From positions 124,001 through 188,000 of the forward strand of contig JAILOG010000001.1 in assembly GCA_024690965.1 (NCBI GenBank): 64,000 nucleotides of DNA. The letters are read 5' to 3'. How positions within the stretch are numbered: position 1 is the stretch's first letter; every line of letters begins with the position of its first letter. Under the pieces are notes generated by a model, which worked only from the letters and a program-made list of their open reading frames with translations, was not told the DNA's origin and did not search any database. The translations under genes were made by a program, and so were the position numbers. This stretch comes from Clostridiales bacterium (GTDB lineage: Bacteria; Bacillota; Clostridia; Oscillospirales; Acutalibacteraceae). Below, one piece after another: positions 1-64,000 of this stretch.

Positions 1-117
1 CTTTTTGGCGCCCTTGACCTCTTTAAAAAGCGACACAAACCGTTGATTGTCATTTTTATATAAAGTATATTCCTTACTCACATCTTCAAATGTGATGATA
101 GGATTCTCGATTTCCAT
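1..117 (-). CDS. Polysaccharide/teichoic acid ABC exporter, ATP-binding subunit (partial, N-terminus only)
   Basis: Only the first 39 codons lie inside the window; the gene runs off the left edge. The start ATG at 117 follows an AAGGAAAG ribosome site. The visible N-terminus has the pattern of TagH/Wzt-type ATPases (a beta strand reading PIITFEDVSKEYTLY followed by a stretch ending in FKEVKG), which carry an FEDVSKxY motif just before the Walker A loop. It lies 23 bp downstream of a TagG-like permease on the same strand, as expected for a two-gene exporter of teichoic acid, O-antigen-like or capsular polysaccharide. The Walker motifs are outside the window, so the assignment rests on the N-terminus and the neighbour. 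Confidence 0.75.
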   Translation of the reverse strand, partial: MEIENPIITFEDVSKEYTLYKNDNQRFVSLFKEVKGAKK

Positions 118-140
118 ATGATCTTTCCTTATTTCGTTTA

Positions 141-968
141 TTACATAACATCAGGCAGCTTTTTGCGCAAACGGGAATAATTGAACATTCCCAAAAAGAA
201 AAGCCCGACAAACTCCGCCAGTATTATTACAAGCTCCGTTTTATATTCAAAGAACCATCTGTCATACAAAAACGCGTTTCTGAAACCGTTTACAAAGAAG
301 TTAATGGGATTAAACAGCATTATTTTTTCAAGCGCGTGATTTGGGAGATCGTAGCTGTTGTAAACGATACCCGAAAGCCAGAAAACGCCTGCCATTATCG
401 AGATTATAATATTTTCAAAATCGCGGCTTATTGCGCTCATGGGCGCGGTAGACCACGCAAGCAGCAAAAAGAACGCAAACATAAAAGGGCAATATATGAA
501 AAATTGCAGATTATAAATGCTTACCCCGTGTACTATCGCAACATATACATACATTATTACCGTCAAAAACAGGTTTACGTATAGCCTTGACAAAACGGTG
601 TAGGTCGGTATTGTGGAAACGGGGAAATTGACCTTTGTAACGAACTGGCTGTTAAGCCTAATTGAGCGTGAGCCCATCAGGATAGAATCCTGAATGAAGA
701 ACCAAGGGATAAAGCCGACAAGCATAAACAAAAATCTGTCAAAGTGAAGTGTGTTTCCGTGAATAAGCACATCCACGCCGCCTGATTTTTTTAAGCCTAT
801 TGAAAAGGCAAACCAATACACGAACAAAGTGAAAGCAGGTTTTATGATCGCCCAAAAAGGACCGATTAAAGCACCTTTATATGTTTTTAAAAGCTCATTT
901 TTCGCAAGCAAAAATATCTGCTTACCGAAATGCCTGTGTTCTTTAAATATAGTAAAAAACGGGAGCAA
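141..968 (-). CDS. ABC-2 type permease of a polysaccharide/teichoic acid exporter (TagG/RfbA-like)
   Basis: Integral membrane subunit that would move a lipid-linked polysaccharide across the membrane together with the ATPase downstream. About 275 residues, normal for the family, with roughly six hydrophobic segments. The N-terminal stretch LLKTYKGALIGPFWAIIKP is characteristic of ABC-2 permeases of this type, and the C-terminal NPINFFVNGFRNAFLYDRW matches the usual pre-terminal motif. I place the start at TTG 968: it is preceded by GAAGGTGATC, a near-perfect match to the 16S tail, 7 nt before it. A GTG at 1010 is in frame but has no ribosome site. What polymer is carried cannot be told. Confidence 0.85.
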   Translation of the reverse strand: MLPFFTIFKEHRHFGKQIFLLAKNELLKTYKGALIGPFWAIIKPAFTLFVYWFAFSIGLKKSGGVDVLIHGNTLHFDRFLFMLVGFIPWFFIQDSILMGSRSIRLNSQFVTKVNFPVSTIPTYTVLSRLYVNLFLTVIMYVYVAIVHGVSIYNLQFFIYCPFMFAFFLLLAWSTAPMSAISRDFENIIISIMAGVFWLSGIVYNSYDLPNHALEKIMLFNPINFFVNGFRNAFLYDRWFFEYKTELVIILAEFVGLFFLGMFNYSRLRKKLPDVM

Positions 969-1033
969 ATGATCACCTTCCAAATAATATACCCCACGAA
1001 TGCAAAACACACATAGCGCAGAATAACAAGTAT

Positions 1034-1061
1034 ATTTTAGTACTTTTTTTTATTTTGTCAA
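1034..1061 (-). promoter_or_regulatory. Promoter of the polysaccharide exporter operon
   Basis: On the minus strand: -35 TTGACA (1061-1056), 16-bp A-rich spacer, -10 TAAAAT (1039-1034). Predicted transcript start near 1027, giving a leader of about 60 nt to the TTG start. Confidence 0.7.
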
Positions 1062-1185
1062 CCTTAATATGGTTTTTTTGTCATTTAAGACATAAAAAGT
1101 GCGTATTATCAAATATATTTATAATTATTAATCTAAGCTGCAATATCAAATTTCACACATTTAAAAAAGCCGTCTTGAAAACATA

Positions 1186-1213
1186 TTGACGTATGAAAAT
1201 AATCGGGTATAAT
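1186..1213 (+). promoter_or_regulatory. Promoter of the AEC transporter / HD-domain operon
   Basis: -35 TTGACG (1186-1191), 16-bp spacer, -10 TATAAT (1208-1213). The rest of 1011-1272 is AT-rich and shows only the two divergent promoters. Confidence 0.75.
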
Positions 1214-1241
1214 TAGTTAAGAAAATTGACCTGCGCGGTCG

Positions 1242-1275
1242 AAAGGAGAGCGGGAAACCCCCGCAGCCTGATATG
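1242..1275 (+). promoter_or_regulatory. Ribosome site split from its start codon by a hairpin (AEC gene)
   Basis: The Shine-Dalgarno AAAGGAG lies at 1242-1248, 24 nt before ATG 1273. Between them GCGGG (1250-1254) can pair with CCCGC (1260-1264) around a 5-nt loop. Looping out these 15 nt leaves 9 nt between ribosome site and ATG. No other in-frame start or nearer ribosome site exists. Confidence 0.65.
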
Positions 1276-2208
1276 GTATTTTTTACAGCTGCAACAGGCG
1301 TTCTCTCTACCCTGTTTTATATTATACCCGGATATATTTTAAGAAAGATAGGCAAAGTCAGCGAAAAAGGGTTAGCTTCCCTCTCGGCTGTACTCATATA
1401 TATCTGTACCCCGTTTCTTATGGTATCGGCGTTTATAAACATTCCGAGTACATATGAAACAACCGTTAATATGCTTTTGTTCTTTTGCGTTACTTTCTTT
1501 GTTCAGCTAATGTTTGTTTGTGTTACCGCACTTATATTGCGAAAAAAATACAGCCAAAGCAAATACCGTATGCTGACTATCGGCGCAGTTGCGGGAAACG
1601 TGGGCTTTTTCGGTATGCCGCTTATAAAAACCATATTCCCGTCTCACCCTTACATAGCCGCTTATTCGGCAGTGTTTATGTTTTCGATGAATCTGATAAT
1701 CTTTACGGTGGGTATTTTTTGCATTACGGGGCAAAAAAAGTACATTTCCCTGAAATCAGCCGTCTTTAACCCCACTGTATTGGGATTCCTATTTTCGGTA
1801 ATATTTTACTCTTTCAACATAGGCACAGTTTTGCCCGATGCCTTTAAGAATGTCATAGTAACAATAGGAAATATGTCAGCGCCGCTTTGCATGACTATTT
1901 TGGGCATAAGGCTCGGCTCTGTGCGGTTTAAAGAAATTTGGAAAAGTCCGATTGTGTACGTTACCGCCTTCGCGAAGCTTATTATTTTTCCCTTATTTGC
2001 GTTTGTTCTCGTACGGTTTTTGCCCCTTGACAACGTGTTTAAGGCAAGTGTTGTGATATTGTGCTCAACGCCGTGCGCAACGCTTATTTTAGGGCTTTCC
2101 GAGATGTACGACAATTCTCAGTCAAAAATAAGCGCCGACTGCATATTGACCTCAACTCTTTTGTGCGCCGTAACGATACCGCTTATGGCGCTGCTTGCAA
2201 GCATTTGA
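1273..2208 (+). CDS. AEC (auxin efflux carrier) family permease
   Basis: A 311-residue integral membrane protein with about ten hydrophobic segments, the normal size for the Mem_trans/AEC family of organic-acid or auxin-like efflux carriers. The inverted-repeat layout is visible: N-half GYILRKIGKVSEKGLASLS with TPFLMVSAF, then GNVGFFGMPL, and C-half NMSAPLCMTILGIRLG with STPCATLILG. Bacterial members move malate, malonate or similar organic anions, but the substrate cannot be read from sequence. ATG 1273 is the first available start; its ribosome site lies behind a small hairpin. The HD-domain gene follows after 21 bp, so the two are probably co-transcribed. Confidence 0.85.
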   Translation: MVFFTAATGVLSTLFYIIPGYILRKIGKVSEKGLASLSAVLIYICTPFLMVSAFINIPSTYETTVNMLLFFCVTFFVQLMFVCVTALILRKKYSQSKYRMLTIGAVAGNVGFFGMPLIKTIFPSHPYIAAYSAVFMFSMNLIIFTVGIFCITGQKKYISLKSAVFNPTVLGFLFSVIFYSFNIGTVLPDAFKNVIVTIGNMSAPLCMTILGIRLGSVRFKEIWKSPIVYVTAFAKLIIFPLFAFVLVRFLPLDNVFKASVVILCSTPCATLILGLSEMYDNSQSKISADCILTSTLLCAVTIPLMALLASI

Positions 2209-2229
2209 TTTTTTGAAAGGAGAACTGAA

Positions 2230-2889
2230 ATGATAACTTACGAACAAATAAAAGCCGATGAATCCATAAAAACATACATAAGACAGGCGGACGAATCTCT
2301 TGTTGCGCTCGGATTTACCGAGCACAGCTTCGCGCACGTTACCTGTGTGGCGGAAAATACAGGCTATATTTTAGAAACGCTGGGGTATCCCGAACGCACC
2401 GTTGAGCTTGCCAAAATCGCGGGATATCTGCACGATATCGGCAATTTGGTAAACCGTGTTGAGCACAGCCAAAGCGGAGCTGTAATGGCTTTCAGAATAC
2501 TTGAAAAGATGGGCTTCGAACCTGAAGAAACAGCTCTTATCACCACCGCGATTGGCAACCACGACGAAGGCACGGGCGTGCCTGTAAACGCTGTTGCGGC
2601 TGCGCTGATATTAGCTGACAAAAGCGACGTGCGCCGTTCAAGAGTCCGCAACAGAGATATTTCCACATTCGACATTCACGACCGCGTAAATTACTCGGTA
2701 ACAAAATCGGAGCTCAAAATAAACGAAGCCCACACGCTTATAAAGCTAAAGCTCACGGTTGACACGCATTTTGGCTCTGTTATGGATTATTTTGAGATAT
2801 TCATGCAAAGAATGATTTTATGCAGAAAAGCGGCGGAAAAGTTAGGGCTTAAGTTCAAATTTATGATAAACGAACAACAGCTTATATAA
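2230..2889 (+). CDS. HD-domain metal-dependent phosphohydrolase
   Basis: 219 residues with a clear HD signature: an early His (HSFAHV), GYLHDIGN at about 66-73, a third His (VEHSQSG), NHDEG at about 110 and the closing Asp in ADKSD. These residues bind one or two metals in HD/HDIG phosphohydrolases acting on nucleotides or other phosphoesters. The substrate is unknown. GAAAGGAG stands at good distance before ATG 2230. It is the second gene of a two-gene unit with the AEC permease. The C-terminal 70 residues after the HD core (KSELKINEAHTLIKLKL) look like a small extra alpha/beta element found in Clostridia homologues. Confidence 0.8.
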   Translation: MITYEQIKADESIKTYIRQADESLVALGFTEHSFAHVTCVAENTGYILETLGYPERTVELAKIAGYLHDIGNLVNRVEHSQSGAVMAFRILEKMGFEPEETALITTAIGNHDEGTGVPVNAVAAALILADKSDVRRSRVRNRDISTFDIHDRVNYSVTKSELKINEAHTLIKLKLTVDTHFGSVMDYFEIFMQRMILCRKAAEKLGLKFKFMINEQQLI

Positions 2890-2909
2890 TCATTAACTTA
2901 TTATTTTAC

Positions 2910-2965
2910 AACAAAATAACAGCGTTCTTACGCCCTGCTTTGGGTATAGGAACGCTATTTTTGTT
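2910..2965. terminator. Bidirectional terminator between convergent genes
   Basis: AGCGTTC (2921-2927) pairs with GAACGCT (2950-2956); A-rich sequence on the left and ATTTTTGTT on the right extend the stem and give a U-run in both directions. It serves the HD-domain gene (+) and the protease gene (-). Confidence 0.75.
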
Positions 2966-2973
2966 ATTACAGA

Positions 2974-5900
2974 TTAAAACTTGTCAATAAGTTTGGCTAT
3001 AAATTTTTGTATTTGCGTCACGTCAAGCATATTAATTGTGCTGTCGCCGTTTACATCAGCGTTTTCGCTTTGCTTGGCTGTTAACTCAACAAGCTTTGCA
3101 ATATGCTTTTGTATTAGCGTGACATCAGACATTTTAATTTCGCCGTCTAAATCCGCGTCGCCCTTTATGACAGTATCACTGTCGGTGGGCTTATCGCTGT
3201 CGGTAGGTTTGTCGGTGTCTGTTACCGTTTTATCATCGGTATCAGGATTTACATCTGCGCTGTTTGTTAAAATATCGCTGCACTTCACCCTTATGATTTC
3301 GTTTACGGTGAATCCCTGCGCAATATAGCTGTCTATTTCATCAAAATCGGCACTGCACTGTTCAAGGTCGTAATAGCCTATTGCCTGATAAAATCCCTCT
3401 ACGGTGAGGTTAAGATCATCAAGCAGCTTTTTGTCAAACGATATTATAAGCGAGGCCGTGTCATCCTCTATAAGTATTACGCGGTAATCAAGTCCCAACG
3501 CATTGTTGGCTATAAGCCACGCATCTATGTTTTTCGCACCTTTTTTAAGATGCACTTTGTCGCCTAATTCAAAGTCGTAATGAACAATCGGTATGTCGCC
3601 GTCCGGGTCTTGTTCGGGCTTTTCGTGTGTAAGCGAGCTTATAGGCGCGTAGAAATAAAGAGAATACGGCTTGCCCGACTCAATTGCTGCTTTATATTTA
3701 TCGTAGTCTACTTCGTCGCTTTCTCTGTTGCAACCTATGACCTGCAAAAATCCGTCACAGTCAACACCAAGCTGTTTAAGCAAATCTGGACTTACCTCCA
3801 GCTTAAGCATAGCCACCTCTTCGTTTAAAGAAGCGATTTTATAATCAAGCACCATACCACTGTACCCGACCTCATCGTTTTCGCCGAGTTGACTGCCGTA
3901 TTTTAGATATACCGTATCACCAACCGAGAAAATCTCTTTATCTGTTTCGGTAGCTATATCATTGTCGGAGGGCATTTGTGCGGTATCGGTTTCAGCTGAC
4001 GAATCTGTGTCTATCGTATAGAATTCGGTATCTGTCAATAAACTTGTATCGGTAGTTGTGTCTGTTGTTGTATCGGTTTCTGTTTCTGTTGTTATATCCG
4101 TTGCCGTATCTGTTGCTGTATCCGATAAGGTATCTGTTGTTGTGTCTGTGGAAGTATCCTGCTCGGTGTCCGATAATGCTTCCGTATCGGTTATTGGAGG
4201 CGGTGCGTAATGCTCAAGGCAGGCGGTACTGATATCAAATATAAATTCACGTTTATTTCCTGAGATGTAATCGTAATAATCATCCGTATTATCCCGTGTT
4301 ATTCCAAAGCACGCCAAAAAGTCGGATATCGGCGTTTTTATGCTGCCGTATTCCAACCGTATCTTAAGCGTGGCAAAATGTCCCTGTACAGATACTGTCT
4401 CATAGTTAAGATCAAGTGCGCTGCTGCCTATTTTGTAAGCGTTTGTAAGTCTTGCGTCAGCCGCGAGCGTTACCGTGTCCCCCGCTTTAAAATCAGTTTC
4501 CCGCTGTGTGTGAACGTAGCCTTCAACTCCCCTGTAATCATAAACATTGTACACTTTTTCGCCTGCAACGTTTCTTACCGCCTGAACGGTATAATAATAC
4601 AGGCTGTCTTTAGGCGCGTTGTAAAGAATACATTCGCTACCCGTATATTCGGTATTCACAGTTGTCCATACGCTTCCGGTTGTACTGCGCATAAGAATAC
4701 GGTAAGCGTCGGCGTATTTTGATTTTGTCCATTTTATCTTAAGCCCCTGTTCACACTCGGTACAGGAAGTAATATGAGTTTCCCCCATCAGACAGCAATA
4801 TGCCACCACGGCTTCTGTGCCGTAAGATGTATGGCCGTTATACGATGAATATGGAACCACCTTATAATAATAGAGCGAATCGGTATCTACGTTTTTGTCT
4901 GTAAACCCACAGGAAAGCCCTGTTGGTACAGTCTGATACAACGTCCATTTATTTTCATTAAGTAAATGCCTGTAAACAAGATATCCGTTTGCGTTTGATA
5001 CGGTGTTCCATTTCAGTGTAATATCGCTCTCATTGCATACAGCGCTTAATCCAAGCGCTTGATTGCTGTCCACCATAAGATAAGAAGAAATTGAATATCC
5101 TATTGTGTCGTCTTTTCCGTCTTTTATTGTAACGGGATTATTAAGCGTGCCGCCCGCAAGCGTTTTTCCCGATTTACCCGCTGTTACTGTCATGCCTTTT
5201 ACTGTTACCGGCTTACCACTTGAAGAATCGCAGTATATTTTTGCGCCCCACGAATAATCGGTATACTCTTTACTGCCGAAAAGGCTTATATCGTCAAGCT
5301 TAAAATAAAACGTGGCTGTCTCGGGCTGTGATAAAGATGAAGATGAAACGCCGCTGAATGAGTATCCGTTATACGGCCTTTTGTCCGCGCCGTCAAACAA
5401 AACAAGCTTTTCGTAATCTCTTATAATACGCTTATTGTATATTTTCATTGAAACATCGTTCCTGTCGTACGCGCTCACCGTTACACCAAGAACCAAGTCG
5501 GGCATACCGACAATTATATCGCTGTCCCAATAAGTAAAATAGAATCTTTCAAATGATACGCTTCTAGATAACTGTGTTACGGGGCTCGCAGTTACAATTA
5601 TTTTGCTTTCAAAATTATCGCCCTGCGAAGTTGCGGCAATGCCCGGCAAAGACAAAGAACAGCAAACAGACGAATTCACGATATTGATAGTCGTAAGCTT
5701 TGTCAAACGCCCCTGAACAGAAACTTTATCTCCCGTATTCAAAAACGCGTAATCATTGTGATTTGCCGCCATTAACCAATATGTGCCTTTGTATTTTGAA
5801 TCATAACACGATGAATTGAATCCGCTTAAGTTAACAACATCCTCATACGGAAGAACGCACCATTCGGATAATTCGTCGGCGATGTTTGTAAGCTCTGTAT

Positions 5901-7197
5901 AAGATTCTGATGCAAAAGTCGTTTTGTATGATATAAACGGTCCAAGTGAAGAATCAAGTCCCGATACTCTTCCTATGGTATATTTGCGGTAAGTTTTACC
6001 GTTTATTGTTTTGCTGCCCACATCCGTAAACTGCCAGTTTGATGATTCGGCAAAATAGTTCGCGGAATATACCTTAAGGCTACCGTCAACGGTCAAATTC
6101 ATACCGCTTTTATACAAAGCAGCGTTATTAAGCGCGGAGTATTGCGATGACAGATTGACAGAATCGTACATAACCCAGCAATACCCCTGGTTTTTCCAGC
6201 TTTTGCCCCAGGAATTCGCCATTAAAAACGCGCCCTTCATTGTAACGCCGCCGAATACAGCCTCAATATTATCATCGTAGCCGATAATTGATACTGCGTG
6301 TCCGCCAACGGCATTTCCCTGAGCGGCTATCAATACGTAATCGCCTTTTTTGCCTATATCGCCGCTTTTGCTTGCCGTTGAATAAAACCATCTGTCGGAT
6401 TGTCCGCTTGCTATAACAACGTTGCCCGATAATATGGCATTTTTAATTTTATTAAGTATATTTTTCCCATCCGACGATGTAGTTAATTTGTGATCGTAGT
6501 CCTCCATATCGTACATATCGTAAGCGTCGGTACTTTTAAGGCGGTATTTAAGAGCGTCATACATTCCGTCCAAATCCCAGGATACCGTCTTTTTATTCAA
6601 GTTACCAGTGTGCCCGGAACCCAAAGCGCTGTCCTCAAATTTGCATTTGTCATATGTAACGGCGCCGTTTTCCGCTAAAATCCCGTAAACATTACTTGTT
6701 TTACCGCCTACAAAATTATATGTCCATTTAGGAGAAAAAGTATTTGAGTCATTCTTTGAGGGATCCCATGAATCGTCTATATGATATTTTTCAATATAGC
6801 GTGATACAGCATTGGAAAACTGCATATATGTAACTGACTCTGAAGCGCACGAGCCGATATTTCCCTGGTCGGTGATAGGAGGAAGATGCTTGTTGCCCCT
6901 CAAAGAATATGAAGAAGGCAACGCTTCTGCCTTTATTTTTGAAGAAGAGCCTTTTCTTATATGCGAGCCGCCCTCGGAATTATATATCTCCGCCGACTCT
7001 TTTATACTCTGCGCAAGCGTATCTTTTGCGGGATCATACTGTCGGCTGATCATTTGCGTGTTGCAAACGCCTCTTTGAGAGCTTTCGTTGCTGCCCTTAT
7101 CGTGCGAATCATACGCGGCTGCACCGCCCGGAAGGATTACTCCCAAAACGATAATAACACACAATATTATTGAAAAAAACTTATACTTGTTTCTCAT
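2974..7197 (-). CDS. Secreted papain-like (C1) cysteine protease with Fn3 domains, three repeated modules and a dockerin
   Basis: 1,407 residues. Signal peptide 1-28. Papain-like domain about 93-365 with oxyanion Gln111, catalytic Cys117 (GSCASES), His300 (GHAVSIIGYDD) and Asn328 (ANSWGKSW), so it should be active. Residues 370-700 form beta-rich domains resembling the lectin-like region often found after clostridial C1 domains. Two Fn3-like domains at about 714-800 and 808-897. A module of about 100 residues occurs three times (901-995, 1089-1189, 1208-1310), the first two separated by a Thr/Asp linker (1003-1088). Dockerin at 1345-1402 with two Ca loops (DADLDGEIKMSD, DVNGDSTINMLD). It would be exported and docked on a cohesin. 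The ribosome site before ATG 7197 is weak. Confidence 0.9.
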   Translation of the reverse strand: MRNKYKFFSIILCVIIVLGVILPGGAAAYDSHDKGSNESSQRGVCNTQMISRQYDPAKDTLAQSIKESAEIYNSEGGSHIRKGSSSKIKAEALPSSYSLRGNKHLPPITDQGNIGSCASESVTYMQFSNAVSRYIEKYHIDDSWDPSKNDSNTFSPKWTYNFVGGKTSNVYGILAENGAVTYDKCKFEDSALGSGHTGNLNKKTVSWDLDGMYDALKYRLKSTDAYDMYDMEDYDHKLTTSSDGKNILNKIKNAILSGNVVIASGQSDRWFYSTASKSGDIGKKGDYVLIAAQGNAVGGHAVSIIGYDDNIEAVFGGVTMKGAFLMANSWGKSWKNQGYCWVMYDSVNLSSQYSALNNAALYKSGMNLTVDGSLKVYSANYFAESSNWQFTDVGSKTINGKTYRKYTIGRVSGLDSSLGPFISYKTTFASESYTELTNIADELSEWCVLPYEDVVNLSGFNSSCYDSKYKGTYWLMAANHNDYAFLNTGDKVSVQGRLTKLTTINIVNSSVCCSLSLPGIAATSQGDNFESKIIVTASPVTQLSRSVSFERFYFTYWDSDIIVGMPDLVLGVTVSAYDRNDVSMKIYNKRIIRDYEKLVLFDGADKRPYNGYSFSGVSSSSLSQPETATFYFKLDDISLFGSKEYTDYSWGAKIYCDSSSGKPVTVKGMTVTAGKSGKTLAGGTLNNPVTIKDGKDDTIGYSISSYLMVDSNQALGLSAVCNESDITLKWNTVSNANGYLVYRHLLNENKWTLYQTVPTGLSCGFTDKNVDTDSLYYYKVVPYSSYNGHTSYGTEAVVAYCCLMGETHITSCTECEQGLKIKWTKSKYADAYRILMRSTTGSVWTTVNTEYTGSECILYNAPKDSLYYYTVQAVRNVAGEKVYNVYDYRGVEGYVHTQRETDFKAGDTVTLAADARLTNAYKIGSSALDLNYETVSVQGHFATLKIRLEYGSIKTPISDFLACFGITRDNTDDYYDYISGNKREFIFDISTACLEHYAPPPITDTEALSDTEQDTSTDTTTDTLSDTATDTATDITTETETDTTTDTTTDTSLLTDTEFYTIDTDSSAETDTAQMPSDNDIATETDKEIFSVGDTVYLKYGSQLGENDEVGYSGMVLDYKIASLNEEVAMLKLEVSPDLLKQLGVDCDGFLQVIGCNRESDEVDYDKYKAAIESGKPYSLYFYAPISSLTHEKPEQDPDGDIPIVHYDFELGDKVHLKKGAKNIDAWLIANNALGLDYRVILIEDDTASLIISFDKKLLDDLNLTVEGFYQAIGYYDLEQCSADFDEIDSYIAQGFTVNEIIRVKCSDILTNSADVNPDTDDKTVTDTDKPTDSDKPTDSDTVIKGDADLDGEIKMSDVTLIQKHIAKLVELTAKQSENADVNGDSTINMLDVTQIQKFIAKLIDKF

Positions 7198-7251
7198 AAA
7201 ATCACTCGCTATCTAATGGGCAATAAAACAAATCTTGCTTAATAAAAATCA

Positions 7252-7287
7252 CCTTCGCCCAAAGGGAAATATTGGGCGAAGGGTTTT
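7252..7287. terminator. Terminator between two dockerin genes
   Basis: CCTTCGCCCA (7252-7261) and TGGGCGAAGG (7273-7282) form a perfect 10-bp stem with an 11-nt loop. On the minus strand a TGATTTTTATT tract follows, so it should end the upstream beta-helix transcript; the plus side has GTTTTAT. Confidence 0.7.
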
Positions 7288-7321
7288 ATATCATACTATG
7301 ATAAATCGGCACTTAAAAGTA

Positions 7322-9835
7322 TCAGCCGATTGTAGGTCCTAAAGAAGGAATAAGCTTTGCAAGGTATCTCTGAATAAGTGTAACGTCTGTCATAGAACCT
7401 TGACCGTCGCCGTCGCAGTCTGCATTTATTTTAGACATTGCGCCGTAAGACTCATAAGTTGAAAGCGCAGCTATAATCTTCTGAAGTGAAGTTACGTCTT
7501 CCATTTTAACCTCGCCGCTGCAGTCAACATCGCCGTAAAGCGGTTGTCCGCCGCTATTTTCAAATATAGCGTAAAGTGTAACGTTCTTCTGCGGCAATGA
7601 TGCCAAAACGCCTGTCATTCCAATGCCTGAGCCATCACGTGCGGTGTTCCATTCTTTAAATGTGCTGCCCGCAAGAACAGGTGTGGGAAGAACAACGTTC
7701 TCGCCCTTGATAGCCTGGAATGAATACATATCGTTGTAATCTACACCGTCTACCGTGATTGTAGCGCCGTTTGTGATAAGAGTAATAAACTGTGTATCAC
7801 CGTCGGAAATACGCTCTTCCGTGTTTGTGTCAACCTCTGTGTTATCTGATGTATCGCTGTCAGGTTGACCGCTTGATCTATAGTTGTTTTGACCGTCAAG
7901 TGTTTCTTCAAATCTTGAGCAAGTGTAAGTAGTATTGTTTCCGCCGAGGTTAATATCGGTATTATCCGATACGGGAAGCCACAAGGCAAGCAAACCGTTT
8001 TCATCGGCCTTTATCTGCTTGCCGGCAAAATACTCCTTGCCGCCGTAAGTTATGTGTCCCACAGGCTCATTAGGTGTGAGACCTGTAATTACGCACTGAT
8101 ATACTTTCTCTGTCTCGTTAAAGGCGTTTCTTGCAACAGCTGAAGTCGTTGGAACAGCTTGCACAAAATGAGCATAATCACCGTTTTCAACTTCGCTTTC
8201 ACCCTTTGCAACATGAACGTTACCACCGTAAATGCGAATGTCACCGTCATTCATAATATCTGTTGCGGCAACGCCGTAAGCGCCCTTAAGAGATACTATT
8301 CCGTCATATATTCTGAATACGTGAATCTCTTTCGCGGATACGCAAGCGCCTTTTTCGGCTGTTATGTCGAGCTTGCCGTCACGAACTGACAGATTAAGGT
8401 TTTCGCCTACAATGCCGCTGTTTTTAGCATTAAGCTTGATTTTAGCGTCGTTAATTTCTGTTTCCAATGAGCCGAGATCAATACAATTGTAAGCTTCAAT
8501 GCTCATCTCGCCACCCGTAAGTGTGTAAGAATTGCTTGCCTTTAAAGCAACAGTTTCTGTTTCGGAAGGAGCGTTTATTGCAAAGGTACCGGCAGTCATT
8601 TTGAAATCGTCGCACGTTACGGTGTTTTCCATATTTGCGCCGGAATGTTCTATGCTTACCTCAGCCTCTTCGCCTATCTCGAATGTGCTTACATCGCGTA
8701 TAGCGCTTGCCATTGAAGATTTTACATTCAATTTACCGCCTGTTACGCTAAGGCTGAATCTATTCGTATCTTTGATGTGATTGGGATCATCCTTGCTGTT
8801 AGATGCAATACCCCATCCGCGATACTCGTTTGTAACTCCGTCTTTTTCCTTTTCGTAGTCGCCGCCTGTAACTGAAAGTGTACCGCCCGCAATATTAATA
8901 CTACCACCGTTATATACTTTAAGCGCTGTTATCTTTGCCTGGCGCGTTTTGTTTTTATATTCTTCAGTATTTACAACTGTATTATCAATTTTATATGCCG
9001 GCAGCATATCATTATCAATTACAAGCTCACCGCCGTTTACATACACATCTTTTGCCTCTGCATGAGCGCATATAAGCTTACCGTCGTTCATCGTAACTGA
9101 ACCGCGTGTCGTTGTAATTCCCGTTGTTTGCCAATAGTCTTTTTCGTCTTCGTATAAGAAGTAGTTGTTGCTTCTGTCCTGAACAAGTGTGACTGTACCA
9201 CCGTTAAATTCAAAATCTCCTCCCATAAGTCCGCAGCCGAACAGATAGAGTATCATAAAACTGTCGTTTAACGAATTGCTGAGAGAATATAATCTTACAT
9301 TACCGTTGTCTTTTAAATTGTGTATACCGTTCATCCACGGGAATTCGTTTGTGCCTTCTTGTAAATATCTATCAAGCTTTATAATGTTTTCTCCCGAAAA
9401 ATAAATATTAACATTACACTCAGATTTGTTAACTATAAAGTCGGTAACGTCTCTTTTTAACGCCTGCACGTCTCTGAAAACGATATTAACATCACGTGTT
9501 GTACCTTCGGCGATAATTATTCGGAAGTTGCCTATGTAGGGTGCGCTGCCGCAATGTAAAGATATGTAATAATCACCGTTTACAGCCGTAAAAGGCGTAT
9601 CAAATATCGCACCAGTTACAACAATTTTATCACTTAATCTGTAGCCGGTGTTGTTAAATTCAAGATACCCCCCAAATTCATCGGTGCTTGATATGTTGAT
9701 ATCCTTTGCGCAGGTTCCCGGCGGCATTGAACCGACGGTTTGCTTACCGTTTTCCACAGCAAAAGCAGAAACGCAGCACATAAATACAAGCATCAAAGCC
9801 AAAGCTATGGAAATTATTTTTTTACTTACTTTCAT
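7322..9835 (-). CDS. Secreted beta-helix-like protein with InlB-type repeat and C-terminal dockerin
   Basis: 837 residues. Signal peptide 1-26 (cleavage after AFA). Residues about 200-560 carry repeated short beta-strand turns of the type GGxxxxxGGxLxV (MNDGKLICAHAEA, NIAGGTLSVTGG, LTGGEMSIEA, IRIYGGNVHV), typical of a right-handed beta-helix; similar helices in Clostridia bind pectin-like glycans, but no catalytic residues are recognisable. An Asp/Thr linker (655-680) is followed by an InlB/Flg_new-type repeat (about 683-760, ending VTLYAIFEN). Dockerin 767-829 with loops DVDCSGEVKMED and DCDGDGQGSMTD. GGAGGT precedes ATG 9835 at good distance. It has its own consensus promoter and a structured leader. 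Probably a carbohydrate-binding or adhesive component. Confidence 0.8.
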   Translation of the reverse strand: MKVSKKIISIALALMLVFMCCVSAFAVENGKQTVGSMPPGTCAKDINISSTDEFGGYLEFNNTGYRLSDKIVVTGAIFDTPFTAVNGDYYISLHCGSAPYIGNFRIIIAEGTTRDVNIVFRDVQALKRDVTDFIVNKSECNVNIYFSGENIIKLDRYLQEGTNEFPWMNGIHNLKDNGNVRLYSLSNSLNDSFMILYLFGCGLMGGDFEFNGGTVTLVQDRSNNYFLYEDEKDYWQTTGITTTRGSVTMNDGKLICAHAEAKDVYVNGGELVIDNDMLPAYKIDNTVVNTEEYKNKTRQAKITALKVYNGGSINIAGGTLSVTGGDYEKEKDGVTNEYRGWGIASNSKDDPNHIKDTNRFSLSVTGGKLNVKSSMASAIRDVSTFEIGEEAEVSIEHSGANMENTVTCDDFKMTAGTFAINAPSETETVALKASNSYTLTGGEMSIEAYNCIDLGSLETEINDAKIKLNAKNSGIVGENLNLSVRDGKLDITAEKGACVSAKEIHVFRIYDGIVSLKGAYGVAATDIMNDGDIRIYGGNVHVAKGESEVENGDYAHFVQAVPTTSAVARNAFNETEKVYQCVITGLTPNEPVGHITYGGKEYFAGKQIKADENGLLALWLPVSDNTDINLGGNNTTYTCSRFEETLDGQNNYRSSGQPDSDTSDNTEVDTNTEERISDGDTQFITLITNGATITVDGVDYNDMYSFQAIKGENVVLPTPVLAGSTFKEWNTARDGSGIGMTGVLASLPQKNVTLYAIFENSGGQPLYGDVDCSGEVKMEDVTSLQKIIAALSTYESYGAMSKINADCDGDGQGSMTDVTLIQRYLAKLIPSLGPTIG

Positions 9836-9947
9836 AATATTTTACCTCCGTAAATATATTTCAACTTACTGCGGTTTTCGCAGCGCAGACACGGGAGCGA
9901 TCATCGAAATATGCCGCAAACCGCAACCCTATCCAAACTAAGTTTAC
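9836..9947 (-). promoter_or_regulatory. Structured 5' leader of the beta-helix dockerin gene
   Basis: About 112 nt of leader. TGCGGTTT (mRNA sense, forward 9925-9918) can pair with AAACCGCA (9877-9870), and the latter region can instead form a local TGCG/CGCA hairpin (9870-9882). I do not recognise a known riboswitch class. Confidence 0.35.
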
Positions 9948-9953
9948 AGTGTG

Positions 9954-9982
9954 ATTATACACAATCAGCTTCAAAATGTCAA
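9954..9982 (-). promoter_or_regulatory. Promoter of the beta-helix dockerin gene
   Basis: Minus strand: -35 TTGACA (9982-9977), 17-bp spacer, -10 TATAAT (9959-9954). Near-perfect sigma-A type. Confidence 0.8.
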
Positions 9983-10129
9983 TGTGTTTTATGTGAAAAC
10001 TTATATGTTTTTAAACAAAATAATCGAATTAAATATTTACATTTGATAAAATTTAACAATTGTATTAAATATAAACTTGAAAGAAAAACGCTTATATGAT
10101 AAAATTTAGCAAAATAAGGAGTGATGACA

Positions 10130-11512
10130 ATGGCTGTAAAATCAAGAAATGTATTCATATGTGAGCAGTGCGGATACGAGTCTGTAAAATGGTACGGAAA
10201 ATGCCCGGGCTGCGGTGAATGGAACAGTATGGCAGAGCAGGTGCGCACGGTAAAAGACCAAACGGCTCCGGTAAAATCAAAGTCCTTAAACGGTGTTAAG
10301 TCTATTTCGATAAACAACATTGACACTTTGGATGAACATAGATATTCAACAGGGATAAACGAGCTTGACCGCGTTCTCGGCGGCGGAATAGTAAAGGGCT
10401 CGTTGGTGCTTATCGGCGGCGACCCCGGTATAGGAAAATCCACACTTTTGCTGCAAATGTGCGGCAATATGGCAAACGGTATGAACATACTCTACGTATC
10501 GGGAGAAGAATCCGCACGTCAATTAAAGCTCCGCGCTTCAAGGCTTGGTGTTGAAAGCGACAGTCTTTTTGTTTTCACAGAAACGGACGCAGAGGCTGTA
10601 TACGACAGGATATCATCGGAAAAGCCCGACCTCGTAGTCATCGACTCCATACAAACAATGTCTTTAAGCCAAATAAGCTCCTCACCGGGCAGCATTACTC
10701 AGGTGCGCGAATGTACAAGCCTTTTTATGCGCTGCGCAAAAAGCCTTGATATTCCGATAATGATAGTAAGCCACGTAAACAAAGACGGCGCGATAGCAGG
10801 TCCGAAAGTGCTTGAACACATTGTGGACGCAGTACTTTATTTTGAAGGCGACAGGCAGATGACCTACAGAATTTTGCGTGCAATAAAAAACCGCTTTGGC
10901 TCAACTAATGAAATAGGCGTTTTTGAAATGGTGAACAAAGGCCTTCGGGAGGTTGAAAATCCCTCACTAATGCTTATTGCGGGCAGACCGAAAAACGTAT
11001 CGGGAACGTGTGTTACATCGGTTATGGAGGGAACACGACCCATTTTGGCTGAAATTCAGGGCTTGGCGGCAGGCACCGGCTTCGGCACGCCAAGAAGAAT
11101 GTGCACCGGCTTTGATTATAACAGAATGGCAATGATTATAGCCGTTTTGGAAAAACGCGCGGGCTTTTATTTTTCAAACGCAGACGCTTATGTAAATGTG
11201 GTAGGCGGATTACGCCTTGACGAGCCAAGCGTTGATCTGGCTGTCGCTGTATCGCTTATAAGCAGCCTTAAAGACGTGCCTGTGCCCGAAAATGTTATAG
11301 TTTTCGGCGAAGTTGGTCTTGCGGGAGAAATAAGAAGTGTGTCTCACGCAGAGGAGCGTGTTGTAGAGGCGGCGCGACTGGGCTTTACAAAATGCGTTTT
11401 GCCTATGCACAACTACCGCAATCTCAAAAAATCGCCGAGCGAGCTGGGCGGCATTGAGCTTGTTGGGGTAAGCAACATAAGAGAGGCTTATCTCTCGATA
11501 ACAAGGCAATAA
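10130..11512 (+). CDS. radA: DNA repair protein RadA (Sms)
   Basis: A RecA-like, DnaB-related motor for branch migration during recombinational repair. 460 residues. N-terminal zinc finger CEQC...CPGC at 10-28, Walker A GGDPGIGKST near 97, Walker B DLVVIDS near 170, the diagnostic KNRFG motif near 255 and a C-terminal Lon-protease-like domain. I choose ATG 10130, 8 nt after AAGGAG; GTG 10121 and ATG 10124 overlap or crowd that site. It is flanked by dockerin genes and is apparently a single-gene unit on the plus strand. Confidence 0.97.
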   Translation: MAVKSRNVFICEQCGYESVKWYGKCPGCGEWNSMAEQVRTVKDQTAPVKSKSLNGVKSISINNIDTLDEHRYSTGINELDRVLGGGIVKGSLVLIGGDPGIGKSTLLLQMCGNMANGMNILYVSGEESARQLKLRASRLGVESDSLFVFTETDAEAVYDRISSEKPDLVVIDSIQTMSLSQISSSPGSITQVRECTSLFMRCAKSLDIPIMIVSHVNKDGAIAGPKVLEHIVDAVLYFEGDRQMTYRILRAIKNRFGSTNEIGVFEMVNKGLREVENPSLMLIAGRPKNVSGTCVTSVMEGTRPILAEIQGLAAGTGFGTPRRMCTGFDYNRMAMIIAVLEKRAGFYFSNADAYVNVVGGLRLDEPSVDLAVAVSLISSLKDVPVPENVIVFGEVGLAGEIRSVSHAEERVVEAARLGFTKCVLPMHNYRNLKKSPSELGGIELVGVSNIREAYLSITRQ

Positions 11513-11595
11513 CAAAGAAGATAAAAATTTTGTCTGAAACGGTCCTCATAGAGTGTTTATACTATGTAGGTAAATAAAACCAAGGAGGAATTACT

Positions 11596-12609
11596 ATGAA
11601 AAAACGAATTGTATCATTGATGTGCGCTGTATTGGTCTTTCTGCCTATGCTGTTATCTGCAAACGCGCTTGAAAGCAAAGATGACTTTTCAGATCTGTTT
11701 TTCGTGCTTATGAAAGATTACACAGATGTAAACGAACTTCACGAAGGTCTCAGCCCGGAAACGTACAATTTACTTGGGACGACAACAAACGGGTTTCACA
11801 TAGCATACTGTGAATATTATCTTGAAGATGTTTTTGTCACCTGTTACAGTCCCAAAGGCGGCGATAATACTTATATTGCAGGCTCAAACTTTATTGAGAC
11901 GTCCGACTATGTCATAGTAGGCGGTCCTCATAAAGACACACCGTCTCGATTCGCCGTTTATTGTTTTAACGAAAACAAATGCTTCACCCTTGAGGACGCT
12001 GTAAAGGAAAAAGATATACCTTTCGGCGAAGTGGCGGACATCGTGAACAAACACGGCTGCGCGTATATATACGATAAGAGCACCGATATAACTGAAGCGT
12101 TAGATAAATCAGATATTTTCGCAAGCGGCTTACTTGATGCAAGGTTTTGCCAATATACCCACAGTAACGAAAGCTATTGCAGCATTTACGGTAAATATGA
12201 CAAATACTATCTTTTCTACGGATCTAACGGCACTGCTTCATGTGAATTTACATCGGAAATTATAGAAGACTTTGTTGTCATAGCCCCTGAAATAGAATCT
12301 CCTTATGATTTAGGTAAATACGTTTTTGACGGAGATAATATTTACACGCTTAAAGAGGCGTCTGAAAAAAGCCTATTCAAAATGAATGATGTCAAAGATT
12401 TAATCCCCAACATATATTTATGGGGGGATGTAAATGAAGACAATACAGTTGATATGGAAGATGTTGTATATATGCAGAAGGTTATGGCGAGACTGATAAT
12501 TTATCCTACAGACTACTTCTACTATGTAGCCAACGCAGACAGCAATTACTGTTTTGATATGTACGATATCGTGCTTGTTCAGCGCAAGATAGCAAAACTG
12601 TGCAAATAA
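11596..12609 (+). CDS. Small secreted dockerin protein with two copies of an unnamed ~90-residue module
   Basis: 337 residues. Signal peptide 1-24 (ends SANA). Two related modules follow, about 70-155 and 190-272: each begins with a YC..Y strand pair and ends in a motif of the form FxxDxxxYTLKEAxExxxFxxxDVxDLI (first copy CFTLEDAVKEKDIPFGEVADI). The same module occurs at 55380-55973 and probably at residues 310-385 of the 24879-26399 protein. C-terminal dockerin 275-335 with loops DVNEDNTVDMED and DSNYCFDMYD, the second less regular. AAGGAGG precedes ATG 11596. Function unknown; export and cohesin docking are predicted. Confidence 0.8.
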   Translation: MKKRIVSLMCAVLVFLPMLLSANALESKDDFSDLFFVLMKDYTDVNELHEGLSPETYNLLGTTTNGFHIAYCEYYLEDVFVTCYSPKGGDNTYIAGSNFIETSDYVIVGGPHKDTPSRFAVYCFNENKCFTLEDAVKEKDIPFGEVADIVNKHGCAYIYDKSTDITEALDKSDIFASGLLDARFCQYTHSNESYCSIYGKYDKYYLFYGSNGTASCEFTSEIIEDFVVIAPEIESPYDLGKYVFDGDNIYTLKEASEKSLFKMNDVKDLIPNIYLWGDVNEDNTVDMEDVVYMQKVMARLIIYPTDYFYYVANADSNYCFDMYDIVLVQRKIAKLCK

Positions 12610-12633
12610 AACTAAATACGATATAATAAGTAA

Positions 12634-12675
12634 TGCCCCGTGCGGCTTTTAAACACAGCCGCACGGGGCAAGTTT
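12634..12675. terminator. Strong bidirectional terminator
   Basis: A perfect 13-bp GC-rich stem: GCCCCGTGCGGCT (12634-12646) with its complement at 12657-12669, then AGTTTTATTTTT; A-rich on the other side. It separates the dockerin gene (+) from the VanZ-like gene (-). Confidence 0.9.
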
Positions 12676-12680
12676 TATTT

Positions 12681-13154
12681 TTAACTTTTATTTTTTCGGG
12701 GTTTTATCTTTTTTGAAATGTATGCGCAAAACGCAAAAAACAGAAGTCCTGCCGCCGCTCCGGATAAGTCGAGCCAAACGTCGCTTACCTGCGCGCTTCT
12801 GCCGGGCGAAAAAAACTGAATAGATTCATCTGTAAGAGCCGTAAGAACAAATGTCAGAAAAGCTATCGGCAAATTTGAAAGCAATCTTTTTCTGTAAGAG
12901 CAATAGGTTGCGCTTATCATAAAGCCGTATGCGCAATACTCGCAGAAATGCGCCGCCTTGCGTATAAGGTTATCCGCAAACACGAGCTCAATTCCGAAAA
13001 AGTCGGCTATTCTTTGCAGAAAGCCCGTAACATCTCCGCTTTCCTGTGCCGAGGTCTCGGCGGGCATTGCGGAATGTCCAAATATGAAGATTAGCAAGCC
13101 TGCTGTTATCACGGTTAAAATAATTGATTTCTTCGTTACAGTGTTTTTTCTCAT
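12681..13154 (-). CDS. VanZ-like membrane protein
   Basis: 157 residues with about four membrane spans. It holds the VanZ-family features: an early helix ending in IFGHSAMPA, a conserved RKAAHFCEYCAYGF segment, and TDESIQFFSPGRSAQVSDVWLDLSGAAAG. VanZ itself gives low-level teicoplanin resistance; most homologues have no proven role, perhaps in cell-envelope physiology. ATG 13154 lies 8 nt after AAAGGTG; the GTG at 13163 is part of that ribosome site. The gene is last in a run with tsaD, 12 bp away. Confidence 0.85.
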   Translation of the reverse strand: MRKNTVTKKSIILTVITAGLLIFIFGHSAMPAETSAQESGDVTGFLQRIADFFGIELVFADNLIRKAAHFCEYCAYGFMISATYCSYRKRLLSNLPIAFLTFVLTALTDESIQFFSPGRSAQVSDVWLDLSGAAAGLLFFAFCAYISKKIKPRKNKS

Positions 13155-13166
13155 AAAACACACCTT

Positions 13167-14174
13167 TTAAAGTTCTATTGACATTGTGGCGTAGGCGTTA
13201 AGCTCTGAAGACGCCGTGTTTCCGCTTGAATATTCATAATATCCCTGAGAGCCGACCATCGCGGCATTGTCACCGCACAAGGCTCTTTCGGGCATATAAA
13301 GCTCATAGCCTTTTTTTGCGCAAATACTGCTTAATTCCTGCCGTAAAAGTCTGTTTGCGGAAACACCGCCGGCTATTACAAGCTTTTTGCAATTATGAGC
13401 TTCGCAGGCTCTTATAAAATTGTCCGTAAGGCAACCTACCACCGCTTTTCTGAAGCTTGCCGACAGATCGGCAACAGGCAGCTCCTCACCCTTTTGAGAA
13501 GCGTTGTGTATAAGATTTATAACTGCTGTTTTGAGGCCCGAAAAGCTGAAATCATATTCACTTCCGCTTACATGAGGATGCGGCAATGAAAAAGCGTTTG
13601 GGTTGCCGCTTTCGGCAACCTTATCAAGATGCACCCCACCGGGGTAAGGCATACCCATCGCGCGGGCAGCTTTGTCAAATGCTTCGCCTGCCGCGTCGTC
13701 ACGGGTCTTGCCTATTATCGTCATTTTTGTGTAATCATCCACCTTGACAATGTGGCTGTGACCGCCGGAAACCACGAGACACATAAACGGGGGCTTAAGT
13801 TCGGGATTTGATATATAGTTTGCCGCAATGTGTGAGCGCAAATGATGCGTTGGCACAAGCGGTTTATTTTTCGCAAGCGCCAAACCTTTCGCGAAATTAA
13901 CGCCGACAAGAAGCGCGCCTATAAGCCCCGGGGCATATGTAACAGCTATCGCGTCTATATCGTCAAGCGAACATTCGGCTTTTAACAAAGCCTCCTCCAC
14001 AACGCCGCAGATTGCCTCGGTGTGGCGGCGCGAAGCTATTTCAGGCACAACTCCGCCGTACAGCTTATGCTCGTCCATTTGGGTGGCTATTATATTTGAC
14101 AACACATATCTGCCGTCTTTTACTACCGCGGCTGCTGTTTCGTCGCATGAGCTTTCTATTGCCAATATAAGCAT
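13167..14174 (-). CDS. tsaD: tRNA N6-adenosine threonylcarbamoyltransferase TsaD
   Basis: Transfers the threonylcarbamoyl group to A37 of ANN-decoding tRNAs (t6A), working with TsaB and TsaE. 335 residues, standard length. Kae1/Qri7 signatures: ESSCDETAAAV at the N-terminus, metal-binding HTEAI and HLRSH histidines, the glycine-rich GHSHIV and GAAGEAFDKAA-type motifs, and the C-terminal CGDNAAMVG. AGGAGAT precedes the ATG. It follows rimI by 15 bp, a common order in Firmicutes, though tsaB and tsaE are not in this window. Confidence 0.97.
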   Translation of the reverse strand: MLILAIESSCDETAAAVVKDGRYVLSNIIATQMDEHKLYGGVVPEIASRRHTEAICGVVEEALLKAECSLDDIDAIAVTYAPGLIGALLVGVNFAKGLALAKNKPLVPTHHLRSHIAANYISNPELKPPFMCLVVSGGHSHIVKVDDYTKMTIIGKTRDDAAGEAFDKAARAMGMPYPGGVHLDKVAESGNPNAFSLPHPHVSGSEYDFSFSGLKTAVINLIHNASQKGEELPVADLSASFRKAVVGCLTDNFIRACEAHNCKKLVIAGGVSANRLLRQELSSICAKKGYELYMPERALCGDNAAMVGSQGYYEYSSGNTASSELNAYATMSIEL

Positions 14175-14189
14175 AAAATTTATCTCCTG

Positions 14190-14642
14190 TTATCTTTTGA
14201 AATACAACGTCATTATATCTGCATCCTCTGTGGGGTGAGTGTAAAAATTCTTTCTTAAACCCGCTTTTTCAAAACCGAGTTTTCGGTATAGGCTTATTGC
14301 CGCCGTGTTGCTTTGGCGCACCTCAAGCGTAACAAAAGCGAATGAATTATCACGGCAATAATCGCGCAGGGCTTTTACAAGCCTTTCTCCTATCCCCTGT
14401 CTGCGATAATGGGGGTGAACGCATACGTTGATTACATAAACTTCATCAAGCACTGTGTCGGCATTTATATATCCCACAACTTTACCGTTTTCGCAAACGC
14501 AGCAGAAAAAAACGGAATTACCGTTTAAATCATTTAAAAGTGACTGCTCACTTTGCGGATGCTCAAAACAAAGCTTTTCGATCTCATAAATACCGTGTAT
14601 ATGTTCTTTTTGGGGAATTATCATCTTAAAACTTTTATTCAT
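14190..14642 (-). CDS. rimI: Ribosomal protein S18-alanine N-acetyltransferase RimI
   Basis: GNAT-fold acetyltransferase, 150 residues. The acetyl-CoA pyrophosphate loop RRQGIGERLV lies near 80, preceded by VINVCVHPHY and followed by LEVRQSNTAAISLYRKLGF, all typical of RimI. Its best-known substrate is the N-terminal alanine of S18, whose gene rpsR is also in this window at 47374. I place the start at ATG 14642, one base after the alr stop codon (TGATATG), which implies translational coupling; no independent ribosome site is visible. Other GNAT substrates cannot be excluded. Confidence 0.88.
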   Translation of the reverse strand: MNKSFKMIIPQKEHIHGIYEIEKLCFEHPQSEQSLLNDLNGNSVFFCCVCENGKVVGYINADTVLDEVYVINVCVHPHYRRQGIGERLVKALRDYCRDNSFAFVTLEVRQSNTAAISLYRKLGFEKAGLRKNFYTHPTEDADIMTLYFKR

Positions 14643-14643
14643 A

Positions 14644-15819
14644 TCACAAGTTCTGCAAAAGTCCCGTTGTTTCACATATTTTTCCGTCTTTTATATATAC
14701 TCTGGGTACACGCTTACCGACAAGGCAAACTATCTCGTAATTTATTGTGCCGCACAGCTTTGCAAGATCATCGCAGGAAACTACATCATCGCCGAAAACC
14801 GTAACGGTATCCCCCCGTTTAACGTTTGGTATATCCGTTATATCAGCCATAAGCTGGTCCATACAAACTCTGCCTGCTATAAGTGCTTTTTTGCCGTTTA
14901 CGGAAATGTATCCCCGGTTACCCAAAAGCCTGTTGTATCCGTCGGCGTAGCCTATCGGTACTGTTGCCAGAACAGTGGACTTGTCTGTGGTATATGTACA
15001 GCCGTAACTTACGTTTGTATTGCGCGGCACTTCTTTTATGTGAGATACAACAGCTTTTACTTTCATTGCCGGGCGCAGATCAAGCTTGTTCCTTACATTG
15101 GGTGAAGCCAGCCCGTAAAGTATTATGCCTGCCCTTACCATATCCATATGCGCCTGAGGATAATCGGCTATGGCGGCGCTGTTTGCGCAGTGGCGATATG
15201 TGAATTTTATACCGTTGTTTTCAAGCTTGCTTGATAAGTAATTGAAGCATTCAAGCTGTTTTTGTGTATATTCCTCTCCGCTTTCGCCATCGTCAGCAAG
15301 AGCAAAATGAGTAAACAGCCCTTCGGGTATCAGATTATCCATTGAGCAGATTTTCACAGCTTCAACGAAAGATTCATCTGCCTGCTCTTTGTTTTGACAA
15401 AGCAAGCCAATTCTTGTCATACCCGTATCAAGCTTTAAGTGGATCTTTATATCAACTCCGCATTTAACTGCCTGCTCAGAAAGCGCGAGTGCATAATCAA
15501 AAGAAAACACTGCCTGGGAAATATTATTCTCGCTGAGTGATTTCACCTCACATTCGGGGGTATAGCCAAGGATAAGGATCGGAAGGGTTATGTCGTTGTT
15601 TCTCAACTGCAAAGCTTCCTCTAAATTGCTTACGGCAAAAAAATCGGCGCCGAGTTTTTCATATTCTTTCGCGAGCATAACAGCGCCATGTCCGTATGCG
15701 TCTGCTTTTATAACGCACATAAGCTTGCTGTTACCTATTCGTGATCTTATTTGTTTATAATTATGCTTTATGGCGTCAAGGTCTATCTCTGCCCAAGCTC
15801 TTTTCAAAAAAACGCTCAT
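14644..15819 (-). CDS. alr: Alanine racemase
   Basis: PLP enzyme making D-alanine for peptidoglycan. 391 residues. N-terminal RAWAEIDLDAIKHNY, the PLP lysine in VIKADAYGHG near residue 39, the catalytic tyrosine in NVSYGCTYTT near 270, and RVCMDQLMADIT near 315 are all present. The ATG at 15819 fits the family N-terminus; an in-frame TTG at 15864 overlaps the mtnN stop and has no ribosome site. The AAAAGGAG ribosome site is separated from the ATG by a hairpin. The gene is co-linear with mtnN upstream and rimI downstream. Confidence 0.96.
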   Translation of the reverse strand: MSVFLKRAWAEIDLDAIKHNYKQIRSRIGNSKLMCVIKADAYGHGAVMLAKEYEKLGADFFAVSNLEEALQLRNNDITLPILILGYTPECEVKSLSENNISQAVFSFDYALALSEQAVKCGVDIKIHLKLDTGMTRIGLLCQNKEQADESFVEAVKICSMDNLIPEGLFTHFALADDGESGEEYTQKQLECFNYLSSKLENNGIKFTYRHCANSAAIADYPQAHMDMVRAGIILYGLASPNVRNKLDLRPAMKVKAVVSHIKEVPRNTNVSYGCTYTTDKSTVLATVPIGYADGYNRLLGNRGYISVNGKKALIAGRVCMDQLMADITDIPNVKRGDTVTVFGDDVVSCDDLAKLCGTINYEIVCLVGKRVPRVYIKDGKICETTGLLQNL

Positions 15820-15857
15820 ATCGGTCGCGGCAAATATTGTGCCGCTATTCTCCTTTT
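15817..15857 (-). promoter_or_regulatory. Ribosome site split from start codon by a hairpin (alr)
   Basis: Minus strand: AAAAGGAG (15857-15850), then AATA, then a stem GCGGC/GCCGC (15845-15841 with 15831-15827, 9-nt loop), then GACCGAT and ATG 15819. Linear distance 30 nt; with the 19-nt hairpin looped out it is 11 nt. No alternative start in the gap. Confidence 0.65.
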
Positions 15858-15860
15858 GTG

Positions 15861-16547
15861 TCAATGTTTATCTATATATTCAAGTACAACCTCTACCGCC
15901 TTTTGCGCGGACTCGCTCAAAAATCTTGTATAATCGTCCACCGAGCCGCCGTCAGCTGTGTCGCTTATGGCTCTTACAACTGCACAGGAGGTGTTGTTTA
16001 AATAGCAAACGTGATTTATGCTTCCGCTTTCCATATCGCAGGCAAGCGCGTTGAATTTTTCTTTCAGCATATTTTTAGTTGATTTATCGTTTAAAAATCT
16101 GTCAGCGCAGGCTAACGTGCCGTAAAACGTATTAATTCCTTTTTCTTTTGCATATTCCGCAATTTCTCTTGACGCGCTTCCTAAACACGGAATATGTACA
16201 ATATCAAGCCCAGATATTAACCCAAGCGGATCACCGAAAGCGGTGGTGTCCATATCATATTGCACCGTGTCTTTTGCAACAACAACATCACCGGGGTGCA
16301 ACTCAGAACTTACCGCGCCGGCTACACCTGTATTAATTATAACATCGGGAGAAAACTTTAATATCATTGTCTGCGTGCAAACTGCCGCAAAAACCTTGCC
16401 TATTCCGCATTTCGCAACTACAACGCTTTTGCCGTTGATCTTTCCGCTTGCAAACTCGATTCCGCCCCAGAGCGAGATCATTTTATCTTCTATGAGCGAT
16501 TTCAGCTTGTCAACTTCTACACTCATCGCGCCTATTATTCCTATCAT
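15861..16547 (-). CDS. mtnN: 5'-methylthioadenosine/S-adenosylhomocysteine nucleosidase
   Basis: Cleaves adenine from S-adenosylhomocysteine and methylthioadenosine; with LuxS directly upstream it forms the SAH-to-homocysteine detoxification route that also yields the AI-2 precursor. 228 residues. N-terminal MIGIIGAMSVEVDKLK, VVAKCGIGKVFAA, TGVAGAV, and the active-site region CDMESGSINHVCYL with SDTADG near the C-terminus match the Pfs/MtnN family. The catalytic Glu in IGAMSVEVD and the Asp in ISDTADG are visible. ATG 16547 is preferred over an in-frame TTG at 16556. Its strong ribosome site lies behind a hairpin. Confidence 0.95.
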   Translation of the reverse strand: MIGIIGAMSVEVDKLKSLIEDKMISLWGGIEFASGKINGKSVVVAKCGIGKVFAAVCTQTMILKFSPDVIINTGVAGAVSSELHPGDVVVAKDTVQYDMDTTAFGDPLGLISGLDIVHIPCLGSASREIAEYAKEKGINTFYGTLACADRFLNDKSTKNMLKEKFNALACDMESGSINHVCYLNNTSCAVVRAISDTADGGSVDDYTRFLSESAQKAVEVVLEYIDKH

Positions 16548-16590
16548 ACAGCACAAAGCACCCGCTTTTTCAAGCGAACGCTTCTCCTTT
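16545..16590 (-). promoter_or_regulatory. Ribosome site split from start codon by a hairpin (mtnN)
   Basis: Minus strand: AAAGGAG (16590-16584) abuts a 28-nt hairpin (16583-16556): outer AAGC/GCTT, a 3x3 internal loop, inner CGCTT/AAGCG closed by a GAAA tetraloop. Eight nt then lead to ATG 16547. Linear distance is 36 nt, 8 nt when folded. Confidence 0.65.
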
Positions 16591-16602
16591 CAAAAATATG
16601 CT

Positions 16603-17052
16603 TTAATAATTAAAATTATTATTCCGCGAGTCAAGAACAGCCAAATACTTTTCACATTCGTCTACTGCGCTTTTCAGGTCAAGTGAACGGTAATTGCCGC
16701 ACTCAATCTCACTGCATCCGAAAACCTCACCCTTGTGTCCTATACTGCTTTTAAGCGCGTTTTTAACACTTTCAAGTACGCGCGCATTATCGGCGTTCCT
16801 TATAAGAAGATAAAATCCCGTTTGGCAGCCCATAGGTCCGAAATATATGACATCATCCGCGATGTCGCTGTTTCTCAAATAAGTAGCCATAAGATGTTCA
16901 ATTGTGTGCATAGCGTTGTTTGAAAGATAATCTCCCATATTGGGTTTCTTAAATCTCAGGTCGTACGTGGTTATATCGCCGTCTATACGGGATATATAAA
17001 TTCCCTCTTTCAGTTTTGTGTGGTCAACCTTAAAGCTTTCAATTTTGTTCAT
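16603..17052 (-). CDS. luxS: S-ribosylhomocysteine lyase LuxS
   Basis: Splits S-ribosylhomocysteine into homocysteine and DPD, the AI-2 precursor. 149 residues. N-terminal MNKIESFKVDHTKLKEGIY, metal ligands in HTIEHLMATYLRN (two His) and the catalytic/metal cysteine in FGCSEIECGNY are intact. The family N-terminus fixes the start at ATG 17052, although the frame is open to a GTG at 17103 that contains the ribosome site. A consensus promoter lies at 17132-17160, so luxS starts its own transcript, followed by mtnN and alr. Confidence 0.97.
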   Translation of the reverse strand: MNKIESFKVDHTKLKEGIYISRIDGDITTYDLRFKKPNMGDYLSNNAMHTIEHLMATYLRNSDIADDVIYFGPMGCQTGFYLLIRNADNARVLESVKNALKSSIGHKGEVFGCSEIECGNYRSLDLKSAVDECEKYLAVLDSRNNNFNY

Positions 17053-17100
17053 TATATTAAAACCCGGCAATAAGCGCAGTGCAAATTTGCCGTTCCCTTT
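17050..17100 (-). promoter_or_regulatory. Ribosome site split from start codon by a hairpin (luxS)
   Basis: Minus strand: AAAGGG (17100-17095), two A residues, then a 6-bp stem CGGCAA/TTGCCG (17092-17087 with 17070-17065) around a 16-nt loop, then 12 nt to ATG 17052. Linear distance 42 nt, 14 nt with the hairpin looped out. Confidence 0.55.
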
Positions 17101-17131
17101 CACTTGTATACATTAGTAAAATGCATTGCTA

Positions 17132-17160
17132 ATTCTATCATTCCCTGCGGTGTTTGTCAA
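17132..17160 (-). promoter_or_regulatory. luxS promoter
   Basis: Minus strand: -35 TTGACA (17160-17155), 17-bp spacer, -10 TAGAAT (17137-17132). The -35 overlaps the stop codon of the ImmA-like gene. Confidence 0.75.
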
Positions 17161-17609
17161 ATTTGATATCTGAGCTTTACATACTGTTCGGGAACTTTTG
17201 CCATTGCGGCTATATCGGCAACACATACTGTGCCGTCTTGAGTAAGCGACCGTACTTTTCTGTCGTCTATCAAAAGGCAGGCGGCAAATGTATCCGCCTC
17301 TGTTTCAAAAGCGTCCAAACAATAATTGGTACCTCTTTCAAGATACATTCGGTTCAGTCCGTTATGGAGCATAACATGCCCTAATTCATGGGCACATATA
17401 ACACGGCGCTTATCATAAGATAAAGCGCTGTTAATTATTATAGTGTTCTGTTCGTGAAGTATGGTATATATTCCGTTTACCGACTCCGGCAAGTTCAGCG
17501 CTACTACTATTATCCCCATTTCTTCGCACAACTCAAACGGGTCGGCTGTATTATAAAATTCGGTTATTTCGTTTACTTTTTTCATTATTCTTTCAAGCAT
17601 AAGGGTCAT
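17157..17609 (-). CDS. ImmA/IrrE-family metallopeptidase (M78)
   Basis: About 150 residues. Zinc-binding HExxH in CAHELGHVMLH and a downstream Glu in FETEADTFAACLL are intact, as in ImmA of ICEBs1 and IrrE. Such proteases cleave or inactivate a partner XRE repressor. The start ATG overlaps the stop of the upstream XRE gene in an ATGA arrangement, which implies coupled translation and a repressor/anti-repressor pair (ImmR/ImmA type). It faces a small sigma-like gene across a shared control region. It may be the relic of an integrative element, although no integrase or transfer gene is in view. Confidence 0.85.
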   Translation of the reverse strand: MTLMLERIMKKVNEITEFYNTADPFELCEEMGIIVVALNLPESVNGIYTILHEQNTIIINSALSYDKRRVICAHELGHVMLHNGLNRMYLERGTNYCLDAFETEADTFAACLLIDDRKVRSLTQDGTVCVADIAAMAKVPEQYVKLRYQI

Positions 17610-18067
17610 TCCTTCCTTTTGCATTGCCTGAGAGCTATTTCTCCTGCTATGCGTATTGCGTCTGCCACCTTTTGCAAGTCTTCTTCACCTATCGGCTCAC
17701 CGTTATACATAAGCCCTGCCTGCTCCTGCAATGCGTTTGTTATGCTGTTTATCACGTCAAGAGCCTCTGTGCTGTCTCCAAAGAGAGGGAGCGCGTTTTT
17801 TTCGGGTAATTTTACGTTTGATTCATTCTTTTCTTTATGCTTTTCTTCTTTTTTATCCTTATAACTCTCCACACAAAGCAAATAATCCGCACTTACCTCA
17901 AGCACCTGCGAAAGCTTTGCAAGTGTATACGCGTCAGGCTTGCGCTTATTGTTCTCCATTGCGGTTATACACGAAACAGGAACGCCCACAAGCTGTGCAA
18001 GCTGTTTTTGTGTATATCTTCTCATCTTTCGCATATGTCGCAGCTGAACTCCGAAATTAACTGCCAT
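17606..18067 (-). CDS. XRE-family HTH repressor (ImmR-like)
   Basis: 153 residues. N-terminal Cro/CI-type HTH (about 7-62): YTQKQLAQLVGVPVSCITAMENNKRKP is split by the usual turn and followed by LAKLSQVLEVSADYLL. A Lys/Glu-rich linker (about 70-85) leads to a C-terminal helical part unlike known sensor domains. AAAGGTG precedes ATG 18067 at a slightly long distance. The downstream ImmA-like protease overlaps by 4 bp, and the divergent genes at 18350-18890 are probably repressed by this protein through the repeats at 18068-18349. Confidence 0.85.
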   Translation of the reverse strand: MAVNFGVQLRHMRKMRRYTQKQLAQLVGVPVSCITAMENNKRKPDAYTLAKLSQVLEVSADYLLCVESYKDKKEEKHKEKNESNVKLPEKNALPLFGDSTEALDVINSITNALQEQAGLMYNGEPIGEEDLQKVADAIRIAGEIALRQCKRKE

Positions 18068-18349
18068 AACAATTCACACACCTTTGGATAATTCATATTG
18101 TTCTTCTGAATAACATTATATATTACAATTTTCGATATTACAAGAATATTTTTCACAAGATAATACAAGTTGTGCGTATATTTGTACAACTGATTTTTGC
18201 TTGGGGAAATTATTCACAATTATATTGAATTTTAAATATTTACAGTTAAAATTAAAAATGAACTACAGATTAATTACGTACAAAAGCGCGTTTGTATATT
18301 ATCTAACTATTTTTGTAAAAATTTTTCACAAAAGAAAGGAGTTTTAAAT
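18068..18349. promoter_or_regulatory. Divergent control region with operator-like repeats
   Basis: 282 bp of AT-rich DNA between XRE/ImmA (-) and the small genes (+). An inverted repeat AGTTGT/ACAACT spans 18168-18191, and TTACAA or TACAA half-sites recur at about 18123, 18138 and 18164. These are candidate operators for the XRE protein. A GAAAGGAG ribosome site for the plus-strand gene closes the region. Confidence 0.5.
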
Positions 18350-18562
18350 ATGGATTATAAGGAATGGGCAGAAGAATATAGACGTGACCTGGAAAACCTA
18401 AAGGAAATGATCGACAGACTAAAAGCTGAGCGAACCATAATTCAGTGCAGTAAAAACAGAAGCTTGCTTGAAGACCGTATTGCGAGCCTGTACGAAATGT
18501 ACGTTGAATGCAGAAAAACATATAGGATTTTGGAGGCGAGAGCAAATGGCGCGCACAATTAA
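18350..18562 (+). CDS. Small coiled-coil hypothetical protein
   Basis: 70 residues, almost entirely charged helix (YRRDLENLKEMIDRLKAER), so probably a coiled coil. GAAAGGAG stands 8 nt before the ATG, and the gene overlaps the next one by 17 bp, so it is real and co-translated with it. I do not recognise a family. Short helical proteins followed by a sigma-like HTH protein are common in phage and ICE late-control regions of Clostridia, which is the most I can infer. Confidence 0.65.
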   Translation: MDYKEWAEEYRRDLENLKEMIDRLKAERTIIQCSKNRSLLEDRIASLYEMYVECRKTYRILEARANGAHN

Positions 18563-18890
18563 ACCTATAGCGAGCAGGCTTACCTGCACCGAGGAAATGC
18601 TTGATTATTTATCATATCTATCTGCTGAAAACGGTTCCACAAACAAAGATGAACGCCTGAAAATGGTGGAATTTATTAAAACAGCAATGCAAATTGAGCT
18701 TACACAACGCCAGCGCCGATGTATAACAGAATACTACTTAAACAATAAAAGCTTAAAGGAAATAGCAAATGAACTTGGGCTATCTTCACAATCTACCGTG
18801 TCTTATCATATCAGCAGGGGAATTGAAAAGATCAAAAAGCGTGTGGAATATTACAACATATATTTAATAAGAAACTCTGAAGATGAATAA
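18546..18890 (+). CDS. Sigma-70 region-4-like HTH protein (phage/ICE-type regulator)
   Basis: 114 residues. C-terminal half reads LTQRQRRCITEYYLNNKSL, then KEIANELGLSSQSTVSYHI and SRGIEKIKKRV, a typical sigma region 4 / RinA-ArpU-like helix-turn-helix. No region 2 exists, so it is not a full sigma factor. ATG 18546 follows a GGAGG site inside the preceding gene, giving a 17-bp overlap. Together with the XRE/ImmA pair it forms a compact regulatory island without recognisable cargo. Confidence 0.75.
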   Translation: MARTIKPIASRLTCTEEMLDYLSYLSAENGSTNKDERLKMVEFIKTAMQIELTQRQRRCITEYYLNNKSLKEIANELGLSSQSTVSYHISRGIEKIKKRVEYYNIYLIRNSEDE

Positions 18891-18926
18891 AAGCAAAACT
18901 GTAAAAGGTTAATATAATATATTTAA

Positions 18927-18955
18927 TTGACTTTTATTATGCGGCGTAATATACT
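18927..18955 (+). promoter_or_regulatory. Promoter of the MATE exporter
   Basis: -35 TTGACT (18927-18932), 17-bp spacer, -10 TATACT (18950-18955). Confidence 0.7.
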
Positions 18956-18990
18956 ATCCGGTGTGATTACATACAGAAGAGGTAGTTTTT

Positions 18991-20349
18991 GTGAACAACA
19001 AACCGACGACTGTTGACATGACAAAAGGCAGTATTTACCGTGTGATAATAAATTTTGCTTTGCCTGTTCTTTTAAGCCAGATATTTCAACAGCTTTATAA
19101 TACAGCCGACGCACTTATAGTAGGCAGATTTTTGGGAACGGAGGCGCTTGCCGCGGTAAGCTCATCGGGAACGCTGATATTTTTGCTTACAAGCTTCTTT
19201 ATAGGCACTTCTATGGGCGGAGGAGTTGTAATATCACGTTATTTCGGAGCGGGCGACGATAACAGGGTTTCTTTGGCGGTACACACAAGTATTGCGCTTG
19301 GCATTGTAAGCAGTATACTTCTTACAACAGTAGGCGTGTTATTTACACCCGTTTTTCTTGGGTGGATGAATACCGACCCCGATGTTATGCCCCTTGCGAC
19401 CGAATATTTCAGGTTTTATTTTTCAGGTACTGTTGCCATGGTAATGTACAACACCTGCAAAGGTATTATGAATGCTGTCGGTGACAGTAAAAGGCCCCTT
19501 TATTATCTCATATTTTCCTCTTTTTTAAACATAGTGCTCGATTTGATTTTTATAGGTTTTTTTAAGTTCGGTGTATGGTCGGCTGCCGCCGCAACGGTAA
19601 TTTCACAGGGCGTAAGCTTTATACTCTGTCTTATTCACCTTATGAAAAAGGGAAATGTGTTTACAGTCAATTTAAAAAAGATTAGATTTCACAAAGAAAC
19701 GCTTTTGGAAGTTATAAAATACGGTCTTCCCGCCGGCGTGCAAAACTCGGTCATAGGGCTTGCGAACGTTATAGTTCAATCTCAGATAAATACGTTCGGT
19801 AAGCTTGCAATGGCGGCATACGGTGCCCACGCAAAAATTGAAGGTTTTGCGTTTTTGCCGATAACAAGCTTTTCTATGTCGCTTACAACATTTACCAGCC
19901 AAAACCTGGGCGCAAAGGAGTATGACCGTGTTAAAAAGGGCTCGCGTTTCGGAATAATATCCGCCGTATTGCTTGCGGAGATTATAGGAATAATATGTTT
20001 TATAACCGCACCTCTGCTTATATCGCTTTTCGACAGCACACCGCAGGTCATAGAATTTGGAGTAAGGCAGGCGCATACAGCAGCGTTATTCTATTTCTTA
20101 CTGTCATATTCAAATGTGATGGCGGCAGTTTTAAGAGGCGCTGGAAAAGCATTTGTACCTATGACCGTTATGCTCGCGATTTGGTGTGTATTGAGAGTCG
20201 CATATATCGCTGTCGTTATGACGCTAACCGGTGAAATAGGTTATATATACGCGGCGTATCCCATAACATGGACAATCAGCTCGGTAATATATTTAATTTA
20301 CTATCACCGCTCTGACTGGATACACGGGTTTGAGAAAAAACATTCATAA
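18991..20349 (+). CDS. MATE-family multidrug/Na+ antiporter
   Basis: 452 residues with about twelve membrane spans in two related halves. The N-terminus is typical (KGSIYRVIINFALPVLLSQ, then FQQLYNTADALIVGRFLG), and the second half repeats it (LLEVIKYGLPAGVQNSVIG, then ITSFSMSLTTFTSQNLGA). Exports cationic drugs or metabolites in exchange for Na+ or H+. Start GTG 18991 follows GAGGT; it has its own promoter and a strong terminator downstream. Substrate unknown. Confidence 0.92.
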   Translation: MNNKPTTVDMTKGSIYRVIINFALPVLLSQIFQQLYNTADALIVGRFLGTEALAAVSSSGTLIFLLTSFFIGTSMGGGVVISRYFGAGDDNRVSLAVHTSIALGIVSSILLTTVGVLFTPVFLGWMNTDPDVMPLATEYFRFYFSGTVAMVMYNTCKGIMNAVGDSKRPLYYLIFSSFLNIVLDLIFIGFFKFGVWSAAAATVISQGVSFILCLIHLMKKGNVFTVNLKKIRFHKETLLEVIKYGLPAGVQNSVIGLANVIVQSQINTFGKLAMAAYGAHAKIEGFAFLPITSFSMSLTTFTSQNLGAKEYDRVKKGSRFGIISAVLLAEIIGIICFITAPLLISLFDSTPQVIEFGVRQAHTAALFYFLLSYSNVMAAVLRGAGKAFVPMTVMLAIWCVLRVAYIAVVMTLTGEIGYIYAAYPITWTISSVIYLIYYHRSDWIHGFEKKHS

Positions 20350-20360
20350 AAAACAAAAAT

Positions 20361-20402
20361 TTCCCCGCACGGCAATTGTTCAAACCGTGTGGGGAATTAA
20401 TT
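20361..20402. terminator. Bidirectional terminator (MATE gene / Ig-like dockerin gene)
   Basis: TTCCCCGCACGG (20361-20372) pairs with CCGTGTGGGGAA (20385-20396), 12 bp; TTAATTATATATT follows on the plus side and an A-rich tract precedes it, which gives a U-run on the minus side. Confidence 0.8.
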
Positions 20403-20423
20403 ATATATTATTCCGCAATAGAA

Positions 20424-21923
20424 TCAGCCCTTGGCTTCTACCGGAAAATGCTCTGTAAGTTTTGCTATATACTGCTGAATCAATACAACATCAGCCATAG
20501 TTACCTGCTCGTTTCCGTCTGTATCTCCAAGTTTCATTTGAGTCTCGTTAAAAGTGACAAGTTTTGCTATTTCTTTTTGTATCATAACAACGTCGTCCAT
20601 TGTCACTTTACCATCACCTGTCACATCACCGTAAATCAGCTTATCTACATCAGTGTTTTCTGTATCGGTGTTTTTAACATCAGAGTCCGTATTATCTGTC
20701 TCGGAATCTTTCATCGACGGCTCATCGCCATCGTAAACTATAACAGTAATTGTATGAAGAATCATTCTCCCGTTAAAAAGGATCACGCAATATGTGGCGG
20801 TGTACTCTCCCTCTTTTACCGGAACACCTCTATAACCTGCCTCAGCATTGCCCCAAGTATATTCCATACCTTCTGGGATCTCGCCGTTTATATATTCAAT
20901 ATCATAATATGAATCATCGTGACCGTCTTTAAAGTGTATATGGGCATCTTCATTTATTTTTACGCGGACAGTCTCGCTTGATTCTTCAAATTCATCACTC
21001 ACTACCAAAATTTTAAATGTATAATAAATTATTTTACCGTTTTCAAGAGTGACTTTAAACGCAATATCATATCTGCCCATCCGCGTAGGTGTTCCGTAAA
21101 TACTGAGTTCATTATCCTCCGCGCTGCTCCATTCCATACCCTCGGGCAGCTCGCCTTCAATAAACTCCGTCTCTATTATTTCAGAGCCGTCAGAGTTGTC
21201 ATAATCCCACTCAAGATAAGTCTCTTCTCCTACCTGCGCATTGCATTCCATGCTGTCATTTTCAGGCAACGGCGCGCCTTGTTCAACCACAATGACCGTA
21301 ATTGTATGCACGATTACCCTGCCGTCATATAGTGTAATACGATAAATAGCCGTGTATTCACCTGTATTTGCGGGTTTTGCGTAATAATAGGGTTTAACAC
21401 TATAATTCCAAACAAGCGTCATATCGGGCATATCGCCGCTTACTAATTCCACTTTATAGTAACTAGCAATACCGGAATCAATGTCAAAATTAACTTTTGC
21501 ATCTTCATTTTGGTGCAAATAAACCGTTTGGTCTGAAAAAATAACGCCGTCTGTTTTTATCAAAATCTCATAAGAGTAATTAAATGATTCTCCGTTATCA
21601 AGCGTTACCTTAAACTGAAGCACATAATTGCCTGCCTTTGCGGGCGTACCGTAAATATGCAGTTTTTGAATGTTCTTATAGTCCCAATCCATTCCCTCGG
21701 GGATTTCTCCATGGTTAAGTTCAATCTCTTTTATCTTAGCACCGTTAAGGTCAACAGTCCATTCAAGGTCCGTTTTTTCGCCTACGGTCACCTCAAACAT
21801 CCCATAATCTTCGTATTCTGCCATAATCTTATCGTTTATAAGCGCCGTTGCCGAAACAGGCAACATACATATTATCATAACGGCTGCCAATAAAAACGAT
21901 AATACTTTTTTGCTTTTTACCAT
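20424..21923 (-). CDS. Secreted protein with four Ig-like (He_PIG-type) domains in ABAB order and a dockerin
   Basis: 499 residues. Signal peptide 1-27. Four beta-sandwich repeats of about 95 residues follow. Domains 1 and 3 share LEW near the start, then GELPEGMEW-type and IYGTPxxxGxY motifs. Domains 2 and 4 share NEDA..., YYxxEYINGEIP/ELVSGDMP and GEYTAxYxxxLxxGRxIxHTITVIV. A Thr/Asp linker leads to a dockerin (about 430-492) with loops DVTGDGKVTMDD and DTDGNEQVTMAD. No catalytic motif is seen, so an adhesive or structural role is likely. ATG 21923 is chosen because it starts the signal peptide and follows a GGGGT site; upstream in-frame codons lie between promoter and start. Confidence 0.85.
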   Translation of the reverse strand: MVKSKKVLSFLLAAVMIICMLPVSATALINDKIMAEYEDYGMFEVTVGEKTDLEWTVDLNGAKIKEIELNHGEIPEGMDWDYKNIQKLHIYGTPAKAGNYVLQFKVTLDNGESFNYSYEILIKTDGVIFSDQTVYLHQNEDAKVNFDIDSGIASYYKVELVSGDMPDMTLVWNYSVKPYYYAKPANTGEYTAIYRITLYDGRVIVHTITVIVVEQGAPLPENDSMECNAQVGEETYLEWDYDNSDGSEIIETEFIEGELPEGMEWSSAEDNELSIYGTPTRMGRYDIAFKVTLENGKIIYYTFKILVVSDEFEESSETVRVKINEDAHIHFKDGHDDSYYDIEYINGEIPEGMEYTWGNAEAGYRGVPVKEGEYTATYCVILFNGRMILHTITVIVYDGDEPSMKDSETDNTDSDVKNTDTENTDVDKLIYGDVTGDGKVTMDDVVMIQKEIAKLVTFNETQMKLGDTDGNEQVTMADVVLIQQYIAKLTEHFPVEAKG

Positions 21924-21999
21924 TTTAATACCCCGTTTACAAAATATTGTTTCTTTGCGTGAAAAAGCACAATAATTCTCTGATTTTCCACACAGCAAA

Positions 22000-22028
22000 A
22001 TTCTACATCACAAGAATGTTTTTGTCAA
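22000..22028 (-). promoter_or_regulatory. Promoter of the Ig-like dockerin gene
   Basis: Minus strand: -35 TTGACA (22028-22023), 17-bp spacer, -10 TAGAAT (22005-22000). The DNA just upstream reads GCACAA at the same offset as in the box shared by two other dockerin promoters. Confidence 0.75.
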
Positions 22029-22085
22029 GAACACTGCACAATAATTGATTATTTGAATACTCAATCTTAAATCATTCGGGTATAC

Positions 22086-22120
22086 AAAAAAACTTAGACT
22101 CCCATATTAAAGAGTCTAAG
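22086..22120 (-). terminator. eno terminator
   Basis: CTTAGACTC (22120-22112 on the minus strand) pairs with GAGTCTAAG (22101-22093), perfect 9 bp, followed by seven T residues. Confidence 0.9.
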
Positions 22121-22129
22121 CCTTATTTT

Positions 22130-23362
22130 TTACATCATTTCCTCTATTCTGAGCAAACGGTTATATTTTGCCGTGCGTTCGCCCCTGCACGGCGCGCCGG
22201 ATTTTATTTGTCCTGCGTTGAGGGCAACCGCGATATCGGCAATTGAGGTATCCTCCGTTTCGCCGCTGCGGTGAGATATTATACACGAATACCCTGCCTT
22301 TTTAGCCGTAATGATCGTATCTATCGTTTCTGTAAGTGTTCCAATTTGGTTTACCTTAATTAAAATTGAATTAGCCGCACCCACAGATACACCGTATTCC
22401 AGCCTGCTTTTGTTCGTAACGAACAGATCGTCTCCCACAAGCTGAACGCGGTTGCCTAAAGCTTGCGTAAGCTTTGTCCAACCCTCCCAGTCGTGTTCGC
22501 TTAAACCGTCCTCAATTGAGATAATGGGATATTTGTTTATAAGCCCGCTGTAATAATTTATAAGGTTATCGCCGGTCAAATCAATTCTTCTTTTAGGCAA
22601 ATGATATATTCCGTTCTCATACCATTCGCTTGAGGCTACATCAATCGCGATTTTAACATCATCCGTTGTATATCCTGCTCTGTTTACGGCAGATATTATA
22701 AGATTTATCCCTTCTTCGTCGCTCTCGAGGTTGGGCGCGTAACCGCCTTCATCCCCTACTGCGGCAGATTTGCCCTGTTCACGCAATATTTTTCCCAAAA
22801 TATGATATATCTCACTGCACACGCGAAGCCGTTCTTTAAAATCGCCCATTCCCACCGGCACGATCATAAATTCCTGTATATCTATATTGTTATCCGAGTG
22901 CGCGCCGCCGTTTATAATGTTCATCATAGGCACGGGAATTATATGTGCAGATATACCGCCTATATATTTATAAAGGGGCAATCCCATCGCTTTTGCCGCG
23001 GATTTTGCCACAGCCAAAGAAACGGCAAGTATTGCGTTTGCGCCGAGATTTGATTTATTTTCCGTGCCGTCACGGCTTATCATAGCGTTATCTATATCTG
23101 CCTGCCTGAACGGGTCACAGCCCTTTAACAATTCAAAAATAACGGTGTTTATATTGTTTACCGCAAGCATAACGCCTTTACCCAAATATCTGCTGTCACC
23201 GTCTCTTAGCTCATGGGCTTCAAATTCTCCCGTTGAGGCTCCCGAGGGGGCAATCGCCGAAGCGGTAACACCGTTCGATAATGTGACCTGTGCCTCTACG
23301 GTAGGGTTTCCGCGGGAATCTATTACCTCTCTGCCAATAATGCTTTCTATGCAAAGCTTCAT
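22130..23362 (-). CDS. eno: Enolase
   Basis: Converts 2-phosphoglycerate to PEP in glycolysis. 410 residues, about 20 shorter than most enolases. It starts with the usual [19 protein letters not shown]; the GDEGGYAPN loop, metal ligands in [15 protein letters not shown] and [25 protein letters not shown] and the active-site [10 protein letters not shown] are intact, so it should be functional. The shortening is spread through loops and the C-terminus. AAGGAAGG precedes the ATG. Confidence 0.97.
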
Positions 23363-23447
23363 AATACTACCTTCCTTTTCAAAAGTTTATATTAACTATT
23401 ATTGCACCGATACTCTGTTTTTATCCTTTTTGTACCGTATTTGAGCG

Positions 23448-23476
23448 TTGACAACGGTATTGTTTGGTGATAAAAT
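23448..23476 (+). promoter_or_regulatory. Promoter of the M50-like gene, with a palindrome at the start point
   Basis: -35 TTGACA (23448-23453), 17-bp spacer, -10 TAAAAT (23471-23476). ATTCAC-GGTA-GTGAAT (23478-23493), a perfect 6-bp inverted repeat, sits on the predicted start point and could be an operator. Confidence 0.75.
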
Positions 23477-23510
23477 TATTCACGGTAGTGAATACTTTTT
23501 AGAAAAGGCG

Positions 23511-24233
23511 ATGATAAGCTTGCTGTTTATGATATTGTCAAAGGCGTCTGCTTTAGAGCTTATGGCAAATTTTTTAGCTATCGTTTTCACGTTTCTTATA
23601 GTAATACCGCTTCACAGTATGACAATTGCCGGGTGTACGATACTGCTTGGCGCTCAATCTCAAGATACATATACAAAATTGAAATTTTCTCCGTTTATAC
23701 ATCAAGGCATTATGAGTATTTTGGCGCTTGTTTTATTCAATTTTGCGTGGCCCACAACGTCGTATATGGACACTCAGGTATTGCGCCGCCGCAAAAAACG
23801 CGTGCTTATTTGCCCGTTAGCTGGGCTTATCGTACAATTAGCTTTTGCGGCTTTAGGCGCGGCGTTTTTGATTATCGCTTACAGAAAGACAAAGGTATGG
23901 TATGATTTCAACGATGACGGATTGATATATGTTACCGGCTCATACAATAACCTGAACAATTTTTTGGGTATGATATGCTTTTATGTTGTGCGCATTAATC
24001 TTCTCACAGCGATAATAAATTTGATTCCGCTTATGCCGTTTGAGGGATACTATTTTTTAAGGGCGTTTTCTCATTCCGATTTCAGATATAAAGTACGCAA
24101 AATAGCCGACGGCGTTATAATAGCAACATTTGTTATTTTCGCAACTACCTTACCTCAAAGGTTTTTATTCCCTTATTTAGACATTGTATGCGATAAATTT
24201 ATATTGACAGTAGAAAGATTTTTACCCGGATGA
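23511..24233 (+). CDS. Polytopic membrane protein related to site-2 (M50) proteases, active site degenerate
   Basis: About 240 residues, five to six membrane spans. The layout resembles compact M50 family members: a helix where HExxH should stand reads IPLHSMTIAG (no Glu, no second His), and the second motif, usually NLLPxxPLDGG, reads NLIPLMPFEGYYF with Asp replaced by Glu. It is therefore likely a non-proteolytic relative. ATG 23511 is preferred because the frame further upstream runs through the promoter; the AAAAGG site is close to it, so TTG 23520 is also possible. Role unknown. The nitroreductase gene follows after 34 bp. Confidence 0.6.
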   Translation: MISLLFMILSKASALELMANFLAIVFTFLIVIPLHSMTIAGCTILLGAQSQDTYTKLKFSPFIHQGIMSILALVLFNFAWPTTSYMDTQVLRRRKKRVLICPLAGLIVQLAFAALGAAFLIIAYRKTKVWYDFNDDGLIYVTGSYNNLNNFLGMICFYVVRINLLTAIINLIPLMPFEGYYFLRAFSHSDFRYKVRKIADGVIIATFVIFATTLPQRFLFPYLDIVCDKFILTVERFLPG

Positions 24234-24267
24234 TAATAAAAATCAAAAGAAAGAAGGCTGATCATTT

Positions 24268-24786
24268 ATGAATGAGGTTCTTAGGTGTCTGAAAACCAGA
24301 AGGAGCGTAAAAAAGTACAAATCGACACCCGTACCTGACGATAAGCTTAACGCCATACTTGAGGCGGGAACGTATGCCCCCTCAGGCAAGAACAAGCAGT
24401 CCGCGCTTATCGTATGCGTTACCGACCCCAAAACTGTTAAAGAGCTTTCCAAGCTTAACGCTTCAATTTTGGGAGCCGATATAGACCCGTTTTACGGCGC
24501 GCCGTGCGTTGCGGTAGTTTTTGCCGACAGCACGTTTTTCACTCATATTGAGGACGGCAGCCTTGTAATGGGAAATATGCTTAACGCGGCTCACTCTTTG
24601 GGCGTTGACTCCTGCTGGATACACCGCGCAAAAGAGATGTTTGAAACAGAGCAAGGCAAAGCCCTAATGAAAAAATGGGGCGTTCCCGAAAACTATCGCG
24701 GAATAGGCAACTGCGTTTTAGGCTATGCCGACTGTGATTATCCCGCCGCCCCAAAAAGAAAAGACGGTTATATAATAAAGGTTTAA
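24268..24786 (+). CDS. Nitroreductase-family flavoprotein
   Basis: 172 residues. N-terminal VLRCLKTRRSVKKYKSTPVPD and TYAPSGKNKQS are the FMN-contacting motifs of the NfsA/NfsB-like family, and the C-terminal ENYRGIGNCVLGYAD is also typical. Uses NAD(P)H to reduce nitro compounds, quinones or flavin. AGAAGG precedes ATG 24268. A stem-loop with T-run at 24801-24838 ends the unit. Confidence 0.93.
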   Translation: MNEVLRCLKTRRSVKKYKSTPVPDDKLNAILEAGTYAPSGKNKQSALIVCVTDPKTVKELSKLNASILGADIDPFYGAPCVAVVFADSTFFTHIEDGSLVMGNMLNAAHSLGVDSCWIHRAKEMFETEQGKALMKKWGVPENYRGIGNCVLGYADCDYPAAPKRKDGYIIKV

Positions 24787-24800
24787 ATAAACAAAGCTTT

Positions 24801-24838
24801 GCCCCGCACGGTGTTATTACCGCGCGGGGCGTTTTTGT
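24801..24838 (+). terminator. Terminator after the nitroreductase gene
   Basis: GCCCCGCACGG (24801-24811) pairs with CCGCGCGGGGC (24820-24830) with one A/C mismatch, followed by GTTTTTGTG. Confidence 0.85.
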
Positions 24839-24878
24839 GTTTGTTTATATTAAACTGTAACAATCGATATATAATTTA

Positions 24879-26399
24879 TCAAACAGGTTTTGCTTCCATA
24901 AGATTAGGTTCCGCACTTTTAACAATATCCAGTTTTATAAGCTCTTCTATTGTGTCAAGTACATTTTGCTTGCTGTGCTCAGAGAGTGTAAGCATAAGAA
25001 TTTGGGTGTATTTGCTCTCGTCACGAAGTTTTTTATCCTCGGAAATATTGGGATTATTTCTCTGCTCCAAAAGCCTCACTCTTGTAGCGTCAGTCAAGTC
25101 AGTTACCTCTATTATACCGTCTATTCCGAATTGAGAAGGTTCATATACGGCAAGCATTCTACTTGCTTCATTTGTAAGGCACACAAGCACCGTGTTATCC
25201 TCAAATTCATTGTCTAATGTATATGTAGCTCTCCAATACATATGCAGTTTAAATGCCAATTCTCTAAATATTTCATCTGAAATCAGCTTTTCTTTGTACG
25301 CGTCTTCAATTGAAACATACCTGTCCCCTATAAGCAAGTACTTTTCCTGCCCGGGTGATGAACAGTAATATATATAATTACCGATCACTTTTTTTACATT
25401 GATTGCAGGTGTAGCGGAACCGTAATAATCGCAACGAACAATCATTGCACCGTTACTCAGCGTATCGTAAAATTTAGCGTCAAACAATTTATCGAAGTTC
25501 TTAAGTAACGCTTCTTTATCGCTGTCCGATATTGGGTTAGATTTTTCATACGCTGTTTCTATCTTCTTTATAGTTTCGCTGTCTGTATTGCGTGGCTCAA
25601 GAAAAGCATGACTATCTGACTCTTTTCCGCATTTACCGCTGTCTGACAACTTTGCAATATACCTCTGTAGCGCAACAACATCTTCAAGATCCAGAACCAG
25701 ACCCTCTCCCGTAATGTCTCCGCAAGTACGGCATACGGTGCAATCATAGATCTGTGCTATATGCTTTTGAAGCGCGACAACATCTTCCAAATTGATTTTT
25801 CCGTCATGGTTGGTGTCACCGAAACACGGGCGATCCGGTATTACGTCGTTCGCATACGCTTTATAATGGTGAATATACATAGGTTGAGCTACCATAATAT
25901 AATCTAATTTTTCCAACTCTTTTACTACTCTGAGAACGTTTTCTTTGCTCTTTTCACAGAGAGTCAATTCCAAAATCTGATGAAATTTATTAATATTAAA
26001 TTCGTTGCCTTCTTCAAATGTACCTTTTCTTATTATGCTTACATAGTATTGAGTCAAATCTTTTACTTCTTTTATGCCGCTGACAGAAAAGCTGTCTTTT
26101 GTGTATATTTTAGCTTTTATGCTTACATCATGCATGAGCACAATTCCCACTTTATCGTCCGCAAACTCATCTTCTAAAGTGGCGTTACAATACTCTTTTT
26201 GGTCGGGTTCTATCGTTTCGTCCATATCAAACAATTCGATAAATTCATCCGAGAAAACATTCCCCCCTACAACCGGGATTTGTTCATCTTCCGAATTGGC
26301 GTGCGCGTGCAGCTCAGGCTTTGATATCCCAACTGTGGCGCACAAAGCAACACTGACAATCAAACTTGCCGCCGATATCAATAATTTCTTAATTTTCAT
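24879..26399 (-). CDS. Secreted protein with two subtilisin-propeptide-like (I9-type) domains flanking an internal dockerin
   Basis: 506 residues. Signal peptide 1-32. Two clearly related domains lie at about 74-180 and 393-500. Each contains LxxEFxDxxVxxxL, a GIxEVxDLT segment and a closing helix plus strand: QILELTLCEKSKENVLRVV then ELEKLDYIMVAQPMY, against QILMLTLSEHSKQNVLDTI then ELIKLDIVKSAEPNL. The ending with A(E/Q)P(N/M) is the hallmark of peptidase S8 propeptides. No protease domain follows. A Cys-rich dockerin sits between them (193-255; loops DTNHDGKINLED and DITGEGLVLDLED). Residues 310-385 resemble the YTLKEA module. It could be a docked protease inhibitor or foldase; this is inference. 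AGAAGGG precedes ATG 26399. Confidence 0.75.
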   Translation of the reverse strand: MKIKKLLISAASLIVSVALCATVGISKPELHAHANSEDEQIPVVGGNVFSDEFIELFDMDETIEPDQKEYCNATLEDEFADDKVGIVLMHDVSIKAKIYTKDSFSVSGIKEVKDLTQYYVSIIRKGTFEEGNEFNINKFHQILELTLCEKSKENVLRVVKELEKLDYIMVAQPMYIHHYKAYANDVIPDRPCFGDTNHDGKINLEDVVALQKHIAQIYDCTVCRTCGDITGEGLVLDLEDVVALQRYIAKLSDSGKCGKESDSHAFLEPRNTDSETIKKIETAYEKSNPISDSDKEALLKNFDKLFDAKFYDTLSNGAMIVRCDYYGSATPAINVKKVIGNYIYYCSSPGQEKYLLIGDRYVSIEDAYKEKLISDEIFRELAFKLHMYWRATYTLDNEFEDNTVLVCLTNEASRMLAVYEPSQFGIDGIIEVTDLTDATRVRLLEQRNNPNISEDKKLRDESKYTQILMLTLSEHSKQNVLDTIEELIKLDIVKSAEPNLMEAKPV

Positions 26400-26516
26400 A
26401 ATAGACCCTTCTTTCTTTAACAATCAAGTTAACATTTTGCAATTTTTTTACCTCTGTTATATAAACAATTAGGTATGCCGTTTTTAGACAAAGAAACAAA
26501 ATGTTCTTGCACTTTT

Positions 26517-26564
26517 ATTTTACCATAAAAACATATGCTGTCAAGCGTTTGGCACAAATTGCAC
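26517..26564 (-). promoter_or_regulatory. Promoter with upstream box (propeptide-like dockerin gene)
   Basis: Minus strand: -35 TTGACA (26544-26539), 16-bp spacer, -10 TAAAAT (26522-26517). Two bp upstream of the -35, the plus strand reads GTTTGGCACAAATTGCAC (26547-26564). The same box at the same distance precedes the LRR dockerin gene at 46034. Confidence 0.75.
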
Positions 26565-26832
26565 GTTTTTAGGCATATTTGGTTTAATAAAAGCAAAAAA
26601 ACTTGTAAAAAAGGGTTGACAAATAAAAATTGGTAAAAAATGCGTGACTTTTTCGGTGCGGCATTTACGCACCGAAAATGAACTGAGCCTATCGGCTTAC
26701 AAATTGCGCTTTGCGTATTAATTGACCTTGTGGCATTAATTGACTTGTAAGCATAAAAACTTAATTCAATTCACGGTAAAGCCAAGTCATGACGCATAAG
26801 CGGCAATTCATGACGGCGCTTGCAGTTAATTT

Positions 26833-26875
26833 ATAAAAAAGCCGGGGAAAGCGGTTTTCACCGTTACTCCCGACT
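26833..26875 (-). terminator. alaS terminator
   Basis: Minus strand: AGTCGGG (26875-26869) pairs with CCCGGCT (26846-26840), with an inner CGGT/ACCG stem closed by GAAA, then TTTTTTATAA. Confidence 0.85.
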
Positions 26876-26893
26876 TATTATTACCTGTATAAA

Positions 26894-29506
26894 TTATAAC
26901 GATCCCTTAACGGAAGCTATTGCCTCGTCAAGTTTACTTATATCCTTTGCGCCTGCCATTGCCATATCGGGCTTGCCGCCGCCGTTGCCGCCTGCTATCT
27001 GCGCAACGGCTTTAACTATTTTTCCGGCGTTTGCTCCCTTTTGACGGGCTTCTTCGCCGCAAGCCGCGGCTATCGCGGCCTTTCCGTCGTTCACAGACGC
27101 GATAACTATAACGCAATCTTTGTATTGATTAATTGCGGACATACACATTTCTCTCATAGCGTCCGCGTTCATCCCGTCGAGGCGACAAGCTATAAGCATA
27201 TGACCGTTAACGCTTTCCGCGTTTTTAAGAAGCGAACCAAGCTTTATTGAAGATAATTCTCCGTTTAGTTTTTCTATCGTTTTGTTCTTTTCTTTAAGCT
27301 CTGCGGAAAGCTGTGCGCAACCCCTTACAAGGTCTTCGCTGTTTTGAAGCTTAATTGCCGCTGCGGACTCATTTATCATATCTATATGTTTGTCACAAAG
27401 TTCAAGTACGCCTCTGCCCGTTACGGCTTCTATTCTTCTTACACCTGCCGCGACCGAAGATTCCGACAGTATCTTGAACAATCCCAAATGAGAAGTGTTC
27501 TTAACGTGCGTTCCTCCGCAAAGCTCAATTGAAAATCCGGGTATATTTACAACACGCACAACGTCGCCGTATTTCTCACCAAACAATGCCATTGCGCCCA
27601 TTTTCTTAGCTTCTTCTATCGGCATTTCTCTTATGTCTGTATCAATTGCCTTCAAAATTTCGTCATTTACAAGCATTTCAGCTTGCTTTAATTCATCGGG
27701 GGTAAGTGCGGAAAAGTGCGTAAAGTCAAATCTTACTCTGTTTTCGTCTACAAGCTGACCTGCCTGCTCAACGTGGTCGCCGAGTATTTGTCTTAATGCA
27801 GCCTGCAACAAATGGCCTGCTGTATGGTTACGCATTATATCTCTGCGGCGTGTTTCGTTTACGCAGCATTTAACCTTATCGCCGACAGTTACAACACCCT
27901 TTGATATTTTTGCGTTGTGCAAAAATACGCCCGAGGGATTTTTTGCGGTCGTATGCACCTCCGCCTCTCCGCTGTCGGATATGATATTTCCGCTGTCGCC
28001 TACCTGTCCGCCGCTTTCCGCGTAGAAAGAGGTAACGTCTGTAATTATAACAGCCTGCTCACCCTCATAAGCGCAGTCGCAAAGAACTCCGTCTTTTACG
28101 ATCCCTACAACTTTAGCATCCGTATCAAGTGTTTCGTAGCCTTTAAATACGGTAGCAGCTATGGACGACAAATCAGCGCTGTTGCTTATCCATGCGTCCG
28201 CGCCGGCGTTTTTGCGGGCGTCACGCGCGCGCTTTTTCTGCTGTGCCAAAAGCTCGTTAAAGCCGTCAATGTCTACGTCTATATTCTTTTCGGCAAGTAT
28301 TTCTCTTGTAAGGTCTATAGGGAAGCCGTAAGTGTCGTTAAGCTTGAATGCATCTTCGCCCGAAAGCACCTTTATATCTTTGCTCATAATATCTCCGAGC
28401 ATTTTCATACCCTGCTCTATCGTTTTGCAGAAGCTTTCTTCTTCAACTTTTATAAGCTTTGTAATAAGCTGCTTTTTGTCTTCAAGCTCCGGATAAGCTT
28501 CTTTGTTTTCGTTTATAACCGTTTCACAGATCTTGTAGAGGAACGGCTCGTGAACACCGAGCATTCTGCCGTGGCGCGCGGCGCGTCTTAAAAGTCTGCG
28601 CAAAACATAGCCTCTGCCTTCATTAGAGGGCATAACGCCGTCGCTTATCATAAATGTTGTGCTTCTTATATGGTCGGTTATAACACGCAGAGAAATATCG
28701 TTTTTGTGGTTTTCGCCGTAATTAACGCCGCTTAATTCGCATACTTTTTTCATTATGTTTTGTACTGTATCAACAAGGAACAGGTTGTCAACGCCCTGCA
28801 TAACGCAAGCCAAACGCTCCAAGCCCATACCGGTGTCTATGTTAGGATGCTCAAGCTTTGTGTAATTGCCTTTGCCGTCGTTTTCAAACTGTGTAAACAC
28901 AAGGTTCCAAACCTCAACAAAGCGGTCGCAGTCACAGCCTACGCCGCAAGTAGGAGACCCGCAGCCTTTGTCCTCGCCTCGGTCAAAATAAATTTCAGAG
29001 CAGGGTCCGCAAGGTCCCGAGCCGTGCTCCCAAAAATTATCCTCTTTGCCTAATCTTACAATGTGTGAAGGGTCTACGCCGACTTCTTTCGTCCATATTT
29101 CAAAGGCTTCGTCATCGTTTTCGTATATAGAGCAATAAAGGCGGTCCTCGGGCATTTCAAGAACCTTTGTAAAGAACTCCCAAGCCCACGCTGTCGCTTC
29201 GTGCTTGAAATAGTCGCCGAAAGAAAAGTTTCCGAGCATTTCAAAATATGTGCCGTGGCGCGCAGTGATACCGACGCGCTCAATATCAGGTGTACGTATA
29301 CACTTTTGACAGGTTGTAACACGCTTTCTCGGCGGTGTTATCTCGCCTGTAAAGTATTTCTTCATCGGCGCCATACCTGAGTTGATAAGCAAAAGGCTTT
29401 TATCGTTATTAGGGATAAGCGAAAAGCTCTTTAAGCGCAGATGTCCTTTGCTTTCAAAAAATGAGAGATATTTTTCTCTTAATTCGTTAAGTCCTGTCCA
29501 TTTCAT
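26894..29506 (-). CDS. alaS: Alanyl-tRNA synthetase
   Basis: 870 residues, full length. Class II core at the N-terminus (ELREKYLSFFESKGH, PTLVN-like region, motif 2 RVGITARHGTYFEMLGN), the editing domain with HTAGHLLQAAL and the zinc site CGGTHVKNTSHLG, and a C-terminal oligomerisation part ending in AGGNGGGKPDMAMAGA. AAGGAG lies 11 nt before ATG 29506. It is the last gene of the minus-strand series from thyX; 35 bp separate it from the U32 gene. No T-box leader is visible, consistent with an operon-internal position. Confidence 0.98.
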   Translation of the reverse strand: MKWTGLNELREKYLSFFESKGHLRLKSFSLIPNNDKSLLLINSGMAPMKKYFTGEITPPRKRVTTCQKCIRTPDIERVGITARHGTYFEMLGNFSFGDYFKHEATAWAWEFFTKVLEMPEDRLYCSIYENDDEAFEIWTKEVGVDPSHIVRLGKEDNFWEHGSGPCGPCSEIYFDRGEDKGCGSPTCGVGCDCDRFVEVWNLVFTQFENDGKGNYTKLEHPNIDTGMGLERLACVMQGVDNLFLVDTVQNIMKKVCELSGVNYGENHKNDISLRVITDHIRSTTFMISDGVMPSNEGRGYVLRRLLRRAARHGRMLGVHEPFLYKICETVINENKEAYPELEDKKQLITKLIKVEEESFCKTIEQGMKMLGDIMSKDIKVLSGEDAFKLNDTYGFPIDLTREILAEKNIDVDIDGFNELLAQQKKRARDARKNAGADAWISNSADLSSIAATVFKGYETLDTDAKVVGIVKDGVLCDCAYEGEQAVIITDVTSFYAESGGQVGDSGNIISDSGEAEVHTTAKNPSGVFLHNAKISKGVVTVGDKVKCCVNETRRRDIMRNHTAGHLLQAALRQILGDHVEQAGQLVDENRVRFDFTHFSALTPDELKQAEMLVNDEILKAIDTDIREMPIEEAKKMGAMALFGEKYGDVVRVVNIPGFSIELCGGTHVKNTSHLGLFKILSESSVAAGVRRIEAVTGRGVLELCDKHIDMINESAAAIKLQNSEDLVRGCAQLSAELKEKNKTIEKLNGELSSIKLGSLLKNAESVNGHMLIACRLDGMNADAMREMCMSAINQYKDCVIVIASVNDGKAAIAAACGEEARQKGANAGKIVKAVAQIAGGNGGGKPDMAMAGAKDISKLDEAIASVKGSL

Positions 29507-29541
29507 TGTTTAAAATACTCCTTATGTAAATATCAGTTAAA

Positions 29542-30762
29542 TTATATTTTCATTCTCAAAAGCGAGCCTGCGGGGATATCTCTGCCGCAGCCAAGCTTTA
29601 GCTTTTCCATAGCGTGCGGCGCGCTTTCAACGCTTTCGCCGTGTTCGTTTGTAAGGGATTTTACTATAACTGTAAACGGAATACCGCCGGGCGGCAAAAC
29701 ATCAAGCTCATCGCCAACGCAAAACTTATTCTTTTGGATTATATTAACCACGCCGTTTTGTGAGCCTTCGCTTATCGCCACAACCGTGTAGTTTCTTATA
29801 TAGCCGCCGTTTTCAAGCACCTGACCCGGCTCACCGCCGAGATAAAATCCTGTTGAATATTCTCTGTGGCTTATTTTGTTAAGTTCGTCTTTTATCCACG
29901 GGCTTAGGTGATAATTTTCCTTATCACGCAAATAATCGTCTATTGCGTGCCTGTAAGCATTTGCGGTAACGGCTGAGTAATAAGACGATTTTGCTCTGCC
30001 CTCTATTTTAAGACTGTTTATTCCCGATTTTATAAGCTCGGGTATATAGTCTATCATACACATATCACGCGAGTTATACAAAAACGTTCCGCTGTCGTCT
30101 TGCTCCACGGGGAAATACTGTCCTTCACGGTTTTCCTCATATAATCTGTATTTCCATCTGCAAGGCTGGGCGCAGTCTCCCCTATTTGCGTCTCTACCCG
30201 TCATATAATACGATATAAGGCACCTGCCCGAAAAAGAAACGCACATCGCGCCGTGAACGAATGCTTCTGTCTCGAGCTCTTTCGGTATTTTCGCCCTGAG
30301 GTCGGCAATGTCGTCAAAGCTTAATTCCCGCGCGAGAACAACTCTTTTTGCGCCTAAGTTGTAAAACATATTGGCTGATTCATAATTAACAATACCTGCT
30401 TGGGTGGAGATATGGATATCCGTGTTAGGCGCGTACTTTTTCGCAAGTGATAAAACGCCGAGGTCCGCGATTATAAGCGCGTCTGTACCGATGCTTTCCA
30501 AAAACTGCAGATATTCAGGCATTTTGTCTATTTCTTTGCTTTTAGGCACGGTGTTGCATGTAACATACACCTTTTTGCCGAGTGAGTGTGTTTCCGCTAC
30601 GGCTTTTCTCATCGTGTCTTCATCAAAATTCTTTGACGAAGTTCTCATACCGAACTGCTTACCCGCGATATAAACGGCGTCGGCTCCAAACGCGAGAGCA
30701 TATTTCAAGCTTTCATACTCACCCGCAGGGCATAAAAGCTCTACGGTTTTATTTTCGTTCAT
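29542..30762 (-). CDS. U32-family peptidase (YhbU/RlhA-like)
   Basis: 406 residues. N-terminal LLCPAGEYESLKYALAFGADAVYIAGK and the family signature ETEAFVHGAMCVSFSGRCLIS are present, with the DCAQPCRWKY cysteines that in related proteins bind an Fe-S cluster. Members act in collagen degradation or, as RlhA/TrhP, in hydroxylation of rRNA or tRNA; adjacency to mltG and alaS in Clostridia fits the tRNA-hydroxylation type. ATG 30762 is the only start; an in-frame TAG lies upstream. The ribosome site AAGGAG is 47 nt away behind an 8-bp hairpin. Confidence 0.9.
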   Translation of the reverse strand: MNENKTVELLCPAGEYESLKYALAFGADAVYIAGKQFGMRTSSKNFDEDTMRKAVAETHSLGKKVYVTCNTVPKSKEIDKMPEYLQFLESIGTDALIIADLGVLSLAKKYAPNTDIHISTQAGIVNYESANMFYNLGAKRVVLARELSFDDIADLRAKIPKELETEAFVHGAMCVSFSGRCLISYYMTGRDANRGDCAQPCRWKYRLYEENREGQYFPVEQDDSGTFLYNSRDMCMIDYIPELIKSGINSLKIEGRAKSSYYSAVTANAYRHAIDDYLRDKENYHLSPWIKDELNKISHREYSTGFYLGGEPGQVLENGGYIRNYTVVAISEGSQNGVVNIIQKNKFCVGDELDVLPPGGIPFTVIVKSLTNEHGESVESAPHAMEKLKLGCGRDIPAGSLLRMKI

Positions 30763-30815
30763 AACACATTCAAATACCCCAACGCAAAACTAAAACGCAG
30801 GGGTATTAACTCCTT
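30760..30815 (-). promoter_or_regulatory. Ribosome site split from start codon by a hairpin (U32 peptidase)
   Basis: Minus strand: AAGGAG (30815-30810), TT, then AATACCCC (30807-30800) pairing perfectly with GGGGTATT (30780-30773) around a 19-nt loop, then 10 nt to ATG 30762. Linear distance 47 nt; 12 nt with the hairpin looped out. An in-frame TAG in the loop excludes an earlier start. Confidence 0.7.
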
Positions 30816-30820
30816 ATCGG

Positions 30821-32323
30821 TTATTCATCATCTGTCTTAACAAGTGACAGGTTATAATTATGCTCATCAAGTGTTCTGGCATAATACGGCTCCGCCGCGG
30901 ATTCCTCGGTTGCGGCCTTATGGCAGAAGTAATAATAATCTGTGTCCTTAGGGTTAAGCGCTGCGTTTATAGCCGATATACCGGGGTTACAAATGGCGCC
31001 GCCGGGCAGTCCCTCAACCTTTTCGGTATCAAAGTATTTCTGCATATTTTTCGGAAGCTTTTTCATATAGTAATACACTGCCTCAGACTGCAGCAAAGAA
31101 AGATTATACTCTCCGTAGCTGCTGTATCCGCCGTCATCAAGTGTATCAAGTCTGTTTCTGAGCACCGAAGAAACATAAAGCATATCGGTATCGTCGGCAG
31201 ATTCCTTTTGGATGATTGAAGCGATATTTATAATCTCGTCAAGTGTATATCCCTGAAGCTGAGCTTGTTTGCGAATATTAACTCTTTTATCATAGCCGCT
31301 TATCTTCACTTTTTCGGTTATACACTTGCTTCTGAAGTTCGCAAGAAAACGGCTTATAGTGTCTTCGGGATCCTCACCTACATAAAAATCGTAAGTATCG
31401 GGAAAAAGATACCCCTCTAACTTATACAACCGTTTGCCCGAATCTATCGCAGCCAAAAAGTCGTAATCTTCGTCAAATGTGTCGCTTTTGCAAAGCTCTA
31501 AAAACGCGTCGTAATCGCAAACATTTTCGTCCGAAAGCTTCTTTGCTATATCCTCCACGGTCATACCCTCGGAAAATTGTATTGTAACTATATCTTTTCT
31601 GTTTGAGTTGCTTTGCAGGAAATTTACAATTGCTTCGTAATCCTTGTTCTTGGGTATTTCAAATATTCCCTGATTAAAGTCTTTGTCAGATTTAGTCAAA
31701 CGTGAATACATCTCAAAGAAGAAAGAATTGTTTATTACGCCACGGTCCTGCAATATTTCCGAAATCTCATTGATATCCGCTTTTTTCGGTATTGTTACGG
31801 AAACGGTGTCGGAATCTGTCCTGTTTATAGCCAAAAAGTCGTTTGCGCCCACCAAGCCGAATTTACCGAGTGAAACGCCTACAACCGCAACCAGCAATAC
31901 CCAGAACAGAGTGAAAATATGGCCGTTGCGCTTTGCTTTTATCTTTCTGCGTTTTCTTTCCGCTTTCTCGGCGGCTTTGCGCGTTCTTCTCTGCTCTTTC
32001 AGTTCTTCGTTTGTAAACTGATGCTGAACGCCTACCGCGCTGAAGCTTGCAATTTCTTCGGTATTATCCACCGCGGCAGATTCAAAAAACTCGGACGCGG
32101 AGGAAATGCTGTCTTCTTCCACAGCTTTGTTTGAATCTTCAGTTCGTCCGCTGTCGGAGGAAATATCATCCGATACGGTGTTTCCGAAAAAATCGTCGCC
32201 GAAATTCACCTTAAAGCTTTCAACTTTTTTTCTTCTGCTCTCTTCAAGCTGATGCTCAAGGCTTTCCTCTTCGTTTAAATCATTCTCGCTGAGATTATTC
32301 TCATTTAAATTGTTTTCGCTCAT
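30821..32323 (-). CDS. mltG: Endolytic murein transglycosylase MltG
   Basis: 500 residues. A long acidic cytoplasmic tail (1-135, rich in Glu, Asp and Asn), one membrane span at about 136-160 (TLFWVLLVAVVGVSLGKFG), then the YceG/MltG domain. The catalytic Glu lies in IINIASIIQKES and the family motif LEGYLFPDTYDFY is intact. Cuts nascent glycan strands and sets their length. GGAGA precedes the ATG. The tail is longer than in most homologues and begins with an imperfect ENNLNENNLSEND repeat. Confidence 0.95.
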   Translation of the reverse strand: MSENNLNENNLSENDLNEEESLEHQLEESRRKKVESFKVNFGDDFFGNTVSDDISSDSGRTEDSNKAVEEDSISSASEFFESAAVDNTEEIASFSAVGVQHQFTNEELKEQRRTRKAAEKAERKRRKIKAKRNGHIFTLFWVLLVAVVGVSLGKFGLVGANDFLAINRTDSDTVSVTIPKKADINEISEILQDRGVINNSFFFEMYSRLTKSDKDFNQGIFEIPKNKDYEAIVNFLQSNSNRKDIVTIQFSEGMTVEDIAKKLSDENVCDYDAFLELCKSDTFDEDYDFLAAIDSGKRLYKLEGYLFPDTYDFYVGEDPEDTISRFLANFRSKCITEKVKISGYDKRVNIRKQAQLQGYTLDEIINIASIIQKESADDTDMLYVSSVLRNRLDTLDDGGYSSYGEYNLSLLQSEAVYYYMKKLPKNMQKYFDTEKVEGLPGGAICNPGISAINAALNPKDTDYYYFCHKAATEESAAEPYYARTLDEHNYNLSLVKTDDE

Positions 32324-32374
32324 AATAATTCTCCGTTATGTGTAAAAACATATTCGCTGTGTTAATATCCCTGT

Positions 32375-32917
32375 TTAACGGCACTGCAACGCTTTGCGCA
32401 CCTTATCAGACGTTGCCGGCCCCTTTAATTTTGCCGCTATCTCCAAACCGAAATCAATCGCGACTCCCGCACCTTTGGCTGTAATTATATTACCGTCGAC
32501 GCAAACGTGTTTTTCACTTATATCCGCGCCGGCAAGCTCATTTTCAAATCCCGGAAAACAAATCGCTTCTTTACCTTTTAATAATCCCATATGTCCGAGA
32601 ATTGAAGGCGCCGCGCATATAGCGCATATTGTCAGATTGTTTTCGTAACAGTATCTCACACACTGCGTAACAATAGGTGATTTCTCCAAATTCAGCGTGC
32701 CGGGCATACCGCCGGGTAACACAACACATTCCATATCGTCCGTTGTGATCTCGGATTCATTTATATCTGCCGTCACATTTATATTGTGCGAGCCCTTGAC
32801 CTGCAACCCCTTTCCCACGGCAACCGTTGTAACATTACAGCCGGCGCGGCGTAGTATATCTACGGGAGCGAGAGCCTCGGTCTCCTCGAATCCTTCTGCT
32901 AAAAAAACATATACCAT
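32375..32917 (-). CDS. DJ-1/PfpI family protein
   Basis: 180 residues. Nucleophile-elbow cysteine in AICAAPSILGHMGLL near residue 100, N-terminal YVFLAEGFEETEALAPVDILRRAG with the conserved Glu, and VVLPGGMPG. Members include protein/nucleotide deglycases, glyoxalases and chaperones; the exact activity is unknown. ATG 32917 is the first start in the frame. The ribosome site is separated from it by a 10-bp imperfect hairpin. Confidence 0.9.
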   Translation of the reverse strand: MVYVFLAEGFEETEALAPVDILRRAGCNVTTVAVGKGLQVKGSHNINVTADINESEITTDDMECVVLPGGMPGTLNLEKSPIVTQCVRYCYENNLTICAICAAPSILGHMGLLKGKEAICFPGFENELAGADISEKHVCVDGNIITAKGAGVAIDFGLEIAAKLKGPATSDKVRKALQCR

Positions 32918-32967
32918 AATTCTGTTTTTCCAAAAGCGACAAATTCAGTGCCGTTTTGTATTCCTTT
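32915..32967 (-). promoter_or_regulatory. Ribosome site split from start codon by a hairpin (DJ-1 gene)
   Basis: Minus strand: AAAGGAA (32967-32961), TA, then CAAAA-CGGCA (32958-32949) pairing with TGTCG-(C)-TTTTG (32941-32931), one bulge and one G-U pair, then 13 nt to ATG 32917. A weak GGAA 12 nt before the ATG is an alternative site. Confidence 0.5.
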
Positions 32968-32970
32968 CAG

Positions 32971-33654
32971 TTATATTTCTTTGTCTAATAATTTTAAATC
33001 ATTAAAAGAACTTTTTATTTTTTGAGCTATTTCCTCTATTGTTAAAACTTTATTGCCGCTGCAACAGTTTATAACGCTCCAATTAAGCTTTTCTGCCGCA
33101 TACAGTGCCGCGGGGCGGCACGCCTTTATATAAGACAGGCTTTTTTCGTGGATATCCTTTTTGCTTTCGTCACCGCTGTAACGCTGCGATAAAAGCTTTT
33201 GCGATATATCTATATCCATATCAAGATATATCACCGCATCGGGCGCAGGCAGGGATAGTTTATTATATTCAAAATCAAACAGCCAATCAATAAATCCGTC
33301 CCATTCGCTTTTTACAAGCTTAGACATTTGGTGAACCGCGTTAGAAGTTGTGTATCTGTCAAGCACGATAACCGTACCGTTATCGTAGTCGTTTTTCCAC
33401 TCGGTTATAAAGCTTGTGTATCTGTCTGCGGCAAAAAACACGCTTGAAGCGTATCCGTTTATATCCTCGGGATTATCGCTCAGCTCTCCGTTTAAATACA
33501 TTTCCACAAGCGAACATCCCTTTTTGCCGTAATTGGGGAAGGATATTTTGCGCGCTTTTATTCCGTTTTTATTAAGCTCGTCACATAAAATACCGCTTTG
33601 GGTGGCTTTTCCGCTGCCGTCCAGACCATCGATAACTATAAGCTTGCCTTTCAT
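32971..33654 (-). CDS. tmk: Thymidylate kinase
   Basis: Phosphorylates dTMP to dTDP, the step after ThyX, whose gene lies 3 bp upstream. 227 residues. P-loop GLDGSGKATQS carries Ala where most have Thr, a variant seen in some Clostridia. The DR(Y) motif LDRYTTSNAVHQ and a LID-like SQRYSGDESKKDIHE are present. AAGGAAG precedes ATG 33654 and overlaps the end of thyX. Confidence 0.95.
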   Translation of the reverse strand: MKGKLIVIDGLDGSGKATQSGILCDELNKNGIKARKISFPNYGKKGCSLVEMYLNGELSDNPEDINGYASSVFFAADRYTSFITEWKNDYDNGTVIVLDRYTTSNAVHQMSKLVKSEWDGFIDWLFDFEYNKLSLPAPDAVIYLDMDIDISQKLLSQRYSGDESKKDIHEKSLSYIKACRPAALYAAEKLNWSVINCCSGNKVLTIEEIAQKIKSSFNDLKLLDKEI

Positions 33655-33657
33655 ATT

Positions 33658-34425
33658 TTATTCTTCCTTAAGATACAGTTTTTTAATTTCGGCAGCTCTG
33701 CCGCAGCTCATTTTTCCCTCTGAGCATTTTCCTCTTACACACGCGGGGCCAGCCATTCTGAATATGTGTGGCGCAGCCTCTTTGCAAAGTCTGAGCATTT
33801 CGTTAGCAACGCCTCTTATCTCCCACTGCGCTCTTGTGCAGCAACGCTGAGAGAAAAGGTTAAGCAGACTTCTGGCGTTGAAGGTGCATACCATTTTGGT
33901 TGCGCAGGCATTGGGCAAAACAAAACGCGCGTCTTCTATCGCTGCCTTTTCCGCTTTTCTTTTTGCCGATCTTTCATCTTCCCCATTTGCGACCATATTT
34001 TCAATATGGCTTTTTTCAAGTAACTCTGCAATTTTAATATAGTGTTGTCTGCACTCCCGCATTGCTTTTTCAAATTCCGCCTTTGCTTCGGTATTGTTCT
34101 CTATTTCAGGCGGACAAACGTAAGAAAAATCGTTTTCTTTTACGTATCTTTGACTCTGGACGCTGTAACTTGCGATGCGGTGTCTTGTTATTTGCGCCAA
34201 AAGTGTTCTTGACACGTTTTCTATTCCAAAAGTAAACGTAACGTGCTCCAAGGGACTTTCGTGTCCCAACGAAGCAAGCATATCAACAAATTCTTCAGCT
34301 TTCTCCTCTGTTAAATTATTTCTCAGATCATCAATTGAAGAAGCGCTGTAACAAAGCTTTGCCGCGCTCGCCACAGCAAATTCCGGCATAGGTGTGTGTG
34401 ATAACAGTGTAACCTTAGCCTGCAT
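33658..34425 (-). CDS. thyX: Flavin-dependent thymidylate synthase ThyX
   Basis: Makes dTMP from dUMP with methylene-THF and FADH2. 255 residues. The ThyX motif RHRIASYSVQSQRYV is exact, and ESPLEHVTFTF plus the C-terminal CTRAQWEIRGVANEM are typical. ATG 34425 lies 8 nt after AGAGG; the GTG at 34434 is part of the ribosome site. tmk follows directly, so both thymidine steps are coupled. Confidence 0.97.
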   Translation of the reverse strand: MQAKVTLLSHTPMPEFAVASAAKLCYSASSIDDLRNNLTEEKAEEFVDMLASLGHESPLEHVTFTFGIENVSRTLLAQITRHRIASYSVQSQRYVKENDFSYVCPPEIENNTEAKAEFEKAMRECRQHYIKIAELLEKSHIENMVANGEDERSAKRKAEKAAIEDARFVLPNACATKMVCTFNARSLLNLFSQRCCTRAQWEIRGVANEMLRLCKEAAPHIFRMAGPACVRGKCSEGKMSCGRAAEIKKLYLKEE

Positions 34426-34455
34426 AAATCTCACCTCTTATTATCGGCGTTCCCT

Positions 34456-36981
34456 TTATAAGTACTTGTTATAATCCGTATCGGCAAGCTCATCGCAACG
34501 GTCAAGCGGTTCAAGCTCTTTCATTACTATATTTGCGGAACGCTGTTTAACGCCCTTTTTGTATATTCCCTCAAATATCTTGTTGCCGTCATTATCAAAT
34601 TCTCTGCCCATACCGTGCGGCACTCCGTCACGGATAGCGCCTTCGTAAATCAGGGTCTTGCCGTCGTCGGTGTAGCGTTTAATGAACACGCACTCGTTAT
34701 CTCTAAACAGGCATCTGCTGACTACAACGCCATTGCTTATTATATTTACACGGCCGGCGGGCTTACCGTTTAAAAAGCTACCTACATAGCCCTGTGCTTC
34801 ACCCGAGAACAGCATACCGCAACCGTTGTATGTGTTATTATCCCACATACCCGTGTATATCTTGTCGCCGTCCTCTGCGGTACCGAAGCCCTTGCGAACA
34901 TCGTCAAAAAAGCTTCCGCTGTAAACAAGTCTCCCGTTTGAATATTCGTTGCCTTCGCCGTTTTTTAAGCCATTTTTAAATCCGCCGTCATAAATAAGCT
35001 TGCCGTTTTTGTAAAGCTTTCCTTTACCGTTGTATTCGCCGTTTTCAATTTCTCCGTCATAGATCATATATCCGTTTGAAGAATACAACCTGCACTTACC
35101 GTGGGGCTTGCCGTTTTCAAAATACCCCTCGGTCGCTCTGCCATCGTCGTATACAAGTCTGCCTAATCCGTTATAAACGTCATCTGTCCATGCACCCGAA
35201 TATTCAGGCATACCGTTTTCGTTATATGAAACGCCGTAGCCGTTACGTTTGTTATCTTTTATCTCTCCGTTGTACAAAAGCTTGCCGTCGGCATCAAAAA
35301 TACAACAGGATTTTTTCGGTATGCCGTTTTCATAGCTTTCCACTATAAGGCGGTCGCCGTCAAAGCGCATACCCAAACCGTTTTTAACCCCCTCAGAAAC
35401 GGCGCCGATAAACTCGAAATCGCCTTCTCTGTTTATATTTGCCTGTATTCCTTCTTGTTTGTTATTAATCCATTTTCCTACGGTTATAACATCTTGTGAA
35501 GAATTAAGCGCCATTCCGAAGCCCGAGCGCTTATTCTTTTTCCACTGACCCACATGGCAAAGCTTGCCCGATTTGTAATAGTAAGCTCCTACGCCGTCTC
35601 GTTTATCATTTTTATATTCGCCCTCGTAAGCGGTGTTGCCTTTTTCCATTGCCGTTCTGCCGTAGCCGTCGCGCAAGCCGTCCTTTAATTCACCTGTATA
35701 ATAATAACTTCCGCCCGAGGCATCGGATACAACCCTGTCGGGCTGCACAGCGACTTCATCGAGTCTTTCATTGTTATAGTCGATATTTGTGCTGTCTCCT
35801 TGTTGCAAAGCATCGTCAACTGGGGCTTTTGCCGGTTCTTCTTCCGGGATATAAGAATTATCCGCATAGTTTTCGGGCTCGGGATTTACATCGCCGTAAT
35901 CAAAAGCGTTATAATCATCCTGCGGCACATCCGAGCCTGAATACGGCTCATTGTACGGTTGTTGTTCCTCTGTGTAGCTGTAATCCTGCGGCATATCATA
36001 ATTTGCAGGTTCCTCCTGGGGATAATAGCCCTCGTCATTGTCGTACATATCATTAAACACGCCGTCTATATCCGCAGGCACGTCCTCGTAAGCCGTGGGA
36101 ATATCGTTTTGCATATTGACCATTCTCGGTCTGGGGTCTGCGTCGTTATAAAAATACGGGGTTTTTGACTTACGGTTAAGTTTTGCCAGATCCACGCTGT
36201 CGTATTCTTCGTCGAAAGATGTATTCATTTCACTCGCGGCACGCGTAATATCTATTTTGTAATCTCCGTTTGCAGAAACAGAATCTATATCAATATCAAA
36301 TCCTGCTTCTCTGTCTACATTTTCATCGTAAACGTCAATGTCGCCGCGGAGCTCTTCTCTAACTCTCTCAAGAGTTTGCCCCCACAAAACGGCTTTGTCG
36401 TAGGGCGCATAATAGTAGTATCCTTTGGTTGTATGGCAAGCCACGTCGGGTACCTCTGCGACCTCTTTCATTCTGTTCATTTCGCGGTCATTTTGAGGCA
36501 TAAGGCAAGGATAAAGTATCGTTTCTACTCCTTTTTCCTCCGATATAAGATTAATGTTCATCGAGGTTCTGTGGGCTTTAAGCACCCTTGCAGGGCTTAC
36601 CTGGTTCCACACAAGATATTCGGTCTTTATCCATTCGTGTTCTCGTGAAAAATACTGTTTTTTCTGTGTGAAAAAGTCTACGGGGCTGATTGTCTCCACA
36701 CAGTAATAATCGTTTGCCAACTCAACAAACTCTATTAAAGTTTCTCCCTCAAATTTTTGCCATTTAAGGGGGAAGCTTTTAGAAAGTCCGTACAGATATT
36801 TACATGAAATTCCTCCCCATGATTCCGTTACCTTGCTCTTGGGAACAAATCCGTTTTTAAAGTACTCTCTTCTCACATTGGCAAGCACGTTGGAGTTTTG
36901 TCGCTCCATATCAAACGTAAGCAGTGAAGCAACGAGTATGTGTGTATCTCTGCTCAAAGTATTAATGTATTTCTCAGACAT
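34456..36981 (-). CDS. Large MORN-repeat protein
   Basis: 841 residues, no signal peptide. Residues 1-260 form an unrecognised N-terminal domain (SRDTHILVASLLTFDMER, WGGISCKYLYGLSKSFPLKW). Residues 260-430 are acidic and Gln/Tyr/Pro-rich, probably disordered. From about 430 to 820 there are some fourteen MORN motifs (YYTGELKDGLRDGYGR, YEGEYKNDKRDGVGAYY, YDGGFKNGLKNGEG). MORN repeats bind lipids or proteins. AAAGGGG precedes ATG 36981, and a consensus promoter lies just upstream. thyX follows after 30 bp. The N-terminal domain would be worth a structural search. Confidence 0.85.
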   Translation of the reverse strand: MSEKYINTLSRDTHILVASLLTFDMERQNSNVLANVRREYFKNGFVPKSKVTESWGGISCKYLYGLSKSFPLKWQKFEGETLIEFVELANDYYCVETISPVDFFTQKKQYFSREHEWIKTEYLVWNQVSPARVLKAHRTSMNINLISEEKGVETILYPCLMPQNDREMNRMKEVAEVPDVACHTTKGYYYYAPYDKAVLWGQTLERVREELRGDIDVYDENVDREAGFDIDIDSVSANGDYKIDITRAASEMNTSFDEEYDSVDLAKLNRKSKTPYFYNDADPRPRMVNMQNDIPTAYEDVPADIDGVFNDMYDNDEGYYPQEEPANYDMPQDYSYTEEQQPYNEPYSGSDVPQDDYNAFDYGDVNPEPENYADNSYIPEEEPAKAPVDDALQQGDSTNIDYNNERLDEVAVQPDRVVSDASGGSYYYTGELKDGLRDGYGRTAMEKGNTAYEGEYKNDKRDGVGAYYYKSGKLCHVGQWKKNKRSGFGMALNSSQDVITVGKWINNKQEGIQANINREGDFEFIGAVSEGVKNGLGMRFDGDRLIVESYENGIPKKSCCIFDADGKLLYNGEIKDNKRNGYGVSYNENGMPEYSGAWTDDVYNGLGRLVYDDGRATEGYFENGKPHGKCRLYSSNGYMIYDGEIENGEYNGKGKLYKNGKLIYDGGFKNGLKNGEGNEYSNGRLVYSGSFFDDVRKGFGTAEDGDKIYTGMWDNNTYNGCGMLFSGEAQGYVGSFLNGKPAGRVNIISNGVVVSRCLFRDNECVFIKRYTDDGKTLIYEGAIRDGVPHGMGREFDNDGNKIFEGIYKKGVKQRSANIVMKELEPLDRCDELADTDYNKYL

Positions 36982-37015
36982 ATAAGCAGCCCCTTTGCAA
37001 ATTAATACAGAATAG

Positions 37016-37044
37016 ATTATATTACATTTTTTTGTAATTTTCAA
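37016..37044 (-). promoter_or_regulatory. Promoter of the MORN-thyX-tmk series
   Basis: Minus strand: -35 TTGAAA (37044-37039), 17-bp spacer, -10 TATAAT (37021-37016). The spacer carries an ATTACA/TGTAAT inverted repeat. Confidence 0.75.
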
Positions 37045-37172
37045 TAATTAATTGTTCTTTAATATGCAAACATTAAAAAATATCGCTGTTTTTTCTTCTT
37101 TATGAATATAAAGCTTATTTCATGCCAAAATACCAATAGCAACAAATCAAACACAGAAAGGTGCGTATTGCA

Positions 37173-37511
37173 ATGAAAAAGCTCATTTTGATAACGGGAA
37201 TAATTCTTATTCTTTCGGTAATAATCAACGCGCAGATAATACCCGCGCTCGCAAAGCAATCTGCCGAAATTAAAACGCCGAAAAAACAAACAATAGTTGA
37301 TGAAATTCAGCCCGACCCGTATACAGGCTATATAGTTAAAGAATTCAACGGTAAAATAGCCGTATTTGAAAAGGGCTTTGCAAATCCGTACCGAATGACA
37401 GATATGCCCGTAAGCTTCTTGCCCGAGTATGACAAAAATCTCCTCATAAGCGGCATAGAGCTGGGCTCACAAGACGAGGTAAGCAGAGTGCTTGAAGATT
37501 ATTTAAGCTAA
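37173..37511 (+). CDS. Small exported or membrane-anchored protein, BofC-C-terminal-like
   Basis: 112 residues. N-terminal hydrophobic segment 1-22, a polar linker, then about 60 residues beginning YIVKEFNGKIAVFEKG and ending LLISGIELGSQDEVSRVLEDY. This fold-length block occurs in many spore-forming Clostridia and resembles the C-terminal domain of BofC, a regulator of forespore signalling; the match is by eye. AAAGGTG stands 9 nt before ATG 37173. It is a single-gene unit with its own terminator. Confidence 0.7.
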   Translation: MKKLILITGIILILSVIINAQIIPALAKQSAEIKTPKKQTIVDEIQPDPYTGYIVKEFNGKIAVFEKGFANPYRMTDMPVSFLPEYDKNLLISGIELGSQDEVSRVLEDYLS

Positions 37512-37517
37512 AAAAGG

Positions 37518-37559
37518 CTCCGCAACGGGCATTATGCCTGACATTTGCGGAGATTTTTT
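37518..37559 (+). terminator. Terminator of the BofC-like gene
   Basis: CTCCGCAA (37518-37525) pairs with TTGCGGAG (37545-37552), inner GGGCAT/ATGCC, then ATTTTTT. Confidence 0.85.
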
Positions 37560-37581
37560 GTCTTTGCGCACAAAAAGTGCT

Positions 37582-37618
37582 CATCTAAAAAAGGCTTCTC
37601 CTTGAGGAGAAGCCTTTT
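37582..37618 (-). terminator. Second ackA terminator
   Basis: Perfect 13-bp stem AAAAGGCTTCTCC/GGAGAAGCCTTTT (37589-37601, 37606-37618) with a 4-nt loop; on the minus strand TTTTTTAGA follows. Confidence 0.85.
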
Positions 37619-37626
37619 GGCAAGAA

Positions 37627-37652
37627 AAAAGCGGCTCCGCAGAGCCGCTTTT
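37627..37652 (-). terminator. First ackA terminator
   Basis: Perfect 11-bp stem AAAAGCGGCTC/GAGCCGCTTTT (37627-37637, 37642-37652) with loop CGCA; TTTTTTCTT follows on the minus strand. It lies 10 bp after the ackA stop. Confidence 0.9.
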
Positions 37653-37662
37653 CCATTTTAAA

Positions 37663-38874
37663 TCATTTCATGTTTTCTACGATTTCTTTAGTATCCCTTG
37701 CAATAACAAGCTCTTCGTTGGTGGGAATAACAAACACCCTTATTTTTGAATCCGGCGTTGATATTTCGTCACACTTGCCTCTTATTGCTGCTTCGTTTCT
37801 CTTGTCGTCAATTTTAACGCCGAAACAAGACAGATAGTCGCAAATCGCTTTTCTGTGTGAAGGCTGGTTCTCGCCCAGTCCCGCGGTAAACAGAATTGCA
37901 TCGCAGCCGCCGAGGGCTACATAATATCCGCCGATAAATTTAGCTATCTGATATCTCAGCATATCGTGCGCGAGCTGAGCTCTCTTGTTGCCCTCAAGAG
38001 CCGCCTTTGTAACGTCTCTGTCATCGCTGCTAACGCCCGAAATACCCAGCAAGCCCGATTTTTTGTTGAGCATCTGGCTCATTTCATCGGGAGAAATATT
38101 ATCAATCTGCGCCATATATGTTACAACCGAGGGGTCAAGTGTTCCCGAACGGCTGCCCATCATAAAGCCGTCAAGCGGAGTGAGACCCATACTTGTGTCT
38201 ATAACCTTGCCGTCTTTTATCGCGGTTATTGAAGAACCGTTGCCCAAGTGACAGCTGATAAGTTTTATATCCTTTAAATCCTTGCCCATAAGCTCGGCAC
38301 ACTTCGCGCTTACATATCTGTGAGAAGTACCGTGGAAGCCGTAACGTCTTATCTTGTTTTCTTCATAATATTTATAAGGAACGGCATACATATAAGCCTT
38401 GGGGGGCATTGTCGCGTGGAATCCCGTGTCAAATACAACAACCTCGGGTATATCCTTGCCGAAAGCTTCCTGCGCGGCGTTTATAGCCTGCAAATGCCCT
38501 TTGTTGTGCAACGGCGCAAGCGGGATAAGTGACGCTATTCCCTCTTTAACCTTTTCGTCAACGAGTACCGATCTGTCAAATATAGCGCCGCCCTGAACTA
38601 TACGGTGACCTACCGCGCTTATTTCGTCAAGGCTCTTTATAACGCCTACTTTTTCGTCAAGCAAAGCTTCTTTTACTCTCGCAAAGGCGGCGGCGTGGTC
38701 TGGCATATCTACCTTTTCATCCTTTATTTCTCTGCCGTCTGCCGTTTTGTGACCGAAAAGCCCGTCCATACCTATTCTCTCGCAATTTCCCTTTGCAAGC
38801 ACAGACTCGTTATCCATATCAATAAGCTGATATTTGAGTGACGAGCTACCGGCGTTTATAACTAATATCTTCAT
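37663..38874 (-). CDS. ackA: Acetate kinase
   Basis: Makes ATP and acetate from acetyl phosphate. 403 residues. N-terminal MKILVINAGSSSLKYQ, the phosphate-binding SCHLGNGSSITA, and the signature GLTPLDGFMMGSRSG are intact. No pta gene is adjacent. The gene is divergent from tmcAL, whose product uses acetate. Its ribosome site AGAGGAG is followed by a 6-bp hairpin and 10 nt before ATG 38874; no other start is possible. Two terminators follow in tandem. Confidence 0.98.
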   Translation of the reverse strand: MKILVINAGSSSLKYQLIDMDNESVLAKGNCERIGMDGLFGHKTADGREIKDEKVDMPDHAAAFARVKEALLDEKVGVIKSLDEISAVGHRIVQGGAIFDRSVLVDEKVKEGIASLIPLAPLHNKGHLQAINAAQEAFGKDIPEVVVFDTGFHATMPPKAYMYAVPYKYYEENKIRRYGFHGTSHRYVSAKCAELMGKDLKDIKLISCHLGNGSSITAIKDGKVIDTSMGLTPLDGFMMGSRSGTLDPSVVTYMAQIDNISPDEMSQMLNKKSGLLGISGVSSDDRDVTKAALEGNKRAQLAHDMLRYQIAKFIGGYYVALGGCDAILFTAGLGENQPSHRKAICDYLSCFGVKIDDKRNEAAIRGKCDEISTPDSKIRVFVIPTNEELVIARDTKEIVENMK

Positions 38875-38911
38875 TGTTTTTTGTGCGTTTCGCTTTAAAA
38901 CGCTCTCCTCT
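38872..38911 (-). promoter_or_regulatory. Ribosome site split from start codon by a hairpin (ackA)
   Basis: Minus strand: AGAGGAG (38911-38905), A, then GCGTTT (38903-38898) pairing with AAACGC (38890-38885) around a 7-nt loop, then ACAAAAAACA and ATG 38874. Linear distance 30 nt, 11 nt when looped out. No second ribosome site lies in the A-rich stretch. Confidence 0.7.
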
Positions 38912-39018
38912 CTTTTGTATTTAAAAAAATAATATTGCGTATTTTTGACACATATAATATAATATTACAATAATTGAAAAATTTCAACCGTTACAAATAA
39001 ATTTTTCCAGAAGGGAAG

Positions 39019-40212
39019 ATGTCTGTGAAACCGGCAGCCGTAATATGTGAATTAAACCCTATGCACACGGGACACAAGCACCTTATTGACAATATGCGCG
39101 CCTCAAAAGTAACGCATATTGCAGGCATAATGAGTGGCAATTTTGTCCAACGCGGAGATTGTGCCGTACTGAACAAGCTAAGACGCGCCGAATGTGCCGT
39201 TAAAAACGGAATAGACCTTGTGGTTGAGCTTCCCGTAATAAGTGTGCTCTCTTCCGCGGAGGGCTTTGCAGAAGGCGGAGTTGAGCTTGCGGGCAGACTC
39301 AGATGCTCCGAGCTTTGGTTCGGCAGCGAGTGCAACGACATAGACACCCTGCGCAAGCTTATAGAAATACAATCTAACGAGAAAATCAAAAAGCTTGTTT
39401 CAGACAGCATTAAGAGTGGGGTTTCAAGTGCGCGCGCTTTAGGCAACGCCGTATCTTATCTTTACGGAAAAGATTTGAGCGATATACTCATCTCCCCTAA
39501 TAATATTCTCGGAATAGAATACATAAAAGCTATAAGCCGTCTTAAGTCTTCGATAATTCCCAAAACTGTTAAAAGAACAGGCGCGGCACACGACAGCGGT
39601 GTTATATCTGACAACTGCGCAAGCTCGTCGTATATTCGCAATGCTGTTATGCAAAACAAGCTTTCGGACTGCGAAAAGCTTCTTGACAGATATACATACC
39701 GTGTAATGTACGAAGAAACGGAAAAAGGCTATGCCCCCGCCGCCGTAACAAACGGAGAGCGCGCGGTTATAGCCGTGCTCAGGCAGCTTAGCATAAACGA
39801 TTATGCCGAGTTATCCGATGTTACCGAAGGTCTTGAAAACAGACTGTATGAGGCGGTACAAAAATTCGGCACACTTGAAGAAATCATAACATACACAAAA
39901 AGTAAGAGATATACTCACGCGCGCATACGCAGAATAATAATGTGCGCTTATTTGGGCATAACGAATGAGATAAAAAGCATGAAGCCGAAATATATACGTG
40001 TACTCGCGTTTAATGACCGCGGGGCGGAAATGCTACGTGCGATAAGCAAGACCACGCCCCTTGTAACCTCGCCTGCGAAGGCTTTGAGAGAATTTTCGGG
40101 TGACAGCCGCCGCTTGCTTGATTTAGAGCTTAAGGCTTCACGCCTGTGGGGACTTATGACGCCGAGCGTTTATCCTGCCGACGGAGATATGAGGAATTTC
40201 GTGAGGAAATAA
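39019..40212 (+). CDS. tmcAL: tRNA(Met) cytidine acetate ligase TmcAL
   Basis: Uses acetate and ATP to form N4-acetylcytidine at position 34 of elongator tRNA-Met. 397 residues. HIGH-type nucleotidyltransferase start VICELNPMHTGHKHLI, then GIMSGNFVQRGDCA and the family motif ISPNNILGIEYIKAI. AGAAGGG precedes ATG 39019 closely; GTG 39025 is a possible alternative. It is divergent from ackA (144 bp apart) and a helicase gene follows after 37 bp. Confidence 0.93.
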   Translation: MSVKPAAVICELNPMHTGHKHLIDNMRASKVTHIAGIMSGNFVQRGDCAVLNKLRRAECAVKNGIDLVVELPVISVLSSAEGFAEGGVELAGRLRCSELWFGSECNDIDTLRKLIEIQSNEKIKKLVSDSIKSGVSSARALGNAVSYLYGKDLSDILISPNNILGIEYIKAISRLKSSIIPKTVKRTGAAHDSGVISDNCASSSYIRNAVMQNKLSDCEKLLDRYTYRVMYEETEKGYAPAAVTNGERAVIAVLRQLSINDYAELSDVTEGLENRLYEAVQKFGTLEEIITYTKSKRYTHARIRRIIMCAYLGITNEIKSMKPKYIRVLAFNDRGAEMLRAISKTTPLVTSPAKALREFSGDSRRLLDLELKASRLWGLMTPSVYPADGDMRNFVRK

Positions 40213-40249
40213 TAAAAACAGGGAATTTCAATTTATGAAAGGCAAAGCT

Positions 40250-42343
40250 ATGACAAACGAGCAGTTTTTTGAAAAACTGAATATCCCGCTGAACGAGCAG
40301 CAACGTAAAGCCGTTATCGCGGATAACGGCTCTGTTTTGGTGCTTGCGGTTCCCGGCAGCGGAAAAACCACCGTTTTGGTAGCGCGTCTCGGTTATTTAA
40401 TACTTTGCAGGGGTATTCTGCCTGAAGACATCCTTACTATGACATATACCGCCTCTGCCGCAGGCGATATGCGCGAAAGGTTTAGAAATCTTTTCGGTTC
40501 GGAGCTTGCCGACAGAATGGAGTTTCGCACCATTAACGGCGTATGCGTAAAAATCATAATGTATTTTGAAAAGCTGACGGGCAGAAAAGCCTTTGATCTG
40601 ATAACCGACGAACGTACAAGCACCGCCCTGCTTTCAAAAATATACAAAGAATGTACCCGTGAATATCCTGACGAAAGCTCGATAAAAGAGCTGAAAAAGC
40701 TTATTGCATACTGTAAGAATATGCTTCTTCCGGAAAAAGAAATAAAAGAATTTGACAGATATGATCTTCCTTTTTCGACCATTTACAACAAATATAAGGA
40801 AGCTCTGCAAGAGCAAAAGCTGATGGACTATGACGATCAGCTCGTTTACGCGTACACGATCCTCACACAGTACAAAAATATACTTGATCATTTTCAGAAT
40901 AAATACAAGTGCATTTGCGTGGACGAAGCACAGGACACCTCTAAAATCCAGCATATGATAACACAAAAGCTTTCCGAAAAGCATCAAAATCTTTTTATGG
41001 TAGGCGACGAAGATCAGAGTATTTACGGCTTTAGAGCAGCTTATCCCGAAGCTTTGCTTGATTTTGAAAACGAATATAAAAACGCTTCTGTTTTACTGAT
41101 GGAAGAAAACTACCGTTCGTGCAGATCCATTGTTGACAGCGCCGATAAATTTATCAAAAACAACAAGCTGAGGCACGACAAAAACATGGTATCCACCCGT
41201 CCTCTCGGCGGAATGATCTGCGAGATTGATATAAAAAGCCCGCGAGAGCAGTACAAATATATTTTTAATTCTGTTAAAAATTTGACGGAACAAACCGCTG
41301 TACTGTACAGAAACAACGAAAGCGCAATACCGCTTATTGATTTGCTCGAAAAAAACGGCGTACAGTATAATTTGAATAATACGGAAACGATATTTTTTTC
41401 GAATAAAATCGTACGCGATATTACTAATATAATAAATTTCTGCTCAGATACCGAAAACGCGGATTTATTTATGCTTGTATACTCAAAAATTGACTTATAT
41501 ATCAGTAAAGAGATAGCGGAATATGCGTGTTTTTTCGCAAAAATCAATCATTGCTCGATCATTGAAGCTTTGCTTTGCAACGACAAGCTTCCTAAGTTTT
41601 GTATCCAAAAAATTAAAAACCTAAAGTCATCCATTCGGCACCTGATAACAGGAAAACCAAAAGACGCGATAAAAACAATATGCGAAGATATGGGTTACTC
41701 AGATTACATAAATCTCAGCCCTATGAAAAGCAAAAAGCTTGAAATACTGAATATGATAGCGGAAAATCAGCCGGATATACCTCACTTTTTGGAAAGAATA
41801 AACATGCTTGAGCAAACAATAAAAACAAAGAAACACTGCTTATCGCCGCTTACGCTTTCTACCATTCACTCTGCCAAAGGCTTAGAGTACGACAATGTAT
41901 ACTTGCTTGACGTGTATGATGGGGTATTCCCGGAAAAGCTTTCGGTCAACAACATAAAAGATCTGAAAGAATTCGAAGAAGAACGCCGTATATTCTATGT
42001 AGGGATAACAAGAGCCAAAAACGCGCTCAACATATTCAGCGTCAAGAATAACCCGTCTGTTTTCATTGATGAATTGCTCCAAAGAAACGACCGCCGCAAA
42101 AAATCAAAAAGCGGATCAAGTACGTTTATAAAAAATAACAGAATCATACCGACCCAAACTTTCTCTGCTTTTTCTGAGATGCTCGCAGTAGATCAAAGAA
42201 TAAAACATAAAACTTTCGGGGAAGGTATAATAAAGGAAAAATCAGGGGACATTATTACCGTGGAGTTCGCAAAAAGCGACGTTAAAAAACTGTCTGTTAA
42301 ATTTCTGTACAAAAACGGTTTACTTACAACGGTAAAAGAATGA
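40250..42343 (+). CDS. UvrD/PcrA-type superfamily I DNA helicase
   Basis: About 697 residues. All SF1A motifs are in order: Q motif LNEQQRKAV, Walker A AVPGSGKTTVL, Ia MTYTASAAGDM, II CVDEAQDTS, III GDEDQSIYGFRAAYPE, IV NYRSC, V STIHSAKGLEYD and VI FYVGITRAK. The C-terminus (IKHKTFGEGIIKEKSGDIITVEF) matches the PcrA/UvrD Tudor-like RNA-polymerase-binding domain. The 2B region is shorter than in PcrA, so it may be a paralogue. AAAGG lies 7 nt before ATG 40250; ATG 40235 is also possible. Confidence 0.93.
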   Translation: MTNEQFFEKLNIPLNEQQRKAVIADNGSVLVLAVPGSGKTTVLVARLGYLILCRGILPEDILTMTYTASAAGDMRERFRNLFGSELADRMEFRTINGVCVKIIMYFEKLTGRKAFDLITDERTSTALLSKIYKECTREYPDESSIKELKKLIAYCKNMLLPEKEIKEFDRYDLPFSTIYNKYKEALQEQKLMDYDDQLVYAYTILTQYKNILDHFQNKYKCICVDEAQDTSKIQHMITQKLSEKHQNLFMVGDEDQSIYGFRAAYPEALLDFENEYKNASVLLMEENYRSCRSIVDSADKFIKNNKLRHDKNMVSTRPLGGMICEIDIKSPREQYKYIFNSVKNLTEQTAVLYRNNESAIPLIDLLEKNGVQYNLNNTETIFFSNKIVRDITNIINFCSDTENADLFMLVYSKIDLYISKEIAEYACFFAKINHCSIIEALLCNDKLPKFCIQKIKNLKSSIRHLITGKPKDAIKTICEDMGYSDYINLSPMKSKKLEILNMIAENQPDIPHFLERINMLEQTIKTKKHCLSPLTLSTIHSAKGLEYDNVYLLDVYDGVFPEKLSVNNIKDLKEFEEERRIFYVGITRAKNALNIFSVKNNPSVFIDELLQRNDRRKKSKSGSSTFIKNNRIIPTQTFSAFSEMLAVDQRIKHKTFGEGIIKEKSGDIITVEFAKSDVKKLSVKFLYKNGLLTTVKE

Positions 42344-42422
42344 AGCCCCACAGCGCAAAACCGATTTATAAACTCAAAAAGCAAAATAAGTACAAAAAAA
42401 CGCAAAAAGGCATCTAAACCCC

Positions 42423-42451
42423 TTGACAAAATTATCACAATGTGATAGTAT
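42423..42451 (+). promoter_or_regulatory. Promoter of initiator tRNA
   Basis: -35 TTGACA (42423-42428), 17-bp spacer, -10 TAGTAT (42446-42451). Confidence 0.85.
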
Positions 42452-42486
42452 ATATCCGTTGCAGGGAAAGCCCTTGCGTTTTATAT

Positions 42487-42816
<330 letters not shown>

Positions 42817-42913
42817 TTTCATTCACTTTACAATTATGCTCCCGCTTTTTAATACACTAAAATAACCGTCCTGCAAAAGATATGCAAGGCGGTTATTCTT
42901 TTATGTTCTTAAA

Positions 42914-43282
42914 TTACTTTTCTTTCACTGTCTCTGCATCGGGAGCGTTTTTCTTTACGCTCTCAATTCCGTTAAGACAACTGTTTTTTGCCTTATAGCC
43001 CTCAGATGTCGCGATTATTTCTCCGTTTCTCGCTTTCAGGCGGAAGCGGTACTCTCCTGCCTTGTCAAGATACACTTCAAATTTTGGATGTTTTACCTGT
43101 ACTATCTCGTCTACGGTATGGTCCTCAACTTCGCCCACGCAACAGTTGCGCACACTTTGGATACCGTTCATACAGGCTGCCTCGGTGGTATAAACCTCAG
43201 ATGTTGCAATTACTTCGCCGTTGCCTGCCTTAAGGTCAAACTTAATGCCGGTTTTGGTCTCTCTTACTACAAATTTTCCCAT
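42914..43282 (-). CDS. YegP/DUF1508-family protein, two tandem repeats
   Basis: 122 residues made of two DUF1508 units of about 50 residues: KFVVRETKTGIKFDLKAGNG-EVIATSE...ACMNGIQSVRNC and KFEVYLDKAGEYRFRLKARNG-EIIATSE...SCLNGIESVKKN. This compact alpha/beta repeat is common and uncharacterised. AAAGGA stands before ATG 43282. A consensus promoter with a palindrome over its -35 lies upstream, which suggests regulated expression. Confidence 0.88.
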   Translation of the reverse strand: MGKFVVRETKTGIKFDLKAGNGEVIATSEVYTTEAACMNGIQSVRNCCVGEVEDHTVDEIVQVKHPKFEVYLDKAGEYRFRLKARNGEIIATSEGYKAKNSCLNGIESVKKNAPDAETVKEK

Positions 43283-43345
43283 AACGATACATCCTTTCAC
43301 AAAATTGCTTGCGTCTTTTATTACAAATTAGACCGCCGCAACCTG

Positions 43346-43374
43346 AGTTTACCATATTTTGACATCAGTGTCAA
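43346..43374 (-). promoter_or_regulatory. Promoter of the YegP-like gene with palindromic -35
   Basis: Minus strand: -35 TTGACA (43374-43369), 17-bp spacer, -10 TAAACT (43351-43346). TTGACA-CTGA-TGTCAA (43374-43359) is a perfect 6-bp-arm palindrome that includes the -35. Confidence 0.75.
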
Positions 43375-43523
43375 CATAATTAAATATTTTTCCACATTAT
43401 AATGAATTTTTCTACACTTTATACAAAGCCTTACCGGTAAACTCATTTTGTTTTCTTTAGAATTCACCGGTACTTTTATCGTCGGTTTTACCTTTGAGAG
43501 TTGATATTCCCGCCATAACCCAA

Positions 43524-46034
43524 TCAGAATTTTTCTATAAGTTTAGCAATATATTTTTGTATTGTAGTTACATCAAGCATAGTTATATCGTCGTCAGCAT
43601 TTACGTCTGCAAGCTTTTTCTGTGCGGGTGTAAACTGTGAAAGCTTTGCAATATACTTTTGCAAAAGCACAACGTCCTCCATTGTAACAACACCGTCACC
43701 GTTTGGGTCTCCGAGAATGCCATCGGGTTTATCGGAATCGGTGGGCTTTTCGGTATCAGTAGATTGTTCGCTGTCGGTATGCGTTTCAATGTTTGTGTCC
43801 TGACTGTCCAAAGATGTAAATTTTATTTTATTTTCGTTTGCATACTTTTCTGCATATGAACCTGAATAGCCGCTGATGACCAAATCATTACATTCAATAA
43901 ACGCGGTATCGTTTATGTTTGTCACGCTTTTAGGTATCGTTACGCTTACAAGATTAGAACAATACAGAAATGCGCAGAATTCTATGGTTGTCACGCCGTC
44001 AGGAATCACAATGCTTTCAAGACACTTACAACTTCTGAAACAGTAGCTTTTGATACTTTTAAGGCTGTTAGGAAGAGTTACGCTTTTTAGGTTTTTGCAA
44101 TCGGCAAATGCGTCAGACTCTATGCTTGTCACGCCATATGGAATCACGATGCTTTCTAAGCTTGCGCAGCTTTGAAAACAGTAGTTTTCCATACTTTTAA
44201 GGCTTTTCGGAAGCGTCACGCTTTTTAAGTTTTTGCAATCGGCAAACGCGCAATAATCAATACATTCAACACCATTGGGAATAATTACGCTTTCAAGATT
44301 TTCACAACCCCAGAAACAGTGATCTCTCATATTTACCACACTTTCGGGAATATACACGCTTTTTACATTTGTTAAAGCACAAAAAGCATAGCCGCCTATA
44401 CTTGTTACACCACTTTCGATTTTTACGGCTTTTATATCATCGGCGTACGGGAACCAAGGTGTATCAACGTGTTTCAGCCAATTATCCATATCACCGGTAC
44501 CGGTTATTGTAAGCGTACCGGTGTCCATCTCCAGCTTCCATGTCAGGCTATCACCGCATTTTCCAAATGGATTATCCAAAGGAACAAACTTAATGCCGTT
44601 ATTATCAGCGTACTCATGCATATAAGAGCCAAAATATCCGTAAATTGTTAAATCTTCTATAATAAACGCTTCATTTCCTATGCTTTTTACACTTTCAGGT
44701 ACGGTTATGCTTTTAAGAGCTTCACAGTGCGCGAAAGCACGTTCACCTATGCTTTCAACTCTGTCGGGGATATTAATACTCTCAAGATTCAAACACATAT
44801 CAAAGGCGCATTTGCCTATACTTTTCAACCCTGAGGGCAAAGTAATGCTTTTTAATTCACTGCAGCATGAAAAACAATTATCGGGAATTTGAGTAACTCC
44901 TTCGGGGATTGTCGCGGTTTTAAGGCTCCTGCAACCGAAAAACGAATTATCCCCGATGCTTGTTATGCTGTCAGGCATGGTAACATTTTCAAGCATTTCA
45001 CAACTGTAAAATGCATACCCGCATATTGTTTCGGTTCCGTCTTTTATTTCATATGCTGTACAGGTTTCTTTAACAGCAATAAGATATTTTCCGATATACA
45101 GCGCGTCGCCTTCCCAATTCTGTTCGTCCTGATAATAAGCCGTTGCATCAAACAAATTCCTCGATACGCCCGTTACTCCGTCGCCCAACGTTATTTTCGC
45201 CAGAAGCTCACATGAATCAAAGTTTTCAGGCATAATGGCTACGTTGTCAGGTACTGTTATCTCTTTTAAATTCTTACAAATCATAAATGCTCGTGTTTCA
45301 ATGGTTCTAACTCCACCGGGTACAGTATATGACTCATCGGTTTTGCCTGACGGATAGCAAATTAATGCGGTTTTGTCTTTGTTAAACAATACACCGTCAA
45401 CGGATGAAAACTCAGTGTTTCCGCTTTTAACCTCTATGCTTTCAAGACCGACGCAGGGATAAAATGCGCTTCCTTCTACAGTTTTTAAACCCGCGGGTAA
45501 TTCTAACGTTTTAAGTGATTCACACTCCGCAAAAGCATTGTAACCGATAATTGTCAACGTGTCCGGCAAAGATATGTTTTCCAAACCCGAACAATGAAAA
45601 AACGCTTCATGTTCTATGCTCTGCAAGCCTTCTGAAATTTTGACGTTTTTTAATTTTTTGCAGTTTCCAAACGCAAAGGCAGCTAAGTTTTTTACACTGG
45701 CTGGTATAGTTACATCCGTAACATTGTTAAATCCCGCAAAAGCACTAACACCGATCTCGGTTATACCGTTTTCGATAACTATGGATACAGTGCCTGACCG
45801 TAAACAAGTCAAGGTACTCAAGGCACTGAAATCACTATCATCAATGATGATTCGGTTTATCACGCCTTCGCCGCTCAACGTAAGCACGCCATCTTCGCTC
45901 AGGCTATAAGTAATGTTTTCACCAAAACTGATATCCGGCCATGAATAATTCGCGCTTGCACTCTCCGGCAGGGATATATACACCCCCGATGTAAGCGCAA
46001 GTGTCAAAACAAATGCAAGAACTTTTTTTAGCAT
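43524..46034 (-). CDS. Secreted BspA-like leucine-rich-repeat protein with dockerin
   Basis: 836 residues. Signal peptide 1-28 (ends ASA). Many LRR_5 (BspA-type) repeats of about 23 residues with the core AFxxCxxLxxVxIPxxVxxI fill about 70-480 and 520-720, split by a short beta domain (GDSLTWKLEMDTGTLTITGTG) that also opens the protein. After a Thr/Asp linker (about 745-770) the dockerin (775-834) has loops DPNGDGVVTMED and DVNADDDITMLD. BspA repeats mediate adhesion to host or microbial proteins; the dockerin would place it on a cohesin. AAAGGAG precedes ATG 46034. Its promoter shares an upstream box with the 24879-26399 gene. Confidence 0.92.
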   Translation of the reverse strand: MLKKVLAFVLTLALTSGVYISLPESASANYSWPDISFGENITYSLSEDGVLTLSGEGVINRIIIDDSDFSALSTLTCLRSGTVSIVIENGITEIGVSAFAGFNNVTDVTIPASVKNLAAFAFGNCKKLKNVKISEGLQSIEHEAFFHCSGLENISLPDTLTIIGYNAFAECESLKTLELPAGLKTVEGSAFYPCVGLESIEVKSGNTEFSSVDGVLFNKDKTALICYPSGKTDESYTVPGGVRTIETRAFMICKNLKEITVPDNVAIMPENFDSCELLAKITLGDGVTGVSRNLFDATAYYQDEQNWEGDALYIGKYLIAVKETCTAYEIKDGTETICGYAFYSCEMLENVTMPDSITSIGDNSFFGCRSLKTATIPEGVTQIPDNCFSCCSELKSITLPSGLKSIGKCAFDMCLNLESINIPDRVESIGERAFAHCEALKSITVPESVKSIGNEAFIIEDLTIYGYFGSYMHEYADNNGIKFVPLDNPFGKCGDSLTWKLEMDTGTLTITGTGDMDNWLKHVDTPWFPYADDIKAVKIESGVTSIGGYAFCALTNVKSVYIPESVVNMRDHCFWGCENLESVIIPNGVECIDYCAFADCKNLKSVTLPKSLKSMENYCFQSCASLESIVIPYGVTSIESDAFADCKNLKSVTLPNSLKSIKSYCFRSCKCLESIVIPDGVTTIEFCAFLYCSNLVSVTIPKSVTNINDTAFIECNDLVISGYSGSYAEKYANENKIKFTSLDSQDTNIETHTDSEQSTDTEKPTDSDKPDGILGDPNGDGVVTMEDVVLLQKYIAKLSQFTPAQKKLADVNADDDITMLDVTTIQKYIAKLIEKF

Positions 46035-46139
46035 ATTGACCTGCTCCTTTCAAAAGCACACATTCTGAAATCGGTTGCAAATTATCTGCAAAAGCACAAT
46101 TATATTGACATGATAATTTTCACATTCAACCTTATAACC

Positions 46140-46212
46140 ATATTACATTATTGCTTTGACTATTTCAACGGTTTGGCATAAATTGTGCCTTTTTTGGCAT
46201 AAATTGTTGCCT
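46140..46212 (-). promoter_or_regulatory. Promoter with duplicated upstream box (LRR dockerin gene)
   Basis: Minus strand: -35 TTGAAA (46168-46163), 17-bp spacer, -10 TAATAT (46145-46140). Two bp upstream the plus strand reads GTTTGGCATAAATTGTGCC (46171-46189), with a second copy TTTTGGCATAAATTGTTGCC at 46193-46212. Confidence 0.75.
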
Positions 46213-46449
46213 GTTACCGAAAAAAGCTTTAAAAAAGACTTGACAAACCGAAAATGCCGCGTTCTTCTTAAATAATTCTTGATGTTTCAATTTGATAATA
46301 AATTAAAAATGTACGCCGACGAACTGTCACTAAAAAAGTCAGTGAGGCTTGTTGTCACCCATAATTAACGCAATTACGTAACTGCGCAGAGCAATCGAAA
46401 ATATATGATAAAAATATCCCAAATGTAACAGAAAAATATCCCAAAAGTA

Positions 46450-46478
46450 TTGACTTGCAAAAAGTGTTTTGATATAAT
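46450..46478 (+). promoter_or_regulatory. Promoter of rpsF-ssb-rpsR
   Basis: -35 TTGACT (46450-46455), 17-bp spacer, -10 TATAAT (46473-46478). Confidence 0.85.
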
Positions 46479-46485
46479 TACCCGT

Positions 46486-46556
46486 GCGTGTGATGTTACA
46501 CGTTTTCCTTGCTCTGCGTTTTAGATTAGCAGGGCCAAAGTCCAAAAGGAGGTGCA
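46486..46556 (+). promoter_or_regulatory. rpsF leader, possible S6:S18 autoregulatory RNA
   Basis: A CGTGT/ACACG hairpin is followed by CCTTGCT pairing with AGCAGGG, then GCC and the AAAGGAGG ribosome site. The position and second stem suit the S6:S18-binding leader, but I cannot confirm its consensus bases. Confidence 0.4.
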
Positions 46557-46562
46557 AATGAA

Positions 46563-46859
46563 ATGTCAGAAATTTTAAATGCTTATGAGTCTGTTTTGGT
46601 TATCTCTGCCAAACTCACCGACGAAGAGATCGAAGCTGTAAGCGAGAAGTTTAAGGCTTTAATTGAAAAGCACGCCACTCTCGACAGCGTAGACGTTTGG
46701 GGTAAGCGTAAGCTTGCTTATCCTATCGACAAAGAGACCGAAGGCTACTATGTTCTTTTTAATTTCACATCAAAGCCCGACTTCCCTGCCGAGCTTGACA
46801 GAATTTATAAGATCACAGACGGCGTTATTCGTTCTCTCATCATCAAAAAGGAAGCTTGA
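46563..46859 (+). CDS. rpsF: 30S ribosomal protein S6
   Basis: 98 residues. Typical fold start YESVLVISAKLTDEEIEAVSEKF, the conserved VWGKRKLAYPIDKETEGYYVLFNF and a C-terminal IYKITDGVIRSLIIKKE. S6 binds S18 on the 30S platform. AAAGGAGG stands 10 nt before the ATG; an out-of-frame ATG at 46558 ends after a few codons. First gene of the conserved rpsF-ssb-rpsR operon. Confidence 0.98.
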   Translation: MSEILNAYESVLVISAKLTDEEIEAVSEKFKALIEKHATLDSVDVWGKRKLAYPIDKETEGYYVLFNFTSKPDFPAELDRIYKITDGVIRSLIIKKEA

Positions 46860-46904
46860 TTTTATAAGCACGTCATTTGTGCTGCAAAGGAAGGGAACAA
46901 AGAT

Positions 46905-47342
46905 ATGAATAAGATCGTTATTATGGGAAGGCTTACCGCCGCACCCGAGCTTCGCACAACCCCCAACGGAATATCAGTTACAAGATTTACCGTGGCTGTT
47001 CAGCGTGATTACGCAAAGCCCGGCGAAGAAAGAGCAACAGATTTTCTTGATGTTGTTGCGTGGAGAGGCACCGCGGAATTTGTAACTAAGTATTTTACAA
47101 AGGGAAGCATGATCGCTGTTGCGGGTTCGCTTCAAACTAACTCTTATGTTGATAAAAACGGTGTAAACCGTAAAGGCTTTGAGATAGTCGCGGACAATGT
47201 ATACTTTACAGGCAGCAAGCGTGAAAACGGCTCCTATTCTCAGGATAATTCTTACTCTCAAAACGATGCTCCCGCAGCGTATTCAGGCGGCAGCGCAGGT
47301 GACTTTGAAGCTGTTCCTACAGATGATGACTTACCGTTCTAA
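46905..47342 (+). CDS. ssb: Single-stranded DNA-binding protein
   Basis: 145 residues. OB-fold start MNKIVIMGRLTAAPELR, then VTRFTVAVQRDY, DFLDVVAWRGTAEFV and the KGSMIAVAGSLQTNSY strand. A Gly/Ser/Tyr/Asn-rich tail ends in the partner-binding DDDLPF. Essential in replication and repair. AAAGGAAGGG precedes the ATG; middle gene of the operon. Confidence 0.98.
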   Translation: MNKIVIMGRLTAAPELRTTPNGISVTRFTVAVQRDYAKPGEERATDFLDVVAWRGTAEFVTKYFTKGSMIAVAGSLQTNSYVDKNGVNRKGFEIVADNVYFTGSKRENGSYSQDNSYSQNDAPAAYSGGSAGDFEAVPTDDDLPF

Positions 47343-47373
47343 TGAGTAAAAATTAAGATAAGGAGAAATAATC

Positions 47374-47628
47374 ATGGCTGAAAACAGACCTGAGAGAGAT
47401 ATGCGCAGAAACAACAAAAAAGGCAGAAAAAAAGTATGCACATTCTGTGTAGATAAAGCCGAGAGCATAGACTACAAAGATATTGCAAAGCTTCGTCGCT
47501 ATGTTTCTGAGAGAGCAAAGATATTGCCTCGCAGAGTAACAGGCACTTGCGCACGTCATCAAAGAGCTTTGACAGTTGCGATAAAGCGCGCCAGACACTT
47601 GGCACTTTTACCGTATTCTGCGGACTGA
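47374..47628 (+). CDS. rpsR: 30S ribosomal protein S18
   Basis: 84 residues. [19 protein letters not shown], then the conserved [25 protein letters not shown] and [13 protein letters not shown]. The cysteine pair CTFC plus further Cys suggest a zinc-binding form. S18 is the usual RimI substrate. AAGGAG precedes the ATG. tRNA-Thr follows after 37 bp. Confidence 0.98.
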
Positions 47629-47665
47629 TAATCATTTGCGGACATATTTTTGTGTCCGCTTTAAC

Positions 47666-47741
47666 GCTGGTATGGCTCAGTTGGTAGAGCAGCGCATTCG
47701 TAATGCGCAGGTCGTCGGTTCGAGTCCGACTACCAGCTCCA
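47666..47741 (+). tRNA. tRNA-Thr (CGT)
   Basis: 76 nt with encoded CCA. Acceptor GCTGGTA/TACCAGC, D loop with AGTTGGTAGAGC, anticodon loop TTCGTAA in stem GCGCA/TGCGC, T arm GTCGG-TTCGAGT-CCGAC. CGT reads ACG threonine codons. Confidence 0.97.
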
Positions 47742-47785
47742 AAGCGAAAATCCTGTCACGATAGTGGCAGGGTTTTCGCTTTGTA
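47741..47785 (+). terminator. Terminator after tRNA-Thr
   Basis: AAAGCGAAAATCCTG pairs with CAGGGTTTTCGCTTT around a 12-nt loop, ending at 47781; TTTGTATTATT follows. Confidence 0.75.
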
Positions 47786-47920
47786 TTATTCATTTTTAAG
47801 TTTTAAGTCTTAAATTTTCAGTAAAAGACATGATTTTCTAAATTAATACCGAAGACTTAAAACTGAAAAACCGAAATAGTGCAAAAAATAAATGATATTG
47901 AATAGCTTTCCAATAATAAT

Positions 47921-47950
47921 GCCGCTGTAAACCGAATGGTCTGCAGCGGC
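47921..47950 (-). terminator. Probable glgB terminator
   Basis: GCCGCTG (47921-47927) pairs with CAGCGGC (47944-47950). The minus-strand tail ATTATTATTG is only moderately T-rich. Confidence 0.45.
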
Positions 47951-47976
47951 GTTATAATTATCTTTATTTCTGAGTA

Positions 47977-49890
47977 TTATTCTTCCTGCTCAAGAGGCGG
48001 ATATTTTTCAATGTTTTTGAAGAACACTACCGAAAGCGGCGGCAGCGTTACCGACATTGATTGCTTCTGTCCGTGACATTCCATATCTTCGCTTTCTATT
48101 ATGCTTTCGTTACGGATACCAATTCCACCAAACTCAACTAAATCGGTGTTAAATACCTCTTGATATTTACCTCTTTCGGGAACTCCTATTCTGTAAAAAT
48201 CACGTCTTACGGGCTGGAAGTTACAAAGCACAACAAGCTCGTTGCCCTCGGCGTCTATTCTGCGGAAAGAAATAACGCTCTGCTGATAGTCGTCGTGACA
48301 TATCCATCTAAAGCCTTCCCAAGAAAAGTCTACCTGATATAAAGGTGTGTTTTCAAGATAGAATTTGTTTATGGCTTTAAAGAAGTCGTTTAACATTCTG
48401 TGCTTATCAAAGCCCAAAAGATGCCACTCAAGCTGATTGTTATAATTCCATTCATCAAACTGGCCCAGCTCGCTGCCCATAAACGTGAGCTTTTTGCCGG
48501 GATGCGCCATCATATATCCGATGAACGCGCGCACGCCCGCGAATTTTTGGTCATAGTTACCTGGCATTTTGTTTATAAGCGAGCATTTTCCGTAAACAAC
48601 TTCGTCGTGAGAAATGGGAAGTATAAAGTTCTCGGAAAAAGCATATATTAGCGAGAATGTCAGGTTATCGTGATGATACGGTCTGAAAAGCGGATCAACC
48701 GCCATATACCTTAATACATCGTTCATCCAGCCCATATTCCACTTATAATTAAATCCGAGACCGCCCATGGAAGTAGGCTTGGAAACCATCGGCCATGATG
48801 TGGATTCTTCGGCTATCATAAGCACATTGGGATGAAGCCCGAAAAGCGTTTCGTTAAGCTGTCTTATAAAATCAACAGCCTCCAAATGCTCTTTTCCGCC
48901 GAAACAGTTTGCTTCCCACTCCCCGTCCTTGCGGTTATAGTCAAGGTAAAGCATAGAGGCAACTGCATCCATTCTTATGCCGTCTATGTGGTATTCGTCA
49001 AGCCAGAAGTTCGCGCTTGATATCAAAAAGCTTTTAACTTCGTATCTGCTGTAATTGAATACGTATGTTCCCCACTCTTTATGTTCGCCTTTACGCCAGT
49101 CCTCATATTCGTAACAGGCGGTACCGTCAAATCTGGCAAGTCCGTGTCCGTCCTTTGGAAAATGGGCGGGTACCCAGTCGAGTATAACGCCTATGCCCGC
49201 CTTGTGGCATGAATCTACAAAATACTTGAAATCATCGGGTGTGCCGTAACGTGACGTGGGAGCATAATAGCCCGTTACCTGATATCCCCATGAGCCGTCA
49301 AAAGGATATTCCGTAATGGGCATAAACTCTATGTGTGTGAAGCCCATTTCTTTAACGTAAGGCACAAGGTCATCGGCAAGCTCACGGTAATTAAAGCTGT
49401 CGCCTTCGCCGAAATTATGCTTTTTCCAAGAGCCTGCGTGTATTTCGTATATGTTAAGGGGCTTGTCATAAACAGGCACTCTTGATTCCTGCCATTTGCT
49501 GTCGCCCCAGGAATAATTGTCGATGTCATAAAACTTAGATGCCGTGTTCGGGCGTTTTTCGGCATAGAAAGCATACGGATCCGCCTTTAATATGCGGTCG
49601 CCCCAAGGCGTTTCTATGCAGTATTTATACACAGATCCGTTTTGTACAACATCGGCAATAAAGCATTCCCATATGCCGCATTCATATATTTTTCCCATTG
49701 GGTTCGCATCGTTATCCCAACCGTTAAAATCGCCGACAACGGAAACATATTTGGCGTTTGGTGCCCAAACTCTGAATATAACGCCCTGCTTGCCGAACAT
49801 TTCGCCGCGGTGAGCGCCCATAAATTTATAAGCGTCGTGACTGTATCCGCCTAAAAAGCTTGTTAAATAATCTTTATTTATATCGCTCAT
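47977..49890 (-). CDS. glgB: 1,4-alpha-glucan branching enzyme
   Basis: Introduces alpha-1,6 branches into glycogen. 637 residues: N-terminal CBM48 (about 20-120, GVIFRVWAPNAKYVSVVGDFNGW), GH13 catalytic domain, C-terminal beta domain. Catalytic Asp in DGIRMDAVASML, acid Glu in LMIAEESTSWP and the third Asp in LPISHDEVVYGK are intact. AAAGGAG precedes the ATG. No other glg genes are adjacent. It lacks a signal peptide and dockerin, so it is a cytoplasmic storage enzyme. Confidence 0.97.
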   Translation of the reverse strand: MSDINKDYLTSFLGGYSHDAYKFMGAHRGEMFGKQGVIFRVWAPNAKYVSVVGDFNGWDNDANPMGKIYECGIWECFIADVVQNGSVYKYCIETPWGDRILKADPYAFYAEKRPNTASKFYDIDNYSWGDSKWQESRVPVYDKPLNIYEIHAGSWKKHNFGEGDSFNYRELADDLVPYVKEMGFTHIEFMPITEYPFDGSWGYQVTGYYAPTSRYGTPDDFKYFVDSCHKAGIGVILDWVPAHFPKDGHGLARFDGTACYEYEDWRKGEHKEWGTYVFNYSRYEVKSFLISSANFWLDEYHIDGIRMDAVASMLYLDYNRKDGEWEANCFGGKEHLEAVDFIRQLNETLFGLHPNVLMIAEESTSWPMVSKPTSMGGLGFNYKWNMGWMNDVLRYMAVDPLFRPYHHDNLTFSLIYAFSENFILPISHDEVVYGKCSLINKMPGNYDQKFAGVRAFIGYMMAHPGKKLTFMGSELGQFDEWNYNNQLEWHLLGFDKHRMLNDFFKAINKFYLENTPLYQVDFSWEGFRWICHDDYQQSVISFRRIDAEGNELVVLCNFQPVRRDFYRIGVPERGKYQEVFNTDLVEFGGIGIRNESIIESEDMECHGQKQSMSVTLPPLSVVFFKNIEKYPPLEQEE

Positions 49891-50046
49891 ATTAACTCTC
49901 CTTTACTGTTTGATATTCTCTTATATGCTACAAATCTCCAAATACAAAATCGCATTAATATATTATCAAATTTTTACCGTTTATGCAAGCAAAATACAAA
50001 AAAATATAAAATTTTTATGTTTTTTGAGAAAAAATATATGTTTTTT

Positions 50047-50793
50047 TCACAAATTATTGTTTTCACAGTATTCAATTATTCCCTTTGCTATGGCTATTGC
50101 CATCTTTGTCTGATATTCCTCGTTTTTTAGGTTATTCAGCTCCTCGCCGTTTGACATAAAACCGCACTCGCATATTACGGCAGGCACCTTTGCGTTGTAC
50201 AGCAGATATATATTCTTATCGGCGGGCTTTATCTCACGGGTATTACCGGTCTGCAGAAGCGATACAATGCTATCCTGTATACACTGCGCAAGCCGCGGAC
50301 TTTCCGCTGTGTTTTGGGAATAGAATACCTGCGCGCCGCTGTATTTGCTTTGCTCAAATTTGTTTTGATGAACACTTATCAAAATATTTTCGTCCGATGA
50401 ATTACATATTTTAAGTCTGTTGTGCATATCGGAAATCTTTATTTCTTTTATCCCCTCGGTGCCGCTGTCGCTTATTGAGGTATCGGTCGTTCTTGTCATA
50501 GCCGTATTAAATCCGAGTGATGTAAGTATGTCATTTAGTTTCAGCGCTATTTGCAGGTTGATATCCTTTTCCTGAGTGCCGTCGGCTGCCACTGCTCCCC
50601 CGTCCTCTCCTCCGTGACCGGGGTCTATTATAAAGCAGGCAGAAATATTATTGTGGTAAATTTTGTCGGCGCTTTTAAAAGCAGAAAGCCCTCCTACAAT
50701 AATAAGCACAGATAGTACCGATAAAGTTACAGCAGACAAAAAATTATTTGATACTGTTTTATTGACTTTTTCCGAATAAAAAACAAAGTTCAT
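50047..50793 (-). CDS. cwlD: N-acetylmuramoyl-L-alanine amidase, CwlD-like
   Basis: 248 residues. One membrane or signal segment at about 15-40, then an Amidase_3 domain: zinc ligands in IDPGHGGEDGG, the Glu in QEKDINLQIA, His in LISVHQNKF and the catalytic Glu in VICECGFMSN. The size and N-terminal anchor match CwlD, which starts muramic-delta-lactam formation in the spore cortex. ATG 50793 follows AAAGGTG at good distance. It suggests a spore-former; a vegetative amidase role is also possible. Confidence 0.85.
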   Translation of the reverse strand: MNFVFYSEKVNKTVSNNFLSAVTLSVLSVLIIVGGLSAFKSADKIYHNNISACFIIDPGHGGEDGGAVAADGTQEKDINLQIALKLNDILTSLGFNTAMTRTTDTSISDSGTEGIKEIKISDMHNRLKICNSSDENILISVHQNKFEQSKYSGAQVFYSQNTAESPRLAQCIQDSIVSLLQTGNTREIKPADKNIYLLYNAKVPAVICECGFMSNGEELNNLKNEEYQTKMAIAIAKGIIEYCENNNL

Positions 50794-50880
50794 ATAAATC
50801 ACCTTTATATTTTATGAAAGCAATATTGGATAAATGATTTATATTTAGCAACATTTGCATAAAAATCACTGTATGTTCAC

Positions 50881-50909
50881 TTGACGTTTTAGTAATTTTA
50901 TGATACCAT
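50881..50909 (+). promoter_or_regulatory. Promoter of the giant LRR dockerin gene
   Basis: -35 TTGACG (50881-50886), 17-bp spacer, -10 TACCAT (50904-50909). Confidence 0.55.
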
Positions 50910-50958
50910 TTAAGCGTGGATATTTGTAATCTTTAATGGTTTAAGGAGGACGATTAAT

Positions 50959-53900
50959 ATGAAAAAAATAACCGCCATATTTCTTGCACTTATGATGATT
51001 TTATCAGCAACCGTAAGTGTAAACGCCGAAACGGTAAACGACGTTTTTAAAACAGAAAAATCACAATTTGAGACTGTTCTTACCGCAACGGTAGACAGCC
51101 GTCATGAAACCGGTTCTCTCAGGGGTTTGAATACAAATTCAAAAAACGCTCCTCGAGGAGAAACATCGACCTTTGACTGCGGATCAATCGCAAACACGGT
51201 TACAGCGGTATTTGATGACAGCACAGGAACTCTTACGATCAGCGGTACGGGTTCAATGAAAGACTACAGCTCAAACAATGTACCGTGGATAAGCATAACA
51301 GACGAAATTAAAAAGGTTGTTATTAACAGCGGAGTAACTTCCGTAGGCAGTTATTCTTTCAACAATTGCGGTAATTTAACTTCCGTGACAATTCCGGACG
51401 GTGTAACAAGGATCGGCGACGACGCTTTCCGAAATTGCGGCGGCCTGACATCTGTAAATATTCCCGGCAGTGTAAGGTTCATGAGTAACAACACATTTCA
51501 GAATTGCAAAAGCTTGACATCCATAACAATACCCGGCAGTGTAACAGCAATCGGCAACAGTGTTTTTTCCGGCTGCAGCGGTTTAACTACCGTAGTAATA
51601 CCGAACAGTATAACATCAATAGGCAACTATGCTTTTCAAAATTGCAGCGGCTTAACATCCTTAACAATACCGTCAAGCGTAACATCGGTAGGCTATGCTG
51701 CTTTTCAATATTGCAGCGGCTTAACATCCTTAACAATACCCGAAAATGTAACCTCACTCGGCAATTATGCTTTCAGCGATTGTGCCGGATTAACATCTTT
51801 GACAATAAAAAACGGTGTAACGTCAATAGGTAATTCAACTTTCCGTAACTGCAAAAACTTAACATCTCTTACTATACCGGGCAGCGTAACATCGATAGGT
51901 GATTCGGCTTTCCGTGATTGTACCGGCTTGACATCATTGACGATATTAAGCGGTGTAGAATCAATCGGCAGTAACGCTTTTACAAATTGCAACGCGTTAA
52001 CATCCGTAACTATACCGGGCAGCGTAACGTCGATAGCCAACTACGCTTTTTGGGATTCATACGAAAAGCGCAGAACAATTTTTTATTTAGTGAGTAACGG
52101 CAGTTACACGGTAGGCTCTTACGCGTTTGGTGACGACGATATATTAGTGGGATATAACCCGTCGGGTATATATGACTATTGCAATAGTACCCGTTCGTTG
52201 AATCGCTTTAAACAATACGGTACCAGTTATCCCGTTGCTCTTAATGCAAATGGCGGCGCGTGGCCTTTAGGCACTCCCGCAACCATAAACAAAACAGTGG
52301 GAACAAACGCTTCGTTGCCTTTAATCAGCGGAGAAAACTACGTTTTCTTAGGTTGGGCTGAAAGTGCTTCCGCACAGGCAGATGATGTAGTATTCTATAA
52401 CACATTAACAGAAACTACCGCAACAGAATTGTATGCGGTTTGGTATAAAAACAAATACACCGTAACATACGCCGCGGGGGGCAACGATGTTGAAAATATG
52501 CCGTCTCAAACCACATATACAAAAACCTACGGCACACCTCTTGCCGTTGTTACACAGGAGCCTGCAAAAAACGGTTATGTATTCGCTGGTTGGTCAGAAG
52601 ATCAAACCCAAAAAACTCCGGGCTATTTTGCAGGGGATTATATCACAAAAGAATCGAGATCCAACATAACCTTGTATCCTGTTTGGTCTCTCTTAACACA
52701 AAAAGATACACTTTCTTTTGAGTTGTTTGATCAAAGCCATTGGTGTCCTTATCACTCTGACTATATGCCGATGGTTGCAATGAATTTAGACACCGACGGC
52801 ACTCCCGTAAACCGTGACACAGACTCTCCCTCAAACGAGAAATACTTTAAAATATGGACAAATGACACCGATACAAGATCGCCTTACACCACATCTTATT
52901 ATAACGATACTGGCTCATTCTTACTGATGAACGAATCAACAGGCGATTACTACTTTAACAGCGGCACAAGGAAGGCATTCTTTGTTCCCTCAAAGAACGA
53001 TTACAGGGTATTCGCTTCGGGCGGACAATTCTTACCTCTTAACACCCCCGGTGAACCTGATAATTTTTATTTCAGTCTCAGCGTGCGCGGCGATTTTGTA
53101 ATGCCGATAAACGGTCAGGTTCAGTATAATAACACTTTAAGGCCCATGAAGTATACTTTCAGCGGAGATGATCTCGTTTATATTTTTATCGACGGTGTTA
53201 AAGTATTAAATGCGGGCTCCGGAAACAAAACTTCAACGTATATTGATTTTTCTACGGGCAACATATTAACAGTAGGCGATGACGTTTTAGTAGCAAAAGG
53301 TTCGGGCATTACCGTGCAAACGAACTTAAGAGAGCGTTATGTTCTTGCATACAAAGAGGCTCATCCCGAATGTACGGGAGACAATGATCCCAACCTGCTC
53401 GCTTATTTGCGTCAATATTTTGAAGACGGCAGCAACACCTACAAGTATAAATCCGAACATTCTTTCGCGATGTTTTATGCCGAATCACACGGACTTACAA
53501 GCAACATTAACGTACAATTTAATATTCCGTTTACAGGCACGCACAACCTTGTAATTGACCCCAACGGCGGTGAATATGAAGGTTCTTCGGATACAAAAAC
53601 AGTCGCGCTTGAATACACCGAAACATATAACCTTTTAGATCCGACTACCGACAGAGACAAATATATTTTCTCGGGCTGGACAATAACAGGTCCCGGAGCT
53701 GAATTTGACTCTGATACCAAAACCTTTACGATGGGCTACGGCGATACCACCGCAACAGCACAGTGGACGCCCGCGCAACATATGCTTATAGTTGATCCGA
53801 AAGGCGGAGTTTGGAATAATAAAACAATTACCAGTTATATTACCCTTTCTTATAAGCAGAATACCAATGTACCCGACCCTACAAGAACGGGATATATATT

Positions 53901-55221
53901 CTCAGGATGGACAATGACACCAACCGATAAAGAGTCTACGCTTACCGGCAAAAAGTTTACAATGGGTACCGCCAACACCTATTTAGACGCTAAGTGGACA
54001 GCGATTGATTATAACATAAGATTTGAACCAAACGGAGGAACATATAAGGGAAGCACATCACCAACAACGGTAACGGTTTCTTTCGGAACGGGCTACGACA
54101 TAGCGGGTGCCTCTAATTATCCCGTACGCACAGGTCACACTTTCCTTGGATGGAAAATGACTTACGCCGCAGGCTCAACACCCAATTATTCACCGACATC
54201 AGGTAGTGTAAGCACAAATACAACCACGGCATATTATTCCACAACGGGTAGCAGAACCGGCATTACACAGCAAAGCGTATTATTGCCCCCTCAGCGCTAC
54301 GCAGATATGAAGTTGTATAATCTCTGTACAATTGGCGGAGATACCGCTATCCTTACCGCACAGTGGAAAATAAACGAACACACGATAACCTATAACGGCG
54401 GCGACGGCATATACAACGGCGAACATTCATATGTTGTAAATGTTGTTTACGATCAGCTTGTTACAATAGATGTAAACAAGTTTGAAAACACGGGTTATGT
54501 ATTTGTCGGTTGGAACACAAAGGAAGACGGCACAGGCGACTATTATGAAGAAAGCTCAACTGTAAGAATGGGCGATGAAGACCTTGTGCTGTACGCGATT
54601 TGGGAAAAAGCCGACTTCTCAATAACATATGTGGGCAACGGAGGCTTAGATAATAACGGTAACGACACCGTAGAAAAATTCTATTCCTTAAAAATGCCTG
54701 CGGAAATAGAAGCCAATATGTTTATCAGAAAAGGTTATGATTTTATTGGCTGGAGCGTTGAAAAGATCACAAAAGAAATTAACGATTCCAATATTAACGA
54801 AATAGATATTTATTCTTTCTATCAAAAGGGAGACTATTATCTTGAAGGTGAACCGCTCACATTATACGCTGTTTGGAAAAAAGTCGACAACGGTGAATAT
54901 ATGAACATAACCGATACCGAAAAAACAACAGATACAACAGGTCCGAAAGACAGCGACACTTCGACCGAGAAGGACTCAGATGACACAGACGAGCCTGTAC
55001 CCGATAAGCCTCTCTACGGAGATGTTGACTGCAACGGCAAAGTTACAATGGAAGACGTTGTTGCGTTGCAAAAGATTATGGCAAAGCTTGCGACGCACGA
55101 AGATTACGGCAAAATGTCACGCATCAATTCAGATTGCGTTCACGATGATGTGATTAATATGATGGATGTAACCGAGATCCAAAAATTCCTTGCAAAGCTC
55201 ATACCCGATCTTGACCCGTAA
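50959..55221 (+). CDS. Giant secreted LRR / fibro-slime-like / InlB-repeat protein with dockerin
   Basis: 1,420 residues. Signal peptide 1-23 (ends VNA). A short beta domain (about 70-115) precedes ten or eleven LRR_5 repeats of exactly 23 residues (about 125-365). InlB/Flg_new repeats (about 420-600, e.g. YVFLGWAESASA, YVFAGWSEDQTQ) lead to a fibro-slime/PA14-like domain (about 600-880; FSGDDLVYIFIDGVKVLN, then YIDFSTGNI). Further InlB-type repeats (about 885-1290) contain IFSGWTxxxP and FVGWNTKEDG. A Thr/Asp/Lys linker precedes the dockerin (about 1350-1412; loops DVDCNGKVTMED and DCVHDDVINMMD). TAAGGAGG precedes the ATG. Probably a long surface adhesin held by a cohesin. Confidence 0.9.
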   Translation: MKKITAIFLALMMILSATVSVNAETVNDVFKTEKSQFETVLTATVDSRHETGSLRGLNTNSKNAPRGETSTFDCGSIANTVTAVFDDSTGTLTISGTGSMKDYSSNNVPWISITDEIKKVVINSGVTSVGSYSFNNCGNLTSVTIPDGVTRIGDDAFRNCGGLTSVNIPGSVRFMSNNTFQNCKSLTSITIPGSVTAIGNSVFSGCSGLTTVVIPNSITSIGNYAFQNCSGLTSLTIPSSVTSVGYAAFQYCSGLTSLTIPENVTSLGNYAFSDCAGLTSLTIKNGVTSIGNSTFRNCKNLTSLTIPGSVTSIGDSAFRDCTGLTSLTILSGVESIGSNAFTNCNALTSVTIPGSVTSIANYAFWDSYEKRRTIFYLVSNGSYTVGSYAFGDDDILVGYNPSGIYDYCNSTRSLNRFKQYGTSYPVALNANGGAWPLGTPATINKTVGTNASLPLISGENYVFLGWAESASAQADDVVFYNTLTETTATELYAVWYKNKYTVTYAAGGNDVENMPSQTTYTKTYGTPLAVVTQEPAKNGYVFAGWSEDQTQKTPGYFAGDYITKESRSNITLYPVWSLLTQKDTLSFELFDQSHWCPYHSDYMPMVAMNLDTDGTPVNRDTDSPSNEKYFKIWTNDTDTRSPYTTSYYNDTGSFLLMNESTGDYYFNSGTRKAFFVPSKNDYRVFASGGQFLPLNTPGEPDNFYFSLSVRGDFVMPINGQVQYNNTLRPMKYTFSGDDLVYIFIDGVKVLNAGSGNKTSTYIDFSTGNILTVGDDVLVAKGSGITVQTNLRERYVLAYKEAHPECTGDNDPNLLAYLRQYFEDGSNTYKYKSEHSFAMFYAESHGLTSNINVQFNIPFTGTHNLVIDPNGGEYEGSSDTKTVALEYTETYNLLDPTTDRDKYIFSGWTITGPGAEFDSDTKTFTMGYGDTTATAQWTPAQHMLIVDPKGGVWNNKTITSYITLSYKQNTNVPDPTRTGYIFSGWTMTPTDKESTLTGKKFTMGTANTYLDAKWTAIDYNIRFEPNGGTYKGSTSPTTVTVSFGTGYDIAGASNYPVRTGHTFLGWKMTYAAGSTPNYSPTSGSVSTNTTTAYYSTTGSRTGITQQSVLLPPQRYADMKLYNLCTIGGDTAILTAQWKINEHTITYNGGDGIYNGEHSYVVNVVYDQLVTIDVNKFENTGYVFVGWNTKEDGTGDYYEESSTVRMGDEDLVLYAIWEKADFSITYVGNGGLDNNGNDTVEKFYSLKMPAEIEANMFIRKGYDFIGWSVEKITKEINDSNINEIDIYSFYQKGDYYLEGEPLTLYAVWKKVDNGEYMNITDTEKTTDTTGPKDSDTSTEKDSDDTDEPVPDKPLYGDVDCNGKVTMEDVVALQKIMAKLATHEDYGKMSRINSDCVHDDVINMMDVTEIQKFLAKLIPDLDP
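51340..52040 (+). repeat. 69-bp tandem repeats coding for LRR units
   Basis: About ten imperfect copies of a 69-bp unit (core TTAACATCC.T.ACAATACC then a GGC.AC...GCTTT block). They lie in frame within the 1,420-residue gene and can recombine to change LRR number. Confidence 0.85.
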
Positions 55222-55379
55222 CAAAGCCGTAAAACACAATTAACAAACTAACAAAAGGTCATTGCCTGATAATTTTCAGGCGATGACCTTTACAAATTTA
55301 TACTTGTCTGAAAGTGGAAGACTACGCTTATGTTATCAGCGTGCATAGCGCATCAATAGATTCTTAAGGAGTGCATTTT

Positions 55380-55973
55380 ATGAAAAAATTATTCTCAATT
55401 TTACTATTGGCTTTGCTTATATTATCTTCATTGACTATTAACGCATTTGCAGAAGAAATCGGTTAAGAGGATGTTATTAGGCAAAAGATAGACAGCCGCA
55501 TTGAAGCGTATTTGGAAAATTTAGGCTTGGAAAACTTTGATTTTGTTTACAGGATTAAAGGAAATGTTAATGACTGTGTTATTTTTCACGGTGGCAGTAA
55601 CGCGTATTCTACAGGTTTCTTTTCTCAAGTTATTAACGGGTACCTTATTACTGTTGGCGGGGTTTTCAGCCCGGACAACTTGGGTTGGTATATTTTTGAC
55701 GGTGCAAACATTTACACGCTTAAAGAAGCTGTAGATAAAAGTATATTTAAAATGTCAGATGCTGCTGATATAGTCATCGCAAATCTTTTGGGAGATGTAA
55801 CATTAGATAAAAGAATTGATATGACTGATGTAACAGAGCTTCAAAAATACCTGGCAGGCTTATCAAAATTGGAAGATATGAATTATCCGACTCACGCTTC
55901 CGATGCAGACCAAAACGGAGAGGTTAATATGTATGACGTTGTTATAATCCAGCGTATAATCGCAAAGCTGTAA
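55380..55973 (+). pseudogene. Broken small dockerin gene (in-frame TAA after the signal peptide)
   Basis: ATG 55380 follows AAGGAG and starts a signal peptide (MKKLFSILLLALLILSS, ending AFA). At 55464-55466 a TAA interrupts the frame after EEIG; the same frame then continues to 55973 with EDVIRQKIDSRIEAYLENLG, one copy of the YTLKEA module (about 60-130) and a dockerin with loops DVTLDKRIDMTD and DADQNGEVNMYD. It is a shorter relative of the 11596-12609 gene, lacking one module copy. A recent nonsense change or a sequencing error both fit. A restart at TTG 55512 would give a protein without a signal peptide. Confidence 0.8.
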
Positions 55974-56040
55974 TTATTCAAAAAATAACTCGGCAGTTTC
56001 ATATAATACTGCCGGGTAAAATAACACTGAAAACAAAAAC

Positions 56041-56073
56041 CGGGCATATGAGAGTTTGTTTCTCATATGCCCG
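56041..56073. terminator. Bidirectional terminator (EF-G paralogue / broken dockerin gene)
   Basis: Perfect 13-bp stem CGGGCATATGAGA/TCTCATATGCCCG (56041-56053, 56061-56073) with 7-nt loop; GTTTTTGTTTTC follows on the minus strand and AAATTATTTTG on the plus. Confidence 0.9.
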
Positions 56074-56092
56074 AAATTATTTTGTTATTGAA

Positions 56093-58156
56093 TTACTGCT
56101 CAACCTTTGATTCTTCAATTACCTTTTGAGCTACCATTGCGGGTGCGTCCTCATATCTTGTAAATTCAAATGTAAATGTGCCTCTGCCCTGTGTCGTTTG
56201 GCGGATAAACGTTGTAAAGTCGTGCATTTCCGCCATTGGAACTTCGGCTTCAACAACCTGCATACCGTCCTCACCGGGGTTCATACCAAGAACACGTCCG
56301 CGTCTCTTGTTAACCTCGCCCATAACATCGCCCATGTTAGCGTCCGGAACAGTTGCCCTGAGCGTTCCTATAGGCTCAAGCAATGTGGGGTTAGCCATAG
56401 GCATACCGTTCTTATAAGCTATGCTTGCAGCCATTTTAAATGACATTTCAGAGCTGTCAACGGGGTGGTAAGAACCGTCATAAAGTGTTGCCTTTAATCC
56501 TACCATAGGATATCCCGCAAGAGGTCCTTTAAGGATGGATTCTCTCAGTCCCTTTTCAACCGCCGGGAAGAATCCCTTTGGAACGGAACCGCCGACAACT
56601 CTTTCCGCAAACTCCAAGCCCTCGCAATCACAAGGCTCAAACTCTATCCAAACATCACCAAATTGTCCGTGACCGCCTGACTGCTTTTTGTGTCTGCCCT
56701 GAACCTGAACCTTTTTGCGGATAGTCTCTCTGTAAGCTACTTTAGGCGTGTCAAGCGTTACGCCCGTGCCGAATTTGCTCTTTAATTTGCTTACAACAAC
56801 ATCTAAGTGCTGTTCGCCGAGACCGGAAAGTATCATCTGCTTTGTTTCTGTATTTGAATAGAAGGAAATAGAAGGATCTTCTTCCGCGAGACGGGTAAGT
56901 CCTTGCGCTACCTTATCTTCTTCGCCCTTGTTAACGGGAGCAATAGCCATTGAGAAAGAGGGAGCAGGATAATTAACGCCTTTAAGTATAACCTTATCCG
57001 AAGGATTGCACAGAGTATCGCCCGTAACCGTTGCCTGAAGCTTAGCCACACAACCGATATCCCCGGCGCCGATGTATTTTGCTTCTTCCTGCTTTTTGCC
57101 CTTTATTATCATAACCTTGCCGATTCTTTCGGCAGCGCCTGTTCTCATATTAACAAGAGGAGTATCTACAGCGATCTTTCCTCTTATAACCTTAAAGTAA
57201 GAAAGCTTTCCTACAAACGGGTCGGCAACTGTTTTAAACACAACGCACGCAGCGGCGCCGTTTTCGTCAACTTTAACCTCAACTTCGTTTCCGTTGGCGT
57301 CTGTTGCTTTTTCCGAGCCTTTATCGGCAGGTGAAGGCGCAAGCCAAACAATACCTTTAAGTAATTGTCCTATGCCGTATATGCTGAGTGCGTCACCGCT
57401 GAATACGGGATAAATGGAGCCGTCTTTAACGCCCTGTCTGAGACCGGAAATAACTTCTTCTTCGGTAAATTCTTCACCCTCGAAGAATTTCTCCATAAGC
57501 TCTTCGCTTGCCTCCGCGACAGATTCATTAAGCGCGGCGCGCATTTCTTCAAGTCTGTCGCCGAGATCGGGCATTGCTGTTTCTTTAGCTTCGCCTGTGC
57601 TGAACTCGTAAGCCTTGTTCTCAAGCAAATTGATATATATGTCTGCTTTGCCGTCTGCTACGTAAGGCACAACAAGCGGACATACGCCTGTGCCAAATCT
57701 CTCTTTAAGAGCATCAAAAGTATCGTAAAATCTCGCGCTTTCATCGCAGAGTCCGTTTATATAAAACATTTTTGTAAGGCCGAGCTTTGTTGCTGATTTG
57801 TAAGCCTTTTCGGTACCTACGCAAACTCCGTCTTTGCCCGATACAACTATCAAAGCTGTCTCCGCGGCACGCATACCCTCGGAAACTCCGCCTTCAAAGT
57901 CGAAAAGTCCGGGGGTGTCTATAAGGTTTATCTTTGTGTCTTTATATTCAATAGGTGCAACCGCTGTTAAAATAGACGCCTTTCTCTTTATTTCTTCGGG
58001 GTCAAAATCACATACGGTGTTGCCCTCGTTAACTTTACCAAAACGGTCGGTAGCTTTTGTCATATAGAGCATAGCCTCGGCAACAGATGTTTTGCCCGCG
58101 CCGGAGTGGCCTGCCAAAACAATGTTTCTGATATGCTCTGCAGAATAATTTTTCAA
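56093..58156 (-). CDS. Elongation factor G-like GTPase (EF-G II type)
   Basis: 687 residues. All EF-G domains are present: G domain with P-loop AGHSGAGKTS and switch motif IDTPGLFDF, domain II, domain III (LSGLGEQHLDVV), IV (HKKQSGGHGQFGDVWIEFEP) and V (PMAEMHDFTTFIRQTTQGRGTFTFEF). The P-loop GHSGAGKTS in place of AHIDAGKTT and the DG instead of NKMD pattern (YINGLCDESARF) mark the divergent second-type EF-G seen in many Clostridia, whose role is unclear. TTG 58156 is placed 9 nt after GGAAGGGG. It is not next to tuf or rpsL, which also argues against the main EF-G. Confidence 0.9.
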   Translation of the reverse strand: MKNYSAEHIRNIVLAGHSGAGKTSVAEAMLYMTKATDRFGKVNEGNTVCDFDPEEIKRKASILTAVAPIEYKDTKINLIDTPGLFDFEGGVSEGMRAAETALIVVSGKDGVCVGTEKAYKSATKLGLTKMFYINGLCDESARFYDTFDALKERFGTGVCPLVVPYVADGKADIYINLLENKAYEFSTGEAKETAMPDLGDRLEEMRAALNESVAEASEELMEKFFEGEEFTEEEVISGLRQGVKDGSIYPVFSGDALSIYGIGQLLKGIVWLAPSPADKGSEKATDANGNEVEVKVDENGAAACVVFKTVADPFVGKLSYFKVIRGKIAVDTPLVNMRTGAAERIGKVMIIKGKKQEEAKYIGAGDIGCVAKLQATVTGDTLCNPSDKVILKGVNYPAPSFSMAIAPVNKGEEDKVAQGLTRLAEEDPSISFYSNTETKQMILSGLGEQHLDVVVSKLKSKFGTGVTLDTPKVAYRETIRKKVQVQGRHKKQSGGHGQFGDVWIEFEPCDCEGLEFAERVVGGSVPKGFFPAVEKGLRESILKGPLAGYPMVGLKATLYDGSYHPVDSSEMSFKMAASIAYKNGMPMANPTLLEPIGTLRATVPDANMGDVMGEVNKRRGRVLGMNPGEDGMQVVEAEVPMAEMHDFTTFIRQTTQGRGTFTFEFTRYEDAPAMVAQKVIEESKVEQ

Positions 58157-58231
58157 TTCAATTATCCCCTTCCAAATTAAAATAAATATCAACCTTGCCA
58201 CAATATTACTTGTTAAACAACTGACCTATTC

Positions 58232-58260
58232 ATTATATATAAATGTGACGGTAATTTCAA
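58232..58260 (-). promoter_or_regulatory. Promoter of the EF-G-like gene
   Basis: Minus strand: -35 TTGAAA (58260-58255), 17-bp spacer, -10 TATAAT (58237-58232). Confidence 0.75.
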
Positions 58261-58372
58261 TATAAATTTTGCCAAAAGAATAAAATCAGACATTTTAACG
58301 AAAATATTTATATTTTTTTGTACAGTATGTCCATTAAAATGTCGGACCTTGTGTTATTTTGTTTACACAAAT

Positions 58373-58414
58373 CTAAAAAAACACCCAAAGCGTTAACAGC
58401 TTACGCCTTGGGTG
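58373..58414 (-). terminator. guaD terminator
   Basis: Minus strand: CACCCAAGGCGT (58414-58403) pairs with ACGCTTTGGGTG (58393-58382) with one mismatch, then TTTTTTTAG. Confidence 0.9.
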
Positions 58415-58423
58415 AATAAATAT

Positions 58424-59686
58424 TTATTTTATCTGTTTTCCGCGGCAATATATTCTTACAATATTGCTTCTATTTCCCGTGTAAATGAATTTCTCTAATC
58501 TTTCCTCAAGAGTTATTCCGTCAATTGACGTGATATCGCTGTCGTCAATAACAAGCGCGTCGCACTCATACCCTTTCTCAAAGCTGCCCACTTTACCGAA
58601 GAATTTTCCGCCGCCCTTTGTCAGCAAATAAAAGGCTTCCGCAAATGTAAGCGGAGAATATTCTCTGTGACTTACGTGATACATTTTAGACGCGCTCACC
58701 GCCGCCACACACGAAACAGGCATATAAAGCGTATGTCCGCCGCTTATGTCTGAGCCAAGACCTACATCAAGCCCCTCCTGCATATATCTCTTTATCGGGG
58801 CAATACCGCTTGCCAAGTTAAAGTTTGAAAGCGGACAGTGCGCGATAAACGTATTATGCTTTTTGAGCACCTCTATTTCACGGTCGTTATTGTGTATGCA
58901 GTGCGCCATCACCGTGCGGTTGTCGGGCAAAAGCCCGAAATGCTCATAAACCTCTGTAAATGTAGGTATATCCGAGTGAAGCTCTTTTACCCAAGCCACT
59001 TCGTCCACATTTTCGTCAAGGTGAGACTGCACGTGCAAATTGTATTTTTCCGCTATCTCCCCCAGTTTTGTCATGAGCTCGGAAGTAGTGCTGGGAACAA
59101 AACGCGGTGTAAGTATAAACTTAACAAGCGCGTTGTCATCGCCCGAATATTCTTCCGCGAGCATTGTGGTCTCTCTTACCGAGTCCTCATATGTCTCCTG
59201 CAATTCTTCACTGGAATTACGGTCCATATTGACCTTGCCGACATAACCGCCTATGCCGCTTTCTTTCATAAGCTCAATAAGCAGCCTTGTCGCTTCATAA
59301 TGGCGTGAGGCAAAAATGCAGGCGCGTGTTGTACCCGAATTTTTAAGCTCGTCTACGAACAGCTTATAATACTTTTCCGCAAACTTAATATCCGCAAATT
59401 TGCTCTCAAGCGGAAATGTGTATTTTTGAAGCCACGGAAGCAGCTCCTCGCTGTACCCCACGCCCTTGTTAAGCCACTGAGGTGCGTGAAGATGCACATC
59501 CATAAACCCGGGGATTATAAGCTTATCGCCGAAATCCTCAACGAGTGCATTTTTATATTCTTCCGGCAGACTTTCATAAACACCTGCCGATATTTCATCA
59601 TCTATCACAAGATAACTGTGGGGCATTACTTTCAGCTTATTCTTTTCTTCGGCAAAAATAACATTGCCCTTTAAGCATTTAATCAT
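58424..59686 (-). CDS. guaD: Guanine deaminase
   Basis: Converts guanine to xanthine. 420 residues from ATG 59686. Amidohydrolase motifs: PGFMDVHLHAPQ (metal HxH and the guanine-deaminase APQ), the family segment ILTPRFVPSTT, QSHLDEN, MAHCIHN and the metal Asp in VGLGSDISGGH. It leads into the xanthine branch and lies beside arcC, ygeW and ygeY, a set found in anaerobic purine breakdown loci. The start is uncertain: TTG 59722 lies 8 nt after GGAAGGA and would add 12 residues, while ATG 59686 fits the family N-terminus better but needs a hairpin looped out. Confidence 0.9.
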   Translation of the reverse strand: MIKCLKGNVIFAEEKNKLKVMPHSYLVIDDEISAGVYESLPEEYKNALVEDFGDKLIIPGFMDVHLHAPQWLNKGVGYSEELLPWLQKYTFPLESKFADIKFAEKYYKLFVDELKNSGTTRACIFASRHYEATRLLIELMKESGIGGYVGKVNMDRNSSEELQETYEDSVRETTMLAEEYSGDDNALVKFILTPRFVPSTTSELMTKLGEIAEKYNLHVQSHLDENVDEVAWVKELHSDIPTFTEVYEHFGLLPDNRTVMAHCIHNNDREIEVLKKHNTFIAHCPLSNFNLASGIAPIKRYMQEGLDVGLGSDISGGHTLYMPVSCVAAVSASKMYHVSHREYSPLTFAEAFYLLTKGGGKFFGKVGSFEKGYECDALVIDDSDITSIDGITLEERLEKFIYTGNRSNIVRIYCRGKQIK

Positions 59687-59736
59687 AATATTCAGTATTC
59701 GGACGGGCGAAATATGCGCCAATCCGTCTTCCTTCC
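59684..59736 (-). promoter_or_regulatory. Possible split ribosome site with hairpin (guaD)
   Basis: Minus strand: GGAAGGAA (59736-59729), then a hairpin with GGCG/CGCC (59720-59717 with 59709-59706) extended by CGGA/TCCG, then 13 nt to ATG 59686. Ambiguous because TTG 59722 in the stem is itself at normal spacing. Confidence 0.4.
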
Positions 59737-59755
59737 CAATAAAATATAGTTAAAC

Positions 59756-60691
59756 TCAGCTGATTATTCTCGTTCCTGTTTTGCCCTCTATGCCTGCCTT
59801 TGCCTTCTCAAGCAAGGTAATTATAGCTGTTTTTCCGTTGCCGGATTTTACGAATTCAAGCGCAGCCTGAATTTTTGGGAGCATACTTCCCTTTGCGAAA
59901 TGCCCTTCGTCTATGTATTTCTCTGCTTGCTCAATAGTAAGGCTGTCAAGGTCTTGCTGGTTTGGTTTGCCGAAGTTTATCGCTGCCTTTTCAACTGCCG
60001 TAAGAATAATAAGCGAATCTGCGTCAAGCTTTTGAGCAAGCACAGCGCTTGCAAAATCTTTGTCTATTACCGCGGGAACGCCTTTGTAATGCTTATCCTG
60101 CTTAATAACGGGGATTCCTCCGCCTCCGCAGGTGATAACAACATTGTTTTCTTTTATAAGCGCTTTAACAGCGTCTATCTCAACAATATCTGTGGGGTGC
60201 GGAGACGCAACAACTTTTCTGACGCCTCTGCCCGCGTCCTCCATAACAGGTATCCCCGCTTCTTTGCACTCGGCAATCTCTTTATCGGACAAATATCTGC
60301 CAATGGGTTTTGTCGGGTTTTTAAAGCCCTTATCGTTTTCGTCCACAACTACCTGTGTTATAACGGTTGCGACAGGCTTGTTTATGCCTCTCCCCGCAAG
60401 CTCTTCTCTGAGTGCGTTTTGCAGATCGTAGCCTATATATGCCTGGCTCATTGCAACACAAACAGACAACGGCATATTGCCGTATTTCTCGGGTTTTATA
60501 TCGTGCAACGCACCCATCGCCTCGTTTATCATACCAACCTGTGGTCCGTTGCCGTGGGTAACAACTACTTCGTGACCTGCTTCTATAAGGTCTGCTATTG
60601 CCTTTGAAGTTTCCTTTACTGCTGTCATTTGTTCGTTAAGGGTTGAACCTAAAGCGTTTCCTCCCAAAGCAATTACAATTCTTTTAGACAT
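59756..60691 (-). CDS. arcC: Carbamate kinase
   Basis: Makes ATP from carbamoyl phosphate and ADP. 311 residues. MSKRIVIALGGNALG, VVTHGNGPQVGMI, VASPHPTDIVEID and VITCGGGGIPV are the nucleotide and carbamoyl-phosphate binding motifs, and GVPAVIDKDFASAVLA is intact. Placed between a carbamoyltransferase (YgeW) and guaD, it is the energy-yielding step of purine or ureide fermentation rather than arginine deiminase: no arcA is near. AGGAG precedes ATG 60691. Confidence 0.97.
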   Translation of the reverse strand: MSKRIVIALGGNALGSTLNEQMTAVKETSKAIADLIEAGHEVVVTHGNGPQVGMINEAMGALHDIKPEKYGNMPLSVCVAMSQAYIGYDLQNALREELAGRGINKPVATVITQVVVDENDKGFKNPTKPIGRYLSDKEIAECKEAGIPVMEDAGRGVRKVVASPHPTDIVEIDAVKALIKENNVVITCGGGGIPVIKQDKHYKGVPAVIDKDFASAVLAQKLDADSLIILTAVEKAAINFGKPNQQDLDSLTIEQAEKYIDEGHFAKGSMLPKIQAALEFVKSGNGKTAIITLLEKAKAGIEGKTGTRIIS

Positions 60692-60989
60692 CTTTTTATT
60701 ACTCCTATCATATAAAAATATTATTATTTACTTCTTGAAACGAACGCGTGCGCGTTGCGCTTTAAGAAATAAATAACAGTAACGTTCCGTTACACGGAAC
60801 ATCAATACCGATTATGGCTTTTGTTTACTGAAAAGCCTGTTGTCGCGCAGCCTTTTAATGCCCGCTTTGCGAGCAACCGCAACTATTAACTATCCATTAA
60901 GTAACAAACTCGTCTTTGCCTGCCGTGTGACTTTATTTATCACACAGGCAGGCAAAGACTTGTAGGAGATTTACATTTAATAAAAGCGA
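60692..60989 (-). other. ygeW-arcC spacer rich in hairpins
   Basis: 298 bp, no gene. Contains a 19-bp hairpin with one bulge (60912-60959; stem core GTCTTTGCCTGCC, 13 bp perfect) without a T-run, a 7-bp GTTCCGT/ACGGAAC hairpin (about 60785-60801) and an AACGCG/CGCGTT palindrome near 60745. It may be an mRNA-processing or attenuation site that sets ygeW:arcC ratio. Confidence 0.55.
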
Positions 60990-62189
60990 TTATTTCTCTA
61001 AATTGAAATGTCTCTCAGTTGCTCTTTGCTCGAGCTTTTTGAGTGTCTCCTGCGGATTTTTGCATTTTGCAAGGAAGATCATAGCCGCAATAATATAAGG
61101 CTTGTAGCTTGCCTGCTTGTAAAGCGGATCTCTGTATCTGTCAAACACGCTTGCGGCAACCTCGCCGTGCTCACAGCTTACGTCTGTGATGTCGGCAGGC
61201 AGGCAGTGCAGATAAAGCGCTTTGCCGTCTTTTGTTGTTGCCATAAGCTCTTCCGTGCATTCCCAATCCATATGCTCGGCGTTTTGCGCAAGAAGCTCTT
61301 TTTCAAGTGCCTTTATGCCCTCTAAATCGCCTTTGCCGTAAAGGTCGGTACGCTTTTCCATAGCCGCAAAGGGAGCCCAGCTCTTGGGATAAACAACATC
61401 AGCGTCTTTGAACGCTTCTGCCATACTGTTAACCTTTGTAAAGCTGCCGCCGCCTATTTCAGCGTTCTTTTTGCCTACTTCTTCAACCTCGGGCATAATG
61501 TCATATCCTTCCGGATGAGCAAGCACAACGTCCATACCCATACGTGTAAAGAGACCTACAACGCCCTGCGGTACTGAAAGAGGCTTGCCGTAAGAGGGAG
61601 AATAAGCCCATGTCATAGCAACCTTTTTGCCCTTTAAATTCTCTTTGCCTCCGAAATAGTGAATCATGTGAAGCATATCTGCCATACATTGTGTGGGATG
61701 GTCTATGTCGCACTGCAAGTTAACAAGTGTGGGACGCTGCTCTAAAACGCCGTCTTTGTTTCCCTGTGTAACAGCGTCGGAAACGTCGTGCATATATTTG
61801 TTGCCCTTGCCGATATACATATCGTCACGGATACCTATAACGTCAGCCATAAAGCTTATCATATTGGCTGTTTCTCTTACTGTTTCGCCGTGAGCTATCT
61901 GAGATTTGCCCTCGTCGAGGTCCTGAACCTCTAAGCCTAAGAGGTTGCAGGCGGAAGCAAAGCTAAAACGTGTGCGTGTAGAGTTATCTCTGAAAAGGGA
62001 TATACCCAAGCCGCTCTCAAATATCTTTGTAGAGATGTTGTTCTCTCTCATATATCTGAGCGCGTCGGCAACCGTGAACACTGCTTCAAGCTCGTCGTCT
62101 GTCTTTTCCCATGTAAGGAAAAAGTCGTTGTTATACATTTCTTTAAAATTTAATTTGTTAAGTCTGTCAATAAAATCCTGTAAGCACAT
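60990..62189 (-). CDS. ygeW: Knotted carbamoyltransferase YgeW
   Basis: 399 residues. Carbamoyl-phosphate motif FRDNSTRTRFSFASA, HPTQCMADMLHM, and the C-terminal HCLPADITDVSCEHGEV in place of the ornithine-binding HCLP-GxE pattern separate YgeW from OTC and ATC. The long insertion ARxxxGVLEQRPTLVNLQCD is typical. Its natural substrate is not settled; in the purine locus it is thought to release carbamoyl phosphate for ArcC. ATG 62189 follows AAAGGAA at 9 nt. ygeY lies 32 bp upstream. Confidence 0.93.
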   Translation of the reverse strand: MCLQDFIDRLNKLNFKEMYNNDFFLTWEKTDDELEAVFTVADALRYMRENNISTKIFESGLGISLFRDNSTRTRFSFASACNLLGLEVQDLDEGKSQIAHGETVRETANMISFMADVIGIRDDMYIGKGNKYMHDVSDAVTQGNKDGVLEQRPTLVNLQCDIDHPTQCMADMLHMIHYFGGKENLKGKKVAMTWAYSPSYGKPLSVPQGVVGLFTRMGMDVVLAHPEGYDIMPEVEEVGKKNAEIGGGSFTKVNSMAEAFKDADVVYPKSWAPFAAMEKRTDLYGKGDLEGIKALEKELLAQNAEHMDWECTEELMATTKDGKALYLHCLPADITDVSCEHGEVAASVFDRYRDPLYKQASYKPYIIAAMIFLAKCKNPQETLKKLEQRATERHFNLEK

Positions 62190-62221
62190 TGTTATCATTT
62201 CCTTTCCGTTATTTATCCTTA

Positions 62222-63535
62222 TTATTTATTTCCCTTGTAGAGCATTGGTACTGCTGCATAAACAGCGGCACATCTTACAAGGTCGTCTTTCCATGTTATC
62301 TCGTTGGGAGCGTGAGCCTGAGACTCCGCGCCGGGTCCGAAGCCTACGCAAGGTATGCCGTAACGGCCCTGAATAGAAACGCCGTTTGTTGAGAATGTCC
62401 ACTTGTCGATAAGCGGTCTGCCCTCTCTTTTTGCCTTTGCGGTATCGTCAACCCAAAGTCTGTTTTCACCATAGAGATTCTTATGAGCTTCATAAAGAGC
62501 CTGAACATGAGGCGCGCTCTCTTTGTTTATCCAAGTGGGGAAATAGCACTCTGTCTCATACTTAAGACCGGTCCACGCGGGGCGGTCATATTTGTACATA
62601 GAAACAACAGCGCCGTATTTTTTAACAGAAGGCAACGCTCTTATTTCATCAAGGCAGCTTTCCCATGTTTCGCCCGCTGTCATACGGCGGTCAAGAGAAA
62701 TAGCGCAGCTGTCGGCAACAGCACAGCGTGAAGGTGATGTGTAGAATATCTGTGATGTTGTAACGGTGCCTCTGCCGAGGAAACGCGCGTCTTCCCACTC
62801 TGTGTTGAATTTGGGGTCGAGCATCTTAACAAGACCTTTTATCTCTGTTCCGTCTTCGCAGTCGTTTTCGTTGAGTGCCTGAACATCCTTTAATATGTCA
62901 GCCATTTTATAAATGGCGTTTTCACCTCTTTCTGGAGCTGAGCCGTGACATGAGATTCCTCTTACGTCTACACGAATTTCCATACGTCCGCGGTGACCGC
63001 GATAAATACCGCCGTCTGTCGGCTCTGTGGAAACAACGAATTCAGGCGTAATACCATCCTCAAGGTGTATGTACTGCCAGCAAAGGCCGTCGCAATCCTC
63101 TTCCTGAACGGTAGCTGTTACCAAAACGGTGATATCATCGGGAATAAGGTTTAAGTCTTTCATTATCTTTGCGCCGTAAACCGCCGAAACAACGCCGCCC
63201 TCTTGGTCCGAGCCGCCGCGTCCCGCGATAATATCTTCTGTTTCGTATCCCTTGTAAGGGTCAAATTCCCAGTTGTTTATATTACCTATACCGACTGTGT
63301 CTATATGACCGTCAAAAGCGATAATCCTTTTGCCGTGTCCCATATATCCCAGAGCGTTTCCTTCGGGGTCAATTTCTGCTTTATCAAAGCCTAATTTGTT
63401 CATTTCTTCAATAGTTCTTTTGATAACTCCGCCTTCTTCACAGCTCTCTGACGGAATCGCGATAAGGTCACGCAAGAATTTTGTCATATCTTCTCTGTAA
63501 CCTTCAGCCGCTTTTCTTATAGCCTCAAAATCCAT
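62222..63535 (-). CDS. ygeY: YgeY-family M20 metallohydrolase
   Basis: 437 residues. Dinuclear zinc M20 fold: [11 protein letters not shown] (His, Asp), [10 protein letters not shown], the catalytic pair [24 protein letters not shown], dimerisation segment [15 protein letters not shown] and the final metal His in [10 protein letters not shown]. The YgeY family is linked to Se-dependent purine hydroxylase loci. Its substrate is unproven; an amide or peptide-like intermediate is likely. TGGAGG precedes ATG 63535. First gene of the minus operon ygeY-ygeW-arcC-guaD. Confidence 0.94.
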
Positions 63536-63589
63536 AATCTCAAACCTCCAAAAATAATTAAATTATTGCAGACACAATGTCACTACAAT

Positions 63590-63617
63590 ATAATACCATA
63601 ATTTAGTTACAAATCAA
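63590..63617 (-). promoter_or_regulatory. Promoter of ygeY-ygeW-arcC-guaD
   Basis: Minus strand: -35 TTGATT (63617-63612), 16-bp spacer, -10 TATTAT (63595-63590). Confidence 0.6.
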
Positions 63618-63791
63618 TAGAAATTCAATATTTTTTTCTAATTTTTTTCTACAACTATTTACAAAAAGCAAAAATTTTGATAGTATTGTATTGTGTGAAT
63701 AGAAGTTGATGTAAGTGCTTGATCTTTTTAGGGCAATTTTGCACAAATATCAAAGTTGTTCATAAATACATTCTTAAAGGAGTAGATAGCA

Positions 63792-64000
63792 ATGATAGAC
63801 TTGCACAAAAACGAACAGGCTCTTGAACATAACATAAGAAGAGCCAAAGAACACAACATCATAATCCCAACTTTTGAGCAAATGAAAGACCCGAACAAGA
63901 TTCCCGAGAAAATTCGTGAAAAGCTCAAAAACGTAGGCTTGTGGGATATAAACCCCCTCAACCTTTTCCGTGTAACATGGAAAAACGAGCCCAAAGAATC
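63792..64000 (+). CDS. PLP-dependent lyase/synthase-like enzyme (partial, N-terminus)
   Basis: 69 codons before the right edge; the gene continues. AAAGGAG stands 9 nt before ATG 63792. The N-terminal extension (RRAKEHNIIIPTFEQMKDP, then WDINPLNLFRVTWKNEP) is that of the large PLP enzymes of fold type II (threonine synthase/cysteine synthase-like) that neighbour YgeW and YgeY in Clostridia. In E. coli the same place is taken by YgeX, diaminopropionate ammonia-lyase. The PLP lysine is outside the window, so the exact activity is open. Divergent from ygeY. Confidence 0.7.
   Translation, partial: MIDLHKNEQALEHNIRRAKEHNIIIPTFEQMKDPNKIPEKIREKLKNVGLWDINPLNLFRVTWKNEPKE

Follow-up and report, generated by a model that had tools for sequence, protein, structure and literature searches.

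Predicted hairpin-bridged ribosome-binding sites of the phage T4 type on chromosomal genes of a genus of uncultured Clostridia

Introduction

Gene finding and the design of ribosome-binding sites follow the rule that the Shine-Dalgarno (SD) sequence lies about 5–10 nt from the start codon. In Escherichia coli thrS the SD adjoins the AUG, and a hairpin lies between this SD and a single-stranded stretch farther upstream; the arrangement is used for autoregulation. The ribosome accommodates the long hairpin of this split ribosome-binding site without unfolding it (PMC3936740). The closest described counterparts of the arrangement analyzed here are genes 25 and 38 of phage T4, a precedent correctly named in the original prediction, where a hairpin shortens an SD spacing of 27 nt to 11 nt and one of 22 nt to 5 nt, respectively; in experiments the hairpin restored initiation, and its destabilization lowered initiation (PMC3014915). 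For these split (accommodated) ribosome-binding sites of T4, PMC3014915 describes the work of Nivinskas et al. (1999) and Malys and Nivinskas (2009).

A literature search covering open-access papers turned up no description of a bacterium with many bridged genes. The mechanism is known from T4, and its employment throughout a bacterial genome would be new as far as the open-access literature shows. Here, we report that at least two dozen ordinary chromosomal genes in one genus of uncultured gut or rumen Clostridia carry the bridged layout according to predicted structures.

Materials and Methods

The window, which is the whole stretch of 64,000 nucleotides that was analyzed, is part of a genome of 1.89 Mb in 20 contigs (G000), whose closest relatives by public records are metagenome-assembled rumen or gut Clostridia. 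A 16S rRNA gene was not found in the G000 assembly. Comparisons included a sister species of the same genus (G001), whose proteins are mostly 90–100% identical to those of G000, and a third species that is a congener of G000 (G002). The scan sample of 1.38 Mb represented two species (1.07 of the 1.89 Mb of G000 and 0.31 Mb of G002). The control sample consisted of stretches from nine other genera in the same family. Genes for the scan were called by a simple codon-usage caller, and those with an ATG start were evaluated. Distant-SD-only genes had no SD match of at least 4 nt at a spacing of 2–14 nt, and a distant SD was a match of at least 5 nt at a spacing of 20–60 nt outside any upstream gene. 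SD-to-start gaps were counted from the SD core, and p values for single gaps refer to dinucleotide shuffles.

Many predicted secreted proteins of the window contain paired, mostly C-terminal dockerin-like repeats of the GDVNGDGKVTMDDVVLIQKYIAKL type (positions 2974–7197, 7322–9835, 11596–12609, 20424–21998, 24879–26423, 43524–46034, 50959–55221, and 55512–55973), and in several of them leucine-rich BspA-like or protease-like parts occur as well. These features suggest a cellulosome-like surface system.

Results

Seven genes of the window (alr, mtnN, luxS, and the genes for an AEC permease, a U32 peptidase, a DJ-1 family protein, and AckA) have their sole good SD 24–47 nt from the start, and folding predicts one dominant hairpin in each of the seven gaps. 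For alr, mtnN, and luxS, which are located on the minus strand, the original prediction had placed the only strong SD 30–42 nt from the start, and the measured distances of 30, 36, and 41 nt bear this out. The alr SD AAAGGAG (15850–15856) is 30 nt from the ATG at 15819, with a predicted hairpin GCGGCA/TGCCGC at 15827–15845 (−10.2 kcal/mol, p = 0.008). In mtnN, the SD AAAGGAG (16584–16590) and the ATG at 16547 are 36 nt apart, and the gap folds into a 12-bp hairpin with a GAAA loop (16556–16583; −12.8 kcal/mol, p = 0.010). The luxS SD GAAAGGGA (17094–17101), which is AAAAGGAG in G001 and TTGGAGG in G002, is found 41 nt from the ATG at 17052; its hairpin CGGCAA/TTGCCG (17065–17092, p = 0.10) has an AGTGCT/AGCATT stem in its place in G002. 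The computed looped-out spacings of 10, 9, and 12 nt for the three genes agree within a few nt with the 11, 8, and 14 nt claimed originally. In G001 the alr stem is identical and changes are confined to the loop and linker. The G001 loop (L106) contains an in-frame ATG 11 nt past the SD where G000 has ATA, and judged from the sequence translation of alr could start inside the hairpin in G001. This ATG makes alr the most doubtful of the three genes.

The same layout had been claimed for the other four genes, and it is indeed present there. The AEC permease gene on the plus strand has its SD GAAAGGAG (1241–1248) 24 nt from the ATG and a GCGGG/CCCGC hairpin at 1250–1264 (p = 0.006). On the minus strand, the U32 peptidase SD TAAGGAG (30810–30816) is 47 nt from the ATG, and a 12-bp hairpin fills 30773–30807 (−16.2 kcal/mol, p < 0.002), with a different hairpin in G002. 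The DJ-1 SD AAAGGA (32962–32967, minus strand) is 44 nt from its ATG; the outer arms of its hairpin (32931–32958, p = 0.052) read CAAAACG/CGcTTTTG, and CTCAAAG/CTTTGAG in G001. For ackA, the SD GAGAGGAG (38905–38912, minus strand) is 30 nt from the ATG, with the hairpin GCGTTTT/GAAACGC at 38885–38903 (p = 0.018); G002 has an unrelated 13-bp hairpin here, and the other genera listed have an ordinary SD. The positions originally assigned to these genes mark their SDs and not their starts, which are at 1273, 30762, 32917, and 38874, respectively. The luxS and DJ-1 hairpins are weak when taken alone, and their case depends on the sister species G001. A further gene for which bridging had been suggested with reservation, guaD (59686–59722, minus strand), is a poor case and was rejected, as its open reading frame starts with an in-frame TTG at 59722 at ordinary spacing from the SD.

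The original prediction had proposed to fold such gaps against shuffled sequence throughout the genome and to search relatives for compensatory changes. Distant-SD-only genes accounted for 28 of the 888 ATG genes in the 1.38 Mb sample of the genus, and 11 of these 28 gaps folded better than 95% of their dinucleotide shuffles (p < 0.05), with 1.4 expected (binomial 4.7e-8). In the nine control genera only 7 of 464 genes were of the distant-SD-only type and none of the seven was structured; the difference from the genus (Fisher 0.02) involves small counts and few distant-SD genes in the controls. The window genes had been chosen by eye and the fair test is that on the rows outside the window, where 9 of 24 distant-SD genes were structured and 1.2 were expected (exact binomial 1.3e-6). 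The last 20 stretches, which had not been used in forming the idea, yielded four further distant-SD genes, and the gaps of three of these were structured. A loose architecture scan that allowed several start codons per gene gave a modest excess (26 versus 14.5 in G000 and 9 versus 7.1 in G002), because wrong starts dilute the signal. Weak single hairpins included those of prmA, remA, luxS, and the U32 peptidase gene of G002 (−2.1).

One of the 11 structured matches (L077:15885, from G002) contains a long stem followed by a T-rich stretch, and its counterpart in G000 (L247) resembles a terminator. In both, the stem lies upstream of a fumarate-hydratase-like gene, between an SD-like sequence and the start, and it may be an intrinsic terminator or attenuator. 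L077:15885 was left out of the clear cases, and the significance of the scan survives its removal. Terminators in general were rejected as the source of the stems, as a T-run follows just 4 of 49. For a bridged secreted-protein gene (L020:13675 and L161), the best G001 match found shares only 71% protein identity, with a near-identical leader hairpin, and this sequence pattern suggests a paralogous family with a common leader.

All 11 scan hairpins begin 0–3 nt past the SD and end 5–15 nt before the AUG, although their selection involved no position filter. Stable folds in shuffled gaps meet the position class (a ≤ 4, b 5–15) 29% of the time (P = 1e-6). Among 47 bridged sequences from the three species, part of which had been selected with a loose position filter, the raw spacing is 22–58 nt and the looped-out spacing has a median of 11 nt (IQR 9–12). 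Ordinary genes of G000 have a median SD spacing of 8 nt. The tight looped-out spacing together with the position of the hairpins thus points to spacing restoration specifically, which an arbitrary regulatory hairpin would not predict.

Fifteen gaps compared between G000 and G001 differ by 62 substitutions and several indels. The summed hairpin energy in G001 was −139.7, compared with −108.8 ± 10.2 under random changes matched in number and type (0 of 1,000 as low). Of the two directions of this test, the forward one alone is unaffected by selection bias. A pair-by-pair count of covariation against the G000 structures was not significant (12 broken pairs versus 15.3 expected), in part because the register of the helix shifts in DJ-1 and ppa. 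Clear cases are the gap of a glmU-like gene, where a U-G pair became U-A and a G-U pair A-U in G001, pair-preserving substitutions in mtnN and ackA, and DJ-1, in which the two outer arms have both been rewritten.

In G002, the order SD, hairpin, AUG is kept in seven genes (ackA, luxS, the U32 peptidase gene, gltX, and those for a ROK kinase, an OadB-like subunit, and PcnA), whose stems are unlike those of G000, and the layout of these genes is present across all three species. The claim that structure recurs while stems and loops vary held, with no motif common across genes and unrelated stems in G002. An ordinary SD is found in G002 in front of alr, prmA, ppa, plsY, and the DJ-1, glmU-like, and flavin reductase genes, and mtnN has just a short G-rich run nearby. 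It follows from this per-gene alternation that the spacer of a gene is either ordinary or bridged by a hairpin. Among the listed relatives with a readable start, ackA, gltX, and the U32 peptidase gene are bridged only in this genus.

Discussion

The most probable explanation, held here with good confidence, is that an estimated 1–4% of the genes of the genus have constitutive, split translation-initiation regions of the T4 gene 25/38 type. The SD would pair with the 16S rRNA, and the hairpin, starting 0–4 nt past the SD, would loop out the extra 15–45 nt and bring the AUG to an effective distance of about 9–12 nt. The bridged layout would then be a constitutive, mechanical alternative to an ordinary spacer. 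Selection apparently acts only on the presence and position of the hairpin and not on its sequence, so that stems turn over and a gene bridged in one species may have ordinary spacing in another. The gap-bridging reading of the original prediction is supported by the stability of the gaps over shuffled sequence, the constrained hairpin position, the conservation of stability in G001, and the reuse of the layout with other stems in G002. Layout, excess stability, position constraint, conservation, and restriction to the genus within the sample were all obtained by computation. We infer that the RNA folds into the hairpin inside the cell, that 30S subunits accommodate the folded RNA, and that translation begins at the named AUG.

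The alternative that survives best, although it is unlikely, regards the hairpins as neutral relics, i.e., inverted repeats that arose in spacers by mutation (template switching), confer no benefit, and are tolerated since looping out hides them. It is in line with the unrelated sequences between genes and species and with the alternation of hairpin and ordinary SD among species, and as the origin of the hairpins it is compatible with split initiation regions. The energy test in G001, however, indicates that stability is maintained once a hairpin exists, seven genes are bridged in three species, and the neutral explanation is silent on why other genera are without the layout.

Hairpins close to starts are often regulatory, and each initiation region might contain a site or switch for a protein, a metabolite, or temperature, which would be plausible for luxS, mtnN, and ackA. 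This is a very unlikely account of the whole set, as the genes, apart from a few 8-mers, share no motif in their loops or stems, gene functions are mixed, hairpins are lost or replaced among species of the genus, and the SD is unpaired. A search of the window against Rfam at the gathering threshold returned two tRNAs as the only matches and no known structured RNA (riboswitch, leader, or thermometer). The suggested regulation by RNA-binding proteins, temperature, or helicases finds no backing, as loops and stems have no motif in common across genes and the set of hairpin-bearing genes varies by species, and constitutive spacing restoration fits better than regulation.

Highly improbable is a role of short upstream open reading frames, in which a TTG or GTG at normal SD spacing would start a mini-ORF ending on the real start and cause coupling or attenuation. 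In G000, mtnN and luxS do have out-of-frame TTG mini-ORFs at good SD spacing whose stops overlap the ATG (ATGA, TAATG), and alr has an out-of-frame TTG at the long end of the spacing, again with an overlapping stop. Yet mini-ORFs whose start has a usable spacing are present in 16 of 49 bridged sequences and in 18.7 of the shuffled ones, the AEC, U32, ackA, DJ-1, prmA, and degT genes are without a mini-ORF in G000, the luxS TTG is CTG in G001 so that the start is lost, and a conserved short ORF running from the SD was not found. The least probable explanation is that starts are annotated wrongly, with initiation at an in-frame, often non-AUG codon at normal spacing and the "hairpin" encoding an N-terminal extension: candidate codons are an in-frame ATA (G000) or ATG (G001) 11 nt past the SD of alr, ATC in gltX, and CTG in luxS, but 25 of 49 bridged sequences have an open frame between SD and ATG (27.3 expected), in-frame ATG, GTG, or TTG codons in gaps number 1 versus 6.5 expected (rare starts 8 versus 7.2), DJ-1 and U32 have in-frame stops, and the constraints on hairpin position and stability would find no explanation.

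If split initiation regions are indeed used on many housekeeping genes, the ribosome reads the three-dimensional rather than the linear distance between SD and start, and bridged starts will be misplaced or missed by gene callers. Dozens of natural constructs, together with their variants in the sister species, are available for testing how the 30S subunit accommodates structure. It is conceivable, and proposed here tentatively, that hairpin-bridged initiation is this lineage's routine second design of ribosome-binding site, freely exchanged with ordinary spacers, perhaps by virtue of a lineage-specific property of the 30S subunit. Loss of ribosomal protein S1 was considered as a cause and rejected: S1-domain proteins are about as numerous as in the relatives, and one of them is a four-domain protein with an open frame of 705 aa.

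With ordinary SD initiation in Firmicutes the bridged genes share a strong SD of the AAGGAGG type, which several G002 genes use where their G000 counterparts are bridged, but the spacing is about 8 nt in the former and 22–58 nt in the latter. E. coli thrS is similar in that a hairpin is accommodated inside a discontinuous binding site, and differs in that this hairpin is not located between SD and AUG and that the arrangement serves autoregulation. The likeness to T4 genes 25 and 38 is closest. As there, the SD is too distant with no other SD at normal spacing, the predicted structure lies wholly between SD and AUG, looping it out restores a functional spacing (5 and 11 nt in the two T4 genes), and the arrangement is young and clade-limited, with the structure retained in close relatives and missing in distant ones. 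The requirement for the stem was tested experimentally in T4, and we infer it for this genus. In T4, two phage genes are concerned, whereas here the layout extends to at least two dozen chromosomal genes of bacteria and its stems turn over rapidly.

Follow-up and report, generated by a model that had tools for sequence, protein, structure and literature searches.

A dockerin-bearing bacterial protein with two S8-propeptide-like domains and no protease: a probable inhibitor of subtilases

Introduction

Protease inhibitors carried on a dockerin are represented by cyspin, which acts on cysteine proteases, and by the cellulosomal serpins, i.e., PinA of C. thermocellum and SIGN-Doc-SERPIN of R. flavefaciens. 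According to a title cited in PMC5301203, PinA targets subtilisin-like proteases. Another group is formed by propeptide-like domains that are free of a protease and for which action in trans was shown or predicted, and it comprises the stand-alone members of MEROPS family I9 (Pleurotus proteinase A inhibitor 1, yeast proteinase B inhibitor and Arabidopsis SPI-1) as well as TgMIC5. The stand-alone propeptide SUB1-ProM of Plasmodium has a Ki of ~5.7 nM, and its Glu146 and Asn148 correspond to Glu69 and Asp71 of subtilisin BPN' (PMC6993865). The stand-alone propeptide inhibitors named in that paper are eukaryotic and small (PMC6993865).

Here we describe a protein of a Clostridiales bacterium in which two S8-propeptide-like domains, termed head1 and head2, flank a dockerin and a further domain (mid domain). 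With SUB1-ProM it has in common the Glu-x-Asn capping pair, present in head2, and a tail that ends within ~1 residue of the cut propeptide; however, SUB1-ProM has one head and no dockerin, comes from a eukaryotic parasite, and its inhibition was measured, whereas for the protein described here we infer it. The MEROPS I9 stand-alones share with it the protease-free propeptide-like domain, but the present protein is bacterial, its heads are duplicated, it carries a dockerin and a mid domain, and it falls below the I9 Pfam model. The idea of a dockerin-borne protease inhibitor is shared with cyspin and the cellulosomal serpins, which nevertheless belong to other inhibitor families, the serpins being suicide substrates. 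The inhibitor principle is known and its bacterial, dockerin-borne version is new; a full-text search, in which few subscription papers were covered, retrieved no paper in which dockerin, propeptide and subtilisin are brought together.

Organization of the gene and protein

The window, i.e., the whole stretch of 64,000 nucleotides that was analysed, contains the gene on its minus strand. The preliminary description, which was made from the sequence alone, had placed an open reading frame at 24879-26399 (-) and had proposed two domains ending in the strand pattern of S8 propeptides, no protease after them, and between them a dockerin surrounded by five Cys. The coordinates are exact, the strand motifs are located at residues 164-175 and 489-500, the S8 catalytic domain is absent, and the dockerin occupies residues 192-253; the five Cys around it are C192, C220, C223, C226 and, just behind its end, C257. 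The ~95-residue mid domain between the dockerin and head2 had been overlooked. The features are as follows.

24879..26399, (-) strand: whole gene, 506 aa, in the order signal, head1, Cys-rich dockerin, mid domain, head2 (open reading frame and translation)
26292..26399, (-) strand: signal-peptide-like N-terminus, residues 1-36, approximate (MKIKK, a hydrophobic stretch, then polar residues)
25857..26204, (-) strand: head1, residues 66-181, S8-propeptide-like (42% identity to the C11 subtilase propeptide)
25641..25826, (-) strand: Cys-rich dockerin, residues 192-253 (weak Dockerin_1 match and matches to solved dockerins)
25236..25514, (-) strand: mid domain, residues 296-388, unnamed (similarity to a neighbour protein on C11; profile search)
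24882..25220, (-) strand: head2, residues 394-506, S8-propeptide-like (28% identity to the C11 subtilase propeptide)
26517..26544, (-) strand: promoter-like TTGACA-16-TAAAAT with extended TG (11/12 consensus positions; equally frequent in shuffled sequence)
24791..24807, (-) strand: terminator-like hairpin 3' of the gene (consensus match only; found no less often in shuffled sequence)

The ATG at 26399 is preceded by the ribosome site AGAAGGG, and the TTG lying 24 nt upstream is unneeded as a start. To judge by the promoter-like and terminator-like sites, both of which are of a kind equally common in shuffles, the gene may form a unit of its own. Neither Peptidase_S8 nor an Asp-His-Ser catalytic domain gave a match anywhere in the 506 aa. 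In the Pfam and NCBIfam scans of the protein the weak dockerin was the sole named domain, and no serpin or chagasin-like domain was matched.

Homology of the heads to S8 propeptides

The same genome encodes, on contig C11 (L021:7589-9772), a subtilase of 728 aa that is composed of a signal, a propeptide, an S8 catalytic domain, repeat domains and a C-terminal dockerin. Its catalytic domain, at residues ~151-455, scores 140.9 bits to the S8 model and matches thermitase with E 6e-34, and its dockerin is above the cut-off. The propeptide of this enzyme is a homologue of both heads, but it is covalently attached to its protease. Over 118 residues it shares 42% identity with head1 (E 6e-18), and with head2 it shares 28% (E 2e-8); between the two heads the identity is 38.5% over 109 residues (E 3e-14). 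Since the heads resemble one another and both resemble the propeptide of a whole S8 protease, the resemblance is not due to chance, and the matches to a genuine S8 propeptide of the own genome bear out what had earlier been guessed from the strand pattern, namely that the two related domains are S8-propeptide-like.

At curated cut-offs the heads of the window protein gave no match to the Pfam I9 or Fervidolysin_NPro models (PF05922, PF22148), and 3 of 21 relatives match PF22148 weakly (best 0.031). When the profile of the head family was compared with Fervidolysin_NPro/I9 domains by hhalign, a probability of 88.7 and P 2.6e-6 were obtained over 88 columns, i.e., the whole domain length, and a distant relative (G029:C184, near 9038) both passes PF22148 and matches the head-family profile. 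Against the sequences of solved structures the head-family profile gave matches at chance level only. The link to I9 propeptides is therefore made through the S8 relatives and the profile comparison, and not through Pfam cut-offs or solved propeptides. The I9-type membership of the heads rests on homology to S8 propeptides, and in all likelihood the protein would work like a stand-alone I9-type propeptide inhibitor.

Dockerin, mid domain and the C11 locus

On residues 192-253 the Dockerin_1 model scores 17.1 bits, under its cut-off of 22.9; the same residues match, with E values between 3.8e-5 and 1e-3, solved dockerins from Ruminococcus bromii and Clostridium thermocellum, namely 9qfa (E 3.8e-5), 1daq and 2mte. 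The first Ca loop is canonical and the second has one extra residue. The genome holds ~80 dockerin-like matches, and its cohesin proteins, encoded on C18 and C8, have C-termini that are membrane- or wall-anchor-like. With such tails on the cohesins and a dockerin on both proteins, the inhibitor and the C11 protease could share a surface scaffold by docking on the same cohesins.

The mid domain, which has no Pfam family, is represented by numerous paralogues in this genus and recurs adjoining S8 genes; its family is unnamed. The gene that immediately precedes the C11 subtilase gene encodes a dockerin-mid protein, and this is 30% identical to the window protein over residues 188-388 of the latter (E 5e-22). 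Two mid-type domains and a C-terminus resembling a dockerin are also present in a secreted protein that the window encodes at 11596-12609 (+). C11 carries a further S8 gene (L021:10090-12651), whose product differs in its N-terminal region, and immediately after it a mid-dockerin protein is encoded.

An agr-like locus, composed of a LytTR regulator, a GHKL kinase, AgrB and an AgrD candidate at 6093-6236, immediately precedes the genes for the dockerin-mid protein and the dockerin subtilase (L021:3365-9775), and just before this locus an integrase and a CHAP protein are encoded.

Stand-alone heads in other genomes

Profile searches revealed two kinds of proteins, i.e., S8 proteases that carry this propeptide and propeptide proteins that lack a catalytic domain. 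Stand-alone heads occur in ~17 of 398 genomes of the same taxonomic family (our own count from profile searches and locus reading), and nearly all heads in other families of Clostridia are attached to S8 enzymes. Most stand-alone head proteins carry a dockerin, which is above the cut-off in eight of them and weaker, or visible by eye, in others. The preliminary description gave no other example of an I9-like tandem with a central dockerin, but the arrangement is not unique, as head-dockerin and head-dockerin-head proteins recur; the latter layout is found, e.g., in a 413-aa protein of G162 (L066:1510-2751).

A stand-alone head adjoins an S8 gene with the same propeptide type in G120 (at 21 nt), G182 (26 nt), G153 (37 nt) and G105, and heads are also found beside such S8 genes in a termite-gut Treponema and in an uncultured Clostridia bacterium. 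The gene order in G105 is dockerin-head, dockerin-mid, S8-dockerin. Since the head, mid and dockerin parts stand side by side in such S8 clusters, the window protein looks like a fusion of parts that adjoin one another there.

Heads were met in several other settings. In the Treponema, two tandem small, lipoprotein-like and almost head-only proteins are encoded upstream of the S8 gene (L074:1001-1906). In G153 a BlaI-type repressor (PF03965), a BlaR1/M56 sensor and, 37 nt downstream, an S8 protease form a row (L057:4262-9225, on C16); the C-terminal outer domain of the sensor is an S8-propeptide head whose closest relative is the propeptide of the adjoining S8 enzyme, and the row looks like a protease-sensing BlaR1 system. 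An 861-aa protein of G362 (C1, L116:4898-7483) contains three propeptide-like segments and neither protease nor dockerin, and a protein that is CotH-like by eye (G648, C81, L191:5746-7650) has a propeptide-like head at its N-terminus.

Cognate similarity, tail length and capping residues

In eight genomes that encode both a stand-alone head and an S8 propeptide of the same type, 30 S8 propeptides were ordered by their similarity to the head, a 62-residue fragment of G096 being excluded from the count. The propeptide of the own genome took rank 1 in five of the eight, i.e., in G000 (for head1 of the window protein), G153, G069, G182 and the Treponema; it stood at ranks 10, 13 and 14 in G105, G120 and the Clostridia bacterium, respectively, and at rank 2 for head2. 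Five first ranks out of eight correspond to P 2e-6 on the assumption that the genomes are independent, in a test devised after the data had been seen. A strict one-to-one pairing of heads with neighbouring S8 propeptides was rejected, as it fails in three of the eight genomes. The ranking appears compatible with common descent as well as with co-evolution, between which it cannot separate.

The start of the mature S8 enzymes was placed by the PND motif, which was anchored on the solved chains of thermitase and AK.1 protease, where TPND occupies residues 2-5. In 14 of 15 related S8 enzymes the P1 residue predicted in this way lies 6-8 residues past the capping residue (median 7). C-terminal stand-alone heads end 6-9 residues past the capping Asn or Asp in 12 cases out of 15, again with a median of 7, and the window protein itself ends 7 residues past N499 of head2, with the tail MEAKPV. 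This tail length fits a product-like inhibitor tail, which it may represent, though a terminal domain might stop there trivially anyway.

The capping pair of head2, E497/N499, is intact, while that of head1 is degenerate (Q172/M174, with Met at the second position). By the capping criterion head2 should be the better inhibitor, though overall it is head1 that resembles the C11 propeptide more. Head1 may be weak as an inhibitor, because of the Met at its capping position and its internal tail.

Proposed function and alternative explanations

Homology to a genuine S8 propeptide of the own genome, gene neighbours in other species, cognate similarity and the length of the C-terminal tail support the view that the protein consists of protease-free S8 propeptide domains around a central dockerin and is probably an inhibitor. 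We regard it as probable, with moderate confidence, that the window protein is a secreted inhibitor of S8 proteases that contains two copies of an S8 propeptide and is held by its dockerin in a cohesin-dockerin complex at the cell surface, the C11 subtilase being the likeliest target. Each head would bind to the catalytic domain of a mature S8 enzyme in the manner of the propeptide that was cleaved from this enzyme, with the beta sheet of the head packed on two helices of the enzyme and its C-terminal tail lying product-like in the active-site cleft. The central dockerin would hold the inhibitor in the surface complex, and the C11 subtilase could dock on the same cohesins; the purpose of such an arrangement would be to restrain the protease and to spare the surface complex from digestion. 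The C11 subtilase is the only S8 enzyme of the own genome with this propeptide type. It had been proposed that the protein could protect the complex from proteases or control a docked protease such as that at 2974-7197, which is of the papain type. This candidate was set aside, since nothing ties the heads to papain-type enzymes and the S8 link is explicit; the target is likely to be the dockerin-bearing subtilase on C11 in its place.

One may ask if the inhibitor is aimed at the organism's own subtilase at all, or rather at foreign ones, i.e., those of competitors, of mobile elements or of the host gut, so that the dockerin would make it a shield of the surface complex. The window gene is not adjacent to the C11 protease gene. 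It lies beside a nitroreductase gene, in a chromosomal place that is conserved in the sister genome G146, and the C11 protease gene lies by the integrase and the CHAP protein, which would suit a foreign target. So would the fact that G146 (90% complete, 260 contigs) retains the inhibitor gene, and in it no C11-type S8 enzyme was found but a lactocepin-like S8 only. We nevertheless hold a foreign target to be unlikely, given that the propeptide of the own genome outranks the other 29 for head1 and in four further genomes, and that heads often adjoin an S8 gene of their own genome. Among the points in favour of the main reading is also G016, a 99% complete genome from this genus, in which no S8 gene and no head were found and a dockerin-mid protein without heads is present (43% identical).

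S8 propeptides are in general folding catalysts, and the same adjacency to S8 genes would also suit heads that serve as intermolecular chaperones of S8 enzymes and not as lasting inhibitors. Yet nearly all of the neighbouring S8 enzymes have an intact propeptide of their own (one draft record is frame-split), so that no helper is needed, and attachment to a dockerin is better suited to a permanent place than to a passing role; such a helper is, in our opinion, decidedly improbable.

We give even less credence to the protein being a bait or sensor, which an active subtilase would cut, e.g., at the head1-dockerin junction, so that cleavage releases or signals something. The internal stretch after head1 does resemble a propeptide cleavage region, and a BlaR1-type sensor of G153 has a head as its outer domain, but no signalling domain or membrane anchor was found in the window protein.

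Compared with G146, the gene has a dN/dS of 0.11 over 313 shared codons and of 0.10 for head2, in a comparison that excludes head1, as this part lies beyond the contig end in G146; the gene is under purifying selection. The least probable of the readings, a relic of a subtilase gene from which the catalytic domain has disappeared and which is now a structural spacer or functionless, could point to the degenerate capping residue of head1 and to the AND after it (compare the PND at the start of mature S8 enzymes), but as a main explanation it was rejected on account of this dN/dS, and the intact reading frame with its ribosome site and the recurrence in many genera also stand against it.

Concluding remarks

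For gut bacteria of the Ruminococcaceae type, the favoured reading, a docked inhibitor of the own C11 subtilase, may be extended to a wider picture of protease control at the surface, which we offer as speculation and consider doubtful as a whole. Subtilases and trans-acting propeptides would dock next to each other on cohesins, and a two-headed protein would clamp two enzymes; with the own docked protease encoded downstream of an agr locus near an integrase, the chromosomal inhibitor would be a resident restraint or an immunity factor. If the protein is indeed an inhibitor, it would be a second dockerin-borne kind of subtilase inhibitor, besides the serpins, and would explain how one scaffold can accommodate dockerin subtilases together with glycan-degrading enzymes, which are vulnerable. 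Bacterial dockerin-coupled propeptide inhibitors encoded beside protease genes would then mean that the solution known from those eukaryotic inhibitors occurs in cell-surface enzyme complexes as well.

Follow-up and report, generated by a model that had tools for sequence, protein, structure and literature searches.

We found that the leader of ackA carries a compact hairpin between its Shine-Dalgarno sequence (SD) and its start codon, and that leaders of this layout recur above the shuffle expectation in genomes of the same genus, at genes of many functions. The ackA leader is probably a split ribosome binding site that the hairpin bridges. The gene lies on the minus strand at 37663-38874 of the window, by which we mean the whole stretch of 64,000 nucleotides that was analysed, and it encodes an acetate kinase of 403 amino acids, as indicated by matches to the TIGR00016 (E-value 1.8e-149) and PF00871 (E-value 4.2e-145) profiles, which agree with the name given in the first-pass annotation. 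The N-terminus, MKILVINAGSSS, agrees with the family, so that the start call fits, and the nearest named records, both metagenome assemblies, are Clostridiaceae bacterium Tb.RUG.134 (AckA 100% identical, rounded) and Clostridia bacterium SUG1368 (89%); record names of this kind point to the rumen as the probable source. Read directly along the minus strand, the leader consists of the SD AGAGGAG (38905-38911, identical in the congener G001), a single A (38904), a 19-nt hairpin GCGTTTTAAAGCGAAACGC (38885-38903), a 10-nt A-rich linker ACAAAAAACA (38875-38884) and the ATG (38872-38874). This matches base for base the order that the first-pass annotation had described, including its claim that the hairpin begins 1 nt past the SD. 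The stem allows two readings, the six pairs with a 7-nt loop described there, or seven pairs including a U-G with a 5-nt loop, and when the leader is folded together with the first 60 bases of coding sequence, the pairing probability in the stem is about 0.7, with the linker and the AUG mostly unpaired, in line with the earlier description of the linker as unstructured. The distance from SD to ATG is 30 nt, of which 11 nt (1 + 10) stay unpaired once the hairpin folds, and a reading of the sequence found no ATG, GTG or TTG between the two, the positions 4-11 nt after the SD being checked too. The 16S gene, which would carry the anti-SD, was searched for in the assembly and is absent.

In the mechanism that we propose, the 30S subunit would pair with AGAGGAG, the next 19 nt of the leader would fold into the hairpin and be looped out on the subunit, about 11 unpaired nucleotides would then part the SD helix from the AUG, near the normal spacing of this genome (peak near 9), and initiation would follow at the ackA ATG. 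We infer that the SD is in use, that the hairpin is folded within the initiation complex and that translation needs both. The nearest precedent with experimental proof is provided by genes 38 and 25 of phage T4, in which, according to the portion of the source that covers them, structure between SD and AUG cuts the spacing from 22 to 5 nt and from 27 to 11 nt, respectively, and destabilisation of the structure is reported to lower initiation (PMC3014915, citing Nivinskas et al. 1999; Malys and Nivinskas 2009). The T4 record gives for gene 38 an AAGGAG, an A, a UUCG-capped hairpin, a short linker and the ATG, with gene 25 alike, and the same folding program assigns the spacers similar energies (E -7.4 for gene 25, -7.7 for gene 38 and -7.2 for ackA). 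Three features of this T4 type are found at ackA, namely a distant strong SD (22-27 nt in T4, 30 nt in ackA) with no nearer start, a predicted stable local hairpin about 1 nt past the SD and a functional spacing once folded, within the range of 5-11 nt. Unlike the two experimentally proven phage genes, the genes considered here are chromosomal, have many functions and are known from sequence alone, and their hairpins are mutually unrelated in sequence and are gained and lost between congeners. A further comparison is the split ribosome binding site of E. coli thrS (Sacerdot et al.), modelled, in the portion of the source that treats it, as standby-site modules placed upstream of the SD (PMC3936740). 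The two are alike in that a structured element divides the region contacted by the 30S subunit, and differ in that the ackA hairpin sits between SD and AUG, a place where that portion of the source models no hairpin for thrS. Translational riboswitches, thermosensors and SD-sequestering hairpins also place RNA structure at the initiation region and hide the SD or the AUG, whereas in ackA both lie outside the hairpin. In the open-access literature that was searched, no paper was found that describes SD-hairpin-AUG leaders as widespread in a cellular genome. The bridging mechanism is already known; that it recurs in housekeeping genes across one genus, with hairpins turning over between species, appears to be new.

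Taken alone, the ackA hairpin is modest evidence. Compared with dinucleotide shuffles, the spacer is more stable than expected (z -2.3 to -2.7, p-value about 0.016), a compact hairpin also arises in about 9% of shuffled ackA spacers, and in the sampled own genome the 30 nt upstream of the leftmost start are equally stable in 22 of 721 genes. The larger fold of the ackA leader is ordinary (z 0.13). The weight therefore rests on the genus-wide survey and on the congeners. A role of the hairpin as a transcription attenuator was considered and rejected, since ACAAAAAACA comes next, with no U run, and the terminator scan was empty there.

Five further genes of the window share the layout of ackA. 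Four of them lie on the minus strand. The U32 family gene (29542-30762; leader 30763-30815) has the SD AAGGAG, TT, a 35-nt hairpin (30773-30807) and a 10-nt linker (E -16.2, z -4), and the DJ-1 family gene (32375-32917; leader 32918-32967) has AAAGGAA, TA, a 28-nt hairpin (32931-32958) and a 13-nt linker (E -7.5, z -2.1). In alr, whose ATG at 15819 agrees with TIGR00492, the leader (15820-15857) is composed of the SD AAAAGGAG, AATA, a 19-nt hairpin (15827-15845) and a 7-nt linker (E -10.2, z -2.7). The leader of the MTA/SAH nucleosidase (MTAN; ATG at 16547, leader 16548-16590), with AAAGGAG, a 28-nt hairpin (16556-16583) and an 8-nt linker (E -12.8, z -2.5), is less clean, as a TTG 10 nt past the SD could open an ORF of nine codons. 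The fifth gene, a membrane transporter on the plus strand (1273-2208; leader 1242-1272), has AAAGGAG, an A, a 15-nt hairpin (1250-1264) and an 8-nt linker (E -9.7, z -2.5).

To place these leaders within the genus, one mechanical pipeline was applied to about 1.02 Mb of the own genome (G000, window included), 0.63 Mb of the more distant congener G002, and 0.40 Mb each of G031 and G009, which belong to other genera of the same family. A match had to start at the first ATG of its gene, without an SD, however weak, at normal spacing before any start; it also needed a stronger SD located 17-60 nt upstream and one compact hairpin (E at most -5) that leaves 5-16 nt unpaired. We observed 11 matches among 717 genes in G000 (3.35 expected from dinucleotide shuffles) and 10 among 462 in G002 (2.69 expected), in contrast to 1 of 292 in G031 (1.71 expected) and 0 of 269 in G009 (0.56 expected). 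The genus total of 21 of 1179 genes differs from the 1 of 561 in the other genera (Fisher p-value 0.002), and these p-values are to be read in the light of the fact that the criteria were chosen over several rounds, after scans that showed no excess. The matches of the earlier and looser scan (G000, 37 of 723 genes; G002, 23 of 467; G031, 21 of 295) were swamped by misplaced starts and by long folds with imperfect pairing, and a first shuffle test that considered only spacer topology discriminated weakly. Tighter criteria were then set, namely a compact single hairpin, ATG starts and no weak SD at normal spacing. Subtracting the shuffle expectation, roughly 15 of the 21 genus matches are real. 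The mean z of long spacers points in the same direction, with -1.50 in G000 and -1.49 in G002 vs -0.22 in G031 and 0.04 in G009, and in control segments of equal length just upstream of the SD it is -0.14, -0.35, -0.47 and -2.24, respectively, the last value coming from two cases and being uninformative. The lone match outside the genus, L106:15835-16335 of G031, has an AAAGGAG followed by a long spacer hairpin of very high stability (E -23.1), and 400 kb of E. coli K-12 gave 0 candidate leaders among 317 genes. Unpaired spacing of 6-13 nt occurs in 18 of 30 single-helix spacers of the genus vs 44% of shuffles, a weak concentration. Within the own genome, 6 of the 11 matches fall in the 64-kb window (1273-38911), which is about 6% of the sampled sequence and far from an even spread, and this clustering may be partly selection, the window being where the feature was noticed.

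Upon comparison with G001, whose DNA is about 90% identical, we observed that the hairpin between SD and ATG is kept in all nine own-genome leaders compared (ackA, U32, DJ-1, alr, MTAN, the transporter, L131, L080 and murC, which is L040), and that the SD is identical in 9 of 9 while its flanks are altered. Two of the nine, murC and L131, entered this comparison though they are not survey matches, and murC is ambiguous, having an in-frame TTG at normal spacing after the SD; L074, located in both G001 and G002, was left out. Counted in the own-genome register, 63 of 77 pairs have the same bases, 6 survive a substitution in one partner, 1 survives substitutions in both, and 7 are lost. The U-G of the ackA hairpin becomes U-A, an A-U of the U32 hairpin becomes G-U, and the transporter hairpin loses one pair. 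The most telling leader is that of DJ-1, which with nine substitutions and a shifted register still folds (E -9.5, compared with -7.5 in the own genome). Across the leaders, folding energy is kept better than under an equal number of random substitutions (Fisher combined p-value 0.021). Stems do not change more slowly than linkers (15 of 154 vs 9 of 103 positions), the two changing at about the same rate, and taken together the comparison between G000 and G001 gives moderate evidence for selection on structure.

In G002, whose AckA is 89% identical, we read the orthologs of eight own-genome hairpin genes. Its ackA leader has a 13-bp hairpin of unrelated sequence in the same place (E -13.0, z -3.95), and the ROK gene likewise has an unrelated strong hairpin in the same place (E -12.2, z -3.4), both adjoined by strong SDs. 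The U32 ortholog has a weak unrelated hairpin (E -3.3, p-value 0.14), and the remaining five of the eight (DJ-1, alr, MTAN, murC and L141) have ordinary leaders, from which it follows that the hairpin is dispensable over evolution. The reverse case is also seen, with G002 hairpins at the gene beside U32 and at L095:6507, where the own genome has ordinary spacing; as presence and absence run both ways, hairpins have been gained and lost within the genus. More widely, ackA is present in 57 of 60 relatives; loci were obtained for 30, and 29 leaders were read, 3 from the genus and 26 from other genera. The survey of ackA leaders across Oscillospirales suggested in the first-pass annotation, run on these leaders, found spacer hairpins in the genus leaders and, by eye, in 0 of the 26 read from other genera, in which a purine-rich tract resembling an SD always stands at ordinary spacing. 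The feature is thus one of the genus and not of Oscillospirales ackA generally. Loss of bS21 as the cause was rejected, as bS21 is present in 29 of 30 relatives, including all three genus genomes.

The most serious rival to bridging is SD-independent initiation, the hairpin being an insertion that is tolerated. In this reading the open, A-rich linker by the AUG would suffice, and the SD and hairpin would be relics of an ordinary leader split by a palindromic insertion. The ackA linker is indeed A-rich and open, hairpins appear and vanish between congeners, and the effective spacing is only weakly concentrated, and yet the SD stays identical in all nine G001 leaders while the flanks vary, strong SDs stand beside unrelated hairpins at ackA and the ROK gene in G002, and spacer hairpins exceed shuffles in this genus only; we consider this rival unlikely. 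Chance, by which a spurious SD-like and palindromic sequence would precede a start that is used in another way, gains from the compact hairpins among shuffled ackA spacers (about 9%) and from the 3 to 4 matches expected by chance in the sampled own genome, but is rendered improbable by the excess over shuffles and over other genera and by the presence of a hairpin at the ackA site in both congeners. A similarly low probability, or a shade lower, attaches to the hairpin being a regulatory element that modulates ackA and not a bridge, such as a thermosensor or a protein or small-RNA target: moderately stable stems by the AUG could answer to temperature or to a helicase, and GCGTTTTA is common to three own-genome hairpins, whereas in the predicted fold the hairpin itself sequesters neither SD nor AUG, the G002 ackA hairpin is unrelated in sequence, and the only Rfam matches in the window are two tRNAs, on which ground a known RNA family for the ackA hairpin was rejected.

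Two further explanations are very hard to sustain. The SD could serve a short upstream ORF, with the main ATG reached by reinitiation or coupling, and a start codon does lie 4-11 nt past the SD in 7 of the 21 survey matches (for example L074 and L094); shuffles predict 9.6 such cases, so that there is no excess, and none is found in ackA, U32, DJ-1, alr or the transporter, which for standard start codons excludes this explanation at ackA. Transcription could also start downstream of the ackA SD, and a start at 38884-38905 was the objection that the first-pass annotation raised against its own idea. It has no support in the sequence, as the promoter-like sites found on the minus strand by consensus scan both lie upstream of the SD, TTGAAA-17-TATTAT at 38987-38959, in a region conserved in G001, and a second site at 39029-39001. 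Judging from its match to the consensus, the site at 38987-38959 would put the transcript start some 40 nt upstream of the SD. The hairpin bridge itself, as put forward in the first-pass annotation, is backed by the congeners, by the genus-level excess and by the T4 precedent, the ackA structure being kept in G001 and replaced in G002. The view in that annotation that the design would be compatible with strong translation stems from an expectation that ackA is highly expressed.

If the spacer hairpins do bridge SD and AUG, their role is most likely mechanical and not that of a binding site, because they have no common sequence that would account for them and they differ between congeners. A neutral origin is possible, in which the spacer would grow as a palindrome and the growth would be tolerated because the hairpin folds away. 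As a mobile hairpin family they were rejected, since a search of the sampled 1.02 Mb that allowed about 15% mismatch found 10 of the 12 hairpins tested only once; the AEC hairpin has 3 matches and the L080 hairpin 5, compared with 1.3 and 0.2 for shuffled hairpins, and since L080 is nearly palindromic it partly matches itself, these self-matches being included in its 5. The octamer GCGTTTTA is found in three otherwise unrelated hairpins (38885-38903, 30773-30807 and L034 near 17537), and the 12 hairpins share 4 8-mers vs 0.31 in simple shuffles (p-value 0.004), which may hint at how the hairpins arise. We put forward only tentatively, as a possibility on the doubtful side, that split ribosome binding sites are in routine use in the genus, at about 1.5-2% of genes including housekeeping ones, and that the hairpins turn over since geometry alone matters. 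The ribosome binding site would then be a cellular case of constructive neutral evolution, and the 30S subunit of the genus may tolerate folded RNA between SD and AUG unusually well. Were this true, a set of genes in this lineage would be misread by gene finders and translation models in which the SD must lie within about 4-14 nt, the leaders would supply cellular test cases for how much folded RNA the 30S subunit holds between SD and start codon, and the swap of hairpins at one gene between congeners would offer a clean view of how sequences evolve when geometry is the sole constraint.

Several minor observations were made in the same sequences. At L159:5890 of G002, a gene that we take from its N-terminal sequence to be gltX-like, an ATG CGT TCT TAG is near-ideally spaced after AAAGGAGG within the spacer hairpin, a possible leader ORF of three codons. 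Downstream of ackA, 37509-37652 contains a row of strong terminator-like hairpins (GGCTTCTCC..GGAGAAGCC and GCGGCTCCGCAGAGCCGC), with similar copies elsewhere in the own genome and in G001. A large protein of 862 amino acids with MORN repeats is encoded at 34456-37044. Finally, four proteins of the window have dockerin type I domains (2974-7197, 7322-9835, 20424-21998 and 43524-46034), one of them with a papain-like protease domain and another with leucine-rich repeats of the BspA type. Parts of the proteins at 2974-7197 and 7322-9835 have many similar copies in congeners, and the set suggests a surface system resembling a cellulosome.
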